Part shown: positions 1 through 45,178 of the stretch, piece after piece | How positions within the stretch are numbered: position 1 is the first letter of the stretch | Layout of the letters: each line of letters begins with the position of its first letter | NCBI GenBank assembly: GCA_937951345.1 | Contig: CALFCF010000099.1 | Coordinates: forward strand, 1-45,178 | DNA from: an uncultured Granulosicoccaceae bacterium | GTDB taxonomy: Bacteria; Pseudomonadota; Gammaproteobacteria; Granulosicoccales; Granulosicoccaceae | Length of the DNA stretch: 45,178 bases | Direction of reading: 5' to 3' | The notes under the pieces: model-generated | Database searches by the model: none | Seen by the model: the letters and a program-made list of their open reading frames with translations, nothing else | What the model was told of the DNA's origin: nothing | Made by a program: the position numbers and the translations under genes

Positions 1-1274
1 GTTTCAGTGGTCGTACCCGCTTCAGACAATTGCTCGTCTGCATTGCCACCGAAAAACTTCAATCCGAGCCAACCCAGCAACAACACGCCGAGTAGGGGTA
101 GGAGCCACCGCATAAACCCACCACCGCTGCTTGCGGCTTCACGGCCGGCATCGCCGATCGAATCGGTTGCACCGCTTGCGGCATCGCCAACAGCTCCTGC
201 TGCATTGCCTGCCATATTGGCTGCACCACTTGCAGCGCTACCCACTGCATCACCGGCACCCGAAACAACATTACCAGCAGCGCCCACCGCGCCACTGGCT
301 GCATCCTTTACACCGCCGGCAACATTACCAGCGGTATCAGCCACGGCACCGGCAGCGCCTGAAGCCGCATCACCCACGGCACCCGCAGCACCACCGACTG
401 CATCACGTGCACCGCCGACGACATTGCCGGCCGTATCGGCCACGGCACCGGCAGCGCCAGAGGCAGCATCGCCCACAGAACCTGCGGCATTGCCCGCTGC
501 ATCAACCGCTCCACCAGCAGCATCCTTTACGCCGCCAACCACATTGCCTGCTGTGTCGGCTACAGCACCGGCAGCACCACTGACTGCATCACGTGCGCCA
601 CCGACCACATTGCCAGCTGTATCGGCCACAGAACCTGCAGCGCCTGCCGCTGCTGCACCGGCAGCTGCCACTGCGCCGGTTGCCGCAGCTGCCATGCCTG
701 AAGCACCGCCACCGATCGAGCCGCTAATACTGCTTAAAAATCCTGAGGTATTTAACTGATCTGACAATCCGACCGGCATACCTCGCGCGATGTTGTCCTT
801 CTGACCCATCAGCATACTGGCGAGGCCACCGGCATTAAGCCCGTTACCCAGCACTTTACGCTTCAACACACCGATAACAACGGGTGCCAGCATACCCATC
901 AGTGAACCGGTACCTCCTTTACTTAGACCTGATACCGCGGATATTGCACCTGACAGGCTGCCGAGGCCCCCACTGCCGAACAGTGAACCCAGCATACTGT
1001 TTCCATTTTCAACCATCTGTGTGCTTTGACCACCGCCGAGCATGCTACTAAGGTTGTCCAGCAGGCCATCGTCCTGGTCCTGTACTGCCTGAAACAATTT
1101 ATCGGCTCCGCTCGTCGATGATGTGGAGTTACGCAGGCCTTCCAACAGTGCAGGCACCGCACTGTCGACAGCGCCGGCTGCACGAGATGACTCGTCACCG
1201 AGCATGTTGCCCATCTGGCTCATCAGCGAGCCGCTAACCTGATCTTTGACTAGATCAACAATATTGAATGACAT
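1..1274 (-). CDS. DUF937/YidB-like protein with Ala/Gly-rich repeats and a membrane segment (3' end outside window)
   Basis: Reading the minus strand from an ATG at 1274, the frame stays open for 424 codons to the window edge, so the C-terminus is missing. An AGGAG ribosome site lies 7 bases before the start. Residues 1-165 look like the DUF937 (YidB-like) family: an N-terminal MSFNIVDLVKDQVSG helix, a dimer of helical repeats rich in Gly/Ser/Leu, and a hydrophobic MLAPVVIGVLKRKVLG segment. Residues of about 200-370 are an Ala/Gly/Val/Asp-rich run built from degenerate repeats of about 20 residues (GNVVGG, DAASGAAGAVADT). Near residues 385-402 there is a membrane segment (WLLPLLGVLLLGWLGLKFF), followed by an acidic start of a further domain. 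Related proteins often carry an OmpA- or BON-type C-terminal domain there; this is inference. Plus-strand frames across the gene are Pro/Ala-rich shadows. Confidence 0.8.
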   Translation of the reverse strand, partial: MSFNIVDLVKDQVSGSLMSQMGNMLGDESSRAAGAVDSAVPALLEGLRNSTSSTSGADKLFQAVQDQDDGLLDNLSSMLGGGQSTQMVENGNSMLGSLFGSGGLGSLSGAISAVSGLSKGGTGSLMGMLAPVVIGVLKRKVLGNGLNAGGLASMLMGQKDNIARGMPVGLSDQLNTSGFLSSISGSIGGGASGMAAAATGAVAAAGAAAAGAAGSVADTAGNVVGGARDAVSGAAGAVADTAGNVVGGVKDAAGGAVDAAGNAAGSVGDAASGAAGAVADTAGNVVGGARDAVGGAAGAVGDAASGAAGAVADTAGNVAGGVKDAASGAVGAAGNVVSGAGDAVGSAASGAANMAGNAAGAVGDAASGATDSIGDAGREAASSGGGFMRWLLPLLGVLLLGWLGLKFFGGNADEQLSEAGTTTE

Positions 1275-1677
1275 GTAAATTCTCCTATTCGGTCGTTTTA
1301 CTGACTTGCAAAAAATTCGAGTATCACCACACGTCGTTTGGACCGTCGGGTTACAACGCCGGGGACTGTCTCGTATGGTGGTTGTTACAGCCTGCAGAAA
1401 CGCCTGTGCGCTCATTCGCGTGCCGTCAGAACGACGAGTAACGGAGCAATAATACTATGAAAACGTTCACAAAATGCTTGCAGAGGTTTAAGTAATGTAA
1501 AACCGGCAGATAGCCGCCGAGGCGCAATTGAACGCGCTGATCAGGTAAAAACGGGAACCCTGTAACAATTCGTAACACGGCAACTTGTCTCCCGCAGTGC
1601 GATGCGTTGAACTGTAGTCATCGGGCAGAACCTGCTCTGTTTATTTCTACCTCCAACCGCTCTTGGTTGGAACAATC

Positions 1678-1721
1678 GGCTCTGACCCGACCTCGTCATC
1701 GGATTTCAGAGCCTTTTTTTT
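1678..1721 (+). terminator. Intrinsic terminator with no obvious upstream gene
   Basis: GGCTCTGA (1678-1685) pairs with TCAGAGCC (1706-1713). An inner CCGA/TCGG pair extends the stem, and T8 follows at 1714-1721. A smaller hairpin, CCAACC/GGTTGG (1653-1670), sits just before it. No plus-strand gene precedes it, so it would end a small RNA or attenuate transcription entering the 1978 gene. Confidence 0.65.
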
Positions 1722-1806
1722 GCTCGTGATTTCCCGCAATTTATCGCTATCGGGTACGCTTTCGTCCCACCGGCTGTCGGATTTTTCTTCAGTTTTCGTT
1801 AATTGC

Positions 1807-1846
1807 CGGTGCATCTCCAACAACCACGGTGCATCTCCAACAACCA
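1807..1846. repeat. Perfect 20-bp tandem duplication
   Basis: The unit CGGTGCATCTCCAACAACCA occurs twice, at 1807-1826 and 1827-1846, with no gap. It lies in the leader region of the 1978 gene. Confidence 0.95.
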
Positions 1847-1977
1847 TTAACACAACCGGCACGATGGCTTTATCGGTAAAACAAAGCAAATACCGGTTAT
1901 GCAAGCGTGATTGTGCAGTCATTGATCGTACAATAACCCCTCGAATTTATTACTCGACGATAGCGAGGGAAACACGG

Positions 1978-2517
1978 ATGACTATGAAAAGCAATTTCAC
2001 TGACGATGAGTGGTTTTTGTTGAGTTCGGCACCGGCCATGATTGGTGCGGCGATGAGCAGTGCAGCAGCAAGCGGTGTTATTGGTACAGTGAAGGAAATG
2101 ACAGCCAGCATGCGCTCCTCAGTCGCCGGGTTAAAAGACTACCCGGATAGCGAGTTGATACAGGCGCTCCTGCAAAAGGCCGAGAACTGGGATGAAGCCA
2201 AAGATAAAATGCAGGACTACCGCGAACGCTCCAAATCCAAGCTGGCCGATGGCAACGTCAAGTCGCGCGAGGAATTGCATCAACTGGCGATGGCTGACTG
2301 CAAAAAAGCTGTTGCGTTGGTGAATGAGAAATGCTCACCAGAAGACGCTGCCGCCTATAAAGAATGGACGCTTAAGATTGCCAACAATGTTGCGGCTGCC
2401 GCAAGCGAAGGCGGGTTTCTGGGTTTTGGTGGTGAGAAAATCAGTGCCGAAGAGGCGGCAATGCTGGAACAAATCGAAGCGATCCTGGGTATCAAGGGTG
2501 CGGCTTTGATCGCTTGA
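1978..2517 (+). CDS. Small helical protein of unknown function
   Basis: I do not recognise a named family. The start is taken as ATG 1978, with a GAGGGA ribosome site about 7 bases upstream; an in-frame ATG at 1984 is also possible. The 179-residue product begins MTMKSNFTDDEWFLLSSAPA. Next comes a small-residue helix (MIGAAMSSAAASGVIGTVKE), which could be a membrane-active or packing helix. The remainder is mostly charged helices ending in ISAEEAAMLEQIEAILGIKG. There is no signal peptide and no obvious catalytic motif. The gene stands alone between an intergenic terminator and rimO, and a GC-rich hairpin follows at 2576. Cytoplasmic location is inferred from the lack of export signals. Confidence 0.7.
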   Translation: MTMKSNFTDDEWFLLSSAPAMIGAAMSSAAASGVIGTVKEMTASMRSSVAGLKDYPDSELIQALLQKAENWDEAKDKMQDYRERSKSKLADGNVKSREELHQLAMADCKKAVALVNEKCSPEDAAAYKEWTLKIANNVAAAASEGGFLGFGGEKISAEEAAMLEQIEAILGIKGAALIA

Positions 2518-2575
2518 CTATAGAAGTCAGCAAACGCTGCATCTGAACCCGTCATCACAATTTGTGGATAATCCT

Positions 2576-2603
2576 GTTGTCCCCCACGCAAGCGGGGGGC
2601 AAC
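2576..2603 (+). terminator. GC-rich hairpin, possible terminator
   Basis: GTTGTCCCCC (2576-2585) pairs with GGGGGGCAAC (2594-2603) around an 8-base loop, 59 bases after the stop of the 1978 gene. No U-tract follows, so it may stabilise a 3' end rather than terminate by itself. The rest of the 2518-2822 gap holds only a short GCCGG/CCGGC hairpin near 2652-2666. Confidence 0.4.
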
Positions 2604-2822
2604 GGCGGATTTCGTTGCTTTCTAAAATATCCAGCTAATGCATTGCCTCGCCGGGTAATCCGGCCCAACTGACCCAAGAACAACAAAAACAGGTATGCTC
2701 TGCACTGCCGTCATCCTCGCGTAGCCGGGGTTCAATCGTCCTTGTTTATCCTGGCTAGCCCATTGGGAAGTTATCAACGAGCCGGCAATCATTTTGCCCA
2801 CGCACAGGGAACCACTTAACTC

Positions 2823-4202
2823 GTGTCATCACAACCTAAAGTTGGCTTTGTTAGCCTTGGCTGCCCCAAAGCGCTGGTCGATTCCGAGCGCATCCTCACT
2901 CAACTGCGCACTGACGGCTACGACATCGTGCCGACCTATGAAGACGCCGGGCTGGTTGTTGTTAATACCTGCGGTTTTATCGATAGCGCGGTAGAAGAAT
3001 CACTTGAGTCCATTGGTGAAGCGATGGATGCCAATGGCAAAGTGGTGGTGACCGGTTGTCTGGGTGTAAAGGCGGATGAGATAAAAGAGCAATACCCGCA
3101 GGTGCTGGCAGTCACCGGCCCGCAAGCATACGAAGAAGTGGTCACAGCGGTACATCAGCATTTACCTAAACCGGCCCACAATCCGTTTATTGATCTGGTG
3201 CCACCGCAAGGCATCAAACTGACACCCAAGCATTACGCGTATTTAAAAATCTCTGAAGGTTGTAATCACAAGTGTACGTTTTGCATCATCCCGTCGATGC
3301 GTGGCAAGTTGGTCAGTCGTGAAGCCGGGGATGTTATGGCAGAGGCCGAACGGCTGGCAGATGCAGGGGTAAAAGAATTACTGGTTGTATCACAAGACAC
3401 CAGTGCCTACGGTGTCGACATAAAATACCGCACCAGTTTCTGGAATGGCCGCCCGGTAAAAACAAAACTGTATGAACTGTGCGAAGCGCTGGGTTCACTT
3501 GGCATCTGGGTGCGGTTGCATTACGTTTACCCGTACCCCCATGTTGATGACATTATCCCGCTAATGGCTGACGGGAAAATACTGCCGTACCTCGACATAC
3601 CGTTTCAACACGCAAGCCGCGGTATTCTGAAAGCCATGAAACGCCCGGCAGCCGCTGAGAATAACCTGCAGCGTATTAAAGCATGGCGTGAGATCTGCCC
3701 GGAATTGACCATTCGCAGCACGTTTATTGTCGGGTTTCCGGGGGAGACCGAATCTGACTTTAACGAACTGCTGGATTTTATCGAGGAAGCGCAAATAGAC
3801 AGAGCAGGGTGTTTTCAGTATTCACCGGTTGAAGGTGCAACTGCCAATGCATTGGCCAACCCGGTGCCGGATGACATAAAAGAAGATCGTTGGCACCGGT
3901 TTATGGAGCAACAACAAAAAATTAGCAGAGACCGGTTGCAGGCAAAAGTCGGTAAACTGTTGCCAATTATTGTTGATGACATTGACAACGATCAGCTGGT
4001 TGGCAGAACTATGGGCGATGCGCCAGAAATTGATGGTCTCGCGCTGATACCCTTAAAAAACCTGGAATCAGAACAGCGCCTTTCTATCGCACCCGGCGAT
4101 ATCATAAACGCCCGTGTCACCGCGGCCTCCGACTACGACCTGACCTGTGAACTAACACAGCAGTTGACGCGTAAGTCTGTCGGTACGCGCCACTCATTCT
4201 AA
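2823..4202 (+). CDS. rimO: Ribosomal protein uS12 (S12) methylthiotransferase RimO
   Basis: Radical SAM methylthiotransferase that adds a methylthio group to the conserved Asp of ribosomal protein S12, using two 4Fe-4S clusters. The 459-residue product has the UPF0004 domain with cysteines at about C14 ([12 protein letters not shown]), C50 ([11 protein letters not shown]) and C79 (VTGCLG). The radical SAM motif [18 protein letters not shown] has C147, C151 and C154. A C-terminal TRAM-like region follows ([14 protein letters not shown]). The signature RGKLVSR and the length fit RimO rather than MiaB. The only plausible start is GTG 2823; a weak AGGGA lies about 13 bases upstream. It is flanked by long gaps on both sides, so it is probably monocistronic. 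Housekeeping function; cytoplasmic. Confidence 0.96.
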
Positions 4203-4880
4203 ATACATGCAAACAGGCTCAGTCGCGCAGCTACGACTTGTGCTGTTTATGACTTGTGTTGTTTATTTAAGTAACTGTTAAGTAACTGGGTACAAACGCG
4301 GTGCATAAAATCGTGCCAAGCCCGTTAGAAACTAATGACTTAAACACGATTTATTGTTGTGCTAAAGCAAAATCATCCAGAACACCTGCAAGCATTGAAA
4401 AGATCGAAATGCCGGTAGCCCGGCATTCGTCAGGGTGCGCGGTCTATGGCTGCCGATGCTGAGTGTTACGTGTAGGAAGAATGAATTTTTTCGATTGCAA
4501 CCACGTACAAAGTCTGGATATTAAAGGCCAGATAATAAAACCCTACGTGACTACATCACTTGTTATTCTGTAAATCTGCTTTGCAAATTCGTAATTTGAT
4601 ATCGTTTTAACTGCATCCTCAATTTCGACAGAAAAAATAAGCCTGGTAGTAAAAGTTTGCACACGCAAGTGCTAAATTAAATAGCATTTTTACTTTTATT
4701 AAGTAGGGTTATTTTTAATACACTGGCTTAATACCCGCAAAATTAGTAGAAAATTAACAGCAAAACTCTTATTATGTGGAGTCTTAATTACTATTAAAAC
4801 AAAGTCTTTTAAATAACCCGTCATCTATACAAAGTCTTTTAAATAACCCGTCATCTATATTAACCATCTGTGAGGTACAT
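4203..4880. other. Long AT-rich intergenic region
   Basis: No gene found. Contents: a 16-bp near-perfect tandem repeat (gacttgtg-c/t-tgtttat) at 4235-4266, an 11-bp one (ttaagtaactg) at 4267-4288, a hairpin AATGCCGG-tagc-CCGGCATT at 4408-4427, and a perfect 30-bp tandem repeat at 4799-4858 just before the H-NS-like gene. It becomes strongly AT-rich after 4560, as is common in regulatory DNA of nucleoid-protein genes. Confidence 0.6.
4799..4858. repeat. Perfect 30-bp tandem duplication upstream of the H-NS-like gene
   Basis: A 30-bp unit beginning ACAAAGTCTTTTAAATAACC is present at 4799-4828 and again at 4829-4858. The second copy ends 22 bases before the ATG, so the duplication lies in the leader or promoter of the gene and could change its expression. 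Confidence 0.97.
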
Positions 4881-5282
4881 ATGTCAGCGTCCTATATGAC
4901 ATGGAGTCTTGATAAATTAAAAAAGGAATCCGTTAAAATAGAGAAAGCCATCAAGCAAAAAGAATTGCAAGACAAAAAGCGTGTCTTAGCAGAACTTCGG
5001 TCGGTTGCTAAAAAACATGGTTTTACGTTGTCGGACTTTATGGCTACCGAGCCAAAGTCTGCAGTCAAACAGACCGACAGCAAATCAAACGGGAAAGCTT
5101 CAACACCTGGCGCAAGTCAGTTAGCTAAAAAATCTCCAGGAATAAAGAAGCGAGCAAAAGCAAAAATAAAGTATAGAAATCCAACTAACAAAAATGACAC
5201 ATGGACAGGGCGTGGAAGGCAGCCCCGCTGGGTAGCTCAGCACATCGAGAGTGGTGGTTCGTTACAGCAGATTGAAGTTTAA
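4881..5282 (+). CDS. H-NS-family nucleoid-associated protein
   Basis: 133 residues with the two-part H-NS architecture. Residues 1-55 form a charged, Lys/Glu-rich coiled-coil segment for oligomerisation. A Ser/Lys-rich linker spans about 60-95. The C-terminal DNA-binding module, YRNPTNKNDTWTGRGRQPRW, is the classical H-NS hook motif for AT-rich minor grooves, followed by VAQHIESGGSLQQIEV. ATG 4881 is preceded by a GAGGT ribosome site 4-5 bases upstream. The gene stands alone. H-NS proteins silence AT-rich and horizontally acquired DNA, so it may act on the AT-rich accessory loci in this window; that link is inference. The 30-bp duplication just upstream is unusual. Confidence 0.92.
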   Translation: MSASYMTWSLDKLKKESVKIEKAIKQKELQDKKRVLAELRSVAKKHGFTLSDFMATEPKSAVKQTDSKSNGKASTPGASQLAKKSPGIKKRAKAKIKYRNPTNKNDTWTGRGRQPRWVAQHIESGGSLQQIEV

Positions 5283-5729
5283 GATAACTGTTCAACGCTC
5301 ATTCTCGCAGCACCAAATTACTGTTCGTGGAAGTCTGACCAACTGATAGGTTGCTCTGCGGATGAATTTATGTAGTATAATAATAAATTACTACTTAAAT
5401 ACTGGGACAGTCAGACGGTACGCTGTCGGTGACTTGGCAGTTAACTTCTCAAGCTTGTTCTGTTTCAACTCTATTCTTTAGGTGTTAGGACTCCCCAGCA
5501 ATCCCGTGATTCGGTTGGAATCGACGCTGGTCCCATATAATAGTGTGATAAATCTCACACAATTTTGAGTTGAAATGTGTGCTCAATTGTCGATGTATTG
5601 GGCCAAGTGGCCTAGTATGTTGGTCACATTTGTTTACAATTATGGTCTCAGACGACTGATTTCTCATTTTTTTAAGATCGAATCCTGTCTCCGTCTCTCG
5701 CGAGACACGCAGCAAAGGAACTCGACAAA
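5283..5729. other. Intergenic region
   Basis: I see no convincing gene. One frame is open from 5575 to 5910, but it overlaps the better-supported frames and its composition is not protein-like. A TATAAT-like string occurs near 5536 without a clear -35 partner. Confidence 0.5.
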
Positions 5730-5951
5730 GTGCAAGTCTCCGTCGTTCAGGTGGAAATCAATTCCATTAATCGATGGCCGGAGATTTATCAATCACTGGT
5801 ACGCGGTGAAAAGAGGAAGGTGTGTCATTTGGAACATGGCGCCTTGGGTTTGTCTGATTCTAAAGTTTACACGGAGCTTTTTGGAGCTATCGTTTTTTCA
5901 GGAGAGGTGAAGGATGAACCACAGCAGCTCGGCCGCACAGGCAGGCGTTGA
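5730..5951 (+). CDS. Possible small protein overlapping the ATP-grasp gene
   Basis: A 73-codon frame starts at GTG 5730 and overlaps the next gene by 38 bases. The product (MQVSVVQVEINSINRWPEIY...) looks protein-like in its first 60 residues and then becomes polar (PQQLGRTGRR) inside the overlap. No family is recognised. The AAAGGA sequence upstream is 11-12 bases from the GTG, which is weak. It may be a genuine leader peptide coupled to the ATP-grasp gene, or a chance frame. Confidence 0.35.
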   Translation: MQVSVVQVEINSINRWPEIYQSLVRGEKRKVCHLEHGALGLSDSKVYTELFGAIVFSGEVKDEPQQLGRTGRR

Positions 5952-7218
5952 AATTGCGACAACTCTCGGGGAGCCGGGCACGCTTGCCTCGGCTGCCGCT
6001 ATCTTCGAGGAACTCCCGCCCGAGGCAACCTTCTACTTTGCGCAAAATCTTGCGGTTGCCCGGAAGATGAATAACCGTAAAGCAACCCAGGTGTTGAAGG
6101 ATATCGCAGCGATCAGTTGGAAAAAAAAGCGATACTTCAATCCGCATTACTATTTCAAATTTCAAATGTATGAGTTTGCTGCAGAGCGGCCACATTCCAT
6201 GTTGCTGTATGTAGATAACACTGAAACTAAAGAATGCAATCGTCAACTTAATCATGCGCTTGCACGCGAAAATTCTCTGGGTAACAAGCTCCAAATGGAA
6301 TCAATTGTGTCGAGGATGGCTCTGCGGGTGACTGAAACACAGCATGTGTTTATGAATCAACCGATGCCGTTCGAAATGTATTCCTGTGAAGTCAAAGGCG
6401 GCGTTGAATTTTTGCGTAATCGCGCCCGTTATCCGTTGTTTTGCAAGCCTAATAAGTCGTCGCAAAGTATCGGCATTTTTTTGGCTGACCAGTACAACCG
6501 TGAAAACGATACAGTTCGAATTAGAGGGACTGGAGATGTACTGGTTGAAGAGCTTGTCGATGAAATTTTTTCGCGGTTTGGTGAAAATGGCTTCATAGCA
6601 CAAAGTCGACTTATACAGCACCCGGCATTAAGTGAAATCTCTGGGGAAGGTATTGGTTGTGTGCGAGTTGTAACCGTGAAATCTGACGGCGAAATTATCC
6701 CTGTGTACGGAGTATGGAAAGTTCCTTCGGTAAATGCCATCGCGGATAATTTCTGGCGTTGCGGTAGCGTGGTGGCGGCGATTGATAATCAATCTGGCAA
6801 GATTATCAGAGCTCAGATTGATAGTGGCATCATGGGTGCCGAAGTACAGGAACATCCGGTATCTGGCGCGCCATTAACCGGATTTGAAATACCTCAATGG
6901 AATGATGTGAAATCCCTGGCTACCTCGGCTGCATCGTTGTTCCAAGGTGCAAACATTGTGGGTTGGGACATAGCAATAACAAAGGACGGGCCGTGTATTG
7001 TTGAAGGTAATACAAACCCTGATCATAGTCTTTATCAATTGGCGTTTGGTCGCGGACTTTATGACGATGATGCTGTTCGTGTCATTTCCGATATGTCGTA
7101 CGCCGCTAAGAAAGAAAAAAAGAATATTTTAAAACAAAGGAAGCAAGAAGCACGTTCAGAAAAAAGTGCTGTAGTTAAACGGATTAGTACTCAGGGAATG
7201 CGTACCCAAAAACAGTAG
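5914..7218 (+). CDS. ATP-grasp enzyme, sugar-transfer-associated type
   Basis: 434 residues resembling the 'sugar-transfer associated ATP-grasp' family. These enzymes have the ATP-grasp fold and probably ligate or phosphorylate a carboxylate substrate; no reaction is established. Visible features are the nucleotide-binding core (PLFCKPNKSSQSIGIFL, VLVEELVDEIF), the Mg-binding C-terminal segment (GWDIAITKDGPCIVEGNTNP) and a basic C-terminal tail (KKEKKNILKQRKQEARSEK). There is no signal peptide, so it should be cytosolic. ATG 5914 has a good AGGAGAGG ribosome site. It lies just ahead of a two-component pair and the Tad locus, but nothing in the sequence ties it to pilus assembly. It might act in capsule or envelope polysaccharide synthesis. 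Confidence 0.8.
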   Translation: MNHSSSAAQAGVEIATTLGEPGTLASAAAIFEELPPEATFYFAQNLAVARKMNNRKATQVLKDIAAISWKKKRYFNPHYYFKFQMYEFAAERPHSMLLYVDNTETKECNRQLNHALARENSLGNKLQMESIVSRMALRVTETQHVFMNQPMPFEMYSCEVKGGVEFLRNRARYPLFCKPNKSSQSIGIFLADQYNRENDTVRIRGTGDVLVEELVDEIFSRFGENGFIAQSRLIQHPALSEISGEGIGCVRVVTVKSDGEIIPVYGVWKVPSVNAIADNFWRCGSVVAAIDNQSGKIIRAQIDSGIMGAEVQEHPVSGAPLTGFEIPQWNDVKSLATSAASLFQGANIVGWDIAITKDGPCIVEGNTNPDHSLYQLAFGRGLYDDDAVRVISDMSYAAKKEKKNILKQRKQEARSEKSAVVKRISTQGMRTQKQ

Positions 7219-7253
7219 CCGCGCGTAATTCGTGTTGCAAGGAGCTTGTGTCC

Positions 7254-7946
7254 ATGAACAACCCACAATCCGGAACAATAACCCATCTACCCCTTTCTCG
7301 ACAGGTTGTTATTGTTGATGACCATGCGCTGTTTCGTCATGGAATCGCGTTACTAATAAACTCGTTGAACGTTGCCTGGAATTTGAAAGAATGCGCCAGC
7401 TTGGCCGAGCTGGAGCAGCTGACAATTTCCTTTAAGCCCGACCTTATCTTGCTCGATTTACACCTGCAGGAGCATTCTCCCGCTCAGTTACTCGAACGGA
7501 TAGAAAGCGGTGTATTTAGCGCTCCCGTTATTGTTGTCTCTGCAGACGACAAACCTGCACGGGTTCGAGAGGCGATTGACGCGGGCGCTATGAGCTTTAT
7601 TTCCAAAGCCTCTTCCTATCAGGAATTGATAAACACAATGGGTGCGGTACTGGGGTACAAGGTACATCTGCCACCGTCGATTAAAACCAGCAACAGTATT
7701 AGTCAGGACGAGAAGCTGAGGATCAACGATGTTCTGGATGATCTAACTGACAGGCAGCGAGAGATACTCTGGTATCTTGTACAGGGTCAACCCAACAAAA
7801 AGATCGCTTCGAATCTGGGTGTTTCGGAATTTACTGTAAAGGGACATATAACGCGGATATTGTCTGCACTCAATGTTAAAAATCGTACTGAGGCGGTTTA
7901 TACATTGGCTGCTGCTGAAGTAAATGTCGCCAGAGTTTCCGGTTGA
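7254..7946 (+). CDS. NarL/FixJ-family response regulator
   Basis: 230 residues. The receiver domain has acidic pocket D22-D23 (VVIVDDHALFRHG), phosphoacceptor D68 (LILLDLHLQEH) and the conserved K118 (FISKAS). A C-terminal LuxR-type HTH follows (LTDRQREILWYLVQGQPNKK, then SEFTVKGHITRILSALNVKNRTEAV). I chose ATG 7254 because AAGGAG sits 9 bases before it; a GTG at 7248 would sit only 3 bases from the same site. Its stop is directly followed by the GTG of the hybrid kinase, so the two are translationally coupled and almost certainly cognate. As a transcription regulator next to the pilus locus, it is a candidate controller of that locus; this is inference. Confidence 0.93.
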   Translation: MNNPQSGTITHLPLSRQVVIVDDHALFRHGIALLINSLNVAWNLKECASLAELEQLTISFKPDLILLDLHLQEHSPAQLLERIESGVFSAPVIVVSADDKPARVREAIDAGAMSFISKASSYQELINTMGAVLGYKVHLPPSIKTSNSISQDEKLRINDVLDDLTDRQREILWYLVQGQPNKKIASNLGVSEFTVKGHITRILSALNVKNRTEAVYTLAAAEVNVARVSG

Positions 7947-9806
7947 GTGATAGTGGCCGCTGTTACCAAAGACAAGTATTTAACTCCGACTTACTTTGTC
8001 GACGGAAGGCAAAATCCCGAGATAGGGCCTGCATTTACCCGGTACTCTCAATCGTTGCGTGCTTCCCGGACACTGGTGCATCTGTGGATAGCGGCTGTTT
8101 TGTCTATAAGTTATGTGCTTTTTTTAAACGATACGCCGAATCACGCTGTAGCTGTATGGATTCTTTTTATACTTGCTGGAGGTGCGTTACGAGAAAAGAT
8201 TTGTTTGCGCGTAAGGGATAACCTTAATGGAAACACTGTTGACTTTGAAGCTAACGAACTCAGTCTTCATCTTGGTTCTTATATAGTTTCTGCACTTGTC
8301 GGAGCCGGCTTCTGGATTGTGGCCTGGTCGGGAGATACCAGCCTGATTATAGCGGTGCTTCTGGCAAGTGTTTTATACGCAACGGGTTCTACAGTAATTC
8401 TCTCATCTCATTTGCAATCCTGCGCCATATCGCTTGCGATAAATCTGGCTCAGGGAATACTTTTTTTTATTACATTCAGGCCCACGGGGTCAATAGTGTT
8501 TGCTGTAACCCTTGGTTGTCTGTGGTTTGTTTTGTTTGAATTCGCAAAACAGAATCGCAAACTCATATCGGAATCTATTCGTATGCAGGTAGAGAACCGC
8601 GATATGGTAGATATGCTACATAATAGTAGAGAAACTATCCGGCATGCGTTTCACCAGGCGCTGGCATTTGAACAAGATCGCTATCGATTTTTGTCAGCAG
8701 CCAGTCACGATCTGCGACAGCCGTTGCATGCTATGGGTTTGTATGTGGGAATGCTGAACGAAACTGCCAAGGACGATTACCAAAAAGAACTCATTGATTG
8801 TATTTCTCAATCCGACGAACGACTAAAAAGCCAGATTGAATCGATTCTACAACTGTCGAAGTTAGAAGCTGCAGCGATTACGGCGGAGAAACAGTCATTT
8901 GATATTAATTTGTTGCTCGAAGAAATAGTAGTCAGTTTTACACCTCAAGTCGAGTTAAAAGGACTGAGATTACTGTTGAATTCAACTTCTCGAATCGTTG
9001 AAACTGATCCATTACTTTTGGACAGACTGATCCGGAATATAGTGGAAAACTCTATTCGCTATACCGAAGCCGGGTTAATCGAAATATCGTTGACTGAAAA
9101 AAACAATGTCCCACTCGTCGTAGTCGCAGACAGTGGCGTGGGAATTTCAAAAGAACGTCTGCCGGATATTTTTGACGAATATGTTCGCTTACCGAATGAT
9201 ATACCAGAAAATAAAATAGAGCGAGATAGAGGTGTTGGTCTTGGGCTGGCTATTGTAAAACGTATATCCAGCCTTTTGGGGATCACGATACAGGTACAGT
9301 CTAAGGAAGGCGCAGGTACTACTTTTGAAATACCTGTGCCAAATCTTACTCAGACAGACCCGCCACAAGCTAACGATGGCGTTGAAATCGCGCAGAAAAG
9401 TGAAGCATCGTTTCCAGATGCTGACTCAGTCGAAGTACCGGATTTTGATGGTATGAGTGTGCTTATTGTAGATGATGATTATCATAACGTAGACGCTTTG
9501 ACACATTATGTCATGCATCGTAACGGCCGAGCTATGTCTGCATTTGACTGGTCAGAGGTTGATGCAAGCGTGTTGGATAATGAGATAGGGTTTTTGATCG
9601 TTGATGATCAATTAGGCAAGGAATACAGTGGCCTTGATATCGCTAAAAAGTTTTCGAAATCTATCGATAAAAAGCGAATCTTAATGATGTCTGGTGCTGC
9701 GACAGTCAAGCGTATACAGGAAGTAAATCACGCCGGGTTCACGATGTTGCATAAGCCGGTTGCCAGAAATGTTCTGGATAATGAGATTGTCAGTCGTATT
9801 AAATAG
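7947..9806 (+). CDS. Hybrid sensor histidine kinase with C-terminal receiver
   Basis: 619 residues starting at GTG 7947, with no gap after the regulator stop. The N-terminal sensor has five or six membrane helices between about residues 42 and 200 and no large periplasmic domain. The dimerisation and phosphoacceptor motif is FLSAASHDLRQPLHAMGLY, with H254. The ATPase domain has an N box (NIVENSIRYTEAG), a G1 box (VVVADSGVGIS) and a G2 box (GVGLGLAIVKR). A C-terminal receiver follows from about residue 500 (VLIVDDD, FLIVDDQL, LHKPV). The HDLRQP variant is typical of hybrid kinases paired with LuxR-type regulators. The signal is unknown and probably membrane-borne or hydrophobic. Inner membrane. 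Confidence 0.93.
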   Translation: MIVAAVTKDKYLTPTYFVDGRQNPEIGPAFTRYSQSLRASRTLVHLWIAAVLSISYVLFLNDTPNHAVAVWILFILAGGALREKICLRVRDNLNGNTVDFEANELSLHLGSYIVSALVGAGFWIVAWSGDTSLIIAVLLASVLYATGSTVILSSHLQSCAISLAINLAQGILFFITFRPTGSIVFAVTLGCLWFVLFEFAKQNRKLISESIRMQVENRDMVDMLHNSRETIRHAFHQALAFEQDRYRFLSAASHDLRQPLHAMGLYVGMLNETAKDDYQKELIDCISQSDERLKSQIESILQLSKLEAAAITAEKQSFDINLLLEEIVVSFTPQVELKGLRLLLNSTSRIVETDPLLLDRLIRNIVENSIRYTEAGLIEISLTEKNNVPLVVVADSGVGISKERLPDIFDEYVRLPNDIPENKIERDRGVGLGLAIVKRISSLLGITIQVQSKEGAGTTFEIPVPNLTQTDPPQANDGVEIAQKSEASFPDADSVEVPDFDGMSVLIVDDDYHNVDALTHYVMHRNGRAMSAFDWSEVDASVLDNEIGFLIVDDQLGKEYSGLDIAKKFSKSIDKKRILMMSGAATVKRIQEVNHAGFTMLHKPVARNVLDNEIVSRIK

Positions 9807-9941
9807 TGTGAACACAGCGGTAGTTACGAAGTTGAGAGATGGTCCTCTGGAATTGGAGGCTGATCCGACAATTTTTGCGAAACAGACACACACGGATGTA
9901 GGCATGTAATTTTGATTACAGGTATTGGAGACGGAGTAAAA

Positions 9942-11003
9942 ATGTTTAGTTGTAAAAAGAAATACGTCTTATTGATCGTCGCGATCATGGTCTTGTTTAC
10001 ACAAGCGTGCGCTTTTATTGGTGCCCGTGATTCCAGTCCATTGGATCAGTTACTGAAAGGTTTAGCGGCTAATGATCCCGGTGCGCTCCACGATCTGGGA
10101 GTTCTCTATGACACCGGAGTATCTGTAGCAGAAGTACCTGAAGCCGCTTTTACGTTGTATAAAACATCGGCTGAAAAAGGTTATGAGATGTCTTACAGTA
10201 AATTGGGGTCGATGTATTTCAGCGGTAGAGGTACGGACCGGAACTATGAAGAATCGCTTGTCTGGCTGGAAAAAGCAGCAATGATTGGTCACCTGGATTC
10301 ACAGGTAAAAACCGCGCATTTATACCAGTACGGGTTGGCGACACCTGTTGATTTGGATCGAGCATTACAGTGGTACGAGCAGGCAGCAAATCAGGGGGAT
10401 GCTGTAGCTCAGTTCAATGTTGGCTATATTCTGGCGGGCAGAGATAATGAGACTAGCACCCTGAGTCAGGACGCGGTCGATTGGTACCTTCTTTCAGCAA
10501 ATCAGGGTAATCGCGATGCACAGCTTGCGTTGGGTGATATCTATCGATTGGGGAATAGAGGGCGTGTGGACAATGAGCGGGCTATTTACTGGTATCGTCG
10601 TGCTGCGCAATCCAACAGCCCGGCGGCTCAGTCACACCTTGGAGACCTCTTGTCTGATGGTACGGGTGTACAGCTAAATGCTGTTGAAGCATTTGATTGG
10701 TACCAGAAAGCCGCAGATCAGAATTATGTACATGCTCAGGCACGACTGGGTGAACTGCATTTAAATGGCGTCGGTACACCGCAGAACTATCAAAAAGCGC
10801 ACAGCTGGCTCAGTATTGCTGCTGAAAATGGTGAGCCGGCTGCGCAGTGTAATCTTGGAAACATGTATTTTCGTGGTCTTGGTGTTGCTCAGGACTTCGA
10901 GACTGCGCGTGAGTGGTTTGAGCGTTCATCTAACCGCACCCCGCGAGGTGTTGTTGCGGTTCTTGGATTAATGCGCTCTGACTGTCAGCGGCTTTACAAT
11001 TGA
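9942..11003 (+). CDS. Sel1-like repeat lipoprotein
   Basis: 353 residues. The start is ATG 9942, with GGAGACGGAG upstream; the frame stays open further back to 9912, but that stretch lacks an ATG. A signal peptide (MFSCKKKYVLLIVAIMVLFTQAC) ends in a possible lipobox at TQAC, a weak match. From residue 45 on there are about eight Sel1-type repeats of roughly 36 residues (for example AVAQFNVGYIL, AQLALGDIYRLGN, AAQCNLGNMYFRGLGV). Sel1 repeats form alpha-solenoid scaffolds for protein contacts. It follows the two-component genes by about 135 bases and precedes the pilin gene. A role as a periplasmic or outer-membrane partner of signalling or pilus assembly is inferred from position only. Confidence 0.88.
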   Translation: MFSCKKKYVLLIVAIMVLFTQACAFIGARDSSPLDQLLKGLAANDPGALHDLGVLYDTGVSVAEVPEAAFTLYKTSAEKGYEMSYSKLGSMYFSGRGTDRNYEESLVWLEKAAMIGHLDSQVKTAHLYQYGLATPVDLDRALQWYEQAANQGDAVAQFNVGYILAGRDNETSTLSQDAVDWYLLSANQGNRDAQLALGDIYRLGNRGRVDNERAIYWYRRAAQSNSPAAQSHLGDLLSDGTGVQLNAVEAFDWYQKAADQNYVHAQARLGELHLNGVGTPQNYQKAHSWLSIAAENGEPAAQCNLGNMYFRGLGVAQDFETAREWFERSSNRTPRGVVAVLGLMRSDCQRLYN

Positions 11004-11022
11004 ATGCTGGTGGTGCAATTAA

Positions 11023-11046
11023 AAAATGTGTGGAAACACACATTTT
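11023..11046 (+). terminator. Hairpin after the Sel1 gene
   Basis: AAAATGTGTG (11023-11032), a GAAA tetraloop and CACACATTTT (11037-11046) form a perfect 10-bp stem 20 bases after the stop codon. The A/T ends of the stem act as the U-tract. It separates the Sel1 gene from the pilin transcription unit. Confidence 0.7.
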
Positions 11047-11300
11047 GCCCCATTTACATTGTTTTGCGTGTTTTTTGGATTTAGTAAGGTTTTTCAGTAC
11101 CTATGGACTATTGCCACTGACAGGCCTCAGCGCTATTCTGTTGCCAATCAAAGTACGTATTCGAAGCTTTGATTTTTTTTAGCGATGATGTGTATCGGCA
11201 GGTTGAGAGCATCGACCGGCGGAATCCCGGAAGTTGTTGGAGTACAACACACCAAGATGTAACAGATTCGCAGACTAATTTACCAATGGAGATTTATCTA

Positions 11301-11474
11301 ATGATCAAGCAAGACGAAGTAAAGAAGTTTCTGGAAGACGAAGAAGGTCTGACAGTTGTAGAATACGCGGTTGCCGGTGGTTTGATCGCAGCGGCTCTTG
11401 TTACGGCTTTTACAACACTAGGCGAAACTGTAGAAGGAATTATTTCGGGTATTAACGAAGAGTTGGGTGGATAA
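11301..11474 (+). CDS. flp: Flp/Fap-type major pilin
   Basis: 57 residues. ATG 11301 has GGAG about 9 bases upstream. A short charged leader (MIKQDEVKKFLEDEEG) is followed by the Flp motif LTVVEYAVAGGLIAAALVTA, with cleavage after G16 and the conserved Glu at +5 followed by Tyr. The mature part is about 41 residues, normal for Flp pilins, and has a Gly/Glu-rich tail (EGIISGINEELGG). The leader should be cut by the prepilin peptidase encoded downstream (11644). A strong terminator follows, so pilin mRNA can be made in excess over the assembly genes, as expected for a structural subunit. Confidence 0.95.
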   Translation: MIKQDEVKKFLEDEEGLTVVEYAVAGGLIAAALVTAFTTLGETVEGIISGINEELGG

Positions 11475-11576
11475 TCCGAAGCAATCCTCTGGGGCGACGT
11501 TTATACGGAGATAGCCTCCATAGCGAATTTTGCGTCGATGGAGCGCGATAGTTCGGACAATGCGTCGCTCTAAAAT

Positions 11577-11602
11577 GGCCCGGTTTACCGGGCCATTTTT
11601 TT
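11577..11602 (+). terminator. Strong intrinsic terminator after the pilin gene
   Basis: GGCCCGG (11577-11583), a TTTA loop and CCGGGCC (11588-11594) are followed by ATTTTTTT. The flanking A and T bases extend the stem. It lies about 100 bases after flp and before the prepilin peptidase gene. Confidence 0.92.
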
Positions 11603-11643
11603 AAGTGTATTTCCTTCCTTTATTGAGCATTGAGCTTCCCAGC

Positions 11644-12180
11644 ATGAATTTATCGATCCAGGTAGTCGCCTTGTTGATGGTGACGTCTGTGGCTGTGGTT
11701 ACCGACTTACGTAGTAATAAGATACCTAACGCCGTTGCAATAGTAGGTATTCTTGGCGGTTTGGCGATTCATACGCTCGCAACACAAAGCTTAGCAGGAA
11801 CTTTTATGGCACTTGCGGGCGGTATTCTTGCCGGTCTTATATTGCTGCCATTTTATGCGAAGGGTGGTATGGCTGCGGGTGATATCAAGCTAATGGCCGC
11901 GGTTGGATCGATAGTAGGGTGGTACGACGCAATACCCGCTGTACTGTTGACGTTGATTTTTGGGTCTTTTTTAGCAGTGGTCTATATTATTTTGCGTGGT
12001 GGCGGTGTAGAATTTTGTAAAAGGTATGGCGATGCCTTAGTGAATTTTGTGCGTTTTCGTACGTTGGCTTTGGCACCTGCACCTGAAGGTTCAATTGCAA
12101 AGGCACGTTTTCCCTATGCACTGGCCATCGCTTGCGGTGGCCTTGCGGCTTTGTTTTTACCGGATTTGCTTTCTTTTTAG
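11644..12180 (+). CDS. cpaA: Prepilin peptidase (CpaA/TadV type)
   Basis: 178 residues from ATG 11644; a GTG at 11605 in the same frame would add 13 residues, and neither has a clear ribosome site. An A24-family aspartic membrane peptidase that cleaves the Flp prepilin and the TadE-like pseudopilins. The two catalytic aspartates are visible in VVTDLRSNKIPN (about D21) and MAAGDIKLMAAVGS (the GDxK motif). Six hydrophobic segments fill the rest. It lacks the N-methyltransferase domain of PilD, as expected for the short TadV type. First gene after the pilin terminator and probably the start of the assembly operon. Inner membrane. Confidence 0.92.
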   Translation: MNLSIQVVALLMVTSVAVVTDLRSNKIPNAVAIVGILGGLAIHTLATQSLAGTFMALAGGILAGLILLPFYAKGGMAAGDIKLMAAVGSIVGWYDAIPAVLLTLIFGSFLAVVYIILRGGGVEFCKRYGDALVNFVRFRTLALAPAPEGSIAKARFPYALAIACGGLAALFLPDLLSF

Positions 12181-12300
12181 ATCGTTAAATGCGTTAAGTT
12201 TTGAAACTCTCTATCGCTTAGAGTTTGTATAAAAAAGGGAATTTGATTTACACGATTATTGTCGCGTATCTCAACTTGGCGTCGCTTGAGATCATGGATT

Positions 12301-13653
12301 ATGCAAACCAATTCGTTCCCAGAATCAGAAGACTACGGTGCCAACCAGTTAGGTGCTGAATCAGTTGCCGCCAATCCGTTTGCACAGCTTGCCCCAATAC
12401 CCGTTACTATCGAAGAAACCGGGCTTGGCCAGTCGTTGCTGGAAGACCTGGTTGGTAAAACACTCCTTGAAACTGCAGTAGCGGATCTGGATTTTCTCTC
12501 TGTTGCTACAGCGCTGTCTGCGCCTGTTCTGGAGCAAATTCTCAATGCTTATCGCGCCGATGGCCGAATTGAAGTGCGGGCGGCTGCAGGTCAGTCAAGT
12601 GGTTTACGCTATGCACTGACAGACAGCGGACGTAATTACGCGCGTCAGGCCTACGAACGCAGCGGTTACGTCGGTCCGGCTCCTATTTCGCTTTCTCAAT
12701 ATCAACAGCTGATTCAACACCAATCTGTGCGAAACAAACGGGTTACTCGCTCGCTTATGCACGAGAAGATGTCGGATATTGTGATCAGCCCGATGACTCT
12801 TGATCAGTTGGGTGCAGCGATGCACAGCGGCAAAGCTACTTTCATACACGGGCACGCAGGGACCGGGAAAAGTTATATCTGTTCACGGCTGAATAGATTA
12901 ATTGACAGCACTGTATTGGTCCCTTTCGCTGTTGCAGAATCGGAAACTGTTGTATCAGTATTTGATCCGTCGGTGCATGTTAAAACTGATGGGGCTGATC
13001 AACCCGCGCTTATGCTTCGGGACCGACATGATCCACGACTTTGTGTTTGTGATCGTCCCTTTGTTACCAGTGGTGGTGAACTTGACGCTGATTTACTGGA
13101 AGTGCGATACGACACCAATACCCGTCAGTACAGCGCTCCGCTGCAAATGAAAGCAATCAACGGAATCTATCTGATAGATGATCTCGGTCGACAGAAAATA
13201 AACCCATCAGAGCTGTTTAATCGCTGGATCGTCCCGATGGAAGCCGGCATCGACTATTTGAATTTTGGTTCAGGTGTCCGAATGGAGATTCCGTTTGATC
13301 TATTGCTGATATTTTCGACCAACCTTGACCCAGCTGATCTGGTTGACGCAGCGTTTTTAAGACGAATTGGTCATAAGATTGAAATGACGGAATTACAGCC
13401 GCAGGAATATAAAATGATATGGCGTGACCTGTGTAACGCTAAAAGTATTCCTTATGAGGAATCGGTCGTGGACTTCGCAATTGAAAATCTTCACTATCCT
13501 AATGGTATGCCACTGCTGGCCTGTCATCCACGCGATTTGATTGGCGCAGCGCTCGATTTTATAGAATACGGTGAAGACGACAGACGTCTGACGCCTTATG
13601 CACTTGAATTGGGGTGGGAAAGTAATTTTCTCGGTACAGCTAGCGCTCATTAA
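12301..13653 (+). CDS. AAA-type ATPase of the Tad locus
   Basis: 450 residues from ATG 12301; a TTG at 12259 in frame would add 14. The N-terminal 150 residues are helical with a winged-helix-like stretch (LEQILNAYRADGRIEVRAA, LRYALTDSGRNYARQAYE). The P-loop is IHGHAGTGKSYICSRL, Walker B is GIYLIDDLGRQ, a sensor-1-like LLIFSTNLDP follows, and then an arginine-finger-like FLRRIGHKIE. The order resembles MoxR/AAA helicase-clamp ATPases. It sits between the prepilin peptidase and CpaB, in the same direction. It is not one of the core Tad proteins; similar ATPases appear in some proteobacterial Tad loci. A role in pilus remodelling or regulation is inference. Confidence 0.82.
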   Translation: MQTNSFPESEDYGANQLGAESVAANPFAQLAPIPVTIEETGLGQSLLEDLVGKTLLETAVADLDFLSVATALSAPVLEQILNAYRADGRIEVRAAAGQSSGLRYALTDSGRNYARQAYERSGYVGPAPISLSQYQQLIQHQSVRNKRVTRSLMHEKMSDIVISPMTLDQLGAAMHSGKATFIHGHAGTGKSYICSRLNRLIDSTVLVPFAVAESETVVSVFDPSVHVKTDGADQPALMLRDRHDPRLCVCDRPFVTSGGELDADLLEVRYDTNTRQYSAPLQMKAINGIYLIDDLGRQKINPSELFNRWIVPMEAGIDYLNFGSGVRMEIPFDLLLIFSTNLDPADLVDAAFLRRIGHKIEMTELQPQEYKMIWRDLCNAKSIPYEESVVDFAIENLHYPNGMPLLACHPRDLIGAALDFIEYGEDDRRLTPYALELGWESNFLGTASAH

Positions 13654-13674
13654 AGTCGAAGAATTAAATACCCC

Positions 13675-13705
13675 TTGACACAGGGGCGCGAAGTTAAGGT
13701 ACAGT
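13675..13705 (+). promoter_or_regulatory. Weak promoter candidate before cpaB
   Basis: A perfect TTGACA (13675-13680) lies 22 bases after the ATPase stop. The best -10 is TACAGT at 13700-13705, with a 19-base spacer, which is long. It could give internal initiation for the cpaB part of the locus. Confidence 0.3.
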
Positions 13706-13726
13706 TTTGTAAGAGGTGAAAGGAAG

Positions 13727-14509
13727 ATGTTGAATTTTAGGGCGATGTTACTTTTTCTGGTAGCGATAAGCTGTGGTGCTGGTGCATCCGTTTTCGCTAA
13801 CCGTTGGTTGCAGGAGCAGGCGGGTGAGGTCGCTACCAGTAATGCGGTCGCAACCGTACCTGTCATAGTTGCGGCTGCTGAAATCCCCTTCGGTCAGCCA
13901 ATCGAAGATATCCATATAAAGATCTCGCAATGGCCAGAGGAGAATGCACCTGAGTCATCTTTCAGCTCAACTGAAGATGTGCTTGGACGTGTAGTCAATC
14001 AACGGATTCATAAAGGTGAGCCATTGTTGCAGGAACGCGTGGTAGAGCGTGTTTCAGGTAGTACACTTTCATCAATTATTGCGCCCAACAAGCGGGCAAT
14101 TACCTTACGTGTAAATGATGTTGTCGGTGTTGCTGGTTTTCTGTTGCCTGGTAATCATGTCGATGTGCTGGGTACACGAATGGTAAACAAACGCGCGGTA
14201 TCCCGCACCGTTCTGCAAAATCTCAAAGTGCTTGCTGTAGATCAAAAGGCAAATCCGGAAAAGGATGAACCAGTGGTCGTGCGGGCTGTTACGCTTGAAG
14301 CCGATCTCGATGAATCTCTTGAGTTGGTTAAAGCAACTCAGGAAGGGACTATTCAGTTGGTACTGCGCAATCCCGACGATAATGCAACGCGCGTTGAACC
14401 CGTGATTGCAGCGACCACGCCGAACAGACCTGTCAGGCGGACACCGCCTGCACCGACGGTGAAAATTATCCGTGGCACAACGGTAAATAACGCGACTATT
14501 CGTAACTGA
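13727..14509 (+). CDS. cpaB: Flp pilus assembly protein CpaB/RcpC
   Basis: 260 residues with a GAAAGGAAG ribosome site. An N-terminal membrane or signal segment (MLNFRAMLLFLVAISCGAGASVFA) precedes a SAF/AFP-like domain (VPVIVAAAEIPFGQPIEDIHI) and the typical CpaB core (KRAITLRVNDVVGVAGFLLPGN, HVDVLGT, then AVTLEADLDESLELVKATQEGTIQLVLRNPDD). It is a periplasmic protein that works with the outer-membrane secretin of the Tad system. Its position directly upstream of the secretin gene is the standard order. The C-terminus is short and Pro/Arg/Thr-rich. Confidence 0.94.
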   Translation: MLNFRAMLLFLVAISCGAGASVFANRWLQEQAGEVATSNAVATVPVIVAAAEIPFGQPIEDIHIKISQWPEENAPESSFSSTEDVLGRVVNQRIHKGEPLLQERVVERVSGSTLSSIIAPNKRAITLRVNDVVGVAGFLLPGNHVDVLGTRMVNKRAVSRTVLQNLKVLAVDQKANPEKDEPVVVRAVTLEADLDESLELVKATQEGTIQLVLRNPDDNATRVEPVIAATTPNRPVRRTPPAPTVKIIRGTTVNNATIRN

Positions 14510-14664
14510 TATGAAACTGATAGATAGCTGACAGAACAACTGTTAAACACACGAAGTCGGTATGCTTTCTTGCTGACTTCAGACTGTCTGCATAAATCGA
14601 CAGTGAAATATGAGTAACCCTGTTTTGCAAAGGCAGGCCATTCGAAAGTTAGGATCGTAATATA

Positions 14665-16257
14665 ATGGATAATTTAATGAAGAGACTGGCGTCCGTAGCT
14701 ATAGCCATAGCTCTTTTATCCGGAGCAACATTTGTTTCTGCTCAAAGTTCCGGGGAAACATTACCGGATCTGCGTCGAAGCGACGACACGTTGTCGCTGG
14801 CATTGTATAAGTCCGGTATCTTGAGCCTGGAAAGAACGCCTTCGCAGATTTCTGTTGGTAACCCGGGGATAGCTGATATTTTGGTACTCCGTGGTACACA
14901 GGTTCACGTTATTGCCAAAGCCCTCGGTTCAACCAATGTCGTATTCTGGGATCGTAACGACAATATTTTTGCGACGGTAGACATTGAAGTTACACACGAT
15001 CTGGACTCCCTCAAGAAAAAGCTTTTCGCTTTAATGCCAGATGAGAAAATCGGGGTTTTTTCTGCACAGGAAAAACTGGTACTCAATGGTTCCATATCAA
15101 GTGCTGCGAACTTGCAAGCGGCACTTGCTATCGCTGATAGTTTTCTGCCCGAGTGCATTGAATCCACATCGTCAGCCACTGGCAACAACACAAGGTCTGG
15201 TAGCGGTGAGGTGACCAATCAGGAAGGCTGTGAAAAAGCCGAGATTGTCAACATGATGACTGTTGGTGGATCTCAACAGGTGATGCTCGAAGTCAAGGTT
15301 GCTGAAATATCCAGACAGTTTTTGCGCACACTGGACACTGATCTAACCATTGGAGGAAACGATAGCAATAGAATTTTCGGCGCTGTCGGTGGTGGTGCCA
15401 CTTTTCCAAACGTATTGGTAGACGGGCTAGAGGTTGCGACAATACCCGCTGGCATACCGAATGGTTTGAGTAACACGATTGCTCCAGCAGTAGACATTTT
15501 AACGCCTACAACTCCGTCTATAGGCGACACGGGGATATTCTTTTCTCGATTGGTTGGAGACAGCTTTCTGCAATTGGCTATCGAGATCTCCCGGCAGAAA
15601 GGGTTGTCAAAGATTCTGGCAGAACCCAATCTGACAACCCTAACCGGACGTCGTGCGAAATTTATAGCCGGCGGTGAATTTCCAATTACCACCATCAGCG
15701 ATGACGGCGTAGATGTTGAATTCAAAGAATTTGGTGTGCTTGTCGATTTCATCCCGACCATCCTGGATGATCAGCGAATTAGCCTGGAACTTGATATCGG
15801 TGTCAGTAACCTCAGAGCAGACAACACGATTGTCGGTACGGATTCGCTTGCGCTGGCCGGTGGTTTTCCTATCATTGATAAGCGGCAGGCCAGTAGTACC
15901 GTCGAGCTTCGCAACGGGCAAACCATCGGTATAGCAGGTCTCCTGCAGGATGATCTCGTCGAAAATTTCAGCCGGCTACCTGGTATCGGTGATCTACCGA
16001 TAATTGGCCATCTTTTCAGAAGTCAGGGTTTTCTATCTGAGCAAACCGAGTTGGTTATATTTGTAACACCTCATTTAGCTCAACCGATTTCCCCCGATCT
16101 GGTGAAATTGCCGACTGATAGTTTTATTCCGCCAAACGATTTTGAATTTTATGTGCTTGGCAAAATGGCATCTTTGAAAAAACCCAAACCTGTCTCCCGC
16201 CGCAAAGTTATCGATGGCGGGTTTGATAATGTTAGTTTTGGGCACAAGCTGCAGTAA
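14665..16257 (+). CDS. cpaC: Outer-membrane secretin CpaC/RcpA of the Tad pilus
   Basis: 530 residues. ATG 14665 is used; an ATG four codons later is equally possible. The signal peptide ends near LSGATFVSAQ. The N-terminal secretin/BON region (SQISVGNPGIADILVLRGTQ) is followed by the secretin core (QQVMLEVKVAEISRQFLRTL, ILAEPNLTTLTGRRAKFIAG, GIAGLLQDDLVENFSRLPGI). The end shows the hallmark ELVIFVTPHLAQP. It forms the multimeric outer-membrane channel for Flp fibres. A stretch with two Cys (about C171 and C193) around a Ser/Asn-rich loop interrupts the N-domain. Roughly 155 bases separate it from cpaB. Confidence 0.96.
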   Translation: MDNLMKRLASVAIAIALLSGATFVSAQSSGETLPDLRRSDDTLSLALYKSGILSLERTPSQISVGNPGIADILVLRGTQVHVIAKALGSTNVVFWDRNDNIFATVDIEVTHDLDSLKKKLFALMPDEKIGVFSAQEKLVLNGSISSAANLQAALAIADSFLPECIESTSSATGNNTRSGSGEVTNQEGCEKAEIVNMMTVGGSQQVMLEVKVAEISRQFLRTLDTDLTIGGNDSNRIFGAVGGGATFPNVLVDGLEVATIPAGIPNGLSNTIAPAVDILTPTTPSIGDTGIFFSRLVGDSFLQLAIEISRQKGLSKILAEPNLTTLTGRRAKFIAGGEFPITTISDDGVDVEFKEFGVLVDFIPTILDDQRISLELDIGVSNLRADNTIVGTDSLALAGGFPIIDKRQASSTVELRNGQTIGIAGLLQDDLVENFSRLPGIGDLPIIGHLFRSQGFLSEQTELVIFVTPHLAQPISPDLVKLPTDSFIPPNDFEFYVLGKMASLKKPKPVSRRKVIDGGFDNVSFGHKLQ

Positions 16258-16278
16258 ACATTCAAGGAGATGTTCGAA

Positions 16279-16575
16279 ATGAATTTGGTCGAAAGTAAAT
16301 ATGTTGTACAAGCTGCTTGCGTTTTTGTGCTGCTAGGAGGATGCAGTGCTGATCCGAAGTATGTTGAAGAAGACTTCGGGAATTCAGTGCGTCAGATGGT
16401 CGCTGCTCAAATCTATGACCCCGTTACAGCTTCCAATCCCGCAGAGGAGCCGCCTGAGCTGCTTGACGGAGCGGGTGCGAGTGAATCAGTCACCGGTTAT
16501 CGGGAATCTGCCAGACGACGATCTACAAGAAATCAATCTGCTGGTTCTCAGGGAATTATAGGGATTGGTCAATAA
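16279..16575 (+). CDS. Small Tad-locus lipoprotein
   Basis: 98 residues. ATG 16279 is chosen because AAGGAG sits 9 bases upstream; ATG 16270 would abut that site. The signal peptide ends in lipobox LLGGC (C22). The mature part has the pattern DFGNSVRQMVAAQIYDP, then ELLDGAGASESVTGYRES, then a basic tail. The FGxxVRxxxxAQ and DGxxA...Y pattern is common in small lipoproteins placed between secretin and TadG genes in Tad loci, and probably helps secretin assembly or localisation in the outer membrane (inference). No CpaD/RcpB gene of usual size is present, so this protein may fill that role. Confidence 0.8.
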   Translation: MNLVESKYVVQAACVFVLLGGCSADPKYVEEDFGNSVRQMVAAQIYDPVTASNPAEEPPELLDGAGASESVTGYRESARRRSTRNQSAGSQGIIGIGQ

Positions 16576-16640
16576 TTCATATGATAAAAAAGCGATATTA
16601 AGGTAGAGCGAAAACGAACTTTACTGAAGTCTGGTTTTGG

Positions 16641-16670
16641 AAAAGGTTCGAAAACAAAAGGTTCGAAAAC
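16641..16670. repeat. Perfect 15-bp tandem duplication
   Basis: AAAAGGTTCGAAAAC occurs at 16641-16655 and 16656-16670, in the 216-base gap between the lipoprotein gene and the tadG-like gene. Confidence 0.96.
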
Positions 16671-16791
16671 TACTGTTTCTGTAAGCAGTGTTTTTTAGAA
16701 CGATAGCAATTTTTGGCCGCAGGACGACAGACTGGTTGTAGAGCCGCTGTCAATCGCAGTTTGCCAGTTAGTAGTTTTAGGGAGATTTAAA

Positions 16792-18099
16792 ATGGTCTTA
16801 TCAAGTCGTAACCGGCGAGGTAGAAACCCGAGCAAACAAAAAGGTGCCGTATTAGCGCTTATCGCGGTGGGTACTTTAGGTGTCTTAGCGGTAGCCGGAT
16901 TGGCTATAGACATGGGGCACAGTTACCTCAACAGAAGCCGACTTCAAAATGCATTGGATGCTGCAGCTCTAAGCGGTGCATGGACGTTACTGAATTCTGA
17001 CAGTACCGTATTTTCGACTAATGATGCGACGACGACATTCAATGAACATTTAGTTGGAGAAATGTCGCGCGACGAAATGACGTTGGTCGTTGAATTCTCT
17101 AACACACTTGTGCCATTTGTTCCCGGTGGTGCTGATCCCGATTTTATCCGTGTAAGGGTCACTGATTACGATCGACCCAACTTTTTGTCGCGTGTGCTGC
17201 CCGGTGTTGGCGATACAAAAACAGTGGGAACCACCGCTGTAGCGGGTCCGCAGCAGTTGTCAGGTGGTAGTCTCGTTTGTGACATTGCGCCGCTACTTAT
17301 CTGCGGTGACGCCAGCGATACCGATCCAACTGACGATACGCTTTTTGGTATTGGGTATGACGATGGCAGTGGGTCTGCAGGAAAGTATTGTTTGAAATCC
17401 AGTGCCAGCTCCGGTGGTAACGGTAATGGCAATAATAACGGCAACGGCAATAATAACGGTAACCAGCCGGGTGTTGAGTGGCCGGACGATTGTGTTAACG
17501 AAACGCTGCACGAAGACAATGTTGACAACAGTGTCGGCCCCGGTAACTTTCAGTTGATCCAGTTGGATTGCGGGCCGGGTGGAGACTGTGTGCGTGAGAA
17601 TCTGGCAGGTGGCTTTCAATCATGCTTGACCGATGCCGACTCAGTCACAACTAAACCTGGAAATACCGTCGGTCCAACAGCGCAAGGGTTCAACACGCGC
17701 TTTGGACAGTACCAGGGCTCTGTAAGCAGAGATGAATATCCGCCGGACCTTGTGACCACGGAGGACATAACCTACGGTGAATATCTGGATCGCTATGAGA
17801 ACGAGGCCTGGGATGAGCAGGATGGTGCTCCTCAGCGCCGCGTGATGGCCGTTCCGATAGGGAATTGTGGAGCTGACAGCGTCGGAAACGGTCAGACAGA
17901 CGTTCCAATTCTTGCCCTCGGTTGCTTTTTTATGACGGATTCAACCGAAAACACTGGGCAGGACAATTGGATAAAAGGAGTTTTGGTGCGGGAATGTACA
18001 GCTTCCGGCGTGCCTGCAGAGAATCCGGAGGCGGGTGCTATACCCGGCGGGCCTGTCCGTCTCATACTGTACAAAGATCCCGATTCACTTGCATCGTGA
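16792..18099 (+). CDS. tadG: TadG-like pilus-assembly protein
   Basis: 435 residues with an AGGGAG ribosome site before ATG 16792. The N-terminus has the TadE/G-like segment (KQKGAVLALIAVGTLGVLAV) followed by AIDMGHSYLNRSRLQNALDAAALSGA, the hallmark of the Tad/TadG N-terminal domain that anchors in the inner membrane. The remainder is a long extracytoplasmic region rich in Cys, Asp and Gly. It includes a low-complexity Gly/Asn run at about residues 205-224 built of NGNGNN units, then a domain with several Cys pairs (for example LVCDIAPLLICGD and GNCGAD). No clear von Willebrand A motif was seen. The next gene starts 7 bases after the stop. Confidence 0.85.
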   Translation: MVLSSRNRRGRNPSKQKGAVLALIAVGTLGVLAVAGLAIDMGHSYLNRSRLQNALDAAALSGAWTLLNSDSTVFSTNDATTTFNEHLVGEMSRDEMTLVVEFSNTLVPFVPGGADPDFIRVRVTDYDRPNFLSRVLPGVGDTKTVGTTAVAGPQQLSGGSLVCDIAPLLICGDASDTDPTDDTLFGIGYDDGSGSAGKYCLKSSASSGGNGNGNNNGNGNNNGNQPGVEWPDDCVNETLHEDNVDNSVGPGNFQLIQLDCGPGGDCVRENLAGGFQSCLTDADSVTTKPGNTVGPTAQGFNTRFGQYQGSVSRDEYPPDLVTTEDITYGEYLDRYENEAWDEQDGAPQRRVMAVPIGNCGADSVGNGQTDVPILALGCFFMTDSTENTGQDNWIKGVLVRECTASGVPAENPEAGAIPGGPVRLILYKDPDSLAS

Positions 18100-18106
18100 T
18101 CGTACT

Positions 18107-18610
18107 ATGAATAAACATAAATCACTAACAACCCCATTTATCGATGCAGGTAAGCGTCGAAGAATGCGGGGGCTCGCGTCGGTCGAGTTCGCCATCGGCA
18201 TAATGGTGATGATATTCATGATGCTGATTGTGGCTGAAGTTGGCCGCCTTTTATATCAGTACAATATACTTAGCCAATCAGTTCGCAATGGCGCGCGTTA
18301 CGCATCGTCTGAAGTTTTAACAGGAGCTGGCGCCCTGGATGTGCCGGGGGTTACGGCTGAAACACAGCAGCTGGTTGTGTTCGGTCAGATAGGTGGCGGT
18401 GACACCCAGTTACCCGGATTTGCAACAGGTAATGTTACGGTCAATGCAGCCTTCCCATCCGGTCTTGCCAAACCTTATGTAACCGTTGCGGCTGCATACG
18501 ATTACGCTCCGCTGTTTGCTTCAATTCCGAATTTCTGGGCCGCAGGTGATTTCGATTTTGGCTTTACGCTGAATTCGGCAATTACTATGCGGGCGGTACG
18601 TTCCTCATGA
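18107..18610 (+). CDS. tadE: TadE-like pseudopilin
   Basis: 167 residues from ATG 18107, 7 bases after the tadG-like stop, so probably coupled. A basic leader (GKRRRMRG) precedes the pseudopilin motif LASVEFAIGIMVMIFMMLIV, with cleavage after G22 and Glu at +5, then EVGRLLYQYNILSQSVRNGARYAS, the standard TadE motif. The rest is a small periplasmic domain. The upstream in-frame extension to 18035 lies inside the previous gene and is rejected. TadE proteins are processed by the prepilin peptidase and help initiate fibres. Confidence 0.92.
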   Translation: MNKHKSLTTPFIDAGKRRRMRGLASVEFAIGIMVMIFMMLIVAEVGRLLYQYNILSQSVRNGARYASSEVLTGAGALDVPGVTAETQQLVVFGQIGGGDTQLPGFATGNVTVNAAFPSGLAKPYVTVAAAYDYAPLFASIPNFWAAGDFDFGFTLNSAITMRAVRSS

Positions 18611-19098
18611 TTTACAGCTTGGTAGAAGTAAAACGGCAACGTGGACTGGCAAGCGTGGAACTTGCAATCATTGCAGCAGCGTTTTTCTTGATTGTGATGG
18701 GAGCCCTTGAGGTGTCAAGGCTACTGTTTACCTGGAATACACTTGATGCTGTTGTGCAGCGGGCAGCACGGTTAGCTGCCGTATGCCCACGCAATCATTC
18801 AGCGATTGCACCAGTCGCTATGTTTGGCCAGGTAGGGGCAACCACAGGTGTTATACCTGATCTTACTGCAGAGAATATCCAGATTACCTACCTGGATCAG
18901 GATTTTGGAGTGGCAGGCAACTATGTCACTACGCAATATGTTCAAGCCCAGATAGTTAACTATGACATTGGTTTGAATATCCCATTTATTCAAGATACAA
19001 CAATCAACAGTCCTAACTTTACAGCGGTGTTGCCAGCTGAAAGTCTCGGGTTTATACCCGGTACTGGCGCACGTTCATGCCTTGGCTCTACTGCCTAG
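18607..19098 (+). CDS. Second TadE/TadF-like pseudopilin
   Basis: 163 residues. The ATG overlaps the stop of the first tadE-like gene (ATGA), so it is translationally coupled. The leader MIYSLVEVKRQRG is followed by LASVELAIIAAAFFLIVMGA (Glu at +5), then EVSRLLFTWNTLDAVVQRAARLAAVC. The motif is the same as in the first TadE copy but the C-terminal domain differs. It may correspond to TadF, the usual partner of TadE. Conserved Cys residues occur near the N-terminal third and the C-terminus (VCPRN, ARSCLGS). Confidence 0.9.
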   Translation: MIYSLVEVKRQRGLASVELAIIAAAFFLIVMGALEVSRLLFTWNTLDAVVQRAARLAAVCPRNHSAIAPVAMFGQVGATTGVIPDLTAENIQITYLDQDFGVAGNYVTTQYVQAQIVNYDIGLNIPFIQDTTINSPNFTAVLPAESLGFIPGTGARSCLGSTA

Positions 19099-19157
19099 TA
19101 CTGCGGAACACACGCTGCTGTGTTGTGAAATGAATTCGCAGACTATTAAATTCGAAC

Positions 19158-20297
19158 ATGGCCAAAAGTCTTCATCTTCTTGTAGCTAGTCATTCGAGCA
19201 CACGTCTCAATTCGATTGAAGACGTTTTTCTGGATGTTCAGGATGTTTCCCTTACCAGAAAGCTGATCATTGACCGTGCTTTCGAGTCTATATCAGAAGT
19301 AAGCGAAGCTCCTGATGTTGTCCTGTTGGATCTCGGTGACCACTGGCAATCAGATTTAGCACAGATCTCAACTGTCTTTACTGGTGAACCACCCCCACTC
19401 GTTGTTCTCGGCCGCCCTGACGAGCCGGAGATGATGCGTCGATCCATGCAGGCCGGTGCTCGTGATTTTTTTGTAAGTCCCATCGATGAGACCGAACTTA
19501 TAGCTTCAATTCGGCGAATTGGTACCGAAACGCAGCTGAGTCGCAGAAAGAATTTCGGCACGCTTACCGCAGTCATAAACGGCAAAGGTGGTTCTGGTGG
19601 TACTGTTGTTACGTCAAGTATGGCCGTTTTACTAAGTGGTAGCCGTTCCGAACCTAAAAGTGTGGTGGCTGTCGATGCTGATATGCAATTCGGTGTGTTG
19701 CCGGTGTATTTCGACCTGCCGACAAAGGATAACCTGGGAAATGCGTTACAGGTTGTCGATACACTCGATGCTATTGCGATGGAAGGCTACCTTGAGCCAC
19801 ACGAAACCGGCGTGTCGCTACTGTCCAATCAAGCGGCTGATATTCGAGAAACCAATGCAACAGATGCCAATAATGTCCATCAGCTCTTTACTCTTCTTCA
19901 ATCGAGTCATGACCATGTAGTGGTAGACGTGCCCAGACAGCTGGATGCTTTCAGTTCAGCAATTCTGGAGCTGGCTGACAGGATTGTTGTTGTAACGCAG
20001 CAGAGCGTACCCCATGTTCGAGACACGCGTTATTTGCTCGGATTACTGCGGTTATTGGGTGTCCCAAGTAACCGTATTTGCGCGGTAGTTAATCGCTACG
20101 AGCGAAGAAACGATATAAGCGTTAGGGATATGTCAAATTCGCTCGAAGATATCGACCTACATACTGTTGCTAATGACACAAAACGTGTTTCGTATGCAGT
20201 CAATAATGGTGTACTGGTTCCCACAAAGTACCCGAGAGCCGGTTTTACTCGAGATATGGTGAAGTTCGTTCAAAAATATATCGAGAATACGGGCTAG
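19158..20297 (+). CDS. cpaE: Pilus localisation ATPase-like protein TadZ/CpaE
   Basis: 379 residues. Residues 1-130 form a receiver-like domain (VVLLDLGDH, SMQAGARDFFVSPID) without a complete acidic pocket. Residues 135-379 form a ParA/MinD-type domain with NGKGGSGGTVVTSSMAVLLS as the deviant Walker A and VVAVDADMQFGVLPVYFDLP after it. The canonical second Lys of KGGxGKT is Gly, as in many TadZ proteins, which bind nucleotide atypically. TadZ places the pilus machine at the cell pole. It lies 59 bases after the second tadE and 61 bases before cpaF. Confidence 0.94.
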   Translation: MAKSLHLLVASHSSTRLNSIEDVFLDVQDVSLTRKLIIDRAFESISEVSEAPDVVLLDLGDHWQSDLAQISTVFTGEPPPLVVLGRPDEPEMMRRSMQAGARDFFVSPIDETELIASIRRIGTETQLSRRKNFGTLTAVINGKGGSGGTVVTSSMAVLLSGSRSEPKSVVAVDADMQFGVLPVYFDLPTKDNLGNALQVVDTLDAIAMEGYLEPHETGVSLLSNQAADIRETNATDANNVHQLFTLLQSSHDHVVVDVPRQLDAFSSAILELADRIVVVTQQSVPHVRDTRYLLGLLRLLGVPSNRICAVVNRYERRNDISVRDMSNSLEDIDLHTVANDTKRVSYAVNNGVLVPTKYPRAGFTRDMVKFVQKYIENTG

Positions 20298-20358
20298 ACT
20301 GCTGTTTGATAAGAGTAGTGAGCTGGAAATCAAACGTATTTAAAAGGAATCAAGCGTC

Positions 20359-21759
20359 ATGTTGTTTCGTAACCAGAAAACAAGACCGGAAGATTCACCT
20401 GAAGTACCTGTAACTAAGGTACAAGAGCAATCGCCGGTTGAAAAAACAATAGACCCACCCGCTGCCACTTCAGCGCCCAAACGTAATTTGGAAGCTGAAA
20501 AGCAGGAGCGGGATTGGCTGCACCGCATTCATGAAAAGCTAATGACATCTGTTGATATGTCGCAGATTGTCAACCTGCCCAAACGTTCTGCCCGCAATCA
20601 GATCCGGGAAATTGCGCAACGTTTGATCGATGAAGAGTCTGTTCCTCTGCCAGCGAGTGCCAGGGTTAGAATTGTTAAAGGTATAGAAGACGAGATTCTC
20701 GGTCTTGGTCCTTTGGAACCTTTACTAAGTGACAGCAGTGTTGCCGATATATTGGTAAACCGCAGTGATTCTGTTTATGTAGAACGACACGGTTTGCTTG
20801 AGCAATCTGATGTTGTCTTTCGTGACGATGCCCATTTACTACATATTATCGATCGTATCGTTTCGAATGTTGGACGTAGAATCGATGAATCGTCCCCAAT
20901 GGTCGACGCTCGACTAGCAGACGGTTCACGTGTGAATGCCATCATCCCACCGCTTGCCATTGATGGCCCTTCTATGTCTATACGTCGCTTTACTGTCGAG
21001 CGATTGAATATCGAGCAATTGCTTGACAATGACTCGGTTTCTTCAGCGATGGCGGAGTCGTTAAACAGTATTGTCAGATCGCGTTTGAACGTGCTGATCT
21101 CTGGCGGTACTGGCAGCGGTAAAACCACGATGCTGAATATTCTATCAAATTTTATTTCTACTAAGGAACGCGTGGTAACAATTGAAGATTCTGCCGAATT
21201 GCAACTCCAGCAACCGCATGTCGTACGTCTCGAGACCAGGCCTGCAAACGTCGAGGGTTCCGGTGAAGTTACCCAACGCGACCTTGTAAAAAACTCGCTG
21301 CGCATGCGACCGGATCGCATAATTATCGGTGAGGTTCGCGGTGGTGAAGCACTGGACATGCTGCAAGCGATGAATACCGGACATGACGGATCGCTCGCGA
21401 CAGTACACGCCAACAATCCGCGTGATGCACTTTCCCGACTGGAGAACATGGTAACTATGTCGGGGCTGACGCTGCCGGCGCGAACTATTCGAAGTCAGAT
21501 TGCATCGGCAATTGATCTGGTTATCCAGCTTGAGCGCATGGAGGACGGTAAGCGACGTGTTACCAGCGTCCAGGAGATACAGGGAATGGAAGGTGAAATT
21601 ATCACCATGAGTGAGATATTTGCGTTCAAGCGGTCAGGCGTTGATTCGGAGAATCGTGTTACGGGACGTTTTCTGGCGACGGGCGTCGTACCGAAATTTG
21701 TTGACCATGCCAGAGCACGTGGCTATGACATGGACATATCACTGTTTCATCCGGATTGA
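20359..21759 (+). CDS. cpaF: Secretion/assembly ATPase TadA/CpaF
   Basis: 466 residues with an AAAAGGAAT ribosome site. The GspE/VirB11-type ATPase powers Flp assembly. After a Pro/Lys-rich N-terminus, the CpaF N-domain appears ([20 protein letters not shown]). Walker A is [16 protein letters not shown], the Asp box is [12 protein letters not shown], Walker B is [20 protein letters not shown] and the His box is [17 protein letters not shown]. Length and motif spacing are normal. Cytoplasmic, docked to TadB/TadC. Confidence 0.97.
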
Positions 21760-21782
21760 TTGAGGACTGACAGGAGAGAGAT

Positions 21783-22766
21783 GTGTTAGCAGGACTCGGT
21801 ACCGACGGGAAGATATTTGTAGTCATGGTCTTTGTGGCCGTGGTGTTATTGATGACGTCAGTCATCGTACCGACAATCGGATCAGAAGCCACAGCGAACC
21901 GTATGATGCGGCGTCGCATAAATCGCGTGATCGATTCTGTTGATTCAGGATCATCCAATCTTCTCAGAGATCGTTACCTTGGTGAACTGTCGCCACTCGA
22001 GCGATCGCTTGAATCGATTCCCGGTATTTCCACACTTCGCATGAATGTGATGCAGGCAGGTTTAAAAAAACCCGCTTATATGTATTTACTTTTTGCGTTA
22101 ACGCTGGGTGCCTGTGCCTTTATTGTTGTTATGTTGCTACTGCAGAGTATTTTCTTTGCAATTCCTGCTGCCTTGTTCGCTACAACTATACCGTTTATGT
22201 ATGTTTCACGACAAAGAGCAGTACGACTGGCCAAATTTGAAGAACAGTTACCCGAGGCGTTGGAAATGATGGCGCGGGCACTTCAGGCCGGACATCCATT
22301 TGTTGACACACTGAAAATGATTGGTGAAGAGATGAATGAGCCGATCGGAGAAGAGTTTCAAACGGTGTTCAACGATATTAACTATGGAATGACATCCAAA
22401 ACTGCATTTCTTGGACTGTTGACACGGGTGCCCAGTATCAGTTTAAACACGTTGATAACGGCAGTACTTATACAGCAGGAAAGTGGCGGCAAATTAGCAG
22501 AAATTCTTCTTAAAATATCGGCAGTTATTCGAAGTCGCTTTCGACTTAACCGTCGCGTGCGTACATTGTCTGCAGAAGGGCGAATGTCCGCCTGGGTGTT
22601 AACGTTGTTGCCGTTTGTGCTTGCGGTTGTCATCGCACTGTCAACACCTGCTTATCTTCCCATGATGACGAAAGATCCTCTCGGGGTTTTTATTACAGGT
22701 GCTGCTTTTGGTTTGATAGTACTAGGCAACTTCTGGATTAGAAAAATAATCCGGTTTAAGTACTGA
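21783..22766 (+). CDS. tadB: Inner-membrane platform protein TadB
   Basis: 327 residues from GTG 21783 with GGAG 7 bases upstream; the ATG at 21781 is in another frame and hits a stop at once. T2SSF-type platform protein with an N-terminal helix, a basic cytosolic region, a helix pair (LLFALTLGACAFIVVMLLLQ), the T2SSF domain (FEEQLPEALEMMARALQAGH, IQQESGGKLAEILLKISAVI) and two C-terminal helices. It binds the TadA ATPase and forms a pair with TadC. Gap to tadC is 10 bases. Confidence 0.95.
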   Translation: MLAGLGTDGKIFVVMVFVAVVLLMTSVIVPTIGSEATANRMMRRRINRVIDSVDSGSSNLLRDRYLGELSPLERSLESIPGISTLRMNVMQAGLKKPAYMYLLFALTLGACAFIVVMLLLQSIFFAIPAALFATTIPFMYVSRQRAVRLAKFEEQLPEALEMMARALQAGHPFVDTLKMIGEEMNEPIGEEFQTVFNDINYGMTSKTAFLGLLTRVPSISLNTLITAVLIQQESGGKLAEILLKISAVIRSRFRLNRRVRTLSAEGRMSAWVLTLLPFVLAVVIALSTPAYLPMMTKDPLGVFITGAAFGLIVLGNFWIRKIIRFKY

Positions 22767-22776
22767 GAGTCGTATT

Positions 22777-23751
22777 ATGGAAATATTTGATCAACTAGCA
22801 CAAGTCCTTACGGCACTTAAACCGATTCTGGGTAATTCTCAACTACTGTTTTTGATCGCTATTGGGGTTACTTTCAGCCTATTTGTATTAGCATTACTGT
22901 ATATAGTTGGTCGGGCTGTCGATCCCGCACGTCGCAGACTGATGGAAGACGGTAATGTTTCTGAGGGTAACGACAAAAATAAGCTAGCGAAAAAGATAGA
23001 TCGATCAGTAAAGCCGATCAAAGGTGTTATTGTACCCACCAAAGAAAAAGAGCTATCGCAAACTGCGAAAAAACTGGTCTATGCTGGCTTTCGTGGCAAT
23101 GAGACTGTAACCGCATTCTACGCTGTAAAATTTATTCTCGTTATTGGTCTTGCGGTCTTGTTTGCGTTGATCGCGTTTTTCTATTTTAGAGCTGATACGT
23201 CAAACACCCTCTATGCGATGCTTGCAGGTGGAACACTCGGCCTCATATTGCCAAGCTATTACCTGGACAAACGTATTGAAAAACGACAGACGCAAATCAT
23301 AAACGCGTTTCCTGACGTATTGGATTTATTAGTTGCTTGTACTGAAGCCGGCCTTGGCCTAAACGCTGCTATACAACGTGTCGCACGTGAAACCGAAATG
23401 ATGTACCCGGTCCTCAGTGCTGAACTCGAGCAGGTGAACATCGATATTCGCTCTGGTGTTGAACGTACTGAAGCATTAAAAGGACTGGCTACAAGAACGG
23501 GTGTTGATGATATTTCAGGATTTGTGTCAATGATTAGCCAAAGCGTGCGCTTTGGCACCAGTATGGCGCAAACGATGCGGATCTATGCAGAAGATTTCCG
23601 TGATAAACGCATGCAGAGAGCAGAAGAAAAGGCAGCTAAAGTGTCCACAAAATTAATTTTCCCGCTGGTTCTTTGTATATTTCCTTCCTTTTTTGCGGTT
23701 GCAATTGGACCGGCCGTCATTGCTATTGTCCGTGCATTTAAGGGAGTTTAA
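22777..23751 (+). CDS. tadC: Inner-membrane platform protein TadC
   Basis: 324 residues. Second T2SSF-type protein. It has an N-terminal helix (LLFLIAIGVTFSLFVLALLY), a basic cytosolic segment, two helices (VKFILVIGLAVLFALIAFFY and the following one), the core AFPDVLDLLVACTEAGLGLN, then ISQSVRFGTSMAQTMRIYAE, and a C-terminal helix (LIFPLVLCIFPSFFAVAIGP). Ten bases downstream of tadB, thus in the same operon. Order TadA-TadB-TadC is standard. Confidence 0.95.
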   Translation: MEIFDQLAQVLTALKPILGNSQLLFLIAIGVTFSLFVLALLYIVGRAVDPARRRLMEDGNVSEGNDKNKLAKKIDRSVKPIKGVIVPTKEKELSQTAKKLVYAGFRGNETVTAFYAVKFILVIGLAVLFALIAFFYFRADTSNTLYAMLAGGTLGLILPSYYLDKRIEKRQTQIINAFPDVLDLLVACTEAGLGLNAAIQRVARETEMMYPVLSAELEQVNIDIRSGVERTEALKGLATRTGVDDISGFVSMISQSVRFGTSMAQTMRIYAEDFRDKRMQRAEEKAAKVSTKLIFPLVLCIFPSFFAVAIGPAVIAIVRAFKGV

Positions 23752-23771
23752 GCTGGATTGAGGCTATTGGT

Positions 23772-25070
23772 ATGTTCAAATATTCAATTAAAACAACCTG
23801 TATCTGGTTTGTTGTCATATCGACGACTTTGGGTGGGTGCGCCACTATCAAACAAGATAGTCAAGCCACACCGTTTGAAAAAGATCAACGCCCGGCGGCA
23901 GAATATATAAAAGACGGCGATCGGGCGATGCGTAGCCTTGATTATGATGAGGCTCTGGTGCAATACGTTCTTGCACTGGAAACCGGGAATCGTGATGCTC
24001 AAACATTTTTCAAGATAGGGACCGCGCATCGTCTTAACGGAAACCTGGCTTTATCAGAAGCTGCATACGACAATGCCATTGACATTGACGATAGCCACTT
24101 ACAAAGCAAAGAAGGGCTAGCGCTGGTTTATATCCGCCAGGATAAACTGGATACAGCCGAAAGATTACTTCGTACTATCACTGAAACAGAAGGTTATCAG
24201 TCGGCAGAAGCGCATAATGCACTAGCAATACTCTATGATTTAAAAGGTAATTTTACGGACGCTATGCGTAGTTATGAGGAAGCGTTGGCACTGGTACCCA
24301 ATTCAGCTGAGTATCATAATAACCTGGGGTATTCGTACTATCTTCAAGGTGAAATTGCAAAAGCGCGCGATATGTTTGAAGCCAGCCTGAGTCTGGATCG
24401 ACGCTTTTCACAGGCGTGGGCCAATCTGGCGTTAGTACATGCGCGAAATGGAGATCAGGCCCAGGCCTTACGAGCGTTTGAAGAAATCGGTGAGCGCCAT
24501 CAGGCTCTCAACAATCTTGGTTATCTAAATATCCTGCTCGATAACACGACTGGTGCGCGAAAGAATCTAAGTGAATCCATCGCGAGTTCGCCCAGCTATT
24601 ACAACACGGCTTATAAAAATCTGGATTCACTGGAATTATCTGATAAAACTACCAATGTCTATCATAGCGACGCTGACTTTGTCTCCAATGATGACGGTGA
24701 TGAGGTTGCTGTTGTTGCAACCTTGTCCAGTTCCAATGAGCAACGTGCGCTTGCCAGTGATACTGCTGTTGCGCGACAAATACAGCTTGCCAAGGTTCCA
24801 GAAAGGCAAGAAATTCCTAACTACAAGCTTGACTACGAGGACAACAATAGTGTGGTGCAGCAAGTTCAGGAGAAGTTAACAATCCTTGGGTACGATCCGG
24901 GGCCGGCAGACGGAATTTTCGGTAGTCAAACGGTGACTGCTTTAAGAAGTTACCAACGAAACAATGGCTATGTGGACAATGGTAAGTTAACGCGAAAAAT
25001 TGTTATGGAATTTGATATTTCAAATATCGATTTGCACAACGATGGTCCTGTTAGCATTCTGAAAAATTAG
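23772..25070 (+). CDS. tadD: TadD-like TPR lipoprotein with peptidoglycan-binding domain
   Basis: 432 residues. The signal peptide ends in lipobox TLGGC (about C23). Residues 40-280 hold about six tetratricopeptide repeats (DYDEALVQYVLALETGNRDA, AEYHNNLGYSYYLQGEIAKA, FSQAWANLALVHARNGDQAQ). A polar linker follows. Residues of about 365-415 form a PG_binding_1 domain (VQQVQEKLTILGYDPGPADG, FGSQTVTALRSYQRNNGY). TadD in other systems is a TPR lipoprotein needed for pilus assembly. The added peptidoglycan-binding module is a plausible way to tether the complex to the wall. Twenty bases after tadC; last gene of the locus. Confidence 0.9.
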   Translation: MFKYSIKTTCIWFVVISTTLGGCATIKQDSQATPFEKDQRPAAEYIKDGDRAMRSLDYDEALVQYVLALETGNRDAQTFFKIGTAHRLNGNLALSEAAYDNAIDIDDSHLQSKEGLALVYIRQDKLDTAERLLRTITETEGYQSAEAHNALAILYDLKGNFTDAMRSYEEALALVPNSAEYHNNLGYSYYLQGEIAKARDMFEASLSLDRRFSQAWANLALVHARNGDQAQALRAFEEIGERHQALNNLGYLNILLDNTTGARKNLSESIASSPSYYNTAYKNLDSLELSDKTTNVYHSDADFVSNDDGDEVAVVATLSSSNEQRALASDTAVARQIQLAKVPERQEIPNYKLDYEDNNSVVQQVQEKLTILGYDPGPADGIFGSQTVTALRSYQRNNGYVDNGKLTRKIVMEFDISNIDLHNDGPVSILKN

Positions 25071-25305
25071 TCTTTCTAAATTTGAGAAACAAAATAACGA
25101 TGATCGGTTAAAGCCTGTTTCGTTACTGCTAACTGTTTGATATCCCCTGCTATATATCTCACACATTAGTAATTTTTGTTAATCTGTTAAAAATTACCAA
25201 TAATAGCAGTTAACTACATTCCACGGTAGCCGCTGAATTCTCCTACAGTCGTAATGTCTATTTATCACGATTCACGTGATTTGATAGTGATGTAGGGGAT
25301 GTAAA

Positions 25306-25422
25306 GTGATTGAAGTTCTGAAAAGAAATGCCAAAAAATTTGGCTTTTTGTATATAGCAGTAAATGGAACAGTCTTTCTCGTATCTTTCGGATACACGTT
25401 GGTTACGCAACTTGCTATATGA
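25306..25422 (+). CDS. Possible 38-residue membrane peptide
   Basis: GTG 25306 follows AGGGGA by 7-8 bases, and the frame runs 38 codons to TGA. The product has a basic start (MIEVLKRNAKKFG), one hydrophobic segment (FLYIAVNGTVFLVSFGYTLV) and a short tail (TQLAI). No family is recognised. The good ribosome site, basic-hydrophobic layout and position in an otherwise empty gap support a small inner-membrane protein, but the length allows chance. Confidence 0.5.
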   Translation: MIEVLKRNAKKFGFLYIAVNGTVFLVSFGYTLVTQLAI

Positions 25423-25519
25423 TGCTAGTTGCTTTTAATCTCTATCTTGAAGGCTCTTCGATTTATCGCTAGCCATCAGTTACAAATTAGTCTAAAGAAA
25501 GAAAATGGATTAAAGAAAA

Positions 25520-25551
25520 CATGATTCAGCGCGTTAAGACGTTGAATCATG
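25520..25551. terminator. Hairpin between convergent units
   Basis: CATGATTCA (25520-25528) pairs with TGAATCATG (25543-25551), with extra pairing in the loop. It lies between the plus-strand Tad side and the minus-strand GH16 gene that ends at 25610, as expected for a bidirectional 3'-end hairpin. No clear T-run on either side. Apart from this and the 25306 frame, the 25071-25609 gap shows nothing recognisable. Confidence 0.45.
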
Positions 25552-25609
25552 CTTCGTACCTGTAAAGCTCTGACTATAAGGGCATCTAACTCTTTAAAAC
25601 GGGTATTGT

Positions 25610-27202
25610 TTACGGCTGCTGCCATACCCTGACGTAGTCAACGAGCGTTGCAACTTCACCTGTTTCCATCAGTAGGTGCGTATAGTCGTCAGGTGCGCCC
25701 GGCCAGCTTTCAGCCTCTGGTAACGGCCGGCCAAGAGCGAGATTCAGTACAATGTACATCTCCTCTGTAGAGATGGAAAGGTTGTCGTTAAAGTTAGGTA
25801 CCTGGAACACCTCAATACCATCAATAAACCAGATCATCCTGTCTCTTTCCCACAGAAAGCCATACGTATGGAAAGACTCAGAGAAGTTGATTTCATGGTC
25901 AGACCCTGGAGCGCACCATTCCGGCGTGTCGTTGGGAACATCCGGATTCAAGTTGCTGTTGGTGTAGTGAAGGTCAGTTCGCTCACGACGTTTTCCGTGC
26001 CAATAGGTATGGAATTGTGCATCGCGCGTATTGTAGGTTTTATTCGCTGCTGTTACATGAGTGTCGGTTATTGCACCCGTGTTATCCAACGCATAGCTTT
26101 GCCCCAGATATTCGATAATATCGGCTTCCGAGTTCTGTGTTTTTCTGAAATTCGTGTGGTTTAACCAGAACGCACTCCAGGTGCCATTACCCGGAGATAC
26201 ACGAATTCGTGCTTCAAAGTAGCCGCGAACGAAATCATGTTTCTCGCGTGTGGTTAGCACTCCGGAAACATACGGTTGCCCGGCCGTTGATGCTGTGCTT
26301 AAACCAGCGGCTTCACTGGGAATGGCACGAATAACCAAGTACCCATTATCGCCTTGTTGAATGACGTCAAACGGTGTGTGACCCCAACCACTGTGTTCAC
26401 CCAGGCTATCGATATAGTATTGGCTTTCGTTATTGATGATGGTTTCCGGACCCCAGGCGTAGGCTGAATTCCAGTCACCAGCATTTAGCTGGTCAAATTC
26501 ATCATAAAAACCCTTTTCGTACCCGTTTTTGCCCAGGTAGGAATAGATATTGTCACCTTGGCTATCTTCCCATGGCAGATCCTGCCCCAAACACGTGTTT
26601 GACAAAAAGCTCAACGGTGCTTTCAGGTCAGTGCCCGTTAAATTAACCGGGTTGAACACACCCGGGGTGCCACCGCCGTCACCTGGATCAGTGCCACCGC
26701 CATCACCCGGATCGGTTGTTCCACCGCCACCGGTGTTCTCGCAATGTGCGACAGAGTTGCTCGACGCTTGCAGCATGGTGGAATAGGTTTTTCGTCCGCG
26801 TGAGTATGCTTGAATATAGTAGTTTGATGCGACGCATCGTGTGTTTGAACCATCCGCTACATCGAGCCACTCACCGTCTTTGGCGCCGGTTTCAATACGC
26901 GTCGCATTGTTAGCCGTTGCGGGTTCGGAGGGCGAATAGTGGACGTCGTACCCGAACACGCTGAAATCCAGAGACCCCACCCAGGTCACTAAGTTGGTAT
27001 TGCCACTTGGTTCTATGGTCAGCACTGCATCTTCAGACCAAATCACTTCCGTTGGTCCCGATCCGGGTTTCATCGCAAAAGCGTACGGGGTGGAAAGAAC
27101 GATAAAAAAGCCAGTGCAAAGGCAGAGTAGCGTATGGAACAAGCTTCGTCTAATTATAAAACTGGTGTGTACAAATTCTTTAAACCGTGGTTCCCTTAAC
27201 AT
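25610..27202 (-). CDS. Secreted GH16-family glycoside hydrolase
   Basis: 530 residues. The start is the ATG at 27202, with ACGGAG 8 bases upstream; the frame extends further back without support. The long signal peptide (residues 1-43) ends STPYAFA. Residues 50-155 look like a beta-sandwich (FN3-like) module with two Cys. A Gly-rich linker at about 157-181 has DPGDGGGT repeated. The GH16 catalytic domain runs from about 225 to 530. The catalytic ExDxxE is EADIIEYLG, with E359 nucleophile, D361 and E364 acid/base, and AFWLNHT precedes it. The domain ends with DYVRVWQQ, typical for GH16. The family cleaves beta-1,3/1,4-glucans or galactans (laminarin, agar, carrageenan). The substrate cannot be read from the sequence. 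It stands alone, opposite to the Tad locus. Confidence 0.93.
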   Translation of the reverse strand: MLREPRFKEFVHTSFIIRRSLFHTLLCLCTGFFIVLSTPYAFAMKPGSGPTEVIWSEDAVLTIEPSGNTNLVTWVGSLDFSVFGYDVHYSPSEPATANNATRIETGAKDGEWLDVADGSNTRCVASNYYIQAYSRGRKTYSTMLQASSNSVAHCENTGGGGTTDPGDGGGTDPGDGGGTPGVFNPVNLTGTDLKAPLSFLSNTCLGQDLPWEDSQGDNIYSYLGKNGYEKGFYDEFDQLNAGDWNSAYAWGPETIINNESQYYIDSLGEHSGWGHTPFDVIQQGDNGYLVIRAIPSEAAGLSTASTAGQPYVSGVLTTREKHDFVRGYFEARIRVSPGNGTWSAFWLNHTNFRKTQNSEADIIEYLGQSYALDNTGAITDTHVTAANKTYNTRDAQFHTYWHGKRRERTDLHYTNSNLNPDVPNDTPEWCAPGSDHEINFSESFHTYGFLWERDRMIWFIDGIEVFQVPNFNDNLSISTEEMYIVLNLALGRPLPEAESWPGAPDDYTHLLMETGEVATLVDYVRVWQQP

Positions 27203-27226
27203 ATTAAATTCTCCGTGAATTTTTAC

Positions 27227-27261
27227 AGCTACGACGAATATATTAGCTACGACGAATATAT
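27227..27261. repeat. 18-bp tandem duplication upstream of the GH16 gene
   Basis: AGCTACGACGAATATATT at 27227-27244 is repeated at 27245-27261 (17 of 18 bases). It lies 25 bases before the start codon of the minus-strand GH16 gene, in its leader or promoter. Confidence 0.93.
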
Positions 27262-27494
27262 CCATAAAATACGACCCGACAACATAACTGGTATGTGCCA
27301 ACGATCAGCACGATTCGGATAGCGCATTCTCCCGTAACTATAACAAAACCCTACAGAACAAATCTTTGTTTTAGTTGCAACGCAGAAACTCCATGTCCTT
27401 CGGACGTGGTCACAGGACTGAAGCTTGGCCGGTCGTCGAATCAATGGTTGTTCCTATATCAGCGATCTCTATAGCCTCACCGTTAGGAATGCCA

Positions 27495-27902
27495 ATGAGT
27501 CGTGTCAAAAATCCATCACCCACGGTGCGACATTGCCAATATCAAGTGGTGTGGACGCCGAAATATCGCTAACCGGTGCTGCATGGGTCGGTAAAAGCAG
27601 GAATAAGAAAACTGCATTCGAGCCTGTTCAGAGCACATGCAGTGCGAGGTCGTAGAGTTGAATGTGCAGGTAGACCACGTTCACCTGAGAGTTTCGACAC
27701 CACCTGAGAGTGCAGTATCGAATTATGTCGAGACTGTGAAGGGGAGGTCCGCCATACGCGTGCATCAGTGATTCAAAGAGCAGAAACAAAAGCCGTGCTG
27801 GGGTATCGCTTTTGATCCAAAAGATAGTGTATGGATACGATTGGCTTGTATATGGAAGAAATTCAGGCTTATGTTCAGTATCAGGGTCGAAAAGACCCAT
27901 AA
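27495..27902 (+). pseudogene. tnpA: IS200/IS605-type Y1 transposase (TnpA) remnant
   Basis: A broken copy. ATG 27495 starts a frame that gives CQYQVVWTPKYR, the TnpA N-terminal motif, then stops. Shifting frames, one then reads RVLHGSVKAGIRKLHSSLF, VELNVQVDHVHLRVSTPPE, VSNYVETVKGRSAIRVHQ (the HUH motif is HVH), a KQKPCWG piece, and finally DTIGLYMEEIQAYVQYQGRK up to TAA 27900-27902, which carries the catalytic Tyr region. At least three frameshifts or stops interrupt it. The pieces lie in the right order and cover nearly the full usual length of about 130-140 residues. No TnpB or subterminal hairpins could be assigned. Confidence 0.85.
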
Positions 27903-28555
27903 TCGAGCAACGCTAACTCGGGCGGTAAATTTAGGAATTGGCAAGTGAGCAACAATAAAGCGGATGAATCAGCGATTTTGCCGCTGAATTATACTTCTCG
28001 TTCTGATAAAAATAACTCCGGTTTCGGAGTTTTTCTTTTTCAAAAGCTTGCGTGATTTAACCGAAACGCGCCTCCTACCGAAAAGACTATTCCGTCGCTC
28101 GTTAGAATTCTGTTGCATTGCTCAATCGCTTTCCAGGCAAGTGTCAAACTGGGTCGCTTGGGTTTGATTTTAGCGATCACGCTAACACTTAATTGCGTAG
28201 AAAGGCCAAGGGGTATTGATTCACAAACTTGAAAGCCAGAGTCTCGGTGTGTTCATATAAAACTATCAATAGCTTGCCACCAGCTAAATTTGTATCCTGA
28301 TATTATGCTGAGTGTAACTATTCTGCGTACCGATAGACATCTTTCGCTTTCGTGTACCGCAATATCTACAAATCGAACCCGAATATGGAATACGTGGGTC
28401 ATCTGAAACAGGTAAGTAAACTCACGATCGTGCTGGTCAGAGTGTGTTACAGAAAATTAAGCACTGCAGGAATAATCAGACTTATACTGGTAGGCCATAT
28501 TTCCATAGTTTGTCAGTGGAGATTATCAGTAACCCGGTAGTGATGGAACTGACTG
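27903..28555. other. Intergenic region after the IS200 remnant
   Basis: A hairpin terminator at 28014-28036 is the only clear element. Short frames at 28352-28540 and 28444-28656 have no ribosome site or family resemblance. The stretch may hold further decayed insertion-sequence DNA, but I could not assign it. Confidence 0.5.
28014..28036. terminator. Bidirectional intrinsic terminator
   Basis: AACTCCG (28014-28020), loop GTTT, CGGAGTT (28025-28031), followed by TTTC and T5 on the plus strand. On the minus strand ATTTTTATC follows the hairpin. It may be the 3' end of the original insertion sequence or of a lost gene. Confidence 0.7.
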
Positions 28556-29143
28556 ATGACAGACATTTTACTAGTTTTTGCTGTGGGCTTTTGCCTATTT
28601 GTATTCGTGGGGAAAACAGTCAATCCAATGACTGTTTTCCGAGCATCAAAAGATGATATATCGGAAAGTTATCAACTACCGCGGCGACAATTAGCGTTTG
28701 GCTTAGGCTCAGCTATATGGGTGGCCGGCGGATATGTGATTTTAACTGGCGGCTCATTACTTGAGCGCGAAGTTTCAGGCTTTAGCCCAAATATAGAAGG
28801 AATAAAACGCTGGCTGGCGTTTTCATTCATACTGGCTTTTGTCGTCATTCTCGTGTTAGCCGTTAACTCTGTTTCTAGGTCTCGACAAGAAAATAGTCAG
28901 CTGTCTCTTCACTTGAAAGAACGTCTGGGTTTATCAGAAAATACCGATAACGATAAAACAGAAACGAGTGTTACGCCACATGATCATTCGTCTAACGAAA
29001 TATCATCAAGCCTGTGGCCTCTGGAAACCCGGCACCAGCCTCTGTCCGAAGCACATTTGTATGAAACCTCAAACCAACCGGATGATTTAGATCAGTCGGA
29101 AGTCAGTCAGGTAGATAAAACTAAAATCGATGTTGAGTTGTAG
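28556..29143 (+). CDS. Membrane protein of unknown function
   Basis: 195 residues from ATG 28556; only a weak TGGA lies about 10 bases upstream. Three hydrophobic segments are visible at about residues 3-20 (ILLVFAVGFCLFVFVG), 47-67 (LAFGLGSAIWVAGGYVILTG) and 86-106 (WLAFSFILAFVVILVLAVNS). The last 85 residues are polar, acidic and Ser/Thr-rich, probably a disordered cytosolic tail. No family is recognised. It is the only intact frame in the decayed region 27300-30840, surrounded by insertion-sequence remnants, and an 18-bp inverted repeat follows it. Confidence 0.65.
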   Translation: MTDILLVFAVGFCLFVFVGKTVNPMTVFRASKDDISESYQLPRRQLAFGLGSAIWVAGGYVILTGGSLLEREVSGFSPNIEGIKRWLAFSFILAFVVILVLAVNSVSRSRQENSQLSLHLKERLGLSENTDNDKTETSVTPHDHSSNEISSSLWPLETRHQPLSEAHLYETSNQPDDLDQSEVSQVDKTKIDVEL

Positions 29144-29195
29144 TGCGAAGAATTTGATCCTGCCGAATACAGAATCAGGCTTTGTTGCGCACCTG

Positions 29196-29242
29196 TTCTT
29201 CGATAATTATTAATGTTGATTGTGTTAATAATTATCGAAGAA
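29196..29242. repeat. Perfect 18-bp inverted repeat
   Basis: TTCTTCGATAATTATTAA (29196-29213) and its exact complement TTAATAATTATCGAAGAA (29225-29242) flank an 11-base loop, 53 bases after the stop of the 28556 gene. No T-run follows. It could be a transcript-end hairpin, an insertion footprint or a protein-binding palindrome. Confidence 0.95.
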
Positions 29243-29379
29243 TATGATCAACAATATTTGGTTCGCAGAAGTGAATCCCAAAACCCGGGCAGTTCGTTAA
29301 CACCTCCAACGCTAAGCCACCAATCTGGTGACCGATAAAAAATACTTTCTGTATCAGTTAGACCAAAACACAACTGTCT

Positions 29380-29709
29380 GTGCTCGAAGCGTTCAAGAGA
29401 TTACTGGCCCAGGAGCAAGCTACAAGAGAAAATCACTGCGTGACGACACAATCGGGAACATCGCGGCTGATACAACTTAAGACATTCGACGCATTCGACT
29501 TCAGTTTTTAGCCGGCGCTCGACACGCTACGAATAACGACGCTGGCTGAGTTAACCTTTATTGATTCTAGAATGTGCGTTCGTCTTTCCCGAGATAAAAA
29601 AGGAGCCATTGTTTTTACCTCAAATCGTGGCATTCAAAGAATGCGTTCAATCTGCGACATTTATTGCCCGCTGCATTTCTTTGTAGCCTTGTATTACTTT
29701 CATTGTTAA
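29380..29709 (+). pseudogene. istB: IS21-family IstB ATPase remnant with internal deletion
   Basis: One frame from GTG 29380 to TAA 29707-29709 with a single in-frame TAG at 29509. It reads VLEAFKRLLAQEQATREN, then LIQLKTFDAFDFSF, stop, PALDTLRITTLAELTFIDSR. This is the N-terminal part of IstB (KTxDxFDFSFQP...L..L.FID). It then jumps directly to KGAIVFTSNRGIQ, which belongs to the C-terminal half (AIILTSNRG). The Walker A and B region between them is absent, so an internal in-frame deletion removed the ATPase core. IstB is the helper of IS21 transposition. No istA is seen. Confidence 0.8.
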
Positions 29710-30282
29710 GTATCTTTTGAGTCTATGGCAAGTACTGTTGGCAGTTCTAATGGGCGCTTACCTTACCGCTATCCTTCAGGGAACAGTAATGTCGGCTGTT
29801 GAGCAATCGGGGTGACATATAACATTAATGCCATCGTAACCAATAAATGTGTCGCCTCCGAAGCTAGTCGGGTATCGCCCGGCAGTTATTAACTTGCTTT
29901 GTCGATCAGGTGTACTTGCTCTCGCGCAGACACAGTGGTAAATGAGATTCTGTGGACTTAATGTGAAGTGACTGCATTGACTGTTGCAAGTGCTTTGTAA
30001 AACATGGATTTGTCTTGAAAAGGCGAGTTTCCAGTCAGGCAGCCCATTTGTGTGGATCAAAACTCAGGCGAAGCCACGCGTTCTGCCAATCAGGCTCATC
30101 GACTTAACAAACAAGGTGCAACAGTCTATGCACCCAGTTTAGACTTGTGGGGGTTACCCAAAGCCACTTAATGTAGTAATATTATAGCTAATGTAATTTC
30201 TTCTTAGTGACATTCAATAATTCAACTCTGCGCCCCGGTTGAGTCGCAATTAATATATCGAGCTCGATTCAACACATATGAC
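29710..30282. other. Decayed DNA without recognisable gene
   Basis: No intact gene. A minus-strand frame (29776-30060) and a plus-strand frame near 30058-30171 (NKQGATVYAPSLDLWGLPKA) are open but have no start signals or family resemblance. Probably gene debris linked to the neighbouring insertion-sequence remnants. Confidence 0.5.
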
Positions 30283-30836
30283 ACGCCGACTTAGCCCGCT
30301 TTTATTGGTCGCACGACATCGTAAACGTAGTTCTTATCATTTTTGCGATCACCGTTGCCAACCAATCCAGGAAAGCAGAAGTTTTAGAGAGAAATGCTAT
30401 TGATTTTTACAATACTATGCCGGCTCAGTGGCAGTAGTGACAGCTTTTGTCGTTCGATTTAACGTCATGGGCGGCAGTGTTGTCTGAGGTCAATAACCGT
30501 ACTGATTGGGTATCTCAGCCAGATTCCCAATTACAGTAGTATAATTTTTCAGAAATCTGGTTTAACCATTGGAGATTAGACATTAATCCGTTCGTTATCG
30601 TAATTGCGTTGTCAATTGTCATTGCCGGTGTTGCTACAGCAATAACGCGAAAAAAAGGAATTGATTTTTTGTACTACTTTGTCATCGCTGCTCTAGTGGG
30701 ATGTTTATATATTATGCTTCCGTGGATTCGTGGGGCTGATTATTTCCGCTCAATATCATCCCTTACCGGAATTAGGAATTTAGCTATTTTGATGGGTGGT
30801 GGCACGTTTATAGGGCTTTTGTTTCGATCCGCATGA
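30283..30836 (+). pseudogene. Membrane-protein pseudogene with three in-frame stops
   Basis: A single plus-strand frame is protein-like from 30283 to TGA at 30834-30836, but has TAG TGA at 30435-30440 and TAG at 30537-30539. Pieces: LARFYWSHDIVNVVLIIFAI with a membrane helix and a charged stretch ending NTMPAQW; a middle soluble piece (FDLTSWAAVLSEVNNRTDW); and a C-terminal piece with three hydrophobic segments (PFVIVIALSIVIAGVATAIT, DFLYYFVIAALVGCLYIMLP, LAILMGGGTFIGLLFRSA). No ATG lies in frame at the 5' end; an ATG at 30278 is one base out of frame. The last piece alone could be translated from ATT 30582 behind a GGAG, or from TTG 30609. No family recognised. Confidence 0.65.
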
Positions 30837-30991
30837 AGAGTGTCGATTAAGTTGAATCAGTGTAGCCATTCAACATAATTGTACTGTTTATTAAAATTTA
30901 ACTCGCATCATCACGGGGTGTAAATCTTATTAAGAGCGTTCAGGCGAAAATACAAAATACCTTTATCGTCTGAACAACATGGAGCCTGACG

Positions 30992-31495
30992 GTGTTTAAC
31001 AAAGGCAAGAACAAAAATCTACTAACGTACTGCCTTGTGTTTTCAGCCTTGTTGATCGCTTTCATGCAGATCTACACACATAAAAACTCTGCATTGTCGC
31101 CATGGAAGGGTGGTGGGTTCGGTATGTATACCGCACCACACTACAAATACCATCATGTGTGGATTAACATACAATCAGACGAGCCGGTTACATTTCGCAT
31201 TTGGCCTGATCTTGTATTTTCGAATGCTTATCAGACTGAGTATCTCTCGAATATTCTTCAAAGTCCGTTTCACGATAATTTTCGACGCCATCTTGACCGG
31301 TTCAGGCATTATCCTGAAGATTCTGAGGCGAAGAAACTTCTGGCCTTACTGCGTGAAATGCAATGGGATGGTAATGGTGAAAACAACTTCGAGTTAGAAG
31401 TGTTCTTTACTAAATTTGATATTTCACGCCGGCAAATCCTAAAAGAGCGAATTTACAGTAGTTCCGATTCGCATCTTGAGGCAGCCAAAGAATGA
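30992..31495 (+). CDS. Membrane-anchored protein with GGGFGMY motif, unknown function
   Basis: 167 residues from GTG 30992 with GGAG 8 bases upstream. One N-terminal membrane helix (LLTYCLVFSALLIAFMQIYT) is followed by the motif SPWKGGGFGMYTAPHYKYHH and a polar domain ending in charged helices (LLALLREMQWDGNGENNFEL). Proteins with a W-x-GGGFGM motif behind one helix are often found beside multi-pass membrane proteins of unknown role, as here. The stop overlaps the next start (ATGA), so the two are coupled and probably form a complex. Function unknown. Confidence 0.75.
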   Translation: MFNKGKNKNLLTYCLVFSALLIAFMQIYTHKNSALSPWKGGGFGMYTAPHYKYHHVWINIQSDEPVTFRIWPDLVFSNAYQTEYLSNILQSPFHDNFRRHLDRFRHYPEDSEAKKLLALLREMQWDGNGENNFELEVFFTKFDISRRQILKERIYSSSDSHLEAAKE

Positions 31496-32373
31496 ATAAG
31501 CTGTCTAATCCTGTGGTCATTTTTTTTCAAAGAGAATACCAACACACGTTATTTTTACTGGTCAGCGCACTTGTATTTGTCTATGTGCTTGAGGACAGTC
31601 ACCACTTCCCGTCAAAGGTTGGTTACGTTTTGCCCTGGGTCTTGCTACTAGCTGTTGCTTCTGTAAATCGTTGGGTAAAAACAATCTCATTGTTAGTTGT
31701 GTTAACGCTGCTGGGTTGGTCTGTTTTTACTTATTATTATCAGGTTCCCAATCATGGTTTTATGATTCTCTATATCGTGGTAGCGCTCTTTGTCGCTCAA
31801 ATGATATTTCCTCAAGAGCCGGAGTTTTTTAAAAACTGCTGCTTAGGGTTGCTCGCTGTATTAATGGGGGTGGCGCTGATTCAAAAGCTGGCGTCCAGCT
31901 ATTTTTTGAACGGCAATTTAATGGCTGAGTACGTTTTGTCAGGGTTCATTTATAAAAATGTAATTGGTTTGTTTGATCCGGACTGGCGGCTTATTACCAG
32001 TAACAATCTTTCAGCTCGAAGTGCTCTCGCCAGTGATGCTTCTGGTACATCTGTTATGCTGCAAGGCATAAATCGATTCACATTGTTGCTTATATTCCTC
32101 TTTACTTATGTTTCGTTATTTTTTCAGTTTTTACTGGAATTAGCGTTATTGTTTCACAAGCGTGTTGGTGGTTGGTTGCATGTTGGGGTGCTGGGTTTTG
32201 TTGCAATGATCTATGCGTCATTGAATGAGAATATATTTTTATCTGCAAACTGCATATTGGGATACGCATTGACCAACGATTCTCAAAAAGTCTTCCGCCT
32301 TCTTTATGTCATTGCGATTTTTTATCTCCTGACTGCGAGTTTGTTCGACGTGCGGTTACCTTTGTTTGTTTAA
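31492..32373 (+). CDS. Multi-pass membrane protein, partner of the preceding gene
   Basis: 293 residues overlapping the previous gene by 4 bases. Seven or eight hydrophobic segments cover most of the length (for example LFLLVSALVFVYVLEDSHHF, LYIVVALFVAQMIFPQEPEF, LLLIFLFTYVSLFFQFLLEL, GVLGFVAMIYASLNENIFLS). A loop of about 50 residues (FDPDWRLITSNNLSARSALA) separates the two halves. The layout recalls HTTM/gamma-carboxylase-like membrane proteins, but I see no diagnostic residues, so this is only a suggestion. It may act with the downstream methyltransferase or lasso genes; there is no direct evidence. Confidence 0.75.
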   Translation: MNKLSNPVVIFFQREYQHTLFLLVSALVFVYVLEDSHHFPSKVGYVLPWVLLLAVASVNRWVKTISLLVVLTLLGWSVFTYYYQVPNHGFMILYIVVALFVAQMIFPQEPEFFKNCCLGLLAVLMGVALIQKLASSYFLNGNLMAEYVLSGFIYKNVIGLFDPDWRLITSNNLSARSALASDASGTSVMLQGINRFTLLLIFLFTYVSLFFQFLLELALLFHKRVGGWLHVGVLGFVAMIYASLNENIFLSANCILGYALTNDSQKVFRLLYVIAIFYLLTASLFDVRLPLFV

Positions 32374-32428
32374 TTGATTAAATATCATTCGATATTACCA
32401 GTGCCAATGCAGTTCCCTTTCAGTTGAT

Positions 32429-33346
32429 ATGTCCTATTCTGTTCAAAATTTCGGCACAATGCTGTTGGATCACGTGCGTCGCGATGCGTATCTTGAAGTT
32501 ATTCGTCGTCTCGCACCGGGTTGCCGTGTACTGGACTTGGGTGCTGGCACCGGTTTTTTTTCCATTGCTGCACTAAATGCTGGAGCTGATCATGTGGTTG
32601 CAGTGGATGTTAACTCGGCGGTTAATCAGCTGACTCGAGTGCTTAAAACCACACCATATGAAGCCAGGTGTGAGGTTCTGAACGCCGATATTCGAGAGAT
32701 CGAGTTAGAGCCGTTCGATCTGATTATCGCTGACCTGCGCGGTCCTACACCCTTCTACGGTGACGGCCTTGAGGTAATGTCGTATGCCCGTCAAAACCTA
32801 TTGACAGAGAAGGGAAAACTAATTCCGGAAGAAGATCAGCTAATGGCATGCGTTGTTTCACTGCCTAATTGGTACCGGGATGTAAGTGAACCCTGGTCGC
32901 TGCCCGGTGCTGATTGGTCGAGTTATCGGGACTCTGTTTTATCCACACCAACCAGTCTTTCAACTGTTGATAAAAGTACGATGTTCTCTAAACCTGTGTG
33001 TTGGCACCGGATTGATTACTCCGATGCTGGCCACATAGAAAAACGTAAGTTCGGCTCTCAGAATACGATAACAATTTCGCAATCCGGGCTCGTTCACGGT
33101 GTGTTATGTTGGTTTGAAACCGTGTTGACAGAGGATATCGGTTATCGTACCGAACCGTCCAATCACAAGCCCACATACGGTCGATTACTGCTCCCGTTTC
33201 TAACGCCTGTAGCCGTGTCAGCAGGCCAGGAATGTGATTTGACCGTACAGTGCTATCGATTGAAGAAAAACTGGACCTGGGATTGGGGTATTCATGGTGA
33301 TGCCCTAATGGCTAGAAATAGCTCTGTGGGTGTGGGATTTTTGTAA
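32429..33346 (+). CDS. PRMT-like SAM-dependent methyltransferase
   Basis: 305 residues. The class I methyltransferase fold is clear: motif I VLDLGAGTGFFSIAALNAGA (residues 34-53), the acidic end of beta-2 (VVAVDVN, D60), post-I CEVLNADIREIE, and FDLIIADLRGPTPFYGDGLE. The following LLTEKGKLIPEEDQLM resembles protein arginine methyltransferases, which have a beta-barrel after this point. The usual double-E loop (SEWMG) is replaced by ADLRG, so the first catalytic Glu is missing and target choice may differ. It starts 55 bases after the membrane gene and ends about 125 bases before the lasso promoter. Substrate unknown; peptide methylation is possible. Confidence 0.8.
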   Translation: MSYSVQNFGTMLLDHVRRDAYLEVIRRLAPGCRVLDLGAGTGFFSIAALNAGADHVVAVDVNSAVNQLTRVLKTTPYEARCEVLNADIREIELEPFDLIIADLRGPTPFYGDGLEVMSYARQNLLTEKGKLIPEEDQLMACVVSLPNWYRDVSEPWSLPGADWSSYRDSVLSTPTSLSTVDKSTMFSKPVCWHRIDYSDAGHIEKRKFGSQNTITISQSGLVHGVLCWFETVLTEDIGYRTEPSNHKPTYGRLLLPFLTPVAVSAGQECDLTVQCYRLKKNWTWDWGIHGDALMARNSSVGVGFL

Positions 33347-33471
33347 GAGTTTTGCAGACCCTGTACAGCTTTTCCTGTGACTATGTTCGGGCATAGCAAA
33401 GCGCTGTAAAAATAGCTGTGTTTTGTCTGGTTATTGCGAGAATCAATTCACGTTATTGCGGTGTTTAATGC

Positions 33472-33500
33472 TTGGTGGACATTAGCGCAATGTATATAAT
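33472..33500 (+). promoter_or_regulatory. Candidate promoter of the lasso operon
   Basis: TTGGTG (33472-33477), a 17-base spacer and a perfect TATAAT (33495-33500) lie 87 bases before the ATG of the pqqD-like gene. The -10 is consensus and the -35 matches in the first three bases. Confidence 0.6.
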
Positions 33501-33586
33501 AGTCAGCTTATTCAATTGCTTAGCAAAACGGGGTGTGTTGGGCTAAACATTGAGTGTGTTGTCACATTGATTGTGGAGTGTTCATT

Positions 33587-33862
33587 ATGGAAAATACAAT
33601 ATATACACAGCCCGACAATGTGATATTAAGGGATGTAGGCGACGAAACGTTGCTGCTTAATATAGACACTGAGCAATATTTTGGACTGAATTCCGTCGGC
33701 ACGGAAATGTACCGACGACTTGTATCTGGTGAAACATTAGCGTCCACACTGGAAGCTCTCGCCAGTATCTATTCTGTCTCTATGGAAGTACTCGAAGAAG
33801 ACTGTGCCGAATTGGTAGGAAATTTACTGAATAATCAGTTAATCGCAGTCCGCGAAGCGTGA
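33587..33862 (+). CDS. PqqD-like leader-peptide-binding protein (lasso B1)
   Basis: 91 residues from ATG 33587, with GTGGAG 9-10 bases upstream; the frame also opens back to 33554 without support. Winged-helix PqqD/RRE fold: VILRDVGDETLLLNIDTEQY, FGLNSVGTEMYRRLVSGETL, then ALASIYSVSMEVLEEDCAEL and a final LLNNQLIAV. This is the standard PqqD-type pattern ('lnt..y..LN..G...w..l'). In lasso clusters the separate B1 protein binds the precursor leader (through Tyr, Pro and Leu of the YxxPxL motif) and hands it to peptidase B2. It overlaps the B2 gene by 4 bases. Its split from B2 is typical of paeninodin-like and actinobacterial-type clusters, less so of classical proteobacterial ones. Confidence 0.93.
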   Translation: MENTIYTQPDNVILRDVGDETLLLNIDTEQYFGLNSVGTEMYRRLVSGETLASTLEALASIYSVSMEVLEEDCAELVGNLLNNQLIAVREA

Positions 33863-34356
33863 CAATTTCTTATCCGCGAATTTCTCGAGCATTAAAACTG
33901 ACGGGTAAGTCGCCGGCAGTTGCGGTAATGGGCGTCGTTTGTATTCCACTATTGCACTTTGCCGTAAAAGCAAAGTTACTGAAATCAAGACCAACTGCTT
34001 TGTGGCTTGCCAGCAAAGCAGGTGCTGAGTATCGCCGGCCGGCCGGTACCGAACCGCAAGACATTGAGCGCGCATTTGATTATGCCGGTGCACTGCATTT
34101 AGGCGTTCGTTTATGGCGCTTAAACGCGAATTCGTGCATAGCGCGTTCCATCATTCTATGGGTAATTTGCGTTCGACAATCTATTCCAGCAAAAGTTATT
34201 GTCGGTGCACCAACCGGAACTACAAAAGATTTTCACGCCTGGGTTGAAGTGCACGACACGCCTGTTAACGACAGCATGGATGTGCGCAGTCGTTACGGGG
34301 CGTTCGATTCCGCTTATTTAGAATTCCCTTTATCTGTCGCTGGTGCTGACTGTTGA
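33859..34356 (+). CDS. Lasso peptide B2 leader peptidase (transglutaminase-like)
   Basis: 165 residues from GTG 33859, overlapping the B1 stop (GTGA). A transglutaminase-like cysteine peptidase that removes the leader after the residue behind the conserved Thr. The catalytic Cys is C93 in LNANSCIARSIILW and the His is H126 in TKDFHAWVEVHD, followed by an Asp candidate in PVND (D138). An N-terminal helical part (AVMGVVCIPLLHFAVKAKLL) resembles the membrane-like or substrate-gripping region seen in B2 proteins. The length is normal for B2 (about 140-170). The four-base overlaps on both sides mean B1, B2 and the kinase are co-translated. Confidence 0.92.
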   Translation: MTISYPRISRALKLTGKSPAVAVMGVVCIPLLHFAVKAKLLKSRPTALWLASKAGAEYRRPAGTEPQDIERAFDYAGALHLGVRLWRLNANSCIARSIILWVICVRQSIPAKVIVGAPTGTTKDFHAWVEVHDTPVNDSMDVRSRYGAFDSAYLEFPLSVAGADC

Positions 34357-35258
34357 ACAACCAACTCGTCAGGGTCTACGGATCTGTTGCCAGTATACCG
34401 CGTGAAATTTGTCTGCCGCTTGAAGTAATTTCCGAGTGTGTCCTACCTGACGTTATCGCATCAATTGGTGCGCTGGATAACCCGGAAACTGCATTCGAGC
34501 TGGATGCTGCAGTGGATCTACATATTTCCGGAAATTGTGTATCCGTGTACCCCAAAATGGAGCTTGGGCCCAGAGGCTATGAGCATTACATAATCGATCA
34601 TGCCGTACCCCACGCGCTTACTCACATAGGGAAATATGTTTTGCATGCTGCAGCATTGTCCAAAGGTGGTAAAGGTGTCCTGTTGTTGGGTGCGTCCGGA
34701 GCAGGGAAGTCATCGCTGTGTGCGCATCTTATTAAAAACGGCTGGCAGGCTCTGGGCGACGATGCCGTTGGGCTGGCGGTTGAGGGTAATACCTGCGTTA
34801 TGCACCCCGCCTATCCGGGCCTTCGACTGCATCCGGGCGATACGACGACGGAACTCCTGGCTGCAAGCACGGAAAGCGATGGAAACACTGAGGCTGTGGA
34901 TGGAAATCTATTCGCCGGCGTTGCCGGGCTTGTTGCTGAATATGGCTACAAGACTCGCGTAAATATTACCGAAACGTCGTTTCAATCAAGCTCGCACGCA
35001 GCCCAGGTTGTGATTTTGCTCGGCCAGGATGAGAATTTTCGGGCAACTCGGATTGGTAGTGTCGAACTATGCGCTGCACTAACCGGTTCGATGTTTTTTC
35101 CTGCGGCTGAAAACATAAAAGCCATTGAGCGACTGCAACTGGTCAGCTCCTTTGCAACCAAGTTGTCAGGCCACAAAATTGATTACCCAAGAACCCTTCA
35201 AGGCCTCGATGAGATGAGCCAGTGGCTTGAAACCAACATCAGCAGCTCAGGGGTCTAA
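34353..35258 (+). CDS. HPr-kinase-like protein of the lasso locus
   Basis: 301 residues from TTG 34353, overlapping the B2 stop. The P-loop VLLLGASGAGKSSLCAHLIK (GASGAGKS at 113-120) and the WQALGDDAVG segment (DD at about 136-137) are the HPr kinase/phosphorylase features. The N-terminal 100 residues are variable. The same protein family in paeninodin-like lasso clusters is known to phosphorylate the C-terminal Ser of the precursor. Here neither precursor ends in Ser, so the target is unclear. A role on an internal Ser (S5 in both cores) or a different phosphorylated group is inference. Cytosolic. Confidence 0.88.
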   Translation: MNNQLVRVYGSVASIPREICLPLEVISECVLPDVIASIGALDNPETAFELDAAVDLHISGNCVSVYPKMELGPRGYEHYIIDHAVPHALTHIGKYVLHAAALSKGGKGVLLLGASGAGKSSLCAHLIKNGWQALGDDAVGLAVEGNTCVMHPAYPGLRLHPGDTTTELLAASTESDGNTEAVDGNLFAGVAGLVAEYGYKTRVNITETSFQSSSHAAQVVILLGQDENFRATRIGSVELCAALTGSMFFPAAENIKAIERLQLVSSFATKLSGHKIDYPRTLQGLDEMSQWLETNISSSGV

Positions 35259-35282
35259 GTGTTGCGAGAGCGGCAATAGGCT

Positions 35283-37028
35283 ATGGCTGCATTTTCACTA
35301 TTGTACAAATATGATGGCGCACCCGCGGACGATCACGAACGCGCCTGTATGCTGCGTGCGTTTAAATATCACCACGGCGAGGTTGAAGTACTATCCCCGA
35401 TACCCGGTCTGACCTTATTTTTGCATTCGTGTGCGTGGGAACCCAAGCCTCATTTACTGGAGCGTGGTGATTTAAACGGTGTGGCCGTTGGCAGGGGCAA
35501 ATTGCGGCAGGTAAGCAGTAAAAATGGCGCGCCTGAAGTCGAGGATATTTTACTGGAAGGCACAGCGACCGGGGTCATCTGGTCGCGTGAGTCGCTCGCC
35601 TTGCTCACTGACCGGTGTTCGCAAAGAGCTGTTTGGTACCTTGATGGGGGCAGATTTTTACTCGCCGGTAGTGAACCGCGATTAATACTTGGGCATCCCG
35701 CGGTAAGTGCTGAACCCGATGAACAAACTCTTGCCGAGCGCGTTTTAAACAAACCTTCAACACCGTGCCGCTCTATTTACAAAAATATTCATAGCTTGCC
35801 GCCCGGTGGTCGCCTTGTTTCAAAGGCAGGGGTAAATAAACGCGATGCCTGGCATGAGTTTCAATATAAGGTCGATAAAAGAAAATCGTTTACAGATTGG
35901 TGTGAAGAAATTGAACACTGTACGAGCGACATTATGCAAGAGCATATTCGTCTGCTGGACGGTGATAATTTCTCACTGTCACTCAGTGGCGGGCTCGACT
36001 CCTCTGTTCTAGCCGGTTTCATCAAGTTTTACGCTGCGGATAAAAATTGTCTGGCGAGTACGTTTGGTTATCCGGGGATGCCTTGCGATGAATCTCATTT
36101 TCAGGATGCAGTACTAGAGGGTGGCTCATTCCAACGACAGGTATTCGATCATCGTTTGCTGGACGTAGACGCCGACATTCTCGAACCGCTGAAACGCTCC
36201 CGTGTACCCCCGTACCGACCGGAGCCATTGGCAAGAGATACCTATGATTGGAGCGCAAAAAACGGTTTCCACTATCGGTTTATGGGAATGGGTGGTGACG
36301 AGTTCTTCGCTCCACACGGTGAGACATTACTTGACCTACTGTTTTCCGGTCAGTGGGGGCGAATAGGTACATCCATTAAACAGCAGGGTGTAGCGCCAGC
36401 GTTAAAACGATGTATTGAGCACGTTCCTTTACCGCTTGTTCAGTTACGGCGTCGCTCGAATTTGCCAGGCTGGATAGGGCCTCGACTCAGGCATGATTTT
36501 AAAGCACATCGCCTGTTTGATTTTCAACGCAGGCTACCCGGGTATAAAGCAAAAGCAGACGAACGGGCATACCAGTTGTTTAATACAGGTTCGTTGGCCA
36601 TTAATCTGGAATCTTTTGAATTTCTCTCGGCTGATCTGCAACAAGAGTTTATAAATCCATTTTATGATTATCGGTTGGCAGAAAAGCTCTTGTGTGTACC
36701 GGAATACCGCCTTGTTTCTGCCAGTGATATCCGGCATCTACAGCGCACCAGCTACGCCGGTTTTCTGCCCGATTTAGTCAGATCGAGACGGGGCAAAGTG
36801 CACTTTGATTACCCGTTGGTTGCCCACCTCAAGGAACCCTGGTTCGAGTCATTTTTTCAGTCTACCCGGCTGCAGAGAGAAGGCTGGATCGATGGCGATA
36901 GCATTCGGTCTATCTTTACCAGTGTGACAAGGCATCCAGGATGGCCCGAATCAGTCGACACGCTTCCGCCGCATGCGACTATACTCTGGAATCTGATTGG
37001 TTTAGAGCTGTGGCTTAATTCACTTTAA
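35283..37028 (+). CDS. Lasso peptide macrolactam synthetase (asparagine-synthetase-like, C protein)
   Basis: 581 residues starting at ATG 35283, 24 bases after the kinase stop. ATP-dependent enzyme that activates the Asp or Glu side chain of the core and joins it to the Gly1 amino group. The PP-loop ATP site is SLSLSGGLDSSVLAGF (about 231-246). The N-terminal glutaminase-like half lacks the Cys at position 2 (MAAFSL), so it cannot use glutamine, as expected for lasso cyclases. The synthetase half has FMGMGGDEFFAPHGET and the usual helical C-terminus. The C-terminal codons and stop lie inside a 10-bp tandem repeat. It is followed by the first precursor gene, about 160 bases on. Confidence 0.95.
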   Translation: MAAFSLLYKYDGAPADDHERACMLRAFKYHHGEVEVLSPIPGLTLFLHSCAWEPKPHLLERGDLNGVAVGRGKLRQVSSKNGAPEVEDILLEGTATGVIWSRESLALLTDRCSQRAVWYLDGGRFLLAGSEPRLILGHPAVSAEPDEQTLAERVLNKPSTPCRSIYKNIHSLPPGGRLVSKAGVNKRDAWHEFQYKVDKRKSFTDWCEEIEHCTSDIMQEHIRLLDGDNFSLSLSGGLDSSVLAGFIKFYAADKNCLASTFGYPGMPCDESHFQDAVLEGGSFQRQVFDHRLLDVDADILEPLKRSRVPPYRPEPLARDTYDWSAKNGFHYRFMGMGGDEFFAPHGETLLDLLFSGQWGRIGTSIKQQGVAPALKRCIEHVPLPLVQLRRRSNLPGWIGPRLRHDFKAHRLFDFQRRLPGYKAKADERAYQLFNTGSLAINLESFEFLSADLQQEFINPFYDYRLAEKLLCVPEYRLVSASDIRHLQRTSYAGFLPDLVRSRRGKVHFDYPLVAHLKEPWFESFFQSTRLQREGWIDGDSIRSIFTSVTRHPGWPESVDTLPPHATILWNLIGLELWLNSL

Positions 37029-37060
37029 TTCACTTTAATTCACTTTAATTCACTTTAATT
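37021..37060. repeat. 10-bp tandem repeat, four copies, spanning the stop codon
   Basis: CACTTTAATT is repeated four times without gaps (37021-37060), and a partial copy (TTAATT) precedes it. The C-protein stop TAA (37026-37028) is inside the first copy, so the last residues L-N-S-L derive from the repeat. Each further unit also contains TAA in one frame. Confidence 0.97.
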
Positions 37061-37095
37061 CCCTGTTAGCTAGCATTCTTGTTTGCATTATATGA

Positions 37096-37110
37096 ATATA
37101 TGTCATATAT
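37096..37110. promoter_or_regulatory. 15-bp palindrome before the first precursor
   Basis: ATATATG-T-CATATAT lies 78 bases upstream of the precursor ATG, inside the AT-rich leader (37061-37120). It resembles a dimer-binding operator or a stacked -10 region. No regulator gene is seen in the cluster. Confidence 0.45.
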
Positions 37111-37187
37111 TTGGCGGAGGTGCATGTGCTCGGCTAGGGTATTAAGATAAGACGCCGTTTGCTTACTTTGAAAAGGAGAGTTTGATA

Positions 37188-37382
37188 ATGCAACAACCAG
37201 TTACTACTAAGATTTCAGGCCGCGAATACAGCAAGCCTTTGCTAGCCGCCCACGGCAGTTTTGCCGAACTTACTCAGGGAATGGCCGGGTCGCAAAATGA
37301 TGGACAAGGCGGTGGCGCAGGTATGGCGTGTGATGTTCTGGTTCCTAATGATTCTGGTCCTGTAAACGACGGTTGCGGATAA
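37188..37382 (+). CDS. Lasso peptide precursor A1 (64 residues)
   Basis: ATG 37188 follows AAAAGGAG closely; a TTG six bases earlier is less likely. The leader, residues 1-30, contains the lasso signature REYSKPLLAAHGSFAELTQ: Tyr14, Pro17, Leu19, Gly23 and Thr29. Thr29 is at -2 and the core starts with Gly31. The core is 34 residues: ring segment GMAGSQND with Gly1 and Asp8, then a Gly-rich hinge (GQGGGAGMAC), then a tail with Pro and Asp and two Cys at core positions 18 and 33, which could form a disulfide. It lies just downstream of the cyclase gene in the same direction. Predicted product: an 8-residue Gly1-Asp8 lasso. Alternative ring acids are too far along (Asp19) for a normal lasso. 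Confidence 0.88.
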   Translation: MQQPVTTKISGREYSKPLLAAHGSFAELTQGMAGSQNDGQGGGAGMACDVLVPNDSGPVNDGCG

Positions 37383-37580
37383 ACCATCCCGGCTGACATC
37401 CGTTTGAAAGACGTAGGTTTGTACGTCGTTGGGTAGATAACTTTCCCACTTCGTCTGCATTCACTGCGATAAAGCGTAATTCGTTAAAGCGGGCCTCAAA
37501 TAACCAGTTTAGTGGCTGACTAACCGAATATAAGAATAGCTGGTTGGTCGAATTACCGAATGATGTAAGCAAAATAACCG

Positions 37581-37605
37581 AAGGGCCTGATGAGTTCAGG
37601 CCTTT
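37581..37605 (+). terminator. Terminator-like hairpin after precursor A1
   Basis: AAGGGCCTGA (37581-37590), loop TGAGT, and TCAGGCCTTT (37596-37605) form a stem of about 10 bp including one G-T pair. The T-run is short. It could end the plus-strand operon 200 bases after the precursor stop; the minus-strand exporter ends at 37691 on the other side. The gap 37383-37690 otherwise holds a minus-strand open frame (37345-37650) without support. Confidence 0.5.
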
Positions 37606-37690
37606 CGTCGTTGAGCCCCCTGCCGGCGCAGGAATAAATTCACGTATCAATACCTCGCAGAACCTCAGGTACGCACCGCGTTTGCGGCCT

Positions 37691-39388
37691 TTACAGTTGA
37701 ATTGTTCTGTCTGCCAGACCCAGACTGGCTGGCCGGTGTGTTATGAGGAGAACAGTTGCTCGTTGCAACAAGTCGGTACATGCTTCGACGTACCGTTTTT
37801 CGGATTCCGGGTCAAACATGGAGGTTGCTTCATCGAGGATTAAAATGCTCGGATTTTTAAGCACTGCCCTAGCCAACGCAATTTTTTGTCGCTGGCCTCC
37901 GGAGAGCATCACTCCTTGATCACCAATCAACGTATCCAGCCCGTCATTCAGTTCAGCTATCAGGTTTTCAGCTCCAATGCTGTTCAGTATTGATTCCAGG
38001 CGCGCATCATCAATTGGCTCTCTCTCGGCTAGAGTTCCGTATTGCGAGTCTTCCAGTATCAGGTTGTTTCTGACAGTGTTATTGAATAGAAGTGCATCCT
38101 GTGCGACATAGCCAATAGACCGCCTCAGGGTTGAAAGCGCGATGTTCTCGATAGGCTGGTTGTCGACTCTGATTTGACCACTTGTCACCGGCATTAATCC
38201 CAGGCAAAGCTTGGCTATTGTGCTTTTTCCTGATCCGTTTCTGCCAACAATGGCAATGGTCTCACCTGAATTAATAGTGAGATTAAATTCGCTTAAAACC
38301 GGGTGCGCAGCGTCGTAGGCAAAATCGACATTGTGGAATTCAATACGGGAGAGGCGGCTGCTTGCCCGGGAGCTATCGACTTCCGATACCGCATTTTTAT
38401 AGTTGGTCTGATTATCAGCGGGTTGCGCAAAGTAATGAGCTTCGTTCTTTTCGTCAAAAAATTCTTCCAGTCTTTCCGCTGCTGATAATGCATTTTGCAT
38501 ACGGCCAAACAATGAAGCCATTGTGCTCATTGGGCTAACCATAAGCAGGCCGTATAACAGCAGGCTGGTGAGTTCCGCAATACTCATAAGGTTTCGGGAT
38601 AATGTACTGGAAAGCACCCACAAAGTACCTATAACAACAATACTGCCTAAGAGCTTTATCGCCGGCTGAATACGTAACTGTCGTGCATTAAACTGTTGCC
38701 GTACTCGAATGTATTCGTCGGTTAATTGATTCAGATTGTTTTGGTTTTTTTGTTCGAGAACGAAGGTTTTGATCGTGGGTAGTAATGCAATCGATTCAGT
38801 CAGATAGCCTGAGATTCTGGCATATTTTTCTATCATTTTTTTTGATAGTCCACGAACACTTCTTCCTAGAAATTTTGTTAAAAAGACGAATGTTGTACAA
38901 AGTAAAACTGCAGCTACCCCAATGCGTGGACTAATAGTGAAAATTAGTACGAGTGCACCAATGAATGTAACGGTCTGCGGTAGGATGGCCGTTAACGCAT
39001 TGGTGGTGAATTGCGTGATTATTTGACAATCATTCTGGAAGAGCGCCAGAATTTCTCCTTTCTTACGCGATTCGCTATAGCTTAATGGCAAATTAAGCAG
39101 GGATTTGTATGTACGCGTTAATAGCCCGGTCCACATGAGGTCGGATGTTTTTATCAGCCAAAGCTGGGATACATACGTGACCACAGCTTGAACAACCAGT
39201 ATCGCCATCCAGAATGGAAACAACTGGTTTATAGTTATTGCTGCGTTCTCAGCATCCAGCAGATTGGCGGCCAGTTGCCCGGCTAACCAGGGGTTGATTA
39301 AAAATACGACGCTGGCCACGCATGACAGTAGTGTTGCGACAACGAGCTGAGGTATATAAGCCTGTGCTGAGTTGAGGATTAGATTCAA
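37691..39388 (-). CDS. ABC exporter, probably for the lasso peptides
   Basis: 565 residues. Half-transporter of MsbA/McjD type: six membrane segments in residues 1-300 (for example LVVATLLSCVASVVFLINPW, ILVVQAVVTYVSQLWL, FIGALVLIFTISP), then an ATPase domain with Walker A GRNGSGKST (382-390), signature LSGGQ (495-499) and Walker B ILILDE (514-519), with an H-loop ITHRP. The start is uncertain: TTG 39388 without a visible ribosome site is the best in-frame choice because no ATG lies nearby upstream. It is divergent from the cupin gene and convergent with precursor A1. Half-transporters of this kind export lasso peptides and give immunity. Confidence 0.93.
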   Translation of the reverse strand: MNLILNSAQAYIPQLVVATLLSCVASVVFLINPWLAGQLAANLLDAENAAITINQLFPFWMAILVVQAVVTYVSQLWLIKTSDLMWTGLLTRTYKSLLNLPLSYSESRKKGEILALFQNDCQIITQFTTNALTAILPQTVTFIGALVLIFTISPRIGVAAVLLCTTFVFLTKFLGRSVRGLSKKMIEKYARISGYLTESIALLPTIKTFVLEQKNQNNLNQLTDEYIRVRQQFNARQLRIQPAIKLLGSIVVIGTLWVLSSTLSRNLMSIAELTSLLLYGLLMVSPMSTMASLFGRMQNALSAAERLEEFFDEKNEAHYFAQPADNQTNYKNAVSEVDSSRASSRLSRIEFHNVDFAYDAAHPVLSEFNLTINSGETIAIVGRNGSGKSTIAKLCLGLMPVTSGQIRVDNQPIENIALSTLRRSIGYVAQDALLFNNTVRNNLILEDSQYGTLAEREPIDDARLESILNSIGAENLIAELNDGLDTLIGDQGVMLSGGQRQKIALARAVLKNPSILILDEATSMFDPESEKRYVEACTDLLQRATVLLITHRPASLGLADRTIQL

Positions 39389-39645
39389 TTTATATATTCG
39401 ATATTTGCGGCGTCGATCAACACCAAATTGTGAAAACTCAACAAGTGAGAGTATATAATAGCCGTCATTCAGAACATAACAGTCAACAGCTTTTCAGAAG
39501 CGTGATTCAGGTTTATTTGTCGGCGCTTAAAATGAGGCCTGTGTTCGTAAAGATTATTACCGCTACTGATTGCTACTGAGCACTTCGCACTGTCGGATTC
39601 ATCACGGTCGGATTCGTTTAACTGATACGGGATTGTCGTTGCAAT
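39389..39645. promoter_or_regulatory. Divergent promoter region between exporter and cupin genes
   Basis: A 257-base gap holds both promoters. Toward the exporter (minus) a TTGACT (39476-39481) and TATTAT-like -10 near 39455-39460 have a 20-base spacer, which is long. On the plus strand a TATAAT (39454-39459) is visible in the same AT-rich string. No terminator lies inside. The exact start points cannot be set. Confidence 0.4.
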
Positions 39646-40941
39646 ATGGATTTGGAAGCTATAAGCAAACTCGGTGACAGCCTTCGCAAGGAATACCAGG
39701 CATTGCACTCGAATGAAGAGCATTTCACCGCACTTGCTGTAGATCATCTGCAAAAGTTGGATTTCGATTTTGCCTGGGCGCCAGAGTTGTTAGCGTCTGT
39801 CAGTCTGGCAAATCCAAGTGTACCCAGCCATCGTTTCAGCGACTGGCCTATCCAGTTGTATCGAAGTCAGGAATTTTACATTGAACTGCTCGTTTGGACC
39901 AATGCTACTGCTGCGATACACCAGCACTCATTCAGTGGGGCATTCAAGGTCGTTCAGGGTTCAAGTTTTCATGCTTTGTATGACTTTAATGCCTCTGAAG
40001 AGGTAAATGCAGATTTAGTGTTAGGCGATGTGACTTGCCGCGAATTCGAAAAGCTAAGCGTCGGTGACGTTCGCCCGATAAAGGCTGGGTCAGCGATGAC
40101 ACACAGTCTTTATCATCTGGATCACCCCAGTGCCACACTAGTTGTTCGAACCAACGGTCACCCGAAATTCGCACCCCAGTTTACGCTTTATAAAAATCAC
40201 ATCGCTGTCAATCAGTTAGACCTTGCGCGAAAAGGTCGTGTTAATTATTGCGGTTGGGTACTCGACACACTGATGAGTGTTGATGAGCAGAAGACGTATG
40301 ATGTGCTCGGCAATCTATTTCAGGAAATATCCGTATCTGAGGCTGTGGTTGTGATTCTTGCCCATCGAAAAAAGCTCTTTAGGGAAGATATAGTCAAGGA
40401 GCCCGACTTTCTGGTAGACAACGGAATAGCGCAACCCGTTGCAGAGGCAGTTGTAAATGCACTGGAAGAGCTGAACGGCATCGACGAGCTGACAGAAATG
40501 CGCAACCTAACAAGCGATCCTGAGCTTCGGTATTTTTTAGCGCTGCTAATCAATGTACCCGATCAGCATTCTATACTTGCACAATTGCAAACCGCCTATC
40601 CGGATGATGATCCACTGGATACGTTTGCCGGTTTGCTTGTTCGCGTTTGCGATGAACGCACTGAGTTTGCGAAACGCATGCTGTCAAATGCAGCTAGTAT
40701 GATGGGTGGAACTAGACAGCTGGATTTTTCTAATTCGTTGTTTTCGTGTCTACCCGAAGGGATTGAAAAACGTGACCGTAAGTCTTTTTTCCGGCACGCG
40801 CTGGGAGTAAACGCGAATGTTAAGGATAACGTAAGCCAGGCCGGTAATGAAAACTGCAAAGATAGTAATGCTGCGCATCGATGGCGGGAAAGTATTGACC
40901 AATTCGCCAGCCTACACCAGCTAAAAAGGATCGTTAATTAA
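39646..40941 (+). CDS. Cysteine-dioxygenase-like cupin with a long C-terminal domain
   Basis: 431 residues from ATG 39646; only weak upstream purines. Residues of about 70-175 show a cupin: TAAIHQHSFSGAFKVVQGSS matches the first motif (HxH...K(V/L)xxG) of the cysteine dioxygenase type, and AMTHSLYHLDHPSATLVVRT the second (His plus beta strand). The two His of IHQH and a third from GSAMTH could bind iron. The usual Glu of motif 1 is missing, as in cysteine dioxygenases. Residues of about 190-431 are a helical domain without recognised family. The product could oxidise a Cys of the precursor (A1 has two) or a small molecule; inference from context only. Confidence 0.72.
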   Translation: MDLEAISKLGDSLRKEYQALHSNEEHFTALAVDHLQKLDFDFAWAPELLASVSLANPSVPSHRFSDWPIQLYRSQEFYIELLVWTNATAAIHQHSFSGAFKVVQGSSFHALYDFNASEEVNADLVLGDVTCREFEKLSVGDVRPIKAGSAMTHSLYHLDHPSATLVVRTNGHPKFAPQFTLYKNHIAVNQLDLARKGRVNYCGWVLDTLMSVDEQKTYDVLGNLFQEISVSEAVVVILAHRKKLFREDIVKEPDFLVDNGIAQPVAEAVVNALEELNGIDELTEMRNLTSDPELRYFLALLINVPDQHSILAQLQTAYPDDDPLDTFAGLLVRVCDERTEFAKRMLSNAASMMGGTRQLDFSNSLFSCLPEGIEKRDRKSFFRHALGVNANVKDNVSQAGNENCKDSNAAHRWRESIDQFASLHQLKRIVN

Positions 40942-41156
40942 ATTCTTATGGTAAAGCCAATATGGTTTTATTAAGAAATAAAAATTTGCTTTGGGTAATC
41001 AGTTTTTTTACGAGAATGGTGTAAGGGCATTCTTGATGTCTGTCGTTTTTGGTTTTAAGCAGGGCAGGTTGTTTAAGTTTTCGTTCTCCTGGTTATTGGT
41101 CGACATTAGATATCTAGAAAAGATAGGTAGAAAAGGAAGATAGAAAAGGCTGGGGT

Positions 41157-41186
41157 GTGACTGTACTGTAGGTGACTGTACTCTAG
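41157..41186. repeat. 15-bp tandem repeat with one mismatch
   Basis: GTGACTGTACTGTAG (41157-41171) is followed directly by GTGACTGTACTCTAG (41172-41186). Purine-rich imperfect repeats around AGAAAAGGA lie just before it (41115-41150). The gap 40942-41235 also holds an imperfect hairpin after the cupin gene (40943-40976) and no gene. Confidence 0.85.
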
Positions 41187-41231
41187 TTTACCTTCAGGAA
41201 CCGGATCTGAAACTGCGCCATCTTCTACGTA

Positions 41232-41262
41232 TAAAAGGCGTATTCAGATACTGAATACGCCT
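41232..41262 (-). terminator. Intrinsic terminator of precursor A2
   Basis: On the minus strand AGGCGTATTCAG, loop TAT and CTGAATACGCCT form a perfect 12-bp stem (41236-41262), followed by TTTAT. It lies 19 bases after the stop of the small minus-strand gene and supports that gene being transcribed. Confidence 0.85.
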
Positions 41263-41281
41263 CTCGTTGGGCTAACCTGAT

Positions 41282-41440
41282 TTAATTCCCTCTAGTATCT
41301 GGTTGTCGGGTGTTTGACCCTGTGTCTGGTCGTGAACCACCATCGCCTTTAGTTAGATCTTCGAAGTTTCCAAGATTACTAAGTTGGGGTTTTTCGTATT
41401 TGCGAGGTTTTGACAACTGTTTTTCGTTTTCGTCTTTCAT
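41282..41440 (-). CDS. Lasso peptide precursor A2 (52 residues)
   Basis: Minus-strand frame from ATG 41440 to TAA 41282-41284. The leader contains RKYEKPQLSNLGNFEDLTK, aligning position by position with precursor A1: Tyr, Lys-Pro, Leu, Gly, Phe, Leu-Thr conserved. Thr30 is at -2 and Gly32 begins the core. The core is 21 residues: ring segment GDGGSRPD with Gly1 and Asp8, then a hydrophilic tail (TGSNTRQPDTRGN) with no Cys or aromatic residue. The ribosome site is weak (GAGAG about 12 bases upstream). A 12-bp terminator follows. The leader match, terminator and location between two lasso-type genes make this a confident call despite its size. Confidence 0.88.
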   Translation of the reverse strand: MKDENEKQLSKPRKYEKPQLSNLGNFEDLTKGDGGSRPDTGSNTRQPDTRGN

Positions 41441-41473
41441 TTATTTTGAATACTCTCAGGGTGTTTAGATTCA

Positions 41474-41499
41474 AACGTTTTTAATTAAGGTAAAACGTT
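41474..41499. promoter_or_regulatory. Inverted repeat between A2 and the nucleotidyltransferase
   Basis: AACGTTTT (41474-41481) and AAAACGTT (41492-41499) are exact inverted copies with a 10-base centre. They lie 34-59 bases upstream of the A2 ATG and in the divergent leader of the nucleotidyltransferase gene. The geometry fits a dimeric regulator operator. The remaining region 41500-41680 shows no other clear signal. Confidence 0.5.
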
Positions 41500-41680
41500 A
41501 CTCATCTGCTTACGTTCGCAGACGGTTTCACAAACAGCGAAAAGATATTAGATTACCGCCTCGCGCACCGTCAAGCGCTTGTCACCGGTGTTTAGGCGGA
41601 ACAAGTGTAAACTTTACAAAAAGAGTAGCTGTGTTGTTCGTCACCGACACTTGCTGATAAAGAAAAGGGAAACTGTAAAT

Positions 41681-42868
41681 TTGCGTAAACATTCATCCGG
41701 ATTTGTTGCTTCTTTTGGAAATTTGGAAGTGGACATCTGTGTGCAGGCTGTGCAGGAATTTCTCTACCGTGACGCCGAGCAGCCAGTGCAGTTGGCCGAG
41801 CACATCAACATTGACCGGTTAGCGGAACTCTCATCAGAGACGCTTGTTGATGTTGCCGGAAAGTTTGGCACTGCACCTATCACTTATGCTTTTTTACAGA
41901 AGCTTGTCACTCAAGGTGTGGTGACGCAGCAAGGTGAATTGAGAACTGCGCTGCAGAAATTGGCTCAAAGCACCATGGCGAATACGGTAATCGCCGAGCG
42001 CGCGCGTGAGCAACTCCGTGTAATCGGTGAAAAGTTAGCTGAAACCGGCATAGAGGTGTGCCTGCTCAAAGGTGCGTGCAGACTATTTGATGACCTTTGG
42101 CCGAATGCCTCGTATCGTCCGCTTGGCGATCTGGATATCCTGGTGCCTGCACAACGTGCTGACGAAGCGCAACAAGTGCTCTTGAATGCCGGATACAGTT
42201 TTTTGGGGGACAACAACCCCTTCTATAACTTGCACCATCATTTGCAGCCACTTGCTCTGCAAATTGGGCAAACTCCGTTTAGCCTGATTGTGGAAGTCCA
42301 CCGTGCGCTGGGTCAACCAAGAATTGCCCGTTTGCTGCCGGCAGGAGATGTGTTGTCGCGCGCCATCGCATTGGACAAAATCCAAAATGGATTAACGTCA
42401 CCTGCATTAGATGACCAGCTCAGGATTGCGTCACTGCATGCCAGCCATGAACTGGTTAATTCGCACCGAAATGTCATTCGGTTGCGTGATTACGTTGAGC
42501 TTGAGCTCCTTGCCCGCAAGGTGGGCCAAGGCAATGCAACTAAAGGCTATTCGATGCTCGGATCTAAGCCGGATAGCTTGTTAGGCGTATTATCGGAGCT
42601 ACAATTGTTACTGGGCCTTACCCCGTGTTACCCGGTATCGACTATACAGAACAGACGACCCCGTAATTGGATAGCGAGGAAATGGCATCAATTTATTGCC
42701 AGACAGGTTTTTGAGCGGGAGCTATCGTTGGCACCCACTGAGCGCTATGCGCTGCCGGGTTCTTTGTTAAAAAAGTCGCTGAAATTCCGGTTTGCCCTAA
42801 GCTTGGAGCTTCGCAAAATTGGTATAAAGGTTCTACCCGGTGCTACCGGAAGTGCAGTCGATCAATAG
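41681..42868 (+). CDS. Nucleotidyltransferase-family protein (lasso-associated)
   Basis: 395 residues from TTG 41681, which has AAGGGA 10 bases upstream; the frame is open back to TTG 41579 but that part is basic and unlike the rest. The NTP_transf_5-type signature is visible: EVCLLKGACRLFDDLW, then SYRPLGDLDILVPAQRADEA with the metal-binding GD-x-D motif, and VEVHRALGQP as the third acidic/His strand. Members of this family are found in paeninodin-like lasso clusters next to the HPr-kinase-like protein and may attach a nucleotide to a phosphate or hydroxyl of the peptide; the activity is not established. The C-terminal half is helical and basic. Divergent from A2. Confidence 0.85.
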   Translation: MRKHSSGFVASFGNLEVDICVQAVQEFLYRDAEQPVQLAEHINIDRLAELSSETLVDVAGKFGTAPITYAFLQKLVTQGVVTQQGELRTALQKLAQSTMANTVIAERAREQLRVIGEKLAETGIEVCLLKGACRLFDDLWPNASYRPLGDLDILVPAQRADEAQQVLLNAGYSFLGDNNPFYNLHHHLQPLALQIGQTPFSLIVEVHRALGQPRIARLLPAGDVLSRAIALDKIQNGLTSPALDDQLRIASLHASHELVNSHRNVIRLRDYVELELLARKVGQGNATKGYSMLGSKPDSLLGVLSELQLLLGLTPCYPVSTIQNRRPRNWIARKWHQFIARQVFERELSLAPTERYALPGSLLKKSLKFRFALSLELRKIGIKVLPGATGSAVDQ

Positions 42869-43073
42869 TAGTATTATAGCATTCGCTGCGCGGAACGCGA
42901 TCGTAACCAGAGCAGGCGATCGTGCGCTTCAATTACTTATAAATTTTTAGATAAAATCTACCTGAATATTTATACAAATCCATCCTCATATTACTCAAAT
43001 GTACGTTTCTTACCGGTACGATTCACGGTAAAGTGACGGGAGTGTCAGGCTTTTAACCCGTTGTGCGCTAATC

Positions 43074-43101
43074 GCTGTGCAACACAAGCTGTGCAACACA
43101 A
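43074..43101. repeat. Perfect 14-bp tandem duplication
   Basis: GCTGTGCAACACAA occurs at 43074-43087 and 43088-43101, ending 28 bases before the start codon of the tandem GH16 gene. The gap 42869-43129 holds no other clear element except an AT-rich stretch at 42937-42990. Confidence 0.95.
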
Positions 43102-43129
43102 CATCCCTTTATCCAAGGTTTAAATTCTA

Positions 43130-45178
43130 ATGATTGGGCTAGCAAAAAAAATTAGCGGTGGGTTGGGTTTATCGAGTTTATTGCTAGCCACAATGAGCTA
43201 TTTGCCAACTGCATTGCTTGCGAACCAGGACCTCAGTGATTTCTCGCTGGTCTTTTCAGATGAGTTCAACGGTAATTCGCTGGATGCCACTAAATGGAAC
43301 ACCGGTTATTTGTGGGGCCCCTATCTGCCCATTAATAACGAAGAACAGCTTTATGTTGACGAGCTGGGTATTAACGCTGATGCGATGCAGGGCAATGGGG
43401 GTAACACACCGAGCCCGTTTGAATTTACAGGAAGCTCGCTGAAAATCATCGCGACACCTGTACAGGACCAAAGCCAGCTGCCGCCACGGCCACCTGAAAA
43501 TGACCCCATCTGGCTGAACTACCCGGAGTACCGCTATAACGGTGATGATCCGAATGATCCGGACGACAGTTTCTACGACCCTGATAATGTTAATTACCTG
43601 TCTGGCCTGATCACATCGTACGATGCGTTCCGGTTCAGCCACGGGTATGCCGAAGCACGCGTTAAATTACCGGACGGCCAAGGCCTGTGGCCGGCTTTCT
43701 GGTTACTGACCAGTTTTTACGTTGAAGATGTGCCCGAGATAGACATTATGGAATTTCTCGGTCATGACTCAGACACGGTTTATCACACCTATCACTACTT
43801 CGAACCACAAAATAACTATAACCTGATTTCGACGCCTTCCTTCACAACTACCGGGAGCGATTTCACGGGGCCTTGGTATACCTTCGCAGTATCCTGGGAC
43901 CCGAAGGAAATTGTCTGGTATGTCAATGGCGAAGAAACACGCCGGGTGACTTATCAGGAGTACGAAATCCCGAACCAGGCGATGTACGTACTGGCCAATC
44001 TGGCCGTTGGTGGTAACTGGCCGGGCTCCCCGGATACGACCACGCCATTTCCGGCTGAATTTGAGCTGGACTACATCAGGGTCTACCAGAAGAACACGCC
44101 AGCAACCATTACGCAGGCGCAGCTGGACAGCCAGTATCACTTGATGTTTGAAGACAACTTCAATGGCAACGCGCTTGATACCTCAAAATGGAATACTCAC
44201 CACTTATGGGGTCCATACTGGCAAATTAACAACGAGCAGCAATTCTACCCGGATATAGGCGATACCCATGCGGGTTACGTGAATAATCCGCTGCAGGTCG
44301 ACAACGGTACGCTAAAAATAATTGCTGAACCTGTCGCGTCTTCTGACCTGCCCGCTCAGCCGGGCATTGCCAGCAGTGCTTTCCTCGAACACCCCGAATG
44401 GCGCAACAGCCAGGCCTACAACAACCCGGAATACACCAATCCGACTAATGATCCGACCCTGGCTGTCGCGCCGTTTCTGCCGGAGTACACCAGCGGTATT
44501 ATCACCAGCTACGACAGTTTTAAATTTACCCACGGTTACGCAGAGATACGCGCGAAACTCCCCGCAGGTGATGGTCTATGGCCAGCGTTCTGGCTGTTGA
44601 ATGGCTATTACGTCGACCAACAACCCGAAATTGATGTAATTGAGCTGCGCGGTGAAAACCCGAATGAGCTGGTGCATTCCTATCACCTGTCGCCCAAACA
44701 CGGTGGCCCCCCTTCCTACAGCTGGACGACAACATCAAATACCACAAACGGATTTGCGGATACGTTCCATACCTATGGCGTCGCCTGGGAACCCGGAAAA
44801 ATCGACTGGTACGTCGACGGTGTTAAACAACACACACACACCGGCCCGAGCGTATCGAGCCAGAATATGTATGCGATTCTAAACTTGGCCGTCGGGGGCA
44901 ACTTCCCGTTTAGCTCGCCTGTTGAAAGTGAATTTCCTTATCAGTTCGAAATTGATTATGTGCGGGTTTGGCAGCCTAAGGTCACGTTTCTTCCTGAACT
45001 AGAAGTCCCTAACGATACACTGTCGGAAATGTTGACCGAAGTAGTAACGGGTTTTGAATCTTATGCGAGTGCGAATGGTACGTATCAGGTAAGCGGAGCA
45101 GGTGCAGCGAATGCGGGTTTTGGGTGGTTTCATTATGAGAATGGAGCTCTGTATGCGCAATCGTTGGCAAACGCATTG
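43130..45178 (+). CDS. Secreted protein with two tandem GH16 domains (3' end outside window)
   Basis: 683 codons are open to the window edge from ATG 43130. The signal peptide (MIGLAKKISGGLGLSSLLLA...) ends near PTALLA. The first GH16 domain, about residues 36-320, has VFSDEFNGNSLDATKWNT, the AFWLL signature and catalytic EIDIMEFLG (E203, D205, E208), ending FELDYIRVYQ. The second, about 335-620, repeats the same order: MFEDNFNGNALDTSKWNT, AFWLL, EIDVIELRG (E500, D502, E505), ending FEIDYVRVWQ. Both keep all catalytic residues. After 625 a new region begins (TFLPELEVPNDTLSEML). The domains are clearly related but divergent. The family acts on beta-glucans or algal galactans; the exact substrate cannot be read. 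Confidence 0.94.
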   Translation, partial: MIGLAKKISGGLGLSSLLLATMSYLPTALLANQDLSDFSLVFSDEFNGNSLDATKWNTGYLWGPYLPINNEEQLYVDELGINADAMQGNGGNTPSPFEFTGSSLKIIATPVQDQSQLPPRPPENDPIWLNYPEYRYNGDDPNDPDDSFYDPDNVNYLSGLITSYDAFRFSHGYAEARVKLPDGQGLWPAFWLLTSFYVEDVPEIDIMEFLGHDSDTVYHTYHYFEPQNNYNLISTPSFTTTGSDFTGPWYTFAVSWDPKEIVWYVNGEETRRVTYQEYEIPNQAMYVLANLAVGGNWPGSPDTTTPFPAEFELDYIRVYQKNTPATITQAQLDSQYHLMFEDNFNGNALDTSKWNTHHLWGPYWQINNEQQFYPDIGDTHAGYVNNPLQVDNGTLKIIAEPVASSDLPAQPGIASSAFLEHPEWRNSQAYNNPEYTNPTNDPTLAVAPFLPEYTSGIITSYDSFKFTHGYAEIRAKLPAGDGLWPAFWLLNGYYVDQQPEIDVIELRGENPNELVHSYHLSPKHGGPPSYSWTTTSNTTNGFADTFHTYGVAWEPGKIDWYVDGVKQHTHTGPSVSSQNMYAILNLAVGGNFPFSSPVESEFPYQFEIDYVRVWQPKVTFLPELEVPNDTLSEMLTEVVTGFESYASANGTYQVSGAGAANAGFGWFHYENGALYAQSLANAL

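Follow-up and report, generated by a model that had tools for sequence, protein, structure and literature searches.

Organization of the locus

The window, that is, the whole stretch of 45,178 nucleotides analyzed from an uncultured Granulosicoccaceae bacterium, carries a lasso-peptide cluster at 33587-42868 that comprises B1, B2, an HprK-like kinase, C, precursor A1, an exporter, a cupin, precursor A2 and an NTP_transf_5 protein, with the ABC exporter and A2 on the opposite strand. B1, a PqqD-like RiPP recognition element (33587..33862, plus strand; PF05402, E 3e-11), was taken to start at the ATG at 33587 inside the open reading frame 33554-33862, and matches the NCBIfam lasso PqqD models NF033536 and NF033530 at E 3e-11 and 5e-10, under the model cut-offs. 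It is followed by the transglutaminase-like leader peptidase B2 (33859..34356, plus strand; NF033537 lasso_biosyn_B2, 40.5 bits against a cut-off of 33; PF13471, 45.5 bits), whose sequence shows Cys93, His126 and, around position 138, an Asp, and by the HprK-like kinase (34353..35258, plus strand), for which the matches are a partial one to PF07475 (2.9e-7, 30.6 bits, under the gathering threshold of 33.3) and one to TIGR04352 (1e-10, under cut-off). The asparagine-synthetase-like lasso cyclase C (35283..37028, plus strand) has an SGGLDSS motif and matches PF00733 above gathering (55 bits, 1.4e-14) and NF033535 under cut-off (7.7e-22). A 10-bp tandem repeat, TTAATTCACT in 4.7 copies (37015..37061), spans the C stop codon and the intergenic region between C and A1.

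Precursor A1 (37188..37382, plus strand, start chosen at 37188) is preceded by an AAGGAGA ribosome-binding site and is convergent with the ABC exporter, the D protein (37691..39388, minus strand, from its first possible start; PF00664 ABC_membrane, 1.1e-32; PF00005 ABC_tran, 5.4e-35). A 12-bp hairpin between them (37579..37607, counted from the folded stretch 37540-37620; z -3.5) is possibly a terminator shared by both. The cupin gene (39646..40941, plus strand) encodes 431 amino acids. Precursor A2 (41282..41440, minus strand) is monocistronic, and downstream of it lies an intrinsic-terminator-like hairpin on the same strand (41234..41264, counted from the folded stretch 41281-41215) with a 14-bp stem, a T-rich tail, a folding energy of -23.4 kcal/mol and a z of -4.0, which is absent from the list of a consensus terminator scan. 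Divergent from A2 is the gene for the NTP_transf_5 nucleotidyltransferase-fold protein (41579..42868, plus strand; PF14907, 8.8e-23, 81.6 bits against a cut-off of 31.2), whose coding sequence may in reality begin further downstream than the TTG at 41579. This grouping is hardly due to chance, since B1 and B2 (33859-33862) and B2 and the kinase (34353-34356) overlap by 4 bases, another genome has the same B1-B2-kinase-C-A order at locus L025, and a strong hairpin with a T-run follows A2.

All parts named in a preliminary description of this DNA were thus recovered at their places and on their strands, its span beginning slightly upstream of B1. Its two-precursor lasso cluster is borne out by the A1 and A2 leaders, which score 26 and 28.5 bits against the NF033521 cut-off of 19, and by B2; its HprK-like kinase and NTP_transf_5 assignments also hold, the former through the partial match and the retained active-site residues.

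Directly upstream lies a PRMT-like class I methyltransferase gene (32429..33346, plus strand; PF22528, 6.7e-7, and several other methyltransferase families), whose membership in the cluster is uncertain. It has no counterpart in L025, its relatives in 20 of 47 other genomes of the order are weak (29% identity at best, none strong), and two paralogue neighborhoods contained no lasso genes. We also considered and rejected a misbinned contig: compared with stretches of five other contigs of the genome, the lasso region gave tetranucleotide correlations of 0.79-0.87 and the rest of the window 0.81-0.91.

Precursors, kinase and nucleotidyltransferase

Lasso precursors have Gly (or a similar residue) at core position 1 and Asp or Glu at core positions 7-9, and A1 and A2 satisfy this pattern (LTQ|GMAGSQND and LTK|GDGGSRPD). 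A1 has 64 amino acids, with a 30-residue leader ending in LTQ, the core GMAGSQND and a 26-residue tail containing two Cys, while A2 has 52 amino acids, with a leader ending in LTK, the core GDGGSRPD and a 13-residue tail without Cys. An 8-residue ring closed on Asp8 is predicted for both from these motifs. The proteobacterial lasso peptide pandonodin reportedly has a very long tail, and the tail predicted for A1 may be likened to it by description. Both precursors share a lasso leader with Thr at -2, as reported for lasso precursors in PMC10368454, and a GxxGSxxD core.

L025, from the same taxonomic family, is a sister cluster with a core as in A1 and A2. Its precursor reading frame closes with a genuine TAA just where the contig ends, and L025 is therefore silent on the cupin and the nucleotidyltransferase. 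In an alignment of A1, A2 and the L025 precursor, Y..P.L, G, F, Thr(-2), Gly1, Gly4, Ser5 and Asp8 are invariant, and the only Ser or Thr common to all three cores is Ser5, inside the ring. None of the three ends in Ser (A1 in GCG, A2 in RGN, L025 in GGQ).

The kinase retains H98, K119, D136 and D137 in an alignment of 12 kinase-like proteins; its identity is 37% to the kinase of L025 and 17-21% to ten further kinase-like proteins encoded at lasso-type loci. Published lasso kinases share a His-Lys-Asp-Asp motif (PMC9266682), and kinase-bearing lasso clusters include those of paeninodin from Paenibacillus dendritiformis (kinase PadeK) and of SyanK from Sphingobium yanoikuyae (PMC9266682 and PMC8498205). 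The cluster in the window resembles these in combining lasso genes with such a kinase, the comparison being made through published descriptions and the motif. However, according to these sources the PadeK- and SyanK-type kinases act on a C-terminal Ser common to precursors of both phyla, whereas the last residue is Gly in A1, Asn in A2 and Gln in the L025 precursor. The analogy with paeninodin drawn in the preliminary description is weaker than claimed, since neither core ends in Ser.

That description had further linked the pairing of kinase and nucleotidyltransferase to clusters known mainly from Firmicutes. This is only partly right, and a peculiarity of Firmicutes is not supported: certain Proteobacteria have kinase-bearing lasso clusters too (a review, PMC8498205), and at L028, in a genome of the same class that consists of one contig of 4.0 Mb, a stretch of about 9 kb holds B2, C, a kinase, B1, an ABC gene and two genes for PF14907 proteins. 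Eight further lasso loci of the class have a kinase, and six of them yielded precursors: those of L023, L026 and L042 end in Ser, that of L037 in Thr, and those of L025 and L028 in neither; no precursor was found in L031 or L032. A published parallel to the pairing in the window is pseudomycoidin from Bacillus pseudomycoides, with the kinase PsmK and the nucleotidyltransferase PsmN in one lasso cluster (PMC9266682). By contrast, the cluster studied here has two precursors, no C-terminal Ser, a separate, distal nucleotidyltransferase, and the cupin. The nucleotidyltransferase of the window belongs to PF14907, as PsmN itself presumably does.

The cupin and its family

In an alignment-based structure prediction (a single-sequence model of pLDDT 38 was set aside in its favor), the cupin matches 8vni, 6xb9 and CDO with Z of 15.8, 15.1 and 14.6 over 155-168 residues, and ADO/PCO with Z of 11-12. 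The matches cover residues 2-192, so that residues 1-190 are predicted to adopt a thiol-dioxygenase fold like that of cysteine, 3-mercaptopropionate and mercaptosuccinate dioxygenases (Z 14-16), with which the protein shares an HxH...H pattern. The metal-ligand-like H92, H94, H153 and H157 are invariant in all 50 aligned family members. Unlike the thiol dioxygenases, the cupin has an additional C-terminal part of about 240 residues, helical and structurally unmatched, and gives no match at the sequence level: Pfam (E 0.1), NCBIfam, PHROG and PADLOC yielded none, and a family profile searched against PDB sequences retrieved no thiol dioxygenase. It is thus by fold that the earlier label of a CDO-like cupin is upheld.

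The family is unnamed, with members of about 420 amino acids. No second member was found among 48 genomes of the order and 369 of the class, including their other lasso-bearing genomes; nor did a relative emerge from a single-sequence search of 398 phylum genomes (chance-level matches besides itself, best E 0.019) or of plasmids, or from a peptide-pattern search of genome and viral contigs. Relatives were retrieved with a degenerate DNA pattern of the metal motif, which gave at least 117 loci, of which 115 were counted after L061 and L096, having no family member, were dropped; each locus was taken as a fixed block no longer than 8 kb, with varying flanks. In a quick tree, the cupin of the window forms a long branch apart from L114/L165 and L078, and among 178 genomes of the order to which the genome of L165 belongs, that genome alone had the cupin.

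A lasso-type C gene adjoins the cupin in 3 of the 115 loci, among the matches listed, in two other phyla, Actinomycetota and Myxococcota (L114/L185, L165/L186 and L078/L189), so that the case named in the preliminary description as refuting it, a cupin that relatives never link to lasso genes, was not borne out; in L078 and L114, C is visible with no B2 in view. Kinases were called in L185 (14057) and L186 from a custom profile (E 1e-14 and 1.5e-4) and the kept H/K/D/D, with no Pfam match, and a further kinase-like protein, L185:493, lacks the H, the K and one D. Other cupin relatives adjoin LanC-like, YcaO-TfuA, radical-SAM or PqqD genes. Based on these neighborhoods, we tentatively suggest, at somewhat less than even confidence, that this family, with its thiol-dioxygenase and helical domains, is a tailoring oxygenase recruited by lasso, LanC-type, YcaO-TfuA, radical-SAM and PqqD-linked RiPPs in at least four phyla, and that its substrate here is a lasso precursor, next to a kinase for which the usual C-terminal Ser target is missing and which phosphorylates inside the ring.

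Alternatively, the locus may be an ordinary lasso cluster with kinase and nucleotidyltransferase, in which the cupin gene is a bystander that was inserted between the exporter and A2 and serves an unrelated metabolic function, for instance the oxidation of small thiols. This could be the case because 100 of the 115 family loci listed, as blocks of at most 8 kb, had none of the RiPP genes sought; further, the cupin, like the nucleotidyltransferase, lies outside the B1-C operon and adjoins no cluster gene on its own strand. However, the sole family copy in the order and class genomes sits between two cluster genes, C genes adjoin the cupin in the two other phyla, and B1/B2/C profiles matched 7 of the 115 cupin loci listed (823,273 bases) vs. 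none of 60 control stretches (750,711 bases) taken from arbitrary low-numbered contigs of 49 genomes. These profiles are independent of the cupin loci, yet L114/L165 and L118/L168 are related pairs, and the 50 loci behind the control genomes were chosen after the first neighborhood matches were known and include all of them. A wider RiPP count (15 of 115 cupin loci listed vs. 1 of 60 control stretches) is biased, since its LanC, YcaO-TfuA and radical-SAM probes came from the cupin loci themselves. On balance, we regard a bystander cupin as rather unlikely.

Less likely still, the cupin might belong to the cluster without acting on a peptide, making a small molecule or serving as a redox or metal sensor for regulation or self-protection. 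Its helical, unmatched C-terminal part would fit such a role, as would the lack of a Cys common to the precursors of linked clusters: Cys is missing from those of L186 and L189, from one of L185, and from A2 and L025. On the other hand, the invariant metal-ligand-like His residues and the association with RiPP maturases of several distinct chemistries speak for a peptide-modifying enzyme.

Proposed pathway and its implications

Taken together, the genes, the leader and core motifs, the kept active-site residues, the predicted fold of the cupin and the RiPP neighborhoods of part of its family lead us to hypothesize that this is probably a lasso cluster making two related peptides with tailoring by the kinase, the nucleotidyltransferase and the cupin. 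Judging from gene families and motifs, B1 would bind the A1 or A2 leader, B2 would cut it after the LT[Q/K] motif, C would link Gly1 to Asp8 to give an 8-residue ring with a tail of 26 (A1) or 13 (A2) residues, and the ABC protein would export both peptides. That A2, with the nucleotidyltransferase and the cupin, forms a separate cluster using enzymes encoded elsewhere, as its monocistronic, opposite orientation, its own terminator-like hairpin and the 6.3 kb between kinase and nucleotidyltransferase might suggest, is very improbable, given that the whole draft genome yielded one B2 and that A1 and A2 have leader and ring motif in common.

Within the two-peptide pathway, the kinase might phosphorylate the precursors, conceivably at core Ser5, its predicted target; a C-terminal Ser cannot be the target since A1 and A2 have none. 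The NTP_transf_5 protein may then decorate this phosphate with a sugar or a nucleotidyl group, by analogy with what is reported for PsmN in pseudomycoidin. As to the cupin, it might be an iron-dependent oxygenase that oxidizes a side chain of one precursor. The two Cys of A1 are candidates, although weak ones because precursors near cupin relatives often lack Cys; oxidation of a cysteine was rejected as a firm claim because several linked precursors have no Cys.

To our knowledge, few enzymes for oxidative tailoring of lasso peptides have been described. One is CanE of canucin (PMC8498205), which likewise represents an oxidative-type enzyme in a lasso cluster but is an Fe/2-oxoglutarate-dependent hydroxylase, whereas the cupin has a predicted thiol-dioxygenase fold. 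In the literature searched, we found neither a thiol-dioxygenase fold as a RiPP enzyme nor an identical cluster, in line with the earlier view that the combination is undescribed. Since its family also occurs near peptide-making genes in other bacterial phyla, the cupin may represent a type of peptide-modifying enzyme that has yet to be described. The kinase, with no C-terminal Ser as a target, lets one ask whether lasso kinases mark another residue, perhaps in the ring. If the cupin does modify a peptide, its whole unnamed family would become a marker for new RiPP clusters.

Cluster layout and surroundings

At 33587-42868 we found nine parts in the order and on the strands claimed in the preliminary description: from 33587 onward B1 (PqqD-like recognition element), B2 (leader peptidase), an HprK-like kinase, C (cyclase) and precursor A1, all on the forward strand, then, up to 42868, an ABC exporter (−), the cupin (39646..40941, +), precursor A2 (−) and an NTP_transf_5 protein (+). 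In model searches, B2 and both precursor leaders exceeded curated NCBIfam cut-offs, and the PqqD, Transglut_core3, Asn_synthase and NTP_transf_5 matches exceeded those of Pfam, the kinase (30.6 bits) falling just under its Pfam cut-off of 33.3. The B1-B2 and B2-kinase junctions have four-base overlaps, like coupled operons. Folding places a 14-bp hairpin with a T-rich tail 3' of A2; it is absent from the list of a consensus terminator scan, in which terminators and promoters were no commoner than in shuffles. Upstream of A1, at 37015-37061, the 10-bp unit TTAATTCACT is repeated in tandem without mismatch (4.7 copies), and the array covers the stop codon of C.

The window is an entire contig of a 4.49-Mb draft genome (G000). 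Just upstream of B1, a PRMT-like methyltransferase (32429-33346) matches an arginine-methyltransferase C-terminal model and, over its methyltransferase core, PADLOC mads_2 (56 bits); a distant paralogue lies on G000:C81, and two unannotated genes precede it (30992-31495 and 31492-32373, the latter hydrophobic). GH16 glycoside-hydrolase genes stand on either side of the region (25610-27301 and 43130-45178), the second with two GH16 stretches and open at the contig end. A Tad/Flp pilus set (RcpC, secretin, Tad, TadE, T2SSE, two T2SSF, TPR) occupies 13727-25070, and a sugar-transfer-associated ATP-grasp protein (PF14397) 5914-7218.

Precursors, kinase and nucleotidyltransferase

Both A1 (64 aa) and A2 (52 aa) can be aligned with the L025 precursor; L025 is a B1-B2-kinase-C-A cluster collinear with the window's, from the same taxonomic family as the window's organism. 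Across these three precursors, Tyr, Pro, Leu, Gly, Phe and, at −2, Thr are invariant in the leader, and Gly1, Gly4, Ser5 and Asp8 in the core. This pattern predicts an eight-residue ring joining Gly1 and Asp8, with predicted tails of 26 residues including two Cys in A1 and 13 residues without Cys in A2.

In an alignment, the window kinase retains all four residues that published lasso kinases have in common (PMC9266682). Published kinases from Firmicutes and Proteobacteria target a C-terminal Ser of the precursor (PMC8498205), whereas the A1, A2 and L025 cores end in another residue. The window kinase therefore probably acts on a residue other than a C-terminal Ser; Ser5 is the sole Ser/Thr common to the three cores. 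Eight other kinase-bearing lasso loci were seen in the class: no precursor was located in two, and the remaining six precursors end in Ser (three), Thr (one) or neither (two). The pairing of kinase and NTP_transf_5, mainly a Firmicutes trait in the preliminary description, is not confined there, as L028, a lasso locus from the same class, carries a kinase and two NTP_transf_5 genes; nucleotidyltransferases and kinases are also frequently reported in rumen lasso clusters (PMC7533575).

Predicted fold and distribution of the cupin family

The cupin had no match among library models (Pfam, NCBIfam, PHROG, PADLOC), and single-sequence searches retrieved no relative from 48 order, 369 class and 398 phylum genomes, plasmids, or genome and viral contigs searched by peptide pattern. 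A DNA pattern of its metal motif yielded at least 117 loci, and 115 of these contain a relative, complete or partial; among the matches listed they belong mainly to Verrucomicrobiota, Acidobacteriota, Myxococcota and Bdellovibrionota, with fewer in Actinomycetota and Xanthomonadales-like genomes. We aligned the window's cupin with 49 of at least 67 full-length members; H92, H94, H153 and H157 are invariant throughout the 50 rows. A family profile found no additional member in the 48 order and 369 class genomes, and did not retrieve thiol dioxygenases from PDB sequences. The earlier CDO-like call is upheld by the predicted fold: in the alignment-based model (pLDDT 83), residues 1-190 match thiol dioxygenases (Z 14-16; ADO/PCO, Z 11-12), and Foldseek concurs (E 2e-6).

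Cupin neighbourhoods and the reading of the cluster

Lasso-type genes adjoin the cupin in relatives at three places, an outcome that does not refute the proposed linkage. In one Acidimicrobiaceae MAG (L114/L185), a leader-type precursor is followed in turn by C, B1 and the cupin; close by lie one more B1, two more C genes, another leader-type ORF, kinase-like genes and, as read from sequence, a sulfotransferase-like gene. In another (L165/L186), the cupin shares a 4.5-kb stretch with C, a kinase-like gene, a leader-type ORF and a B1-B2 fusion, and in a Myxococcales MAG (L078/L189) its neighbours are a leader-type ORF and two C-like genes. Four leader-type ORFs of these loci scored 26.6, 23.4, 19.2 and 17.9 bits with the leader model, the last falling under the 19-bit cut-off. 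B1/B2/C profiles built without these loci matched 7 of the 115 cupin loci among the matches listed, against no match in 60 control stretches that were drawn from the 49 cupin-carrying genomes and add up to a similar size. At L185:493-1371, next to a sulfotransferase-like gene, an HprK-like protein has lost three catalytic residues: the His, the Lys and an Asp.

The main rival reading takes the cupin for a bystander gene. None of the RiPP genes sought occurs in 100 of the 115 cupin loci among the matches listed; B2 was found in only 12 of the 49 genomes searched, adjoining the cupin in one; and in a quick tree the window's cupin forms a long branch that falls weakly among rows including L099, L072 and L055, apart from all three lasso-linked cupins. 

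Genes of other RiPP types also adjoin the cupin: LanC-like in L139 and L067, fused TfuA-YcaO in L099 and L072, and radical-SAM in L066, L087, L104, L130, L055 and L072.

L139 and L067 come from Mycobacterium attenuatum and M. persicum, with ABC neighbours as well, and L139 has a TPR protein whose N-terminal part reads as 2OG-oxygenase-like. In L099 (829-7676, Myxococcales MAG), fusions of about 920 aa stand on either side of the cupin relative, and in L118, L168 and L064 (Acidobacteriota/Myxococcota) PqqD-like domains, some tandem and some with hydrophobic tails, lie near it.

No paper linking a thiol-dioxygenase-type cupin with lasso peptides or other RiPPs was found in the open-licence literature; the cupin-like PbsQ is described as related to a JmjC-domain protein (PMC12257519). 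We rate each core part of the window cluster as canonical; what departs from the usual pattern is the cupin and the absent C-terminal Ser. The analysis shows the cluster's genes, its motifs and the predicted cupin fold and infers all of its chemistry; the reading we favour is a lasso cluster whose peptides would be phosphorylated, decorated on the phosphate and, in a further step, oxidised.

Follow-up and report, generated by a model that had tools for sequence, protein, structure and literature searches.

The kinases of lasso peptide clusters target, according to reviews, a C-terminal Ser of their precursor. In the stretch of DNA analysed here ("the window", 45,178 nt of contig CALFCF010000099.1, from an uncultured Granulosicoccaceae bacterium), a lasso cluster with an HPr-kinase-like protein (K) contains two precursors, A1 and A2, which end in Gly (DGCG) and Asn (TRGN), respectively. 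The question is therefore what this kinase acts on. An earlier reading of the same DNA, made from the sequence only, had noted both C-termini correctly and proposed that K acts at a new position, acts on a different substrate or is non-catalytic. Of these options the first is now the best supported, both by the position of K in the kinase tree, apart from the kinases of C-terminal-Ser clusters, and by a ring Ser that is invariant within each lineage. Our preferred explanation, held with moderate confidence, is that K is catalytically active, depends on the leader, belongs to the ring-Ser type of kinase and, working like BsfK (the kinase of Bradymonas sediminis FA350), phosphorylates Ser5 of A1 and A2.

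An HPr-kinase-like protein in a lasso operon

The gene for K (34353..35258, + strand; 301 aa) is annotated as a putative HPr-kinase-like lasso precursor kinase, on account of its Pfam/NCBIfam matches and its operon position. Its start codon, a TTG at 34353, overlaps the stop codon of B2 (CTGTTGAAC) and C begins 24 nt downstream of the stop codon of K (TAA, 35256-35258), which places K within a run B1-B2-K-C. In this run, B1 (33587..33862, +) is a PqqD/RRE protein (PqqD E 3e-11; lasso_PqqD), presumed to carry the leader to K, B2 and C; B2 (33859..34356, +) is the leader peptidase (NF033537, 40.5 bits, above cut-off); and C (35283..37028, +) is the asparagine-synthase-like lasso cyclase. C was identified by Pfam/NCBIfam, as was the ABC exporter D, encoded on the minus strand (37691..39388, -). 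Short tandem repeats of ttaattcact lie over and beyond the stop codon of C (37010-37062).

The coordinates, strand, frame and HPr-kinase-like nature first proposed for K hold. Pfam Hpr_kinase_C matches it with E = 2.9e-7 (30.6 bits, just missing the cut-off of 33.3) and NCBIfam HprK_rel_A with E = 1e-10 (41 bits, far below the cut-off of 200); since these matches lie below the cut-offs of the named families, K is HPr-kinase-like and outside any of them. HprK-related kinase A (TIGR04352) and HPr kinase/phosphorylase do share a related P-loop kinase region with K, which stays far below the cut-offs of both (32 bits against 240 for the full-length HPr kinase/phosphorylase family), and the HprK-rel-A proteins form a separate group (100/100) in the kinase tree described below. 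The HPrK signature motif, present in the HprK of another locus (L018), is absent from K. With the family cut-offs unreached and this signature missing, we rejected the identification of K as the HPr kinase of the cell.

A kinase that phosphorylates some other protein, or acts as a regulator, with the precursors not being its substrates, is quite improbable. Elsewhere, kinases of the HPr type act on other substrates, and a search of the assembly for an HPr kinase above the Pfam cut-off found none, but K overlaps B2 in its operon, lacks the HPrK signature, and belongs to a kind of kinase that recurs in lasso loci; for a different substrate as such we found no positive evidence.

The catalytic motif of K is complete. 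It comprises His98 (codon 34644..34646, +; spaced as H148 of BsfK), the P-loop G113ASGAGK119S120 (34689..34712, +), which is conserved in relatives, and Asp136-Asp137 (34758..34763, +), assigned by motif comparison as the Mg/catalytic pair, so that the His, the P-loop Lys and Ser and the Asp-Asp pair of lasso precursor kinases are all present. The alignment of the P-loop and Asp pair recommended in the sequence-only reading finds every required residue intact: H98-G113-G116-G118-K119-S120-D136-D137 of K corresponds, with identical residues and spacing, to H148-G163-G166-G168-K169-S170-D186-D187 of BsfK. The motif is also retained in the kinase of the nearest relative (L031, CALGLE010000024.1, a genome of the same family Granulosicoccaceae), which is 37% identical to K. 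The low family scores could suggest that K has lost its kinase activity and persists as a chaperone or scaffold; with eight of eight motif residues at exact spacing and conserved in so divergent a relative, we regard a non-catalytic K as very unlikely. The AlphaFold model of K (from a 2-row alignment; pLDDT 38.7) was too poor for structural support.

Precursors, tail serines and known lasso kinases

The A1 precursor (37188..37382, +) has a 30-aa leader and the core GMAGSQNDGQGGGAGMACDVLVPNDSGPVNDGCG, with a ribosome-binding site (GAAAAGGAG) upstream, and the A2 precursor (41282..41440, -) a 31-aa leader and the core GDGGSRPDTGSNTRQPDTRGN; both exceed the cut-off of NCBIfam lasso_leader_L3 (26 and 28.5 bits, respectively). 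The cores were predicted by applying the T(-2)x(-1)|G1 rule to the sequence, and begin with GMAGSQND (A1) and GDGGSRPD (A2). Both precursors thus combine a recognisable leader with an acid at core position 7-9 (Asp8 in each) and, together with an RRE protein, a B2 peptidase and an Asn-synthase-like cyclase, make up a lasso cluster. As the sequence-only reading had also stated, Ser5 of each core falls within the predicted 8-residue Gly1-Asp8 ring, and each tail contains a Ser as well (S26 in A1, S11 in A2). No lasso leader besides those of A1 and A2 exceeds the cut-off in the assembly (95.5% complete), so the scan revealed no hidden precursor ending in Ser. The A1 core is unusually long (34 aa), with Cys at positions 18 and 33 that could form a tail disulfide.

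The C-terminal Ser which is the conserved target of the paeninodin-type kinases PadeK, ThcoK and SyanK (HPr-kinase-like proteins of lasso clusters which, like K, carry the His-Lys-Asp-Asp motif) is hence absent from both precursors. The premise that lasso kinases act on such a residue, from which the earlier reading started, cannot apply to A1 and A2, and it was also incomplete: BsfK, reported in 2023, phosphorylates Ser3 in the core of a precursor whose last residue is Asp, requires the leader-bearing precursor and is strongly helped by B1 (PMC10368454). The bsf cluster (A, B1, B2, C, D, K and N, with a Gly1-Asp8 ring in the product; PMC10368454) resembles that of the window in the HPr-kinase-like protein with identical motif spacing, in the split B1/B2, in the presence of C, D and N, and in precursors with a YxxPxL leader, a Gly1-Asp8 ring, no C-terminal Ser and a Ser available in the ring. 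The two differ in the position of this ring Ser (3 in bsf; 5, as a proposed phosphosite, in the window), in leader position -2 (Ile in bsf, Thr in the window) and in the second precursor and the extra PRMT-like and unassigned genes of the window. One ring-modifying lasso kinase having been published, K looks like another member of a known, little-studied kind.

Lineage-specific ring serines and the kinase tree

Lasso B2 proteins were searched for in 369 gammaproteobacterial genomes, 398 genomes from across the phylum and 385 of a second class (apparently Alphaproteobacteria); for most matches the surrounding sequence, up to 16 kb, was retrieved. In this survey, kinases of K's kind are frequent and repeatedly present in the lasso loci of Pseudomonadota. 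Scanning genome contigs with the K alignment matched only the Granulosicoccaceae relative already known, and a plasmid search with B2 gave no match. Precursors ending in Ser occur in six loci of one genus (L126, L131, L134, L136, L138 and L142; cores such as GGGGSTAIDASFPAHTPIGDLTFS), in L106 (...QLTFS) and on a Sulfitobacter plasmid (...EVTLS); in L150 and L211 the precursors end in Ser-Asn. Other ends are found in L031 (GPGGSSND...PGGQ), L147 (GFAGSIPD...PFQG), L133 (GSAGPNGD...MAMP), L137 (GSVGGTND...STMM), L209 (GSSGDLGD...RGPK), L210 (GSGTTDMD...SFMG) and an Antarctobacter plasmid (...NRNRC), and in L208 the core, which begins with GSLGDVGD, is fused to a longer domain. The genomes of L133, L137 and L208-L210 belong to one alphaproteobacterial family (f213), which we guess to be sphingomonad-like.

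The kinase tree of Pseudomonadota lasso loci covered 33 kinases, BsfK and the Firmicute enzymes not among them, and was then enlarged by three more f213 kinases. The kinases of C-terminal-Ser clusters, with that of L150, group in a single clade (98/95; 92/93 after the enlargement). The window's K joins the kinase of L031 (100/98), then that of Antarctobacter (97/96) and then those of L133 and L137 (82/90; 89/88 for this clade in the enlarged tree). The clade includes the kinases beside A1/A2 and in L031, L185, L133, L137, L208, L209 and L210, and no predicted core in these eight loci ends in Ser (for L208, assuming that the fused domain is cleaved off). A topology that places the window and L031 kinases within the C-terminal-Ser clade, represented by proteobacterial members only, is rejected (AU p = 0.02), so K does not group with the kinases of paeninodin-type clusters. 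The kinase of L147 is a long branch that groups insecurely with the window's clade (membership neither supported nor rejected, p-AU 0.45), and that of L211 falls inside it with weak support.

In the cores of A1, A2, L031 and L147, ring positions G1, G4, S5 and D8 are invariant, Ser5 being the only such residue besides G1, G4 and D8; none of the four ends in Ser, as in the BsfK substrate, and in L147 Ser5 is the only Ser of the core. In the five f213 cores the invariant positions are G1, S2 and D8, with Ser2 as the sole invariant free ring residue. When the free ring residues were shuffled within each core and the chance of a shared Ser was counted, the permutation gave P = 0.009 for Ser5 (0.056 without L147) and P = 0.0015 for Ser2, values which are overstated, the cores being related and the samples small, and which we take as indications only. 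We did not count the presence of a ring Ser by itself as evidence, given that 4 of 7 rough kinase-less controls (a small set, for whose members a kinase elsewhere in the genome is possible) have one too; positional invariance alone was kept. The candidate core of L211 (GNGGAGFDFASEASN) has no ring Ser. Its leader is atypical, but no other observation speaks so clearly against a simple ring-Ser rule. Overall, these sequences suggest that each lineage conserves one ring Ser, at position 2, 3 (Bradymonadales, published) or 5, and we propose the Ser5 codons of A1 (37290..37292, +) and A2 (41333..41335, -) as encoding the phosphosites, from sequence and conservation.

The same comparisons bear on whether K might instead be a variant of the C-terminal-Ser kinases with its target in the tail, either a Ser or Thr there (S26 in A1; S11 or a Thr in A2) or a Ser made C-terminal by trimming. 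Both cores have a tail Ser, and the Ser-Asn ends in the related L150 and L211 may mean that one extra residue is tolerated or trimmed; nevertheless, the position of the tail Ser varies among A1, A2 and L031, the L147 core has none, and K lies outside the C-terminal-Ser clade, all of which makes tail phosphorylation rather doubtful. If ring-Ser phosphorylation is true, lasso kinases would comprise two functional groups (C-terminal-Ser and ring-Ser), with those of the second picking different ring positions by lineage, a specificity rule that could be tested through kinase/precursor swaps and that would open a route to designed lasso peptides that carry phosphate, and perhaps sugar, on their ring.

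The survey also returned loci of unusual architecture. In L208, a single ORF (5928-6284, +) encodes both the lasso precursor (leader ...YVRPALTVFGSVRNLTG, core GSLGDVGDGGVQSMVM) and, fused to it, a Peptidase_S74 endosialidase-chaperone domain (PF13884, E 4e-8), whose self-cleavage before SDPRAKENI would yield a core of normal length; no paper on such a precursor fusion was found in the literature searched. The L080 cluster, in which K, N, C, B1 and D are present, encodes a YxxPxL-T precursor (10070-10240) whose core (GSLVLSVVTPLTATLADVAGG) lacks an acid at positions 7-9, so that the usual lasso ring seems impossible. In L147, a gene for a PEP-CTERM-like secreted protein (10213-10869, recognised by eye) immediately precedes the precursor. 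Clusters with B2 and a kinase in L104, L184, L211, L216 and others carry WxxPxL-type leaders and odd cores, which suggests that B2/kinase RiPPs form a wider group in Pseudomonadota.

Proposed pathway and accessory genes

In the proposed mechanism, B1 would bind the leader through its RRE and present linear A1 or A2 to K, which would transfer phosphate to Ser5, inside the future ring, before the leader is removed. B2 would then take off the leader, C would close the ring from Gly1 to Asp8 around the tail to give a ring-phosphorylated lasso peptide, and D would export the product.

Afterwards, a sugar or nucleotide may be added to the phosphate by N (41672..42868, +), an NTP_transf_5 nucleotidyltransferase-like protein (PF14907, E 7e-23). 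This role is suggested by analogy with the literature: a predicted nucleotidyltransferase accompanies the kinase in both the pseudomycoidin and bsf clusters, and in pseudomycoidin (Bacillus pseudomycoides) the enzyme whose gene neighbours the kinase gene attaches hexoses to the phosphate. The window shares with that cluster the joint presence of the two genes; in pseudomycoidin, a Firmicute product, phosphate and hexoses are carried by the C-terminal Ser.

A further gene, upstream of B1 (32429..33346, +), encodes a PRMT-like methyltransferase, recognised by Pfam, whose homology to PRMTs extends across most of the protein (PRMT1 E 1e-15). In the segment that we take to be the PRMT double-Glu loop, ADLRGPTPFYGDGL, the canonical glutamates are missing, so the enzyme may perhaps not target arginine. 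In four alphaproteobacterial lasso clusters (L133, 10752-11876; L137, 10423-11550; L208, near 6337; L210, near 8318) a homologue sits immediately between A and K, an arrangement that suggests a linked tailoring step. These PRMT-like proteins recur in lasso clusters with the window's kinase clade, their double-Glu loop apparently replaced, and the copies of L133 and L137 are extended at the C-terminus by a segment judged PqqD-like by eye, for which Pfam gave no confirmation. PRMT matches on Pantoea and Tropicibacter plasmids lay outside lasso loci and were set aside. A product that combines a phosphorylated Ser5, a ring phosphosugar or phosphonucleotide made by N and a methylation by the PRMT-like protein, as one of a series of multiply decorated lasso peptides with the phosphosite at 2, 3 or 5 by lineage, is a tentative extension that we consider possible, if unlikely in full.

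The cluster also encodes protein X (431 aa, 39646-40941), for which no Pfam, NCBIfam or convincing PDB relative was found and for which a search of 47 further genomes from the family gave no homologue; its AlphaFold model (pLDDT 38.0) was too poor to use. The presence of this unassigned protein and of the PRMT-like one, together with a dehydroalanine-containing lasso peptide that appears among the references of a 2026 review, would leave room for a ring Ser phosphate that is an intermediate only, then eliminated to dehydroalanine or otherwise consumed. Pfam and NCBIfam recognised no lyase-like gene among the ten cluster proteins scanned, however, and of all the explanations weighed here we find elimination the least probable. 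The whole lasso region is flanked by two secreted glycoside-hydrolase-like genes, GH16-looking by eye (25610-27301 and 43130-45178).

Follow-up and report, generated by a model that had tools for sequence, protein, structure and literature searches.

A predicted second lasso peptide precursor with an aromatic-free core in a Granulosicoccaceae gene cluster that encodes an HPr-kinase-like protein

Introduction

It is normal for a lasso peptide cluster to encode several precursors, as exemplified by caulosegnins I–III and the caulonodins. The names of these peptides and their shared producing strains have been tabulated (PMC7549694). Of the aromatic-free peptides, caulonodin I and citrulassin A are listed as heat stable at 95 C and sphingonodin II as not heat stable (PMC7549694). 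In benenodin-1 from Asticcacaulis (GVGFGRPDSILTQEQAKPM), Glu14 and Gln15 flank the 8-residue ring and keep it in place (PMC13352647).

Some lasso peptides are further modified by a kinase. As reviewed for paeninodin and pseudomycoidin, the kinase modifies the C-terminal Ser, and in pseudomycoidin phosphorylation by PsmK is followed by the addition of one or two hexoses by PsmN (PMC9266682, PMC8498205). The kinase BsfK of Bradymonas sediminis phosphorylates ring Ser3 of BsfA, the core of which has no C-terminal Ser (PMC10368454), and leader positions -17, -14, -12 and -2 are those reported to be required for recognition by B1 and for processing (PMC10368454). Here we compare with these systems a lasso cluster from an uncultured Granulosicoccaceae bacterium, located in a window of 45,178 nucleotides (the whole stretch of DNA analysed), and describe a predicted second precursor gene, A2, within it.

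Results

A complete lasso cluster with two predicted precursors

The genes around A2 form a complete lasso cluster comprising B1, B2, K, C, A1, D and N, with B1, B2 and the cyclase C all encoded near A2. The features are:

33584..33862 (+), B1, PqqD-type leader-recognition protein (RRE); PF05402 3e-11, NF033536 3e-11
33859..34356 (+), B2, leader peptidase; PF13471 (Transglut_core3) and NF033537 (lasso_biosyn_B2) above cut-off
34353..35258 (+), K, HPr-kinase-like precursor kinase; PF07475 E 2.9e-7 (just below cut-off), HprK_rel_A E 1e-10
35283..37028 (+), C, lasso cyclase (asparagine-synthetase-like); PF00733, and NF033535 E 7.7e-22, below its cut-off
37188..37382 (+), A1, predicted lasso precursor; 34-residue Gly-rich core GMAGSQNDGQGGGAGMACDVLVPNDSGPVNDGCG with two Cys in the tail
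37691..39388 (-), D, ABC exporter; PF00005 and PF00664
39646..40941 (+), uncharacterised 431-aa protein inside the cluster; no family match
41236..41262 (-), perfect 12-bp hairpin with a short U4 tail, possible A2 terminator; from repeat search, folding and terminator scan
41282..41440 (-), A2, predicted lasso precursor; 31-residue leader and 21-residue core GDGGSRPDTGSNTRQPDTRGN, ring Gly1-Asp8
41579..42868 (+), N, NTP_transf_5 protein divergent from A2; PF14907 E 8.8e-23, true start may be further in

The maturation set available to A2 is complete and single: B2 is the sole Transglut_core3 match in the genome, so A2 must share it with A1. Alignment of B2 with its homologue in a related genome (G029, described below) showed Cys93, His126 and Asp138 to be conserved.

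A1 divides into the leader MQQPVTTKISGREYSKPLLAAHGSFAELTQ and the core GMAGSQNDGQGGGAGMACDVLVPNDSGPVNDGCG, which has Cys at positions 18 and 33 in its tail, contains no aromatic residue and ends in Gly. A disulfide in this tail would place A1 in class IV, like the long-tailed pandonodin. Pandonodin is like A1 in its long tail, two Cys, length (33 residues), Gly1 and acidic residue at position 8, but A1 is Gly-rich and its disulfide is a candidate only.

Two further genes of the region were inspected. The 431-aa protein matched no family and no solved structure (PDB), none of 57 related genomes had a homologue, and its AlphaFold2 model (mean pLDDT 38) was unusable; cupin-like HxH...GAFKVVQGSSFH motifs were seen by eye in its N-terminal half. 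Directly upstream of B1, 32429-33346 (+) encodes a methyltransferase, recognised with a weak PRMT C-terminal match; its substrate might be Arg in A2, or the gene may be unrelated. At another locus (L034), a distant homologue of it (26%) adjoins an HprK-like gene in the neighbourhood of a lasso cluster, and no homologue was found in the G029 stretch.

A2 combines a lasso leader with a Gly1-Asp8 core

A sequence-only reading had proposed a 52-residue minus-strand gene at 41282-41440 as a second lasso precursor, and the gene is present there as described. Its 52 codons form an intact frame with a stop codon and translate to MKDENEKQLSKPRKYEKPQLSNLGNFEDLTKGDGGSRPDTGSNTRQPDTRGN, which at the predicted cleavage site divides into the leader MKDENEKQLSKPRKYEKPQLSNLGNFEDLTK and the core GDGGSRPDTGSNTRQPDTRGN. 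The leader carries Tyr(-17), Pro(-14) and Leu(-12), the B1-binding residues of the YxxPxL...T leader type, followed by Thr at -2 and Lys at -1 (...LT-K/G). It is a canonical lasso leader, its residues lying exactly at the -17/-14/-12/-2 positions that B1 and B2 reportedly require (PMC10368454). The identities with the A1 leader (R, Y, K, P, L, G, F, L and T) are those originally claimed, and Thr(-2), Gly1 and Asp8 are all seen in the translated sequence. The core consists of 21 residues, none of them aromatic, with the small residue Gly1 at its start and Asp8 as the predicted ring acceptor. Codon statistics gave +0.086 bits/codon for the A2 frame versus -0.079 for the overlapping plus-strand ORF.

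That the gene falls below common size cut-offs was overstated, since an existing curated HMM, NF033521, recognises it; gene callers in common use have a floor of 90 nt, which 52 codons exceed. Against this NCBI curated lasso-leader model (lasso_leader_L3, curated cut-off 19 bits), A2 scored 28.5 bits and A1 26.0 bits. When the whole 4.49-Mb genome was searched in six frames, A2 was the best match (E 1.6e-5) and A1 the second (E 4.3e-5), the next having E 0.72, and A1 and A2 alone exceeded the cut-off. Without gaps, A1 and A2 matched at 13 positions at best; 4 of 20,000 shuffles did as well. The corresponding figure for A2 and the G029 precursor was 17 identities, which none of 20,000 shuffles attained. 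The curated model score, the genome-wide E-values and the shuffle counts together indicate that the A2 match is not due to chance. With the leader model, the recognition residues, the shared ring motif and the cluster context all in its favour, A2 is very probably a genuine second lasso precursor gene. A leader-profile scan of the window found no third precursor.

A polar pair in A2 at the lock positions of benenodin-1

The A2 core is very hydrophilic, as initially noted: its GRAVY of -2.07 is slightly lower than the lowest value (-1.86) among 54 of the lasso cores tabulated in PMC12427821, which served as our comparison set. The same set does not bear out the expectation that a non-aromatic plug would be unusual, as 4 of the 54 cores (caulonodin I, citrulassin, lagmysin and sphingonodin II) contain no F/W/Y at all and 9 contain none after residue 9. 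Since caulonodin I and citrulassin A are listed as heat stable and sphingonodin II is not, the absence of aromatic residues cannot predict stability. Sphingonodin II (GMGSGSTDQNGQPKNLIGG) and caulonodin I, both listed as class II, resemble A2 in having zero aromatic residues, and sphingonodin II also in its Gly1 and Asp8; unlike A2, both are less hydrophilic and have Leu/Ile in their tails.

Among the 54 cores, benenodin-1 has the most ungapped identities to A2 (6). The two are alike in the Gly1-Asp8 ring, the Arg6-Pro7-Asp8 stretch and a tail devoid of aromatic residues, and at the lock positions, where benenodin-1 has Glu14/Gln15, A2 has the likewise polar Arg14/Gln15. Benenodin-1 differs in its hydrophobic Ile-Leu loop and ring Phe4, and neither K nor N is known from its cluster. 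Given the aromatic-free tail and the lock positions of benenodin-1, Arg14/Gln15 is the most likely lock of A2, provided that its product is threaded. Benenodin-1 thereby offers a known precedent, although the resemblance covers few residues and could be convergent.

Alternatively, A2 might be cut and cyclised to give an unthreaded or easily unthreading branched-cyclic product, Arg, Gln and Asn being incapable of locking an 8-residue ring. The lack of aromatic residues and the very low hydropathy are in keeping with such a product, as is the listing of the aromatic-free sphingonodin II as not heat stable (PMC7549694). We nevertheless consider it rather unlikely, because Glu14/Gln15 do hold the 8-residue ring of benenodin-1 (PMC13352647) and because the aromatic-free caulonodin I and citrulassin A are listed as heat stable at 95 C (PMC7549694).

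Signals around A2 and conservation in relatives

About 20 nt past the A2 stop codon, the hairpin at 41236-41262 consists of two perfect 12-bp arms and a 3-nt loop, with a folding energy of -21.5 kcal/mol (z -5.25). It is present as a single copy in the genome, which rules out a REP-type or otherwise repeated hairpin. The hairpin had been described as a perfect 12-bp terminator, and its perfection and strength hold; its U-tract, however, is UUUU only and falls short of the consensus rule of the terminator scan, so that a role as the A2 terminator is plausible, not certain. The ribosome-binding site of A2 is weak (-3.1 kcal/mol, versus -8.7 for A1), and promoter matches occurred at chance level only. 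Between the divergent A2 and N, at 41474-41499, lies a perfect 8-nt inverted repeat (AACGTTTT/AAAACGTT), a possible operator.

Of 48 Granulosicoccaceae genomes, one other, G029, has a cluster of this type, with its genes arranged B1-B2-K-C-A. Its contig matches CALGLE010000024.1, from an uncultured Granulosicoccaceae MAG (sole match of the kinase alignment; the cyclase query returned none). Its C, K and B2 are 28%, 37% and 34% identical to those of the window, and its K keeps the P-loop and DD. The G029 precursor, with leader MEVKNKSTESNKRAYEAPKLEELGSFGAMTS and core GPGGSSNDSAGGVGGGGGMAGETNPGGQ, has no aromatic residue and ends in Gln. The ring motif G-x-x-G-S-x-x-D is common to A1, A2 and the precursors of G029 and of a further genome, G175 (GFAGSVPDEQGGQTKRNPFLG, same ring pattern as A2).

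A search of relatives for such a leader beside NTP_transf_5 genes, as the sequence-only reading had suggested, was successful in part. An HprK-type cluster in G566 (L031) has a precursor (-) divergent from an NTP_transf_5 gene (+), so the position of A2 on the strand opposite N is not odd; no orthologue of A2 beside N was found in the relatives, the G029 contig stopping right after its single precursor. Neither C nor A2 had a match in the two genomes of the same genus, and a plasmid search with C gave no match. In G175, a lasso-type precursor (L019, 8841-9068, +) is followed by an HprK-like gene, and comparison of the 19.5 kb around it with the proteins of the window detected neither B1 nor B2 nor a cyclase. 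In G273, a predicted precursor beside an HprK-like gene (L020, 15281-15469, -) has Val for Thr at -2 (SELVQ/GGGGFPLD...), which recalls the Ile/Val(-2) precursors that have been described among phosphorylated lasso peptides.

The weak ribosome-binding site, the lack of a clear promoter and the failure to find an orthologue in relatives would all suit a relic or silent duplicate, in which the leader and ring positions are kept while the gene is unexpressed or its core has drifted. Such a fate is distinctly unlikely for a gene whose frame is intact with its stop codon, whose codon use is coding-like, whose recognition residues are all kept and which is followed just downstream by a strong, unique hairpin.

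Ring Ser5 as a candidate site for K

The paeninodin and pseudomycoidin clusters are like the present one in having split B1/B2, C, K, D and N, with an NTP_transf N in pseudomycoidin; their cores end in a phosphorylated Ser, whereas those of A1, A2 and G029 end in Gly, Asn and Gln, respectively. An HprK-like kinase as in paeninodin-type clusters is present here, and the C-terminal Ser of the core is absent. The BsfA/BsfK system likewise has split B1/B2, K, N and a Gly1-Asp8 ring, and its kinase targets a ring Ser although BsfA has no C-terminal Ser (PMC10368454). BsfA differs from A2 in having Ile rather than Thr at -2 and in being phosphorylated at Ser3 rather than Ser5. Ser5 of the ring is common to the A1, A2, G029 and G175 precursors and, by analogy with Ser3 of BsfA, is a candidate site for K.

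The co-occurrence of K and N in the cluster, the absence of aromatic residues from the A1, A2 and G029 cores and the phosphorylation and glycosylation of pseudomycoidin by PsmK and PsmN (PMC9266682) raise the idea that the plug of these cores is formed or reinforced not by a side chain but by a phosphate or phospho-hexose that K and N attach. We regard it as very unlikely: the known kinase sites are a C-terminal Ser or ring Ser3, not ring-flanking residues, the present cores end in Gly, Asn and Gln, and the idea is purely conjectural.

Discussion

The following route for A2, with its expression, cleavage, cyclisation, threading, plug and tailoring, is our inference. B2 would recognise Thr(-2) and cleave behind Lys(-1), and C would link Gly1 with the Asp8 side chain, yielding an 8-residue ring and a 13-residue tail. 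A Ser or Thr of the precursor is probably the target of phosphorylation by K, for which the ring Ser5 shared by A1, A2 and their relatives is available, N may extend the phosphate with a hexose, and D would export the product. That A2 is instead a chance ORF resembling a leader has a negligible probability, for although it is short and overlaps an opposite-strand ORF, its genome-wide E of 1.6e-5, its location inside a lasso cluster and the shuffle tests (0 of 20,000 reaching the G029 match) rule this out.

As a genuine precursor, A2 is a further member of a well-known kind, and its missing aromatic plug has precedents among studied lasso peptides; it does not alter the understanding of lasso peptide synthesis and locking. 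A broader and decidedly doubtful proposal is that a Granulosicoccaceae lineage makes aromatic-free, very polar or Gly-rich lasso peptides (A1, A2 and that of G029) in which K acts on Ser5 rather than on a C-terminal Ser, N adds a sugar there and the modification becomes part of the lock. The cluster offers a test of the site used by an HprK-like kinase where the core has no C-terminal Ser, and it contributes a lasso cluster with two precursors, whose cores are very polar in one case and long, Gly-rich and Cys-containing in the other, from a gammaproteobacterial family that has received little study.
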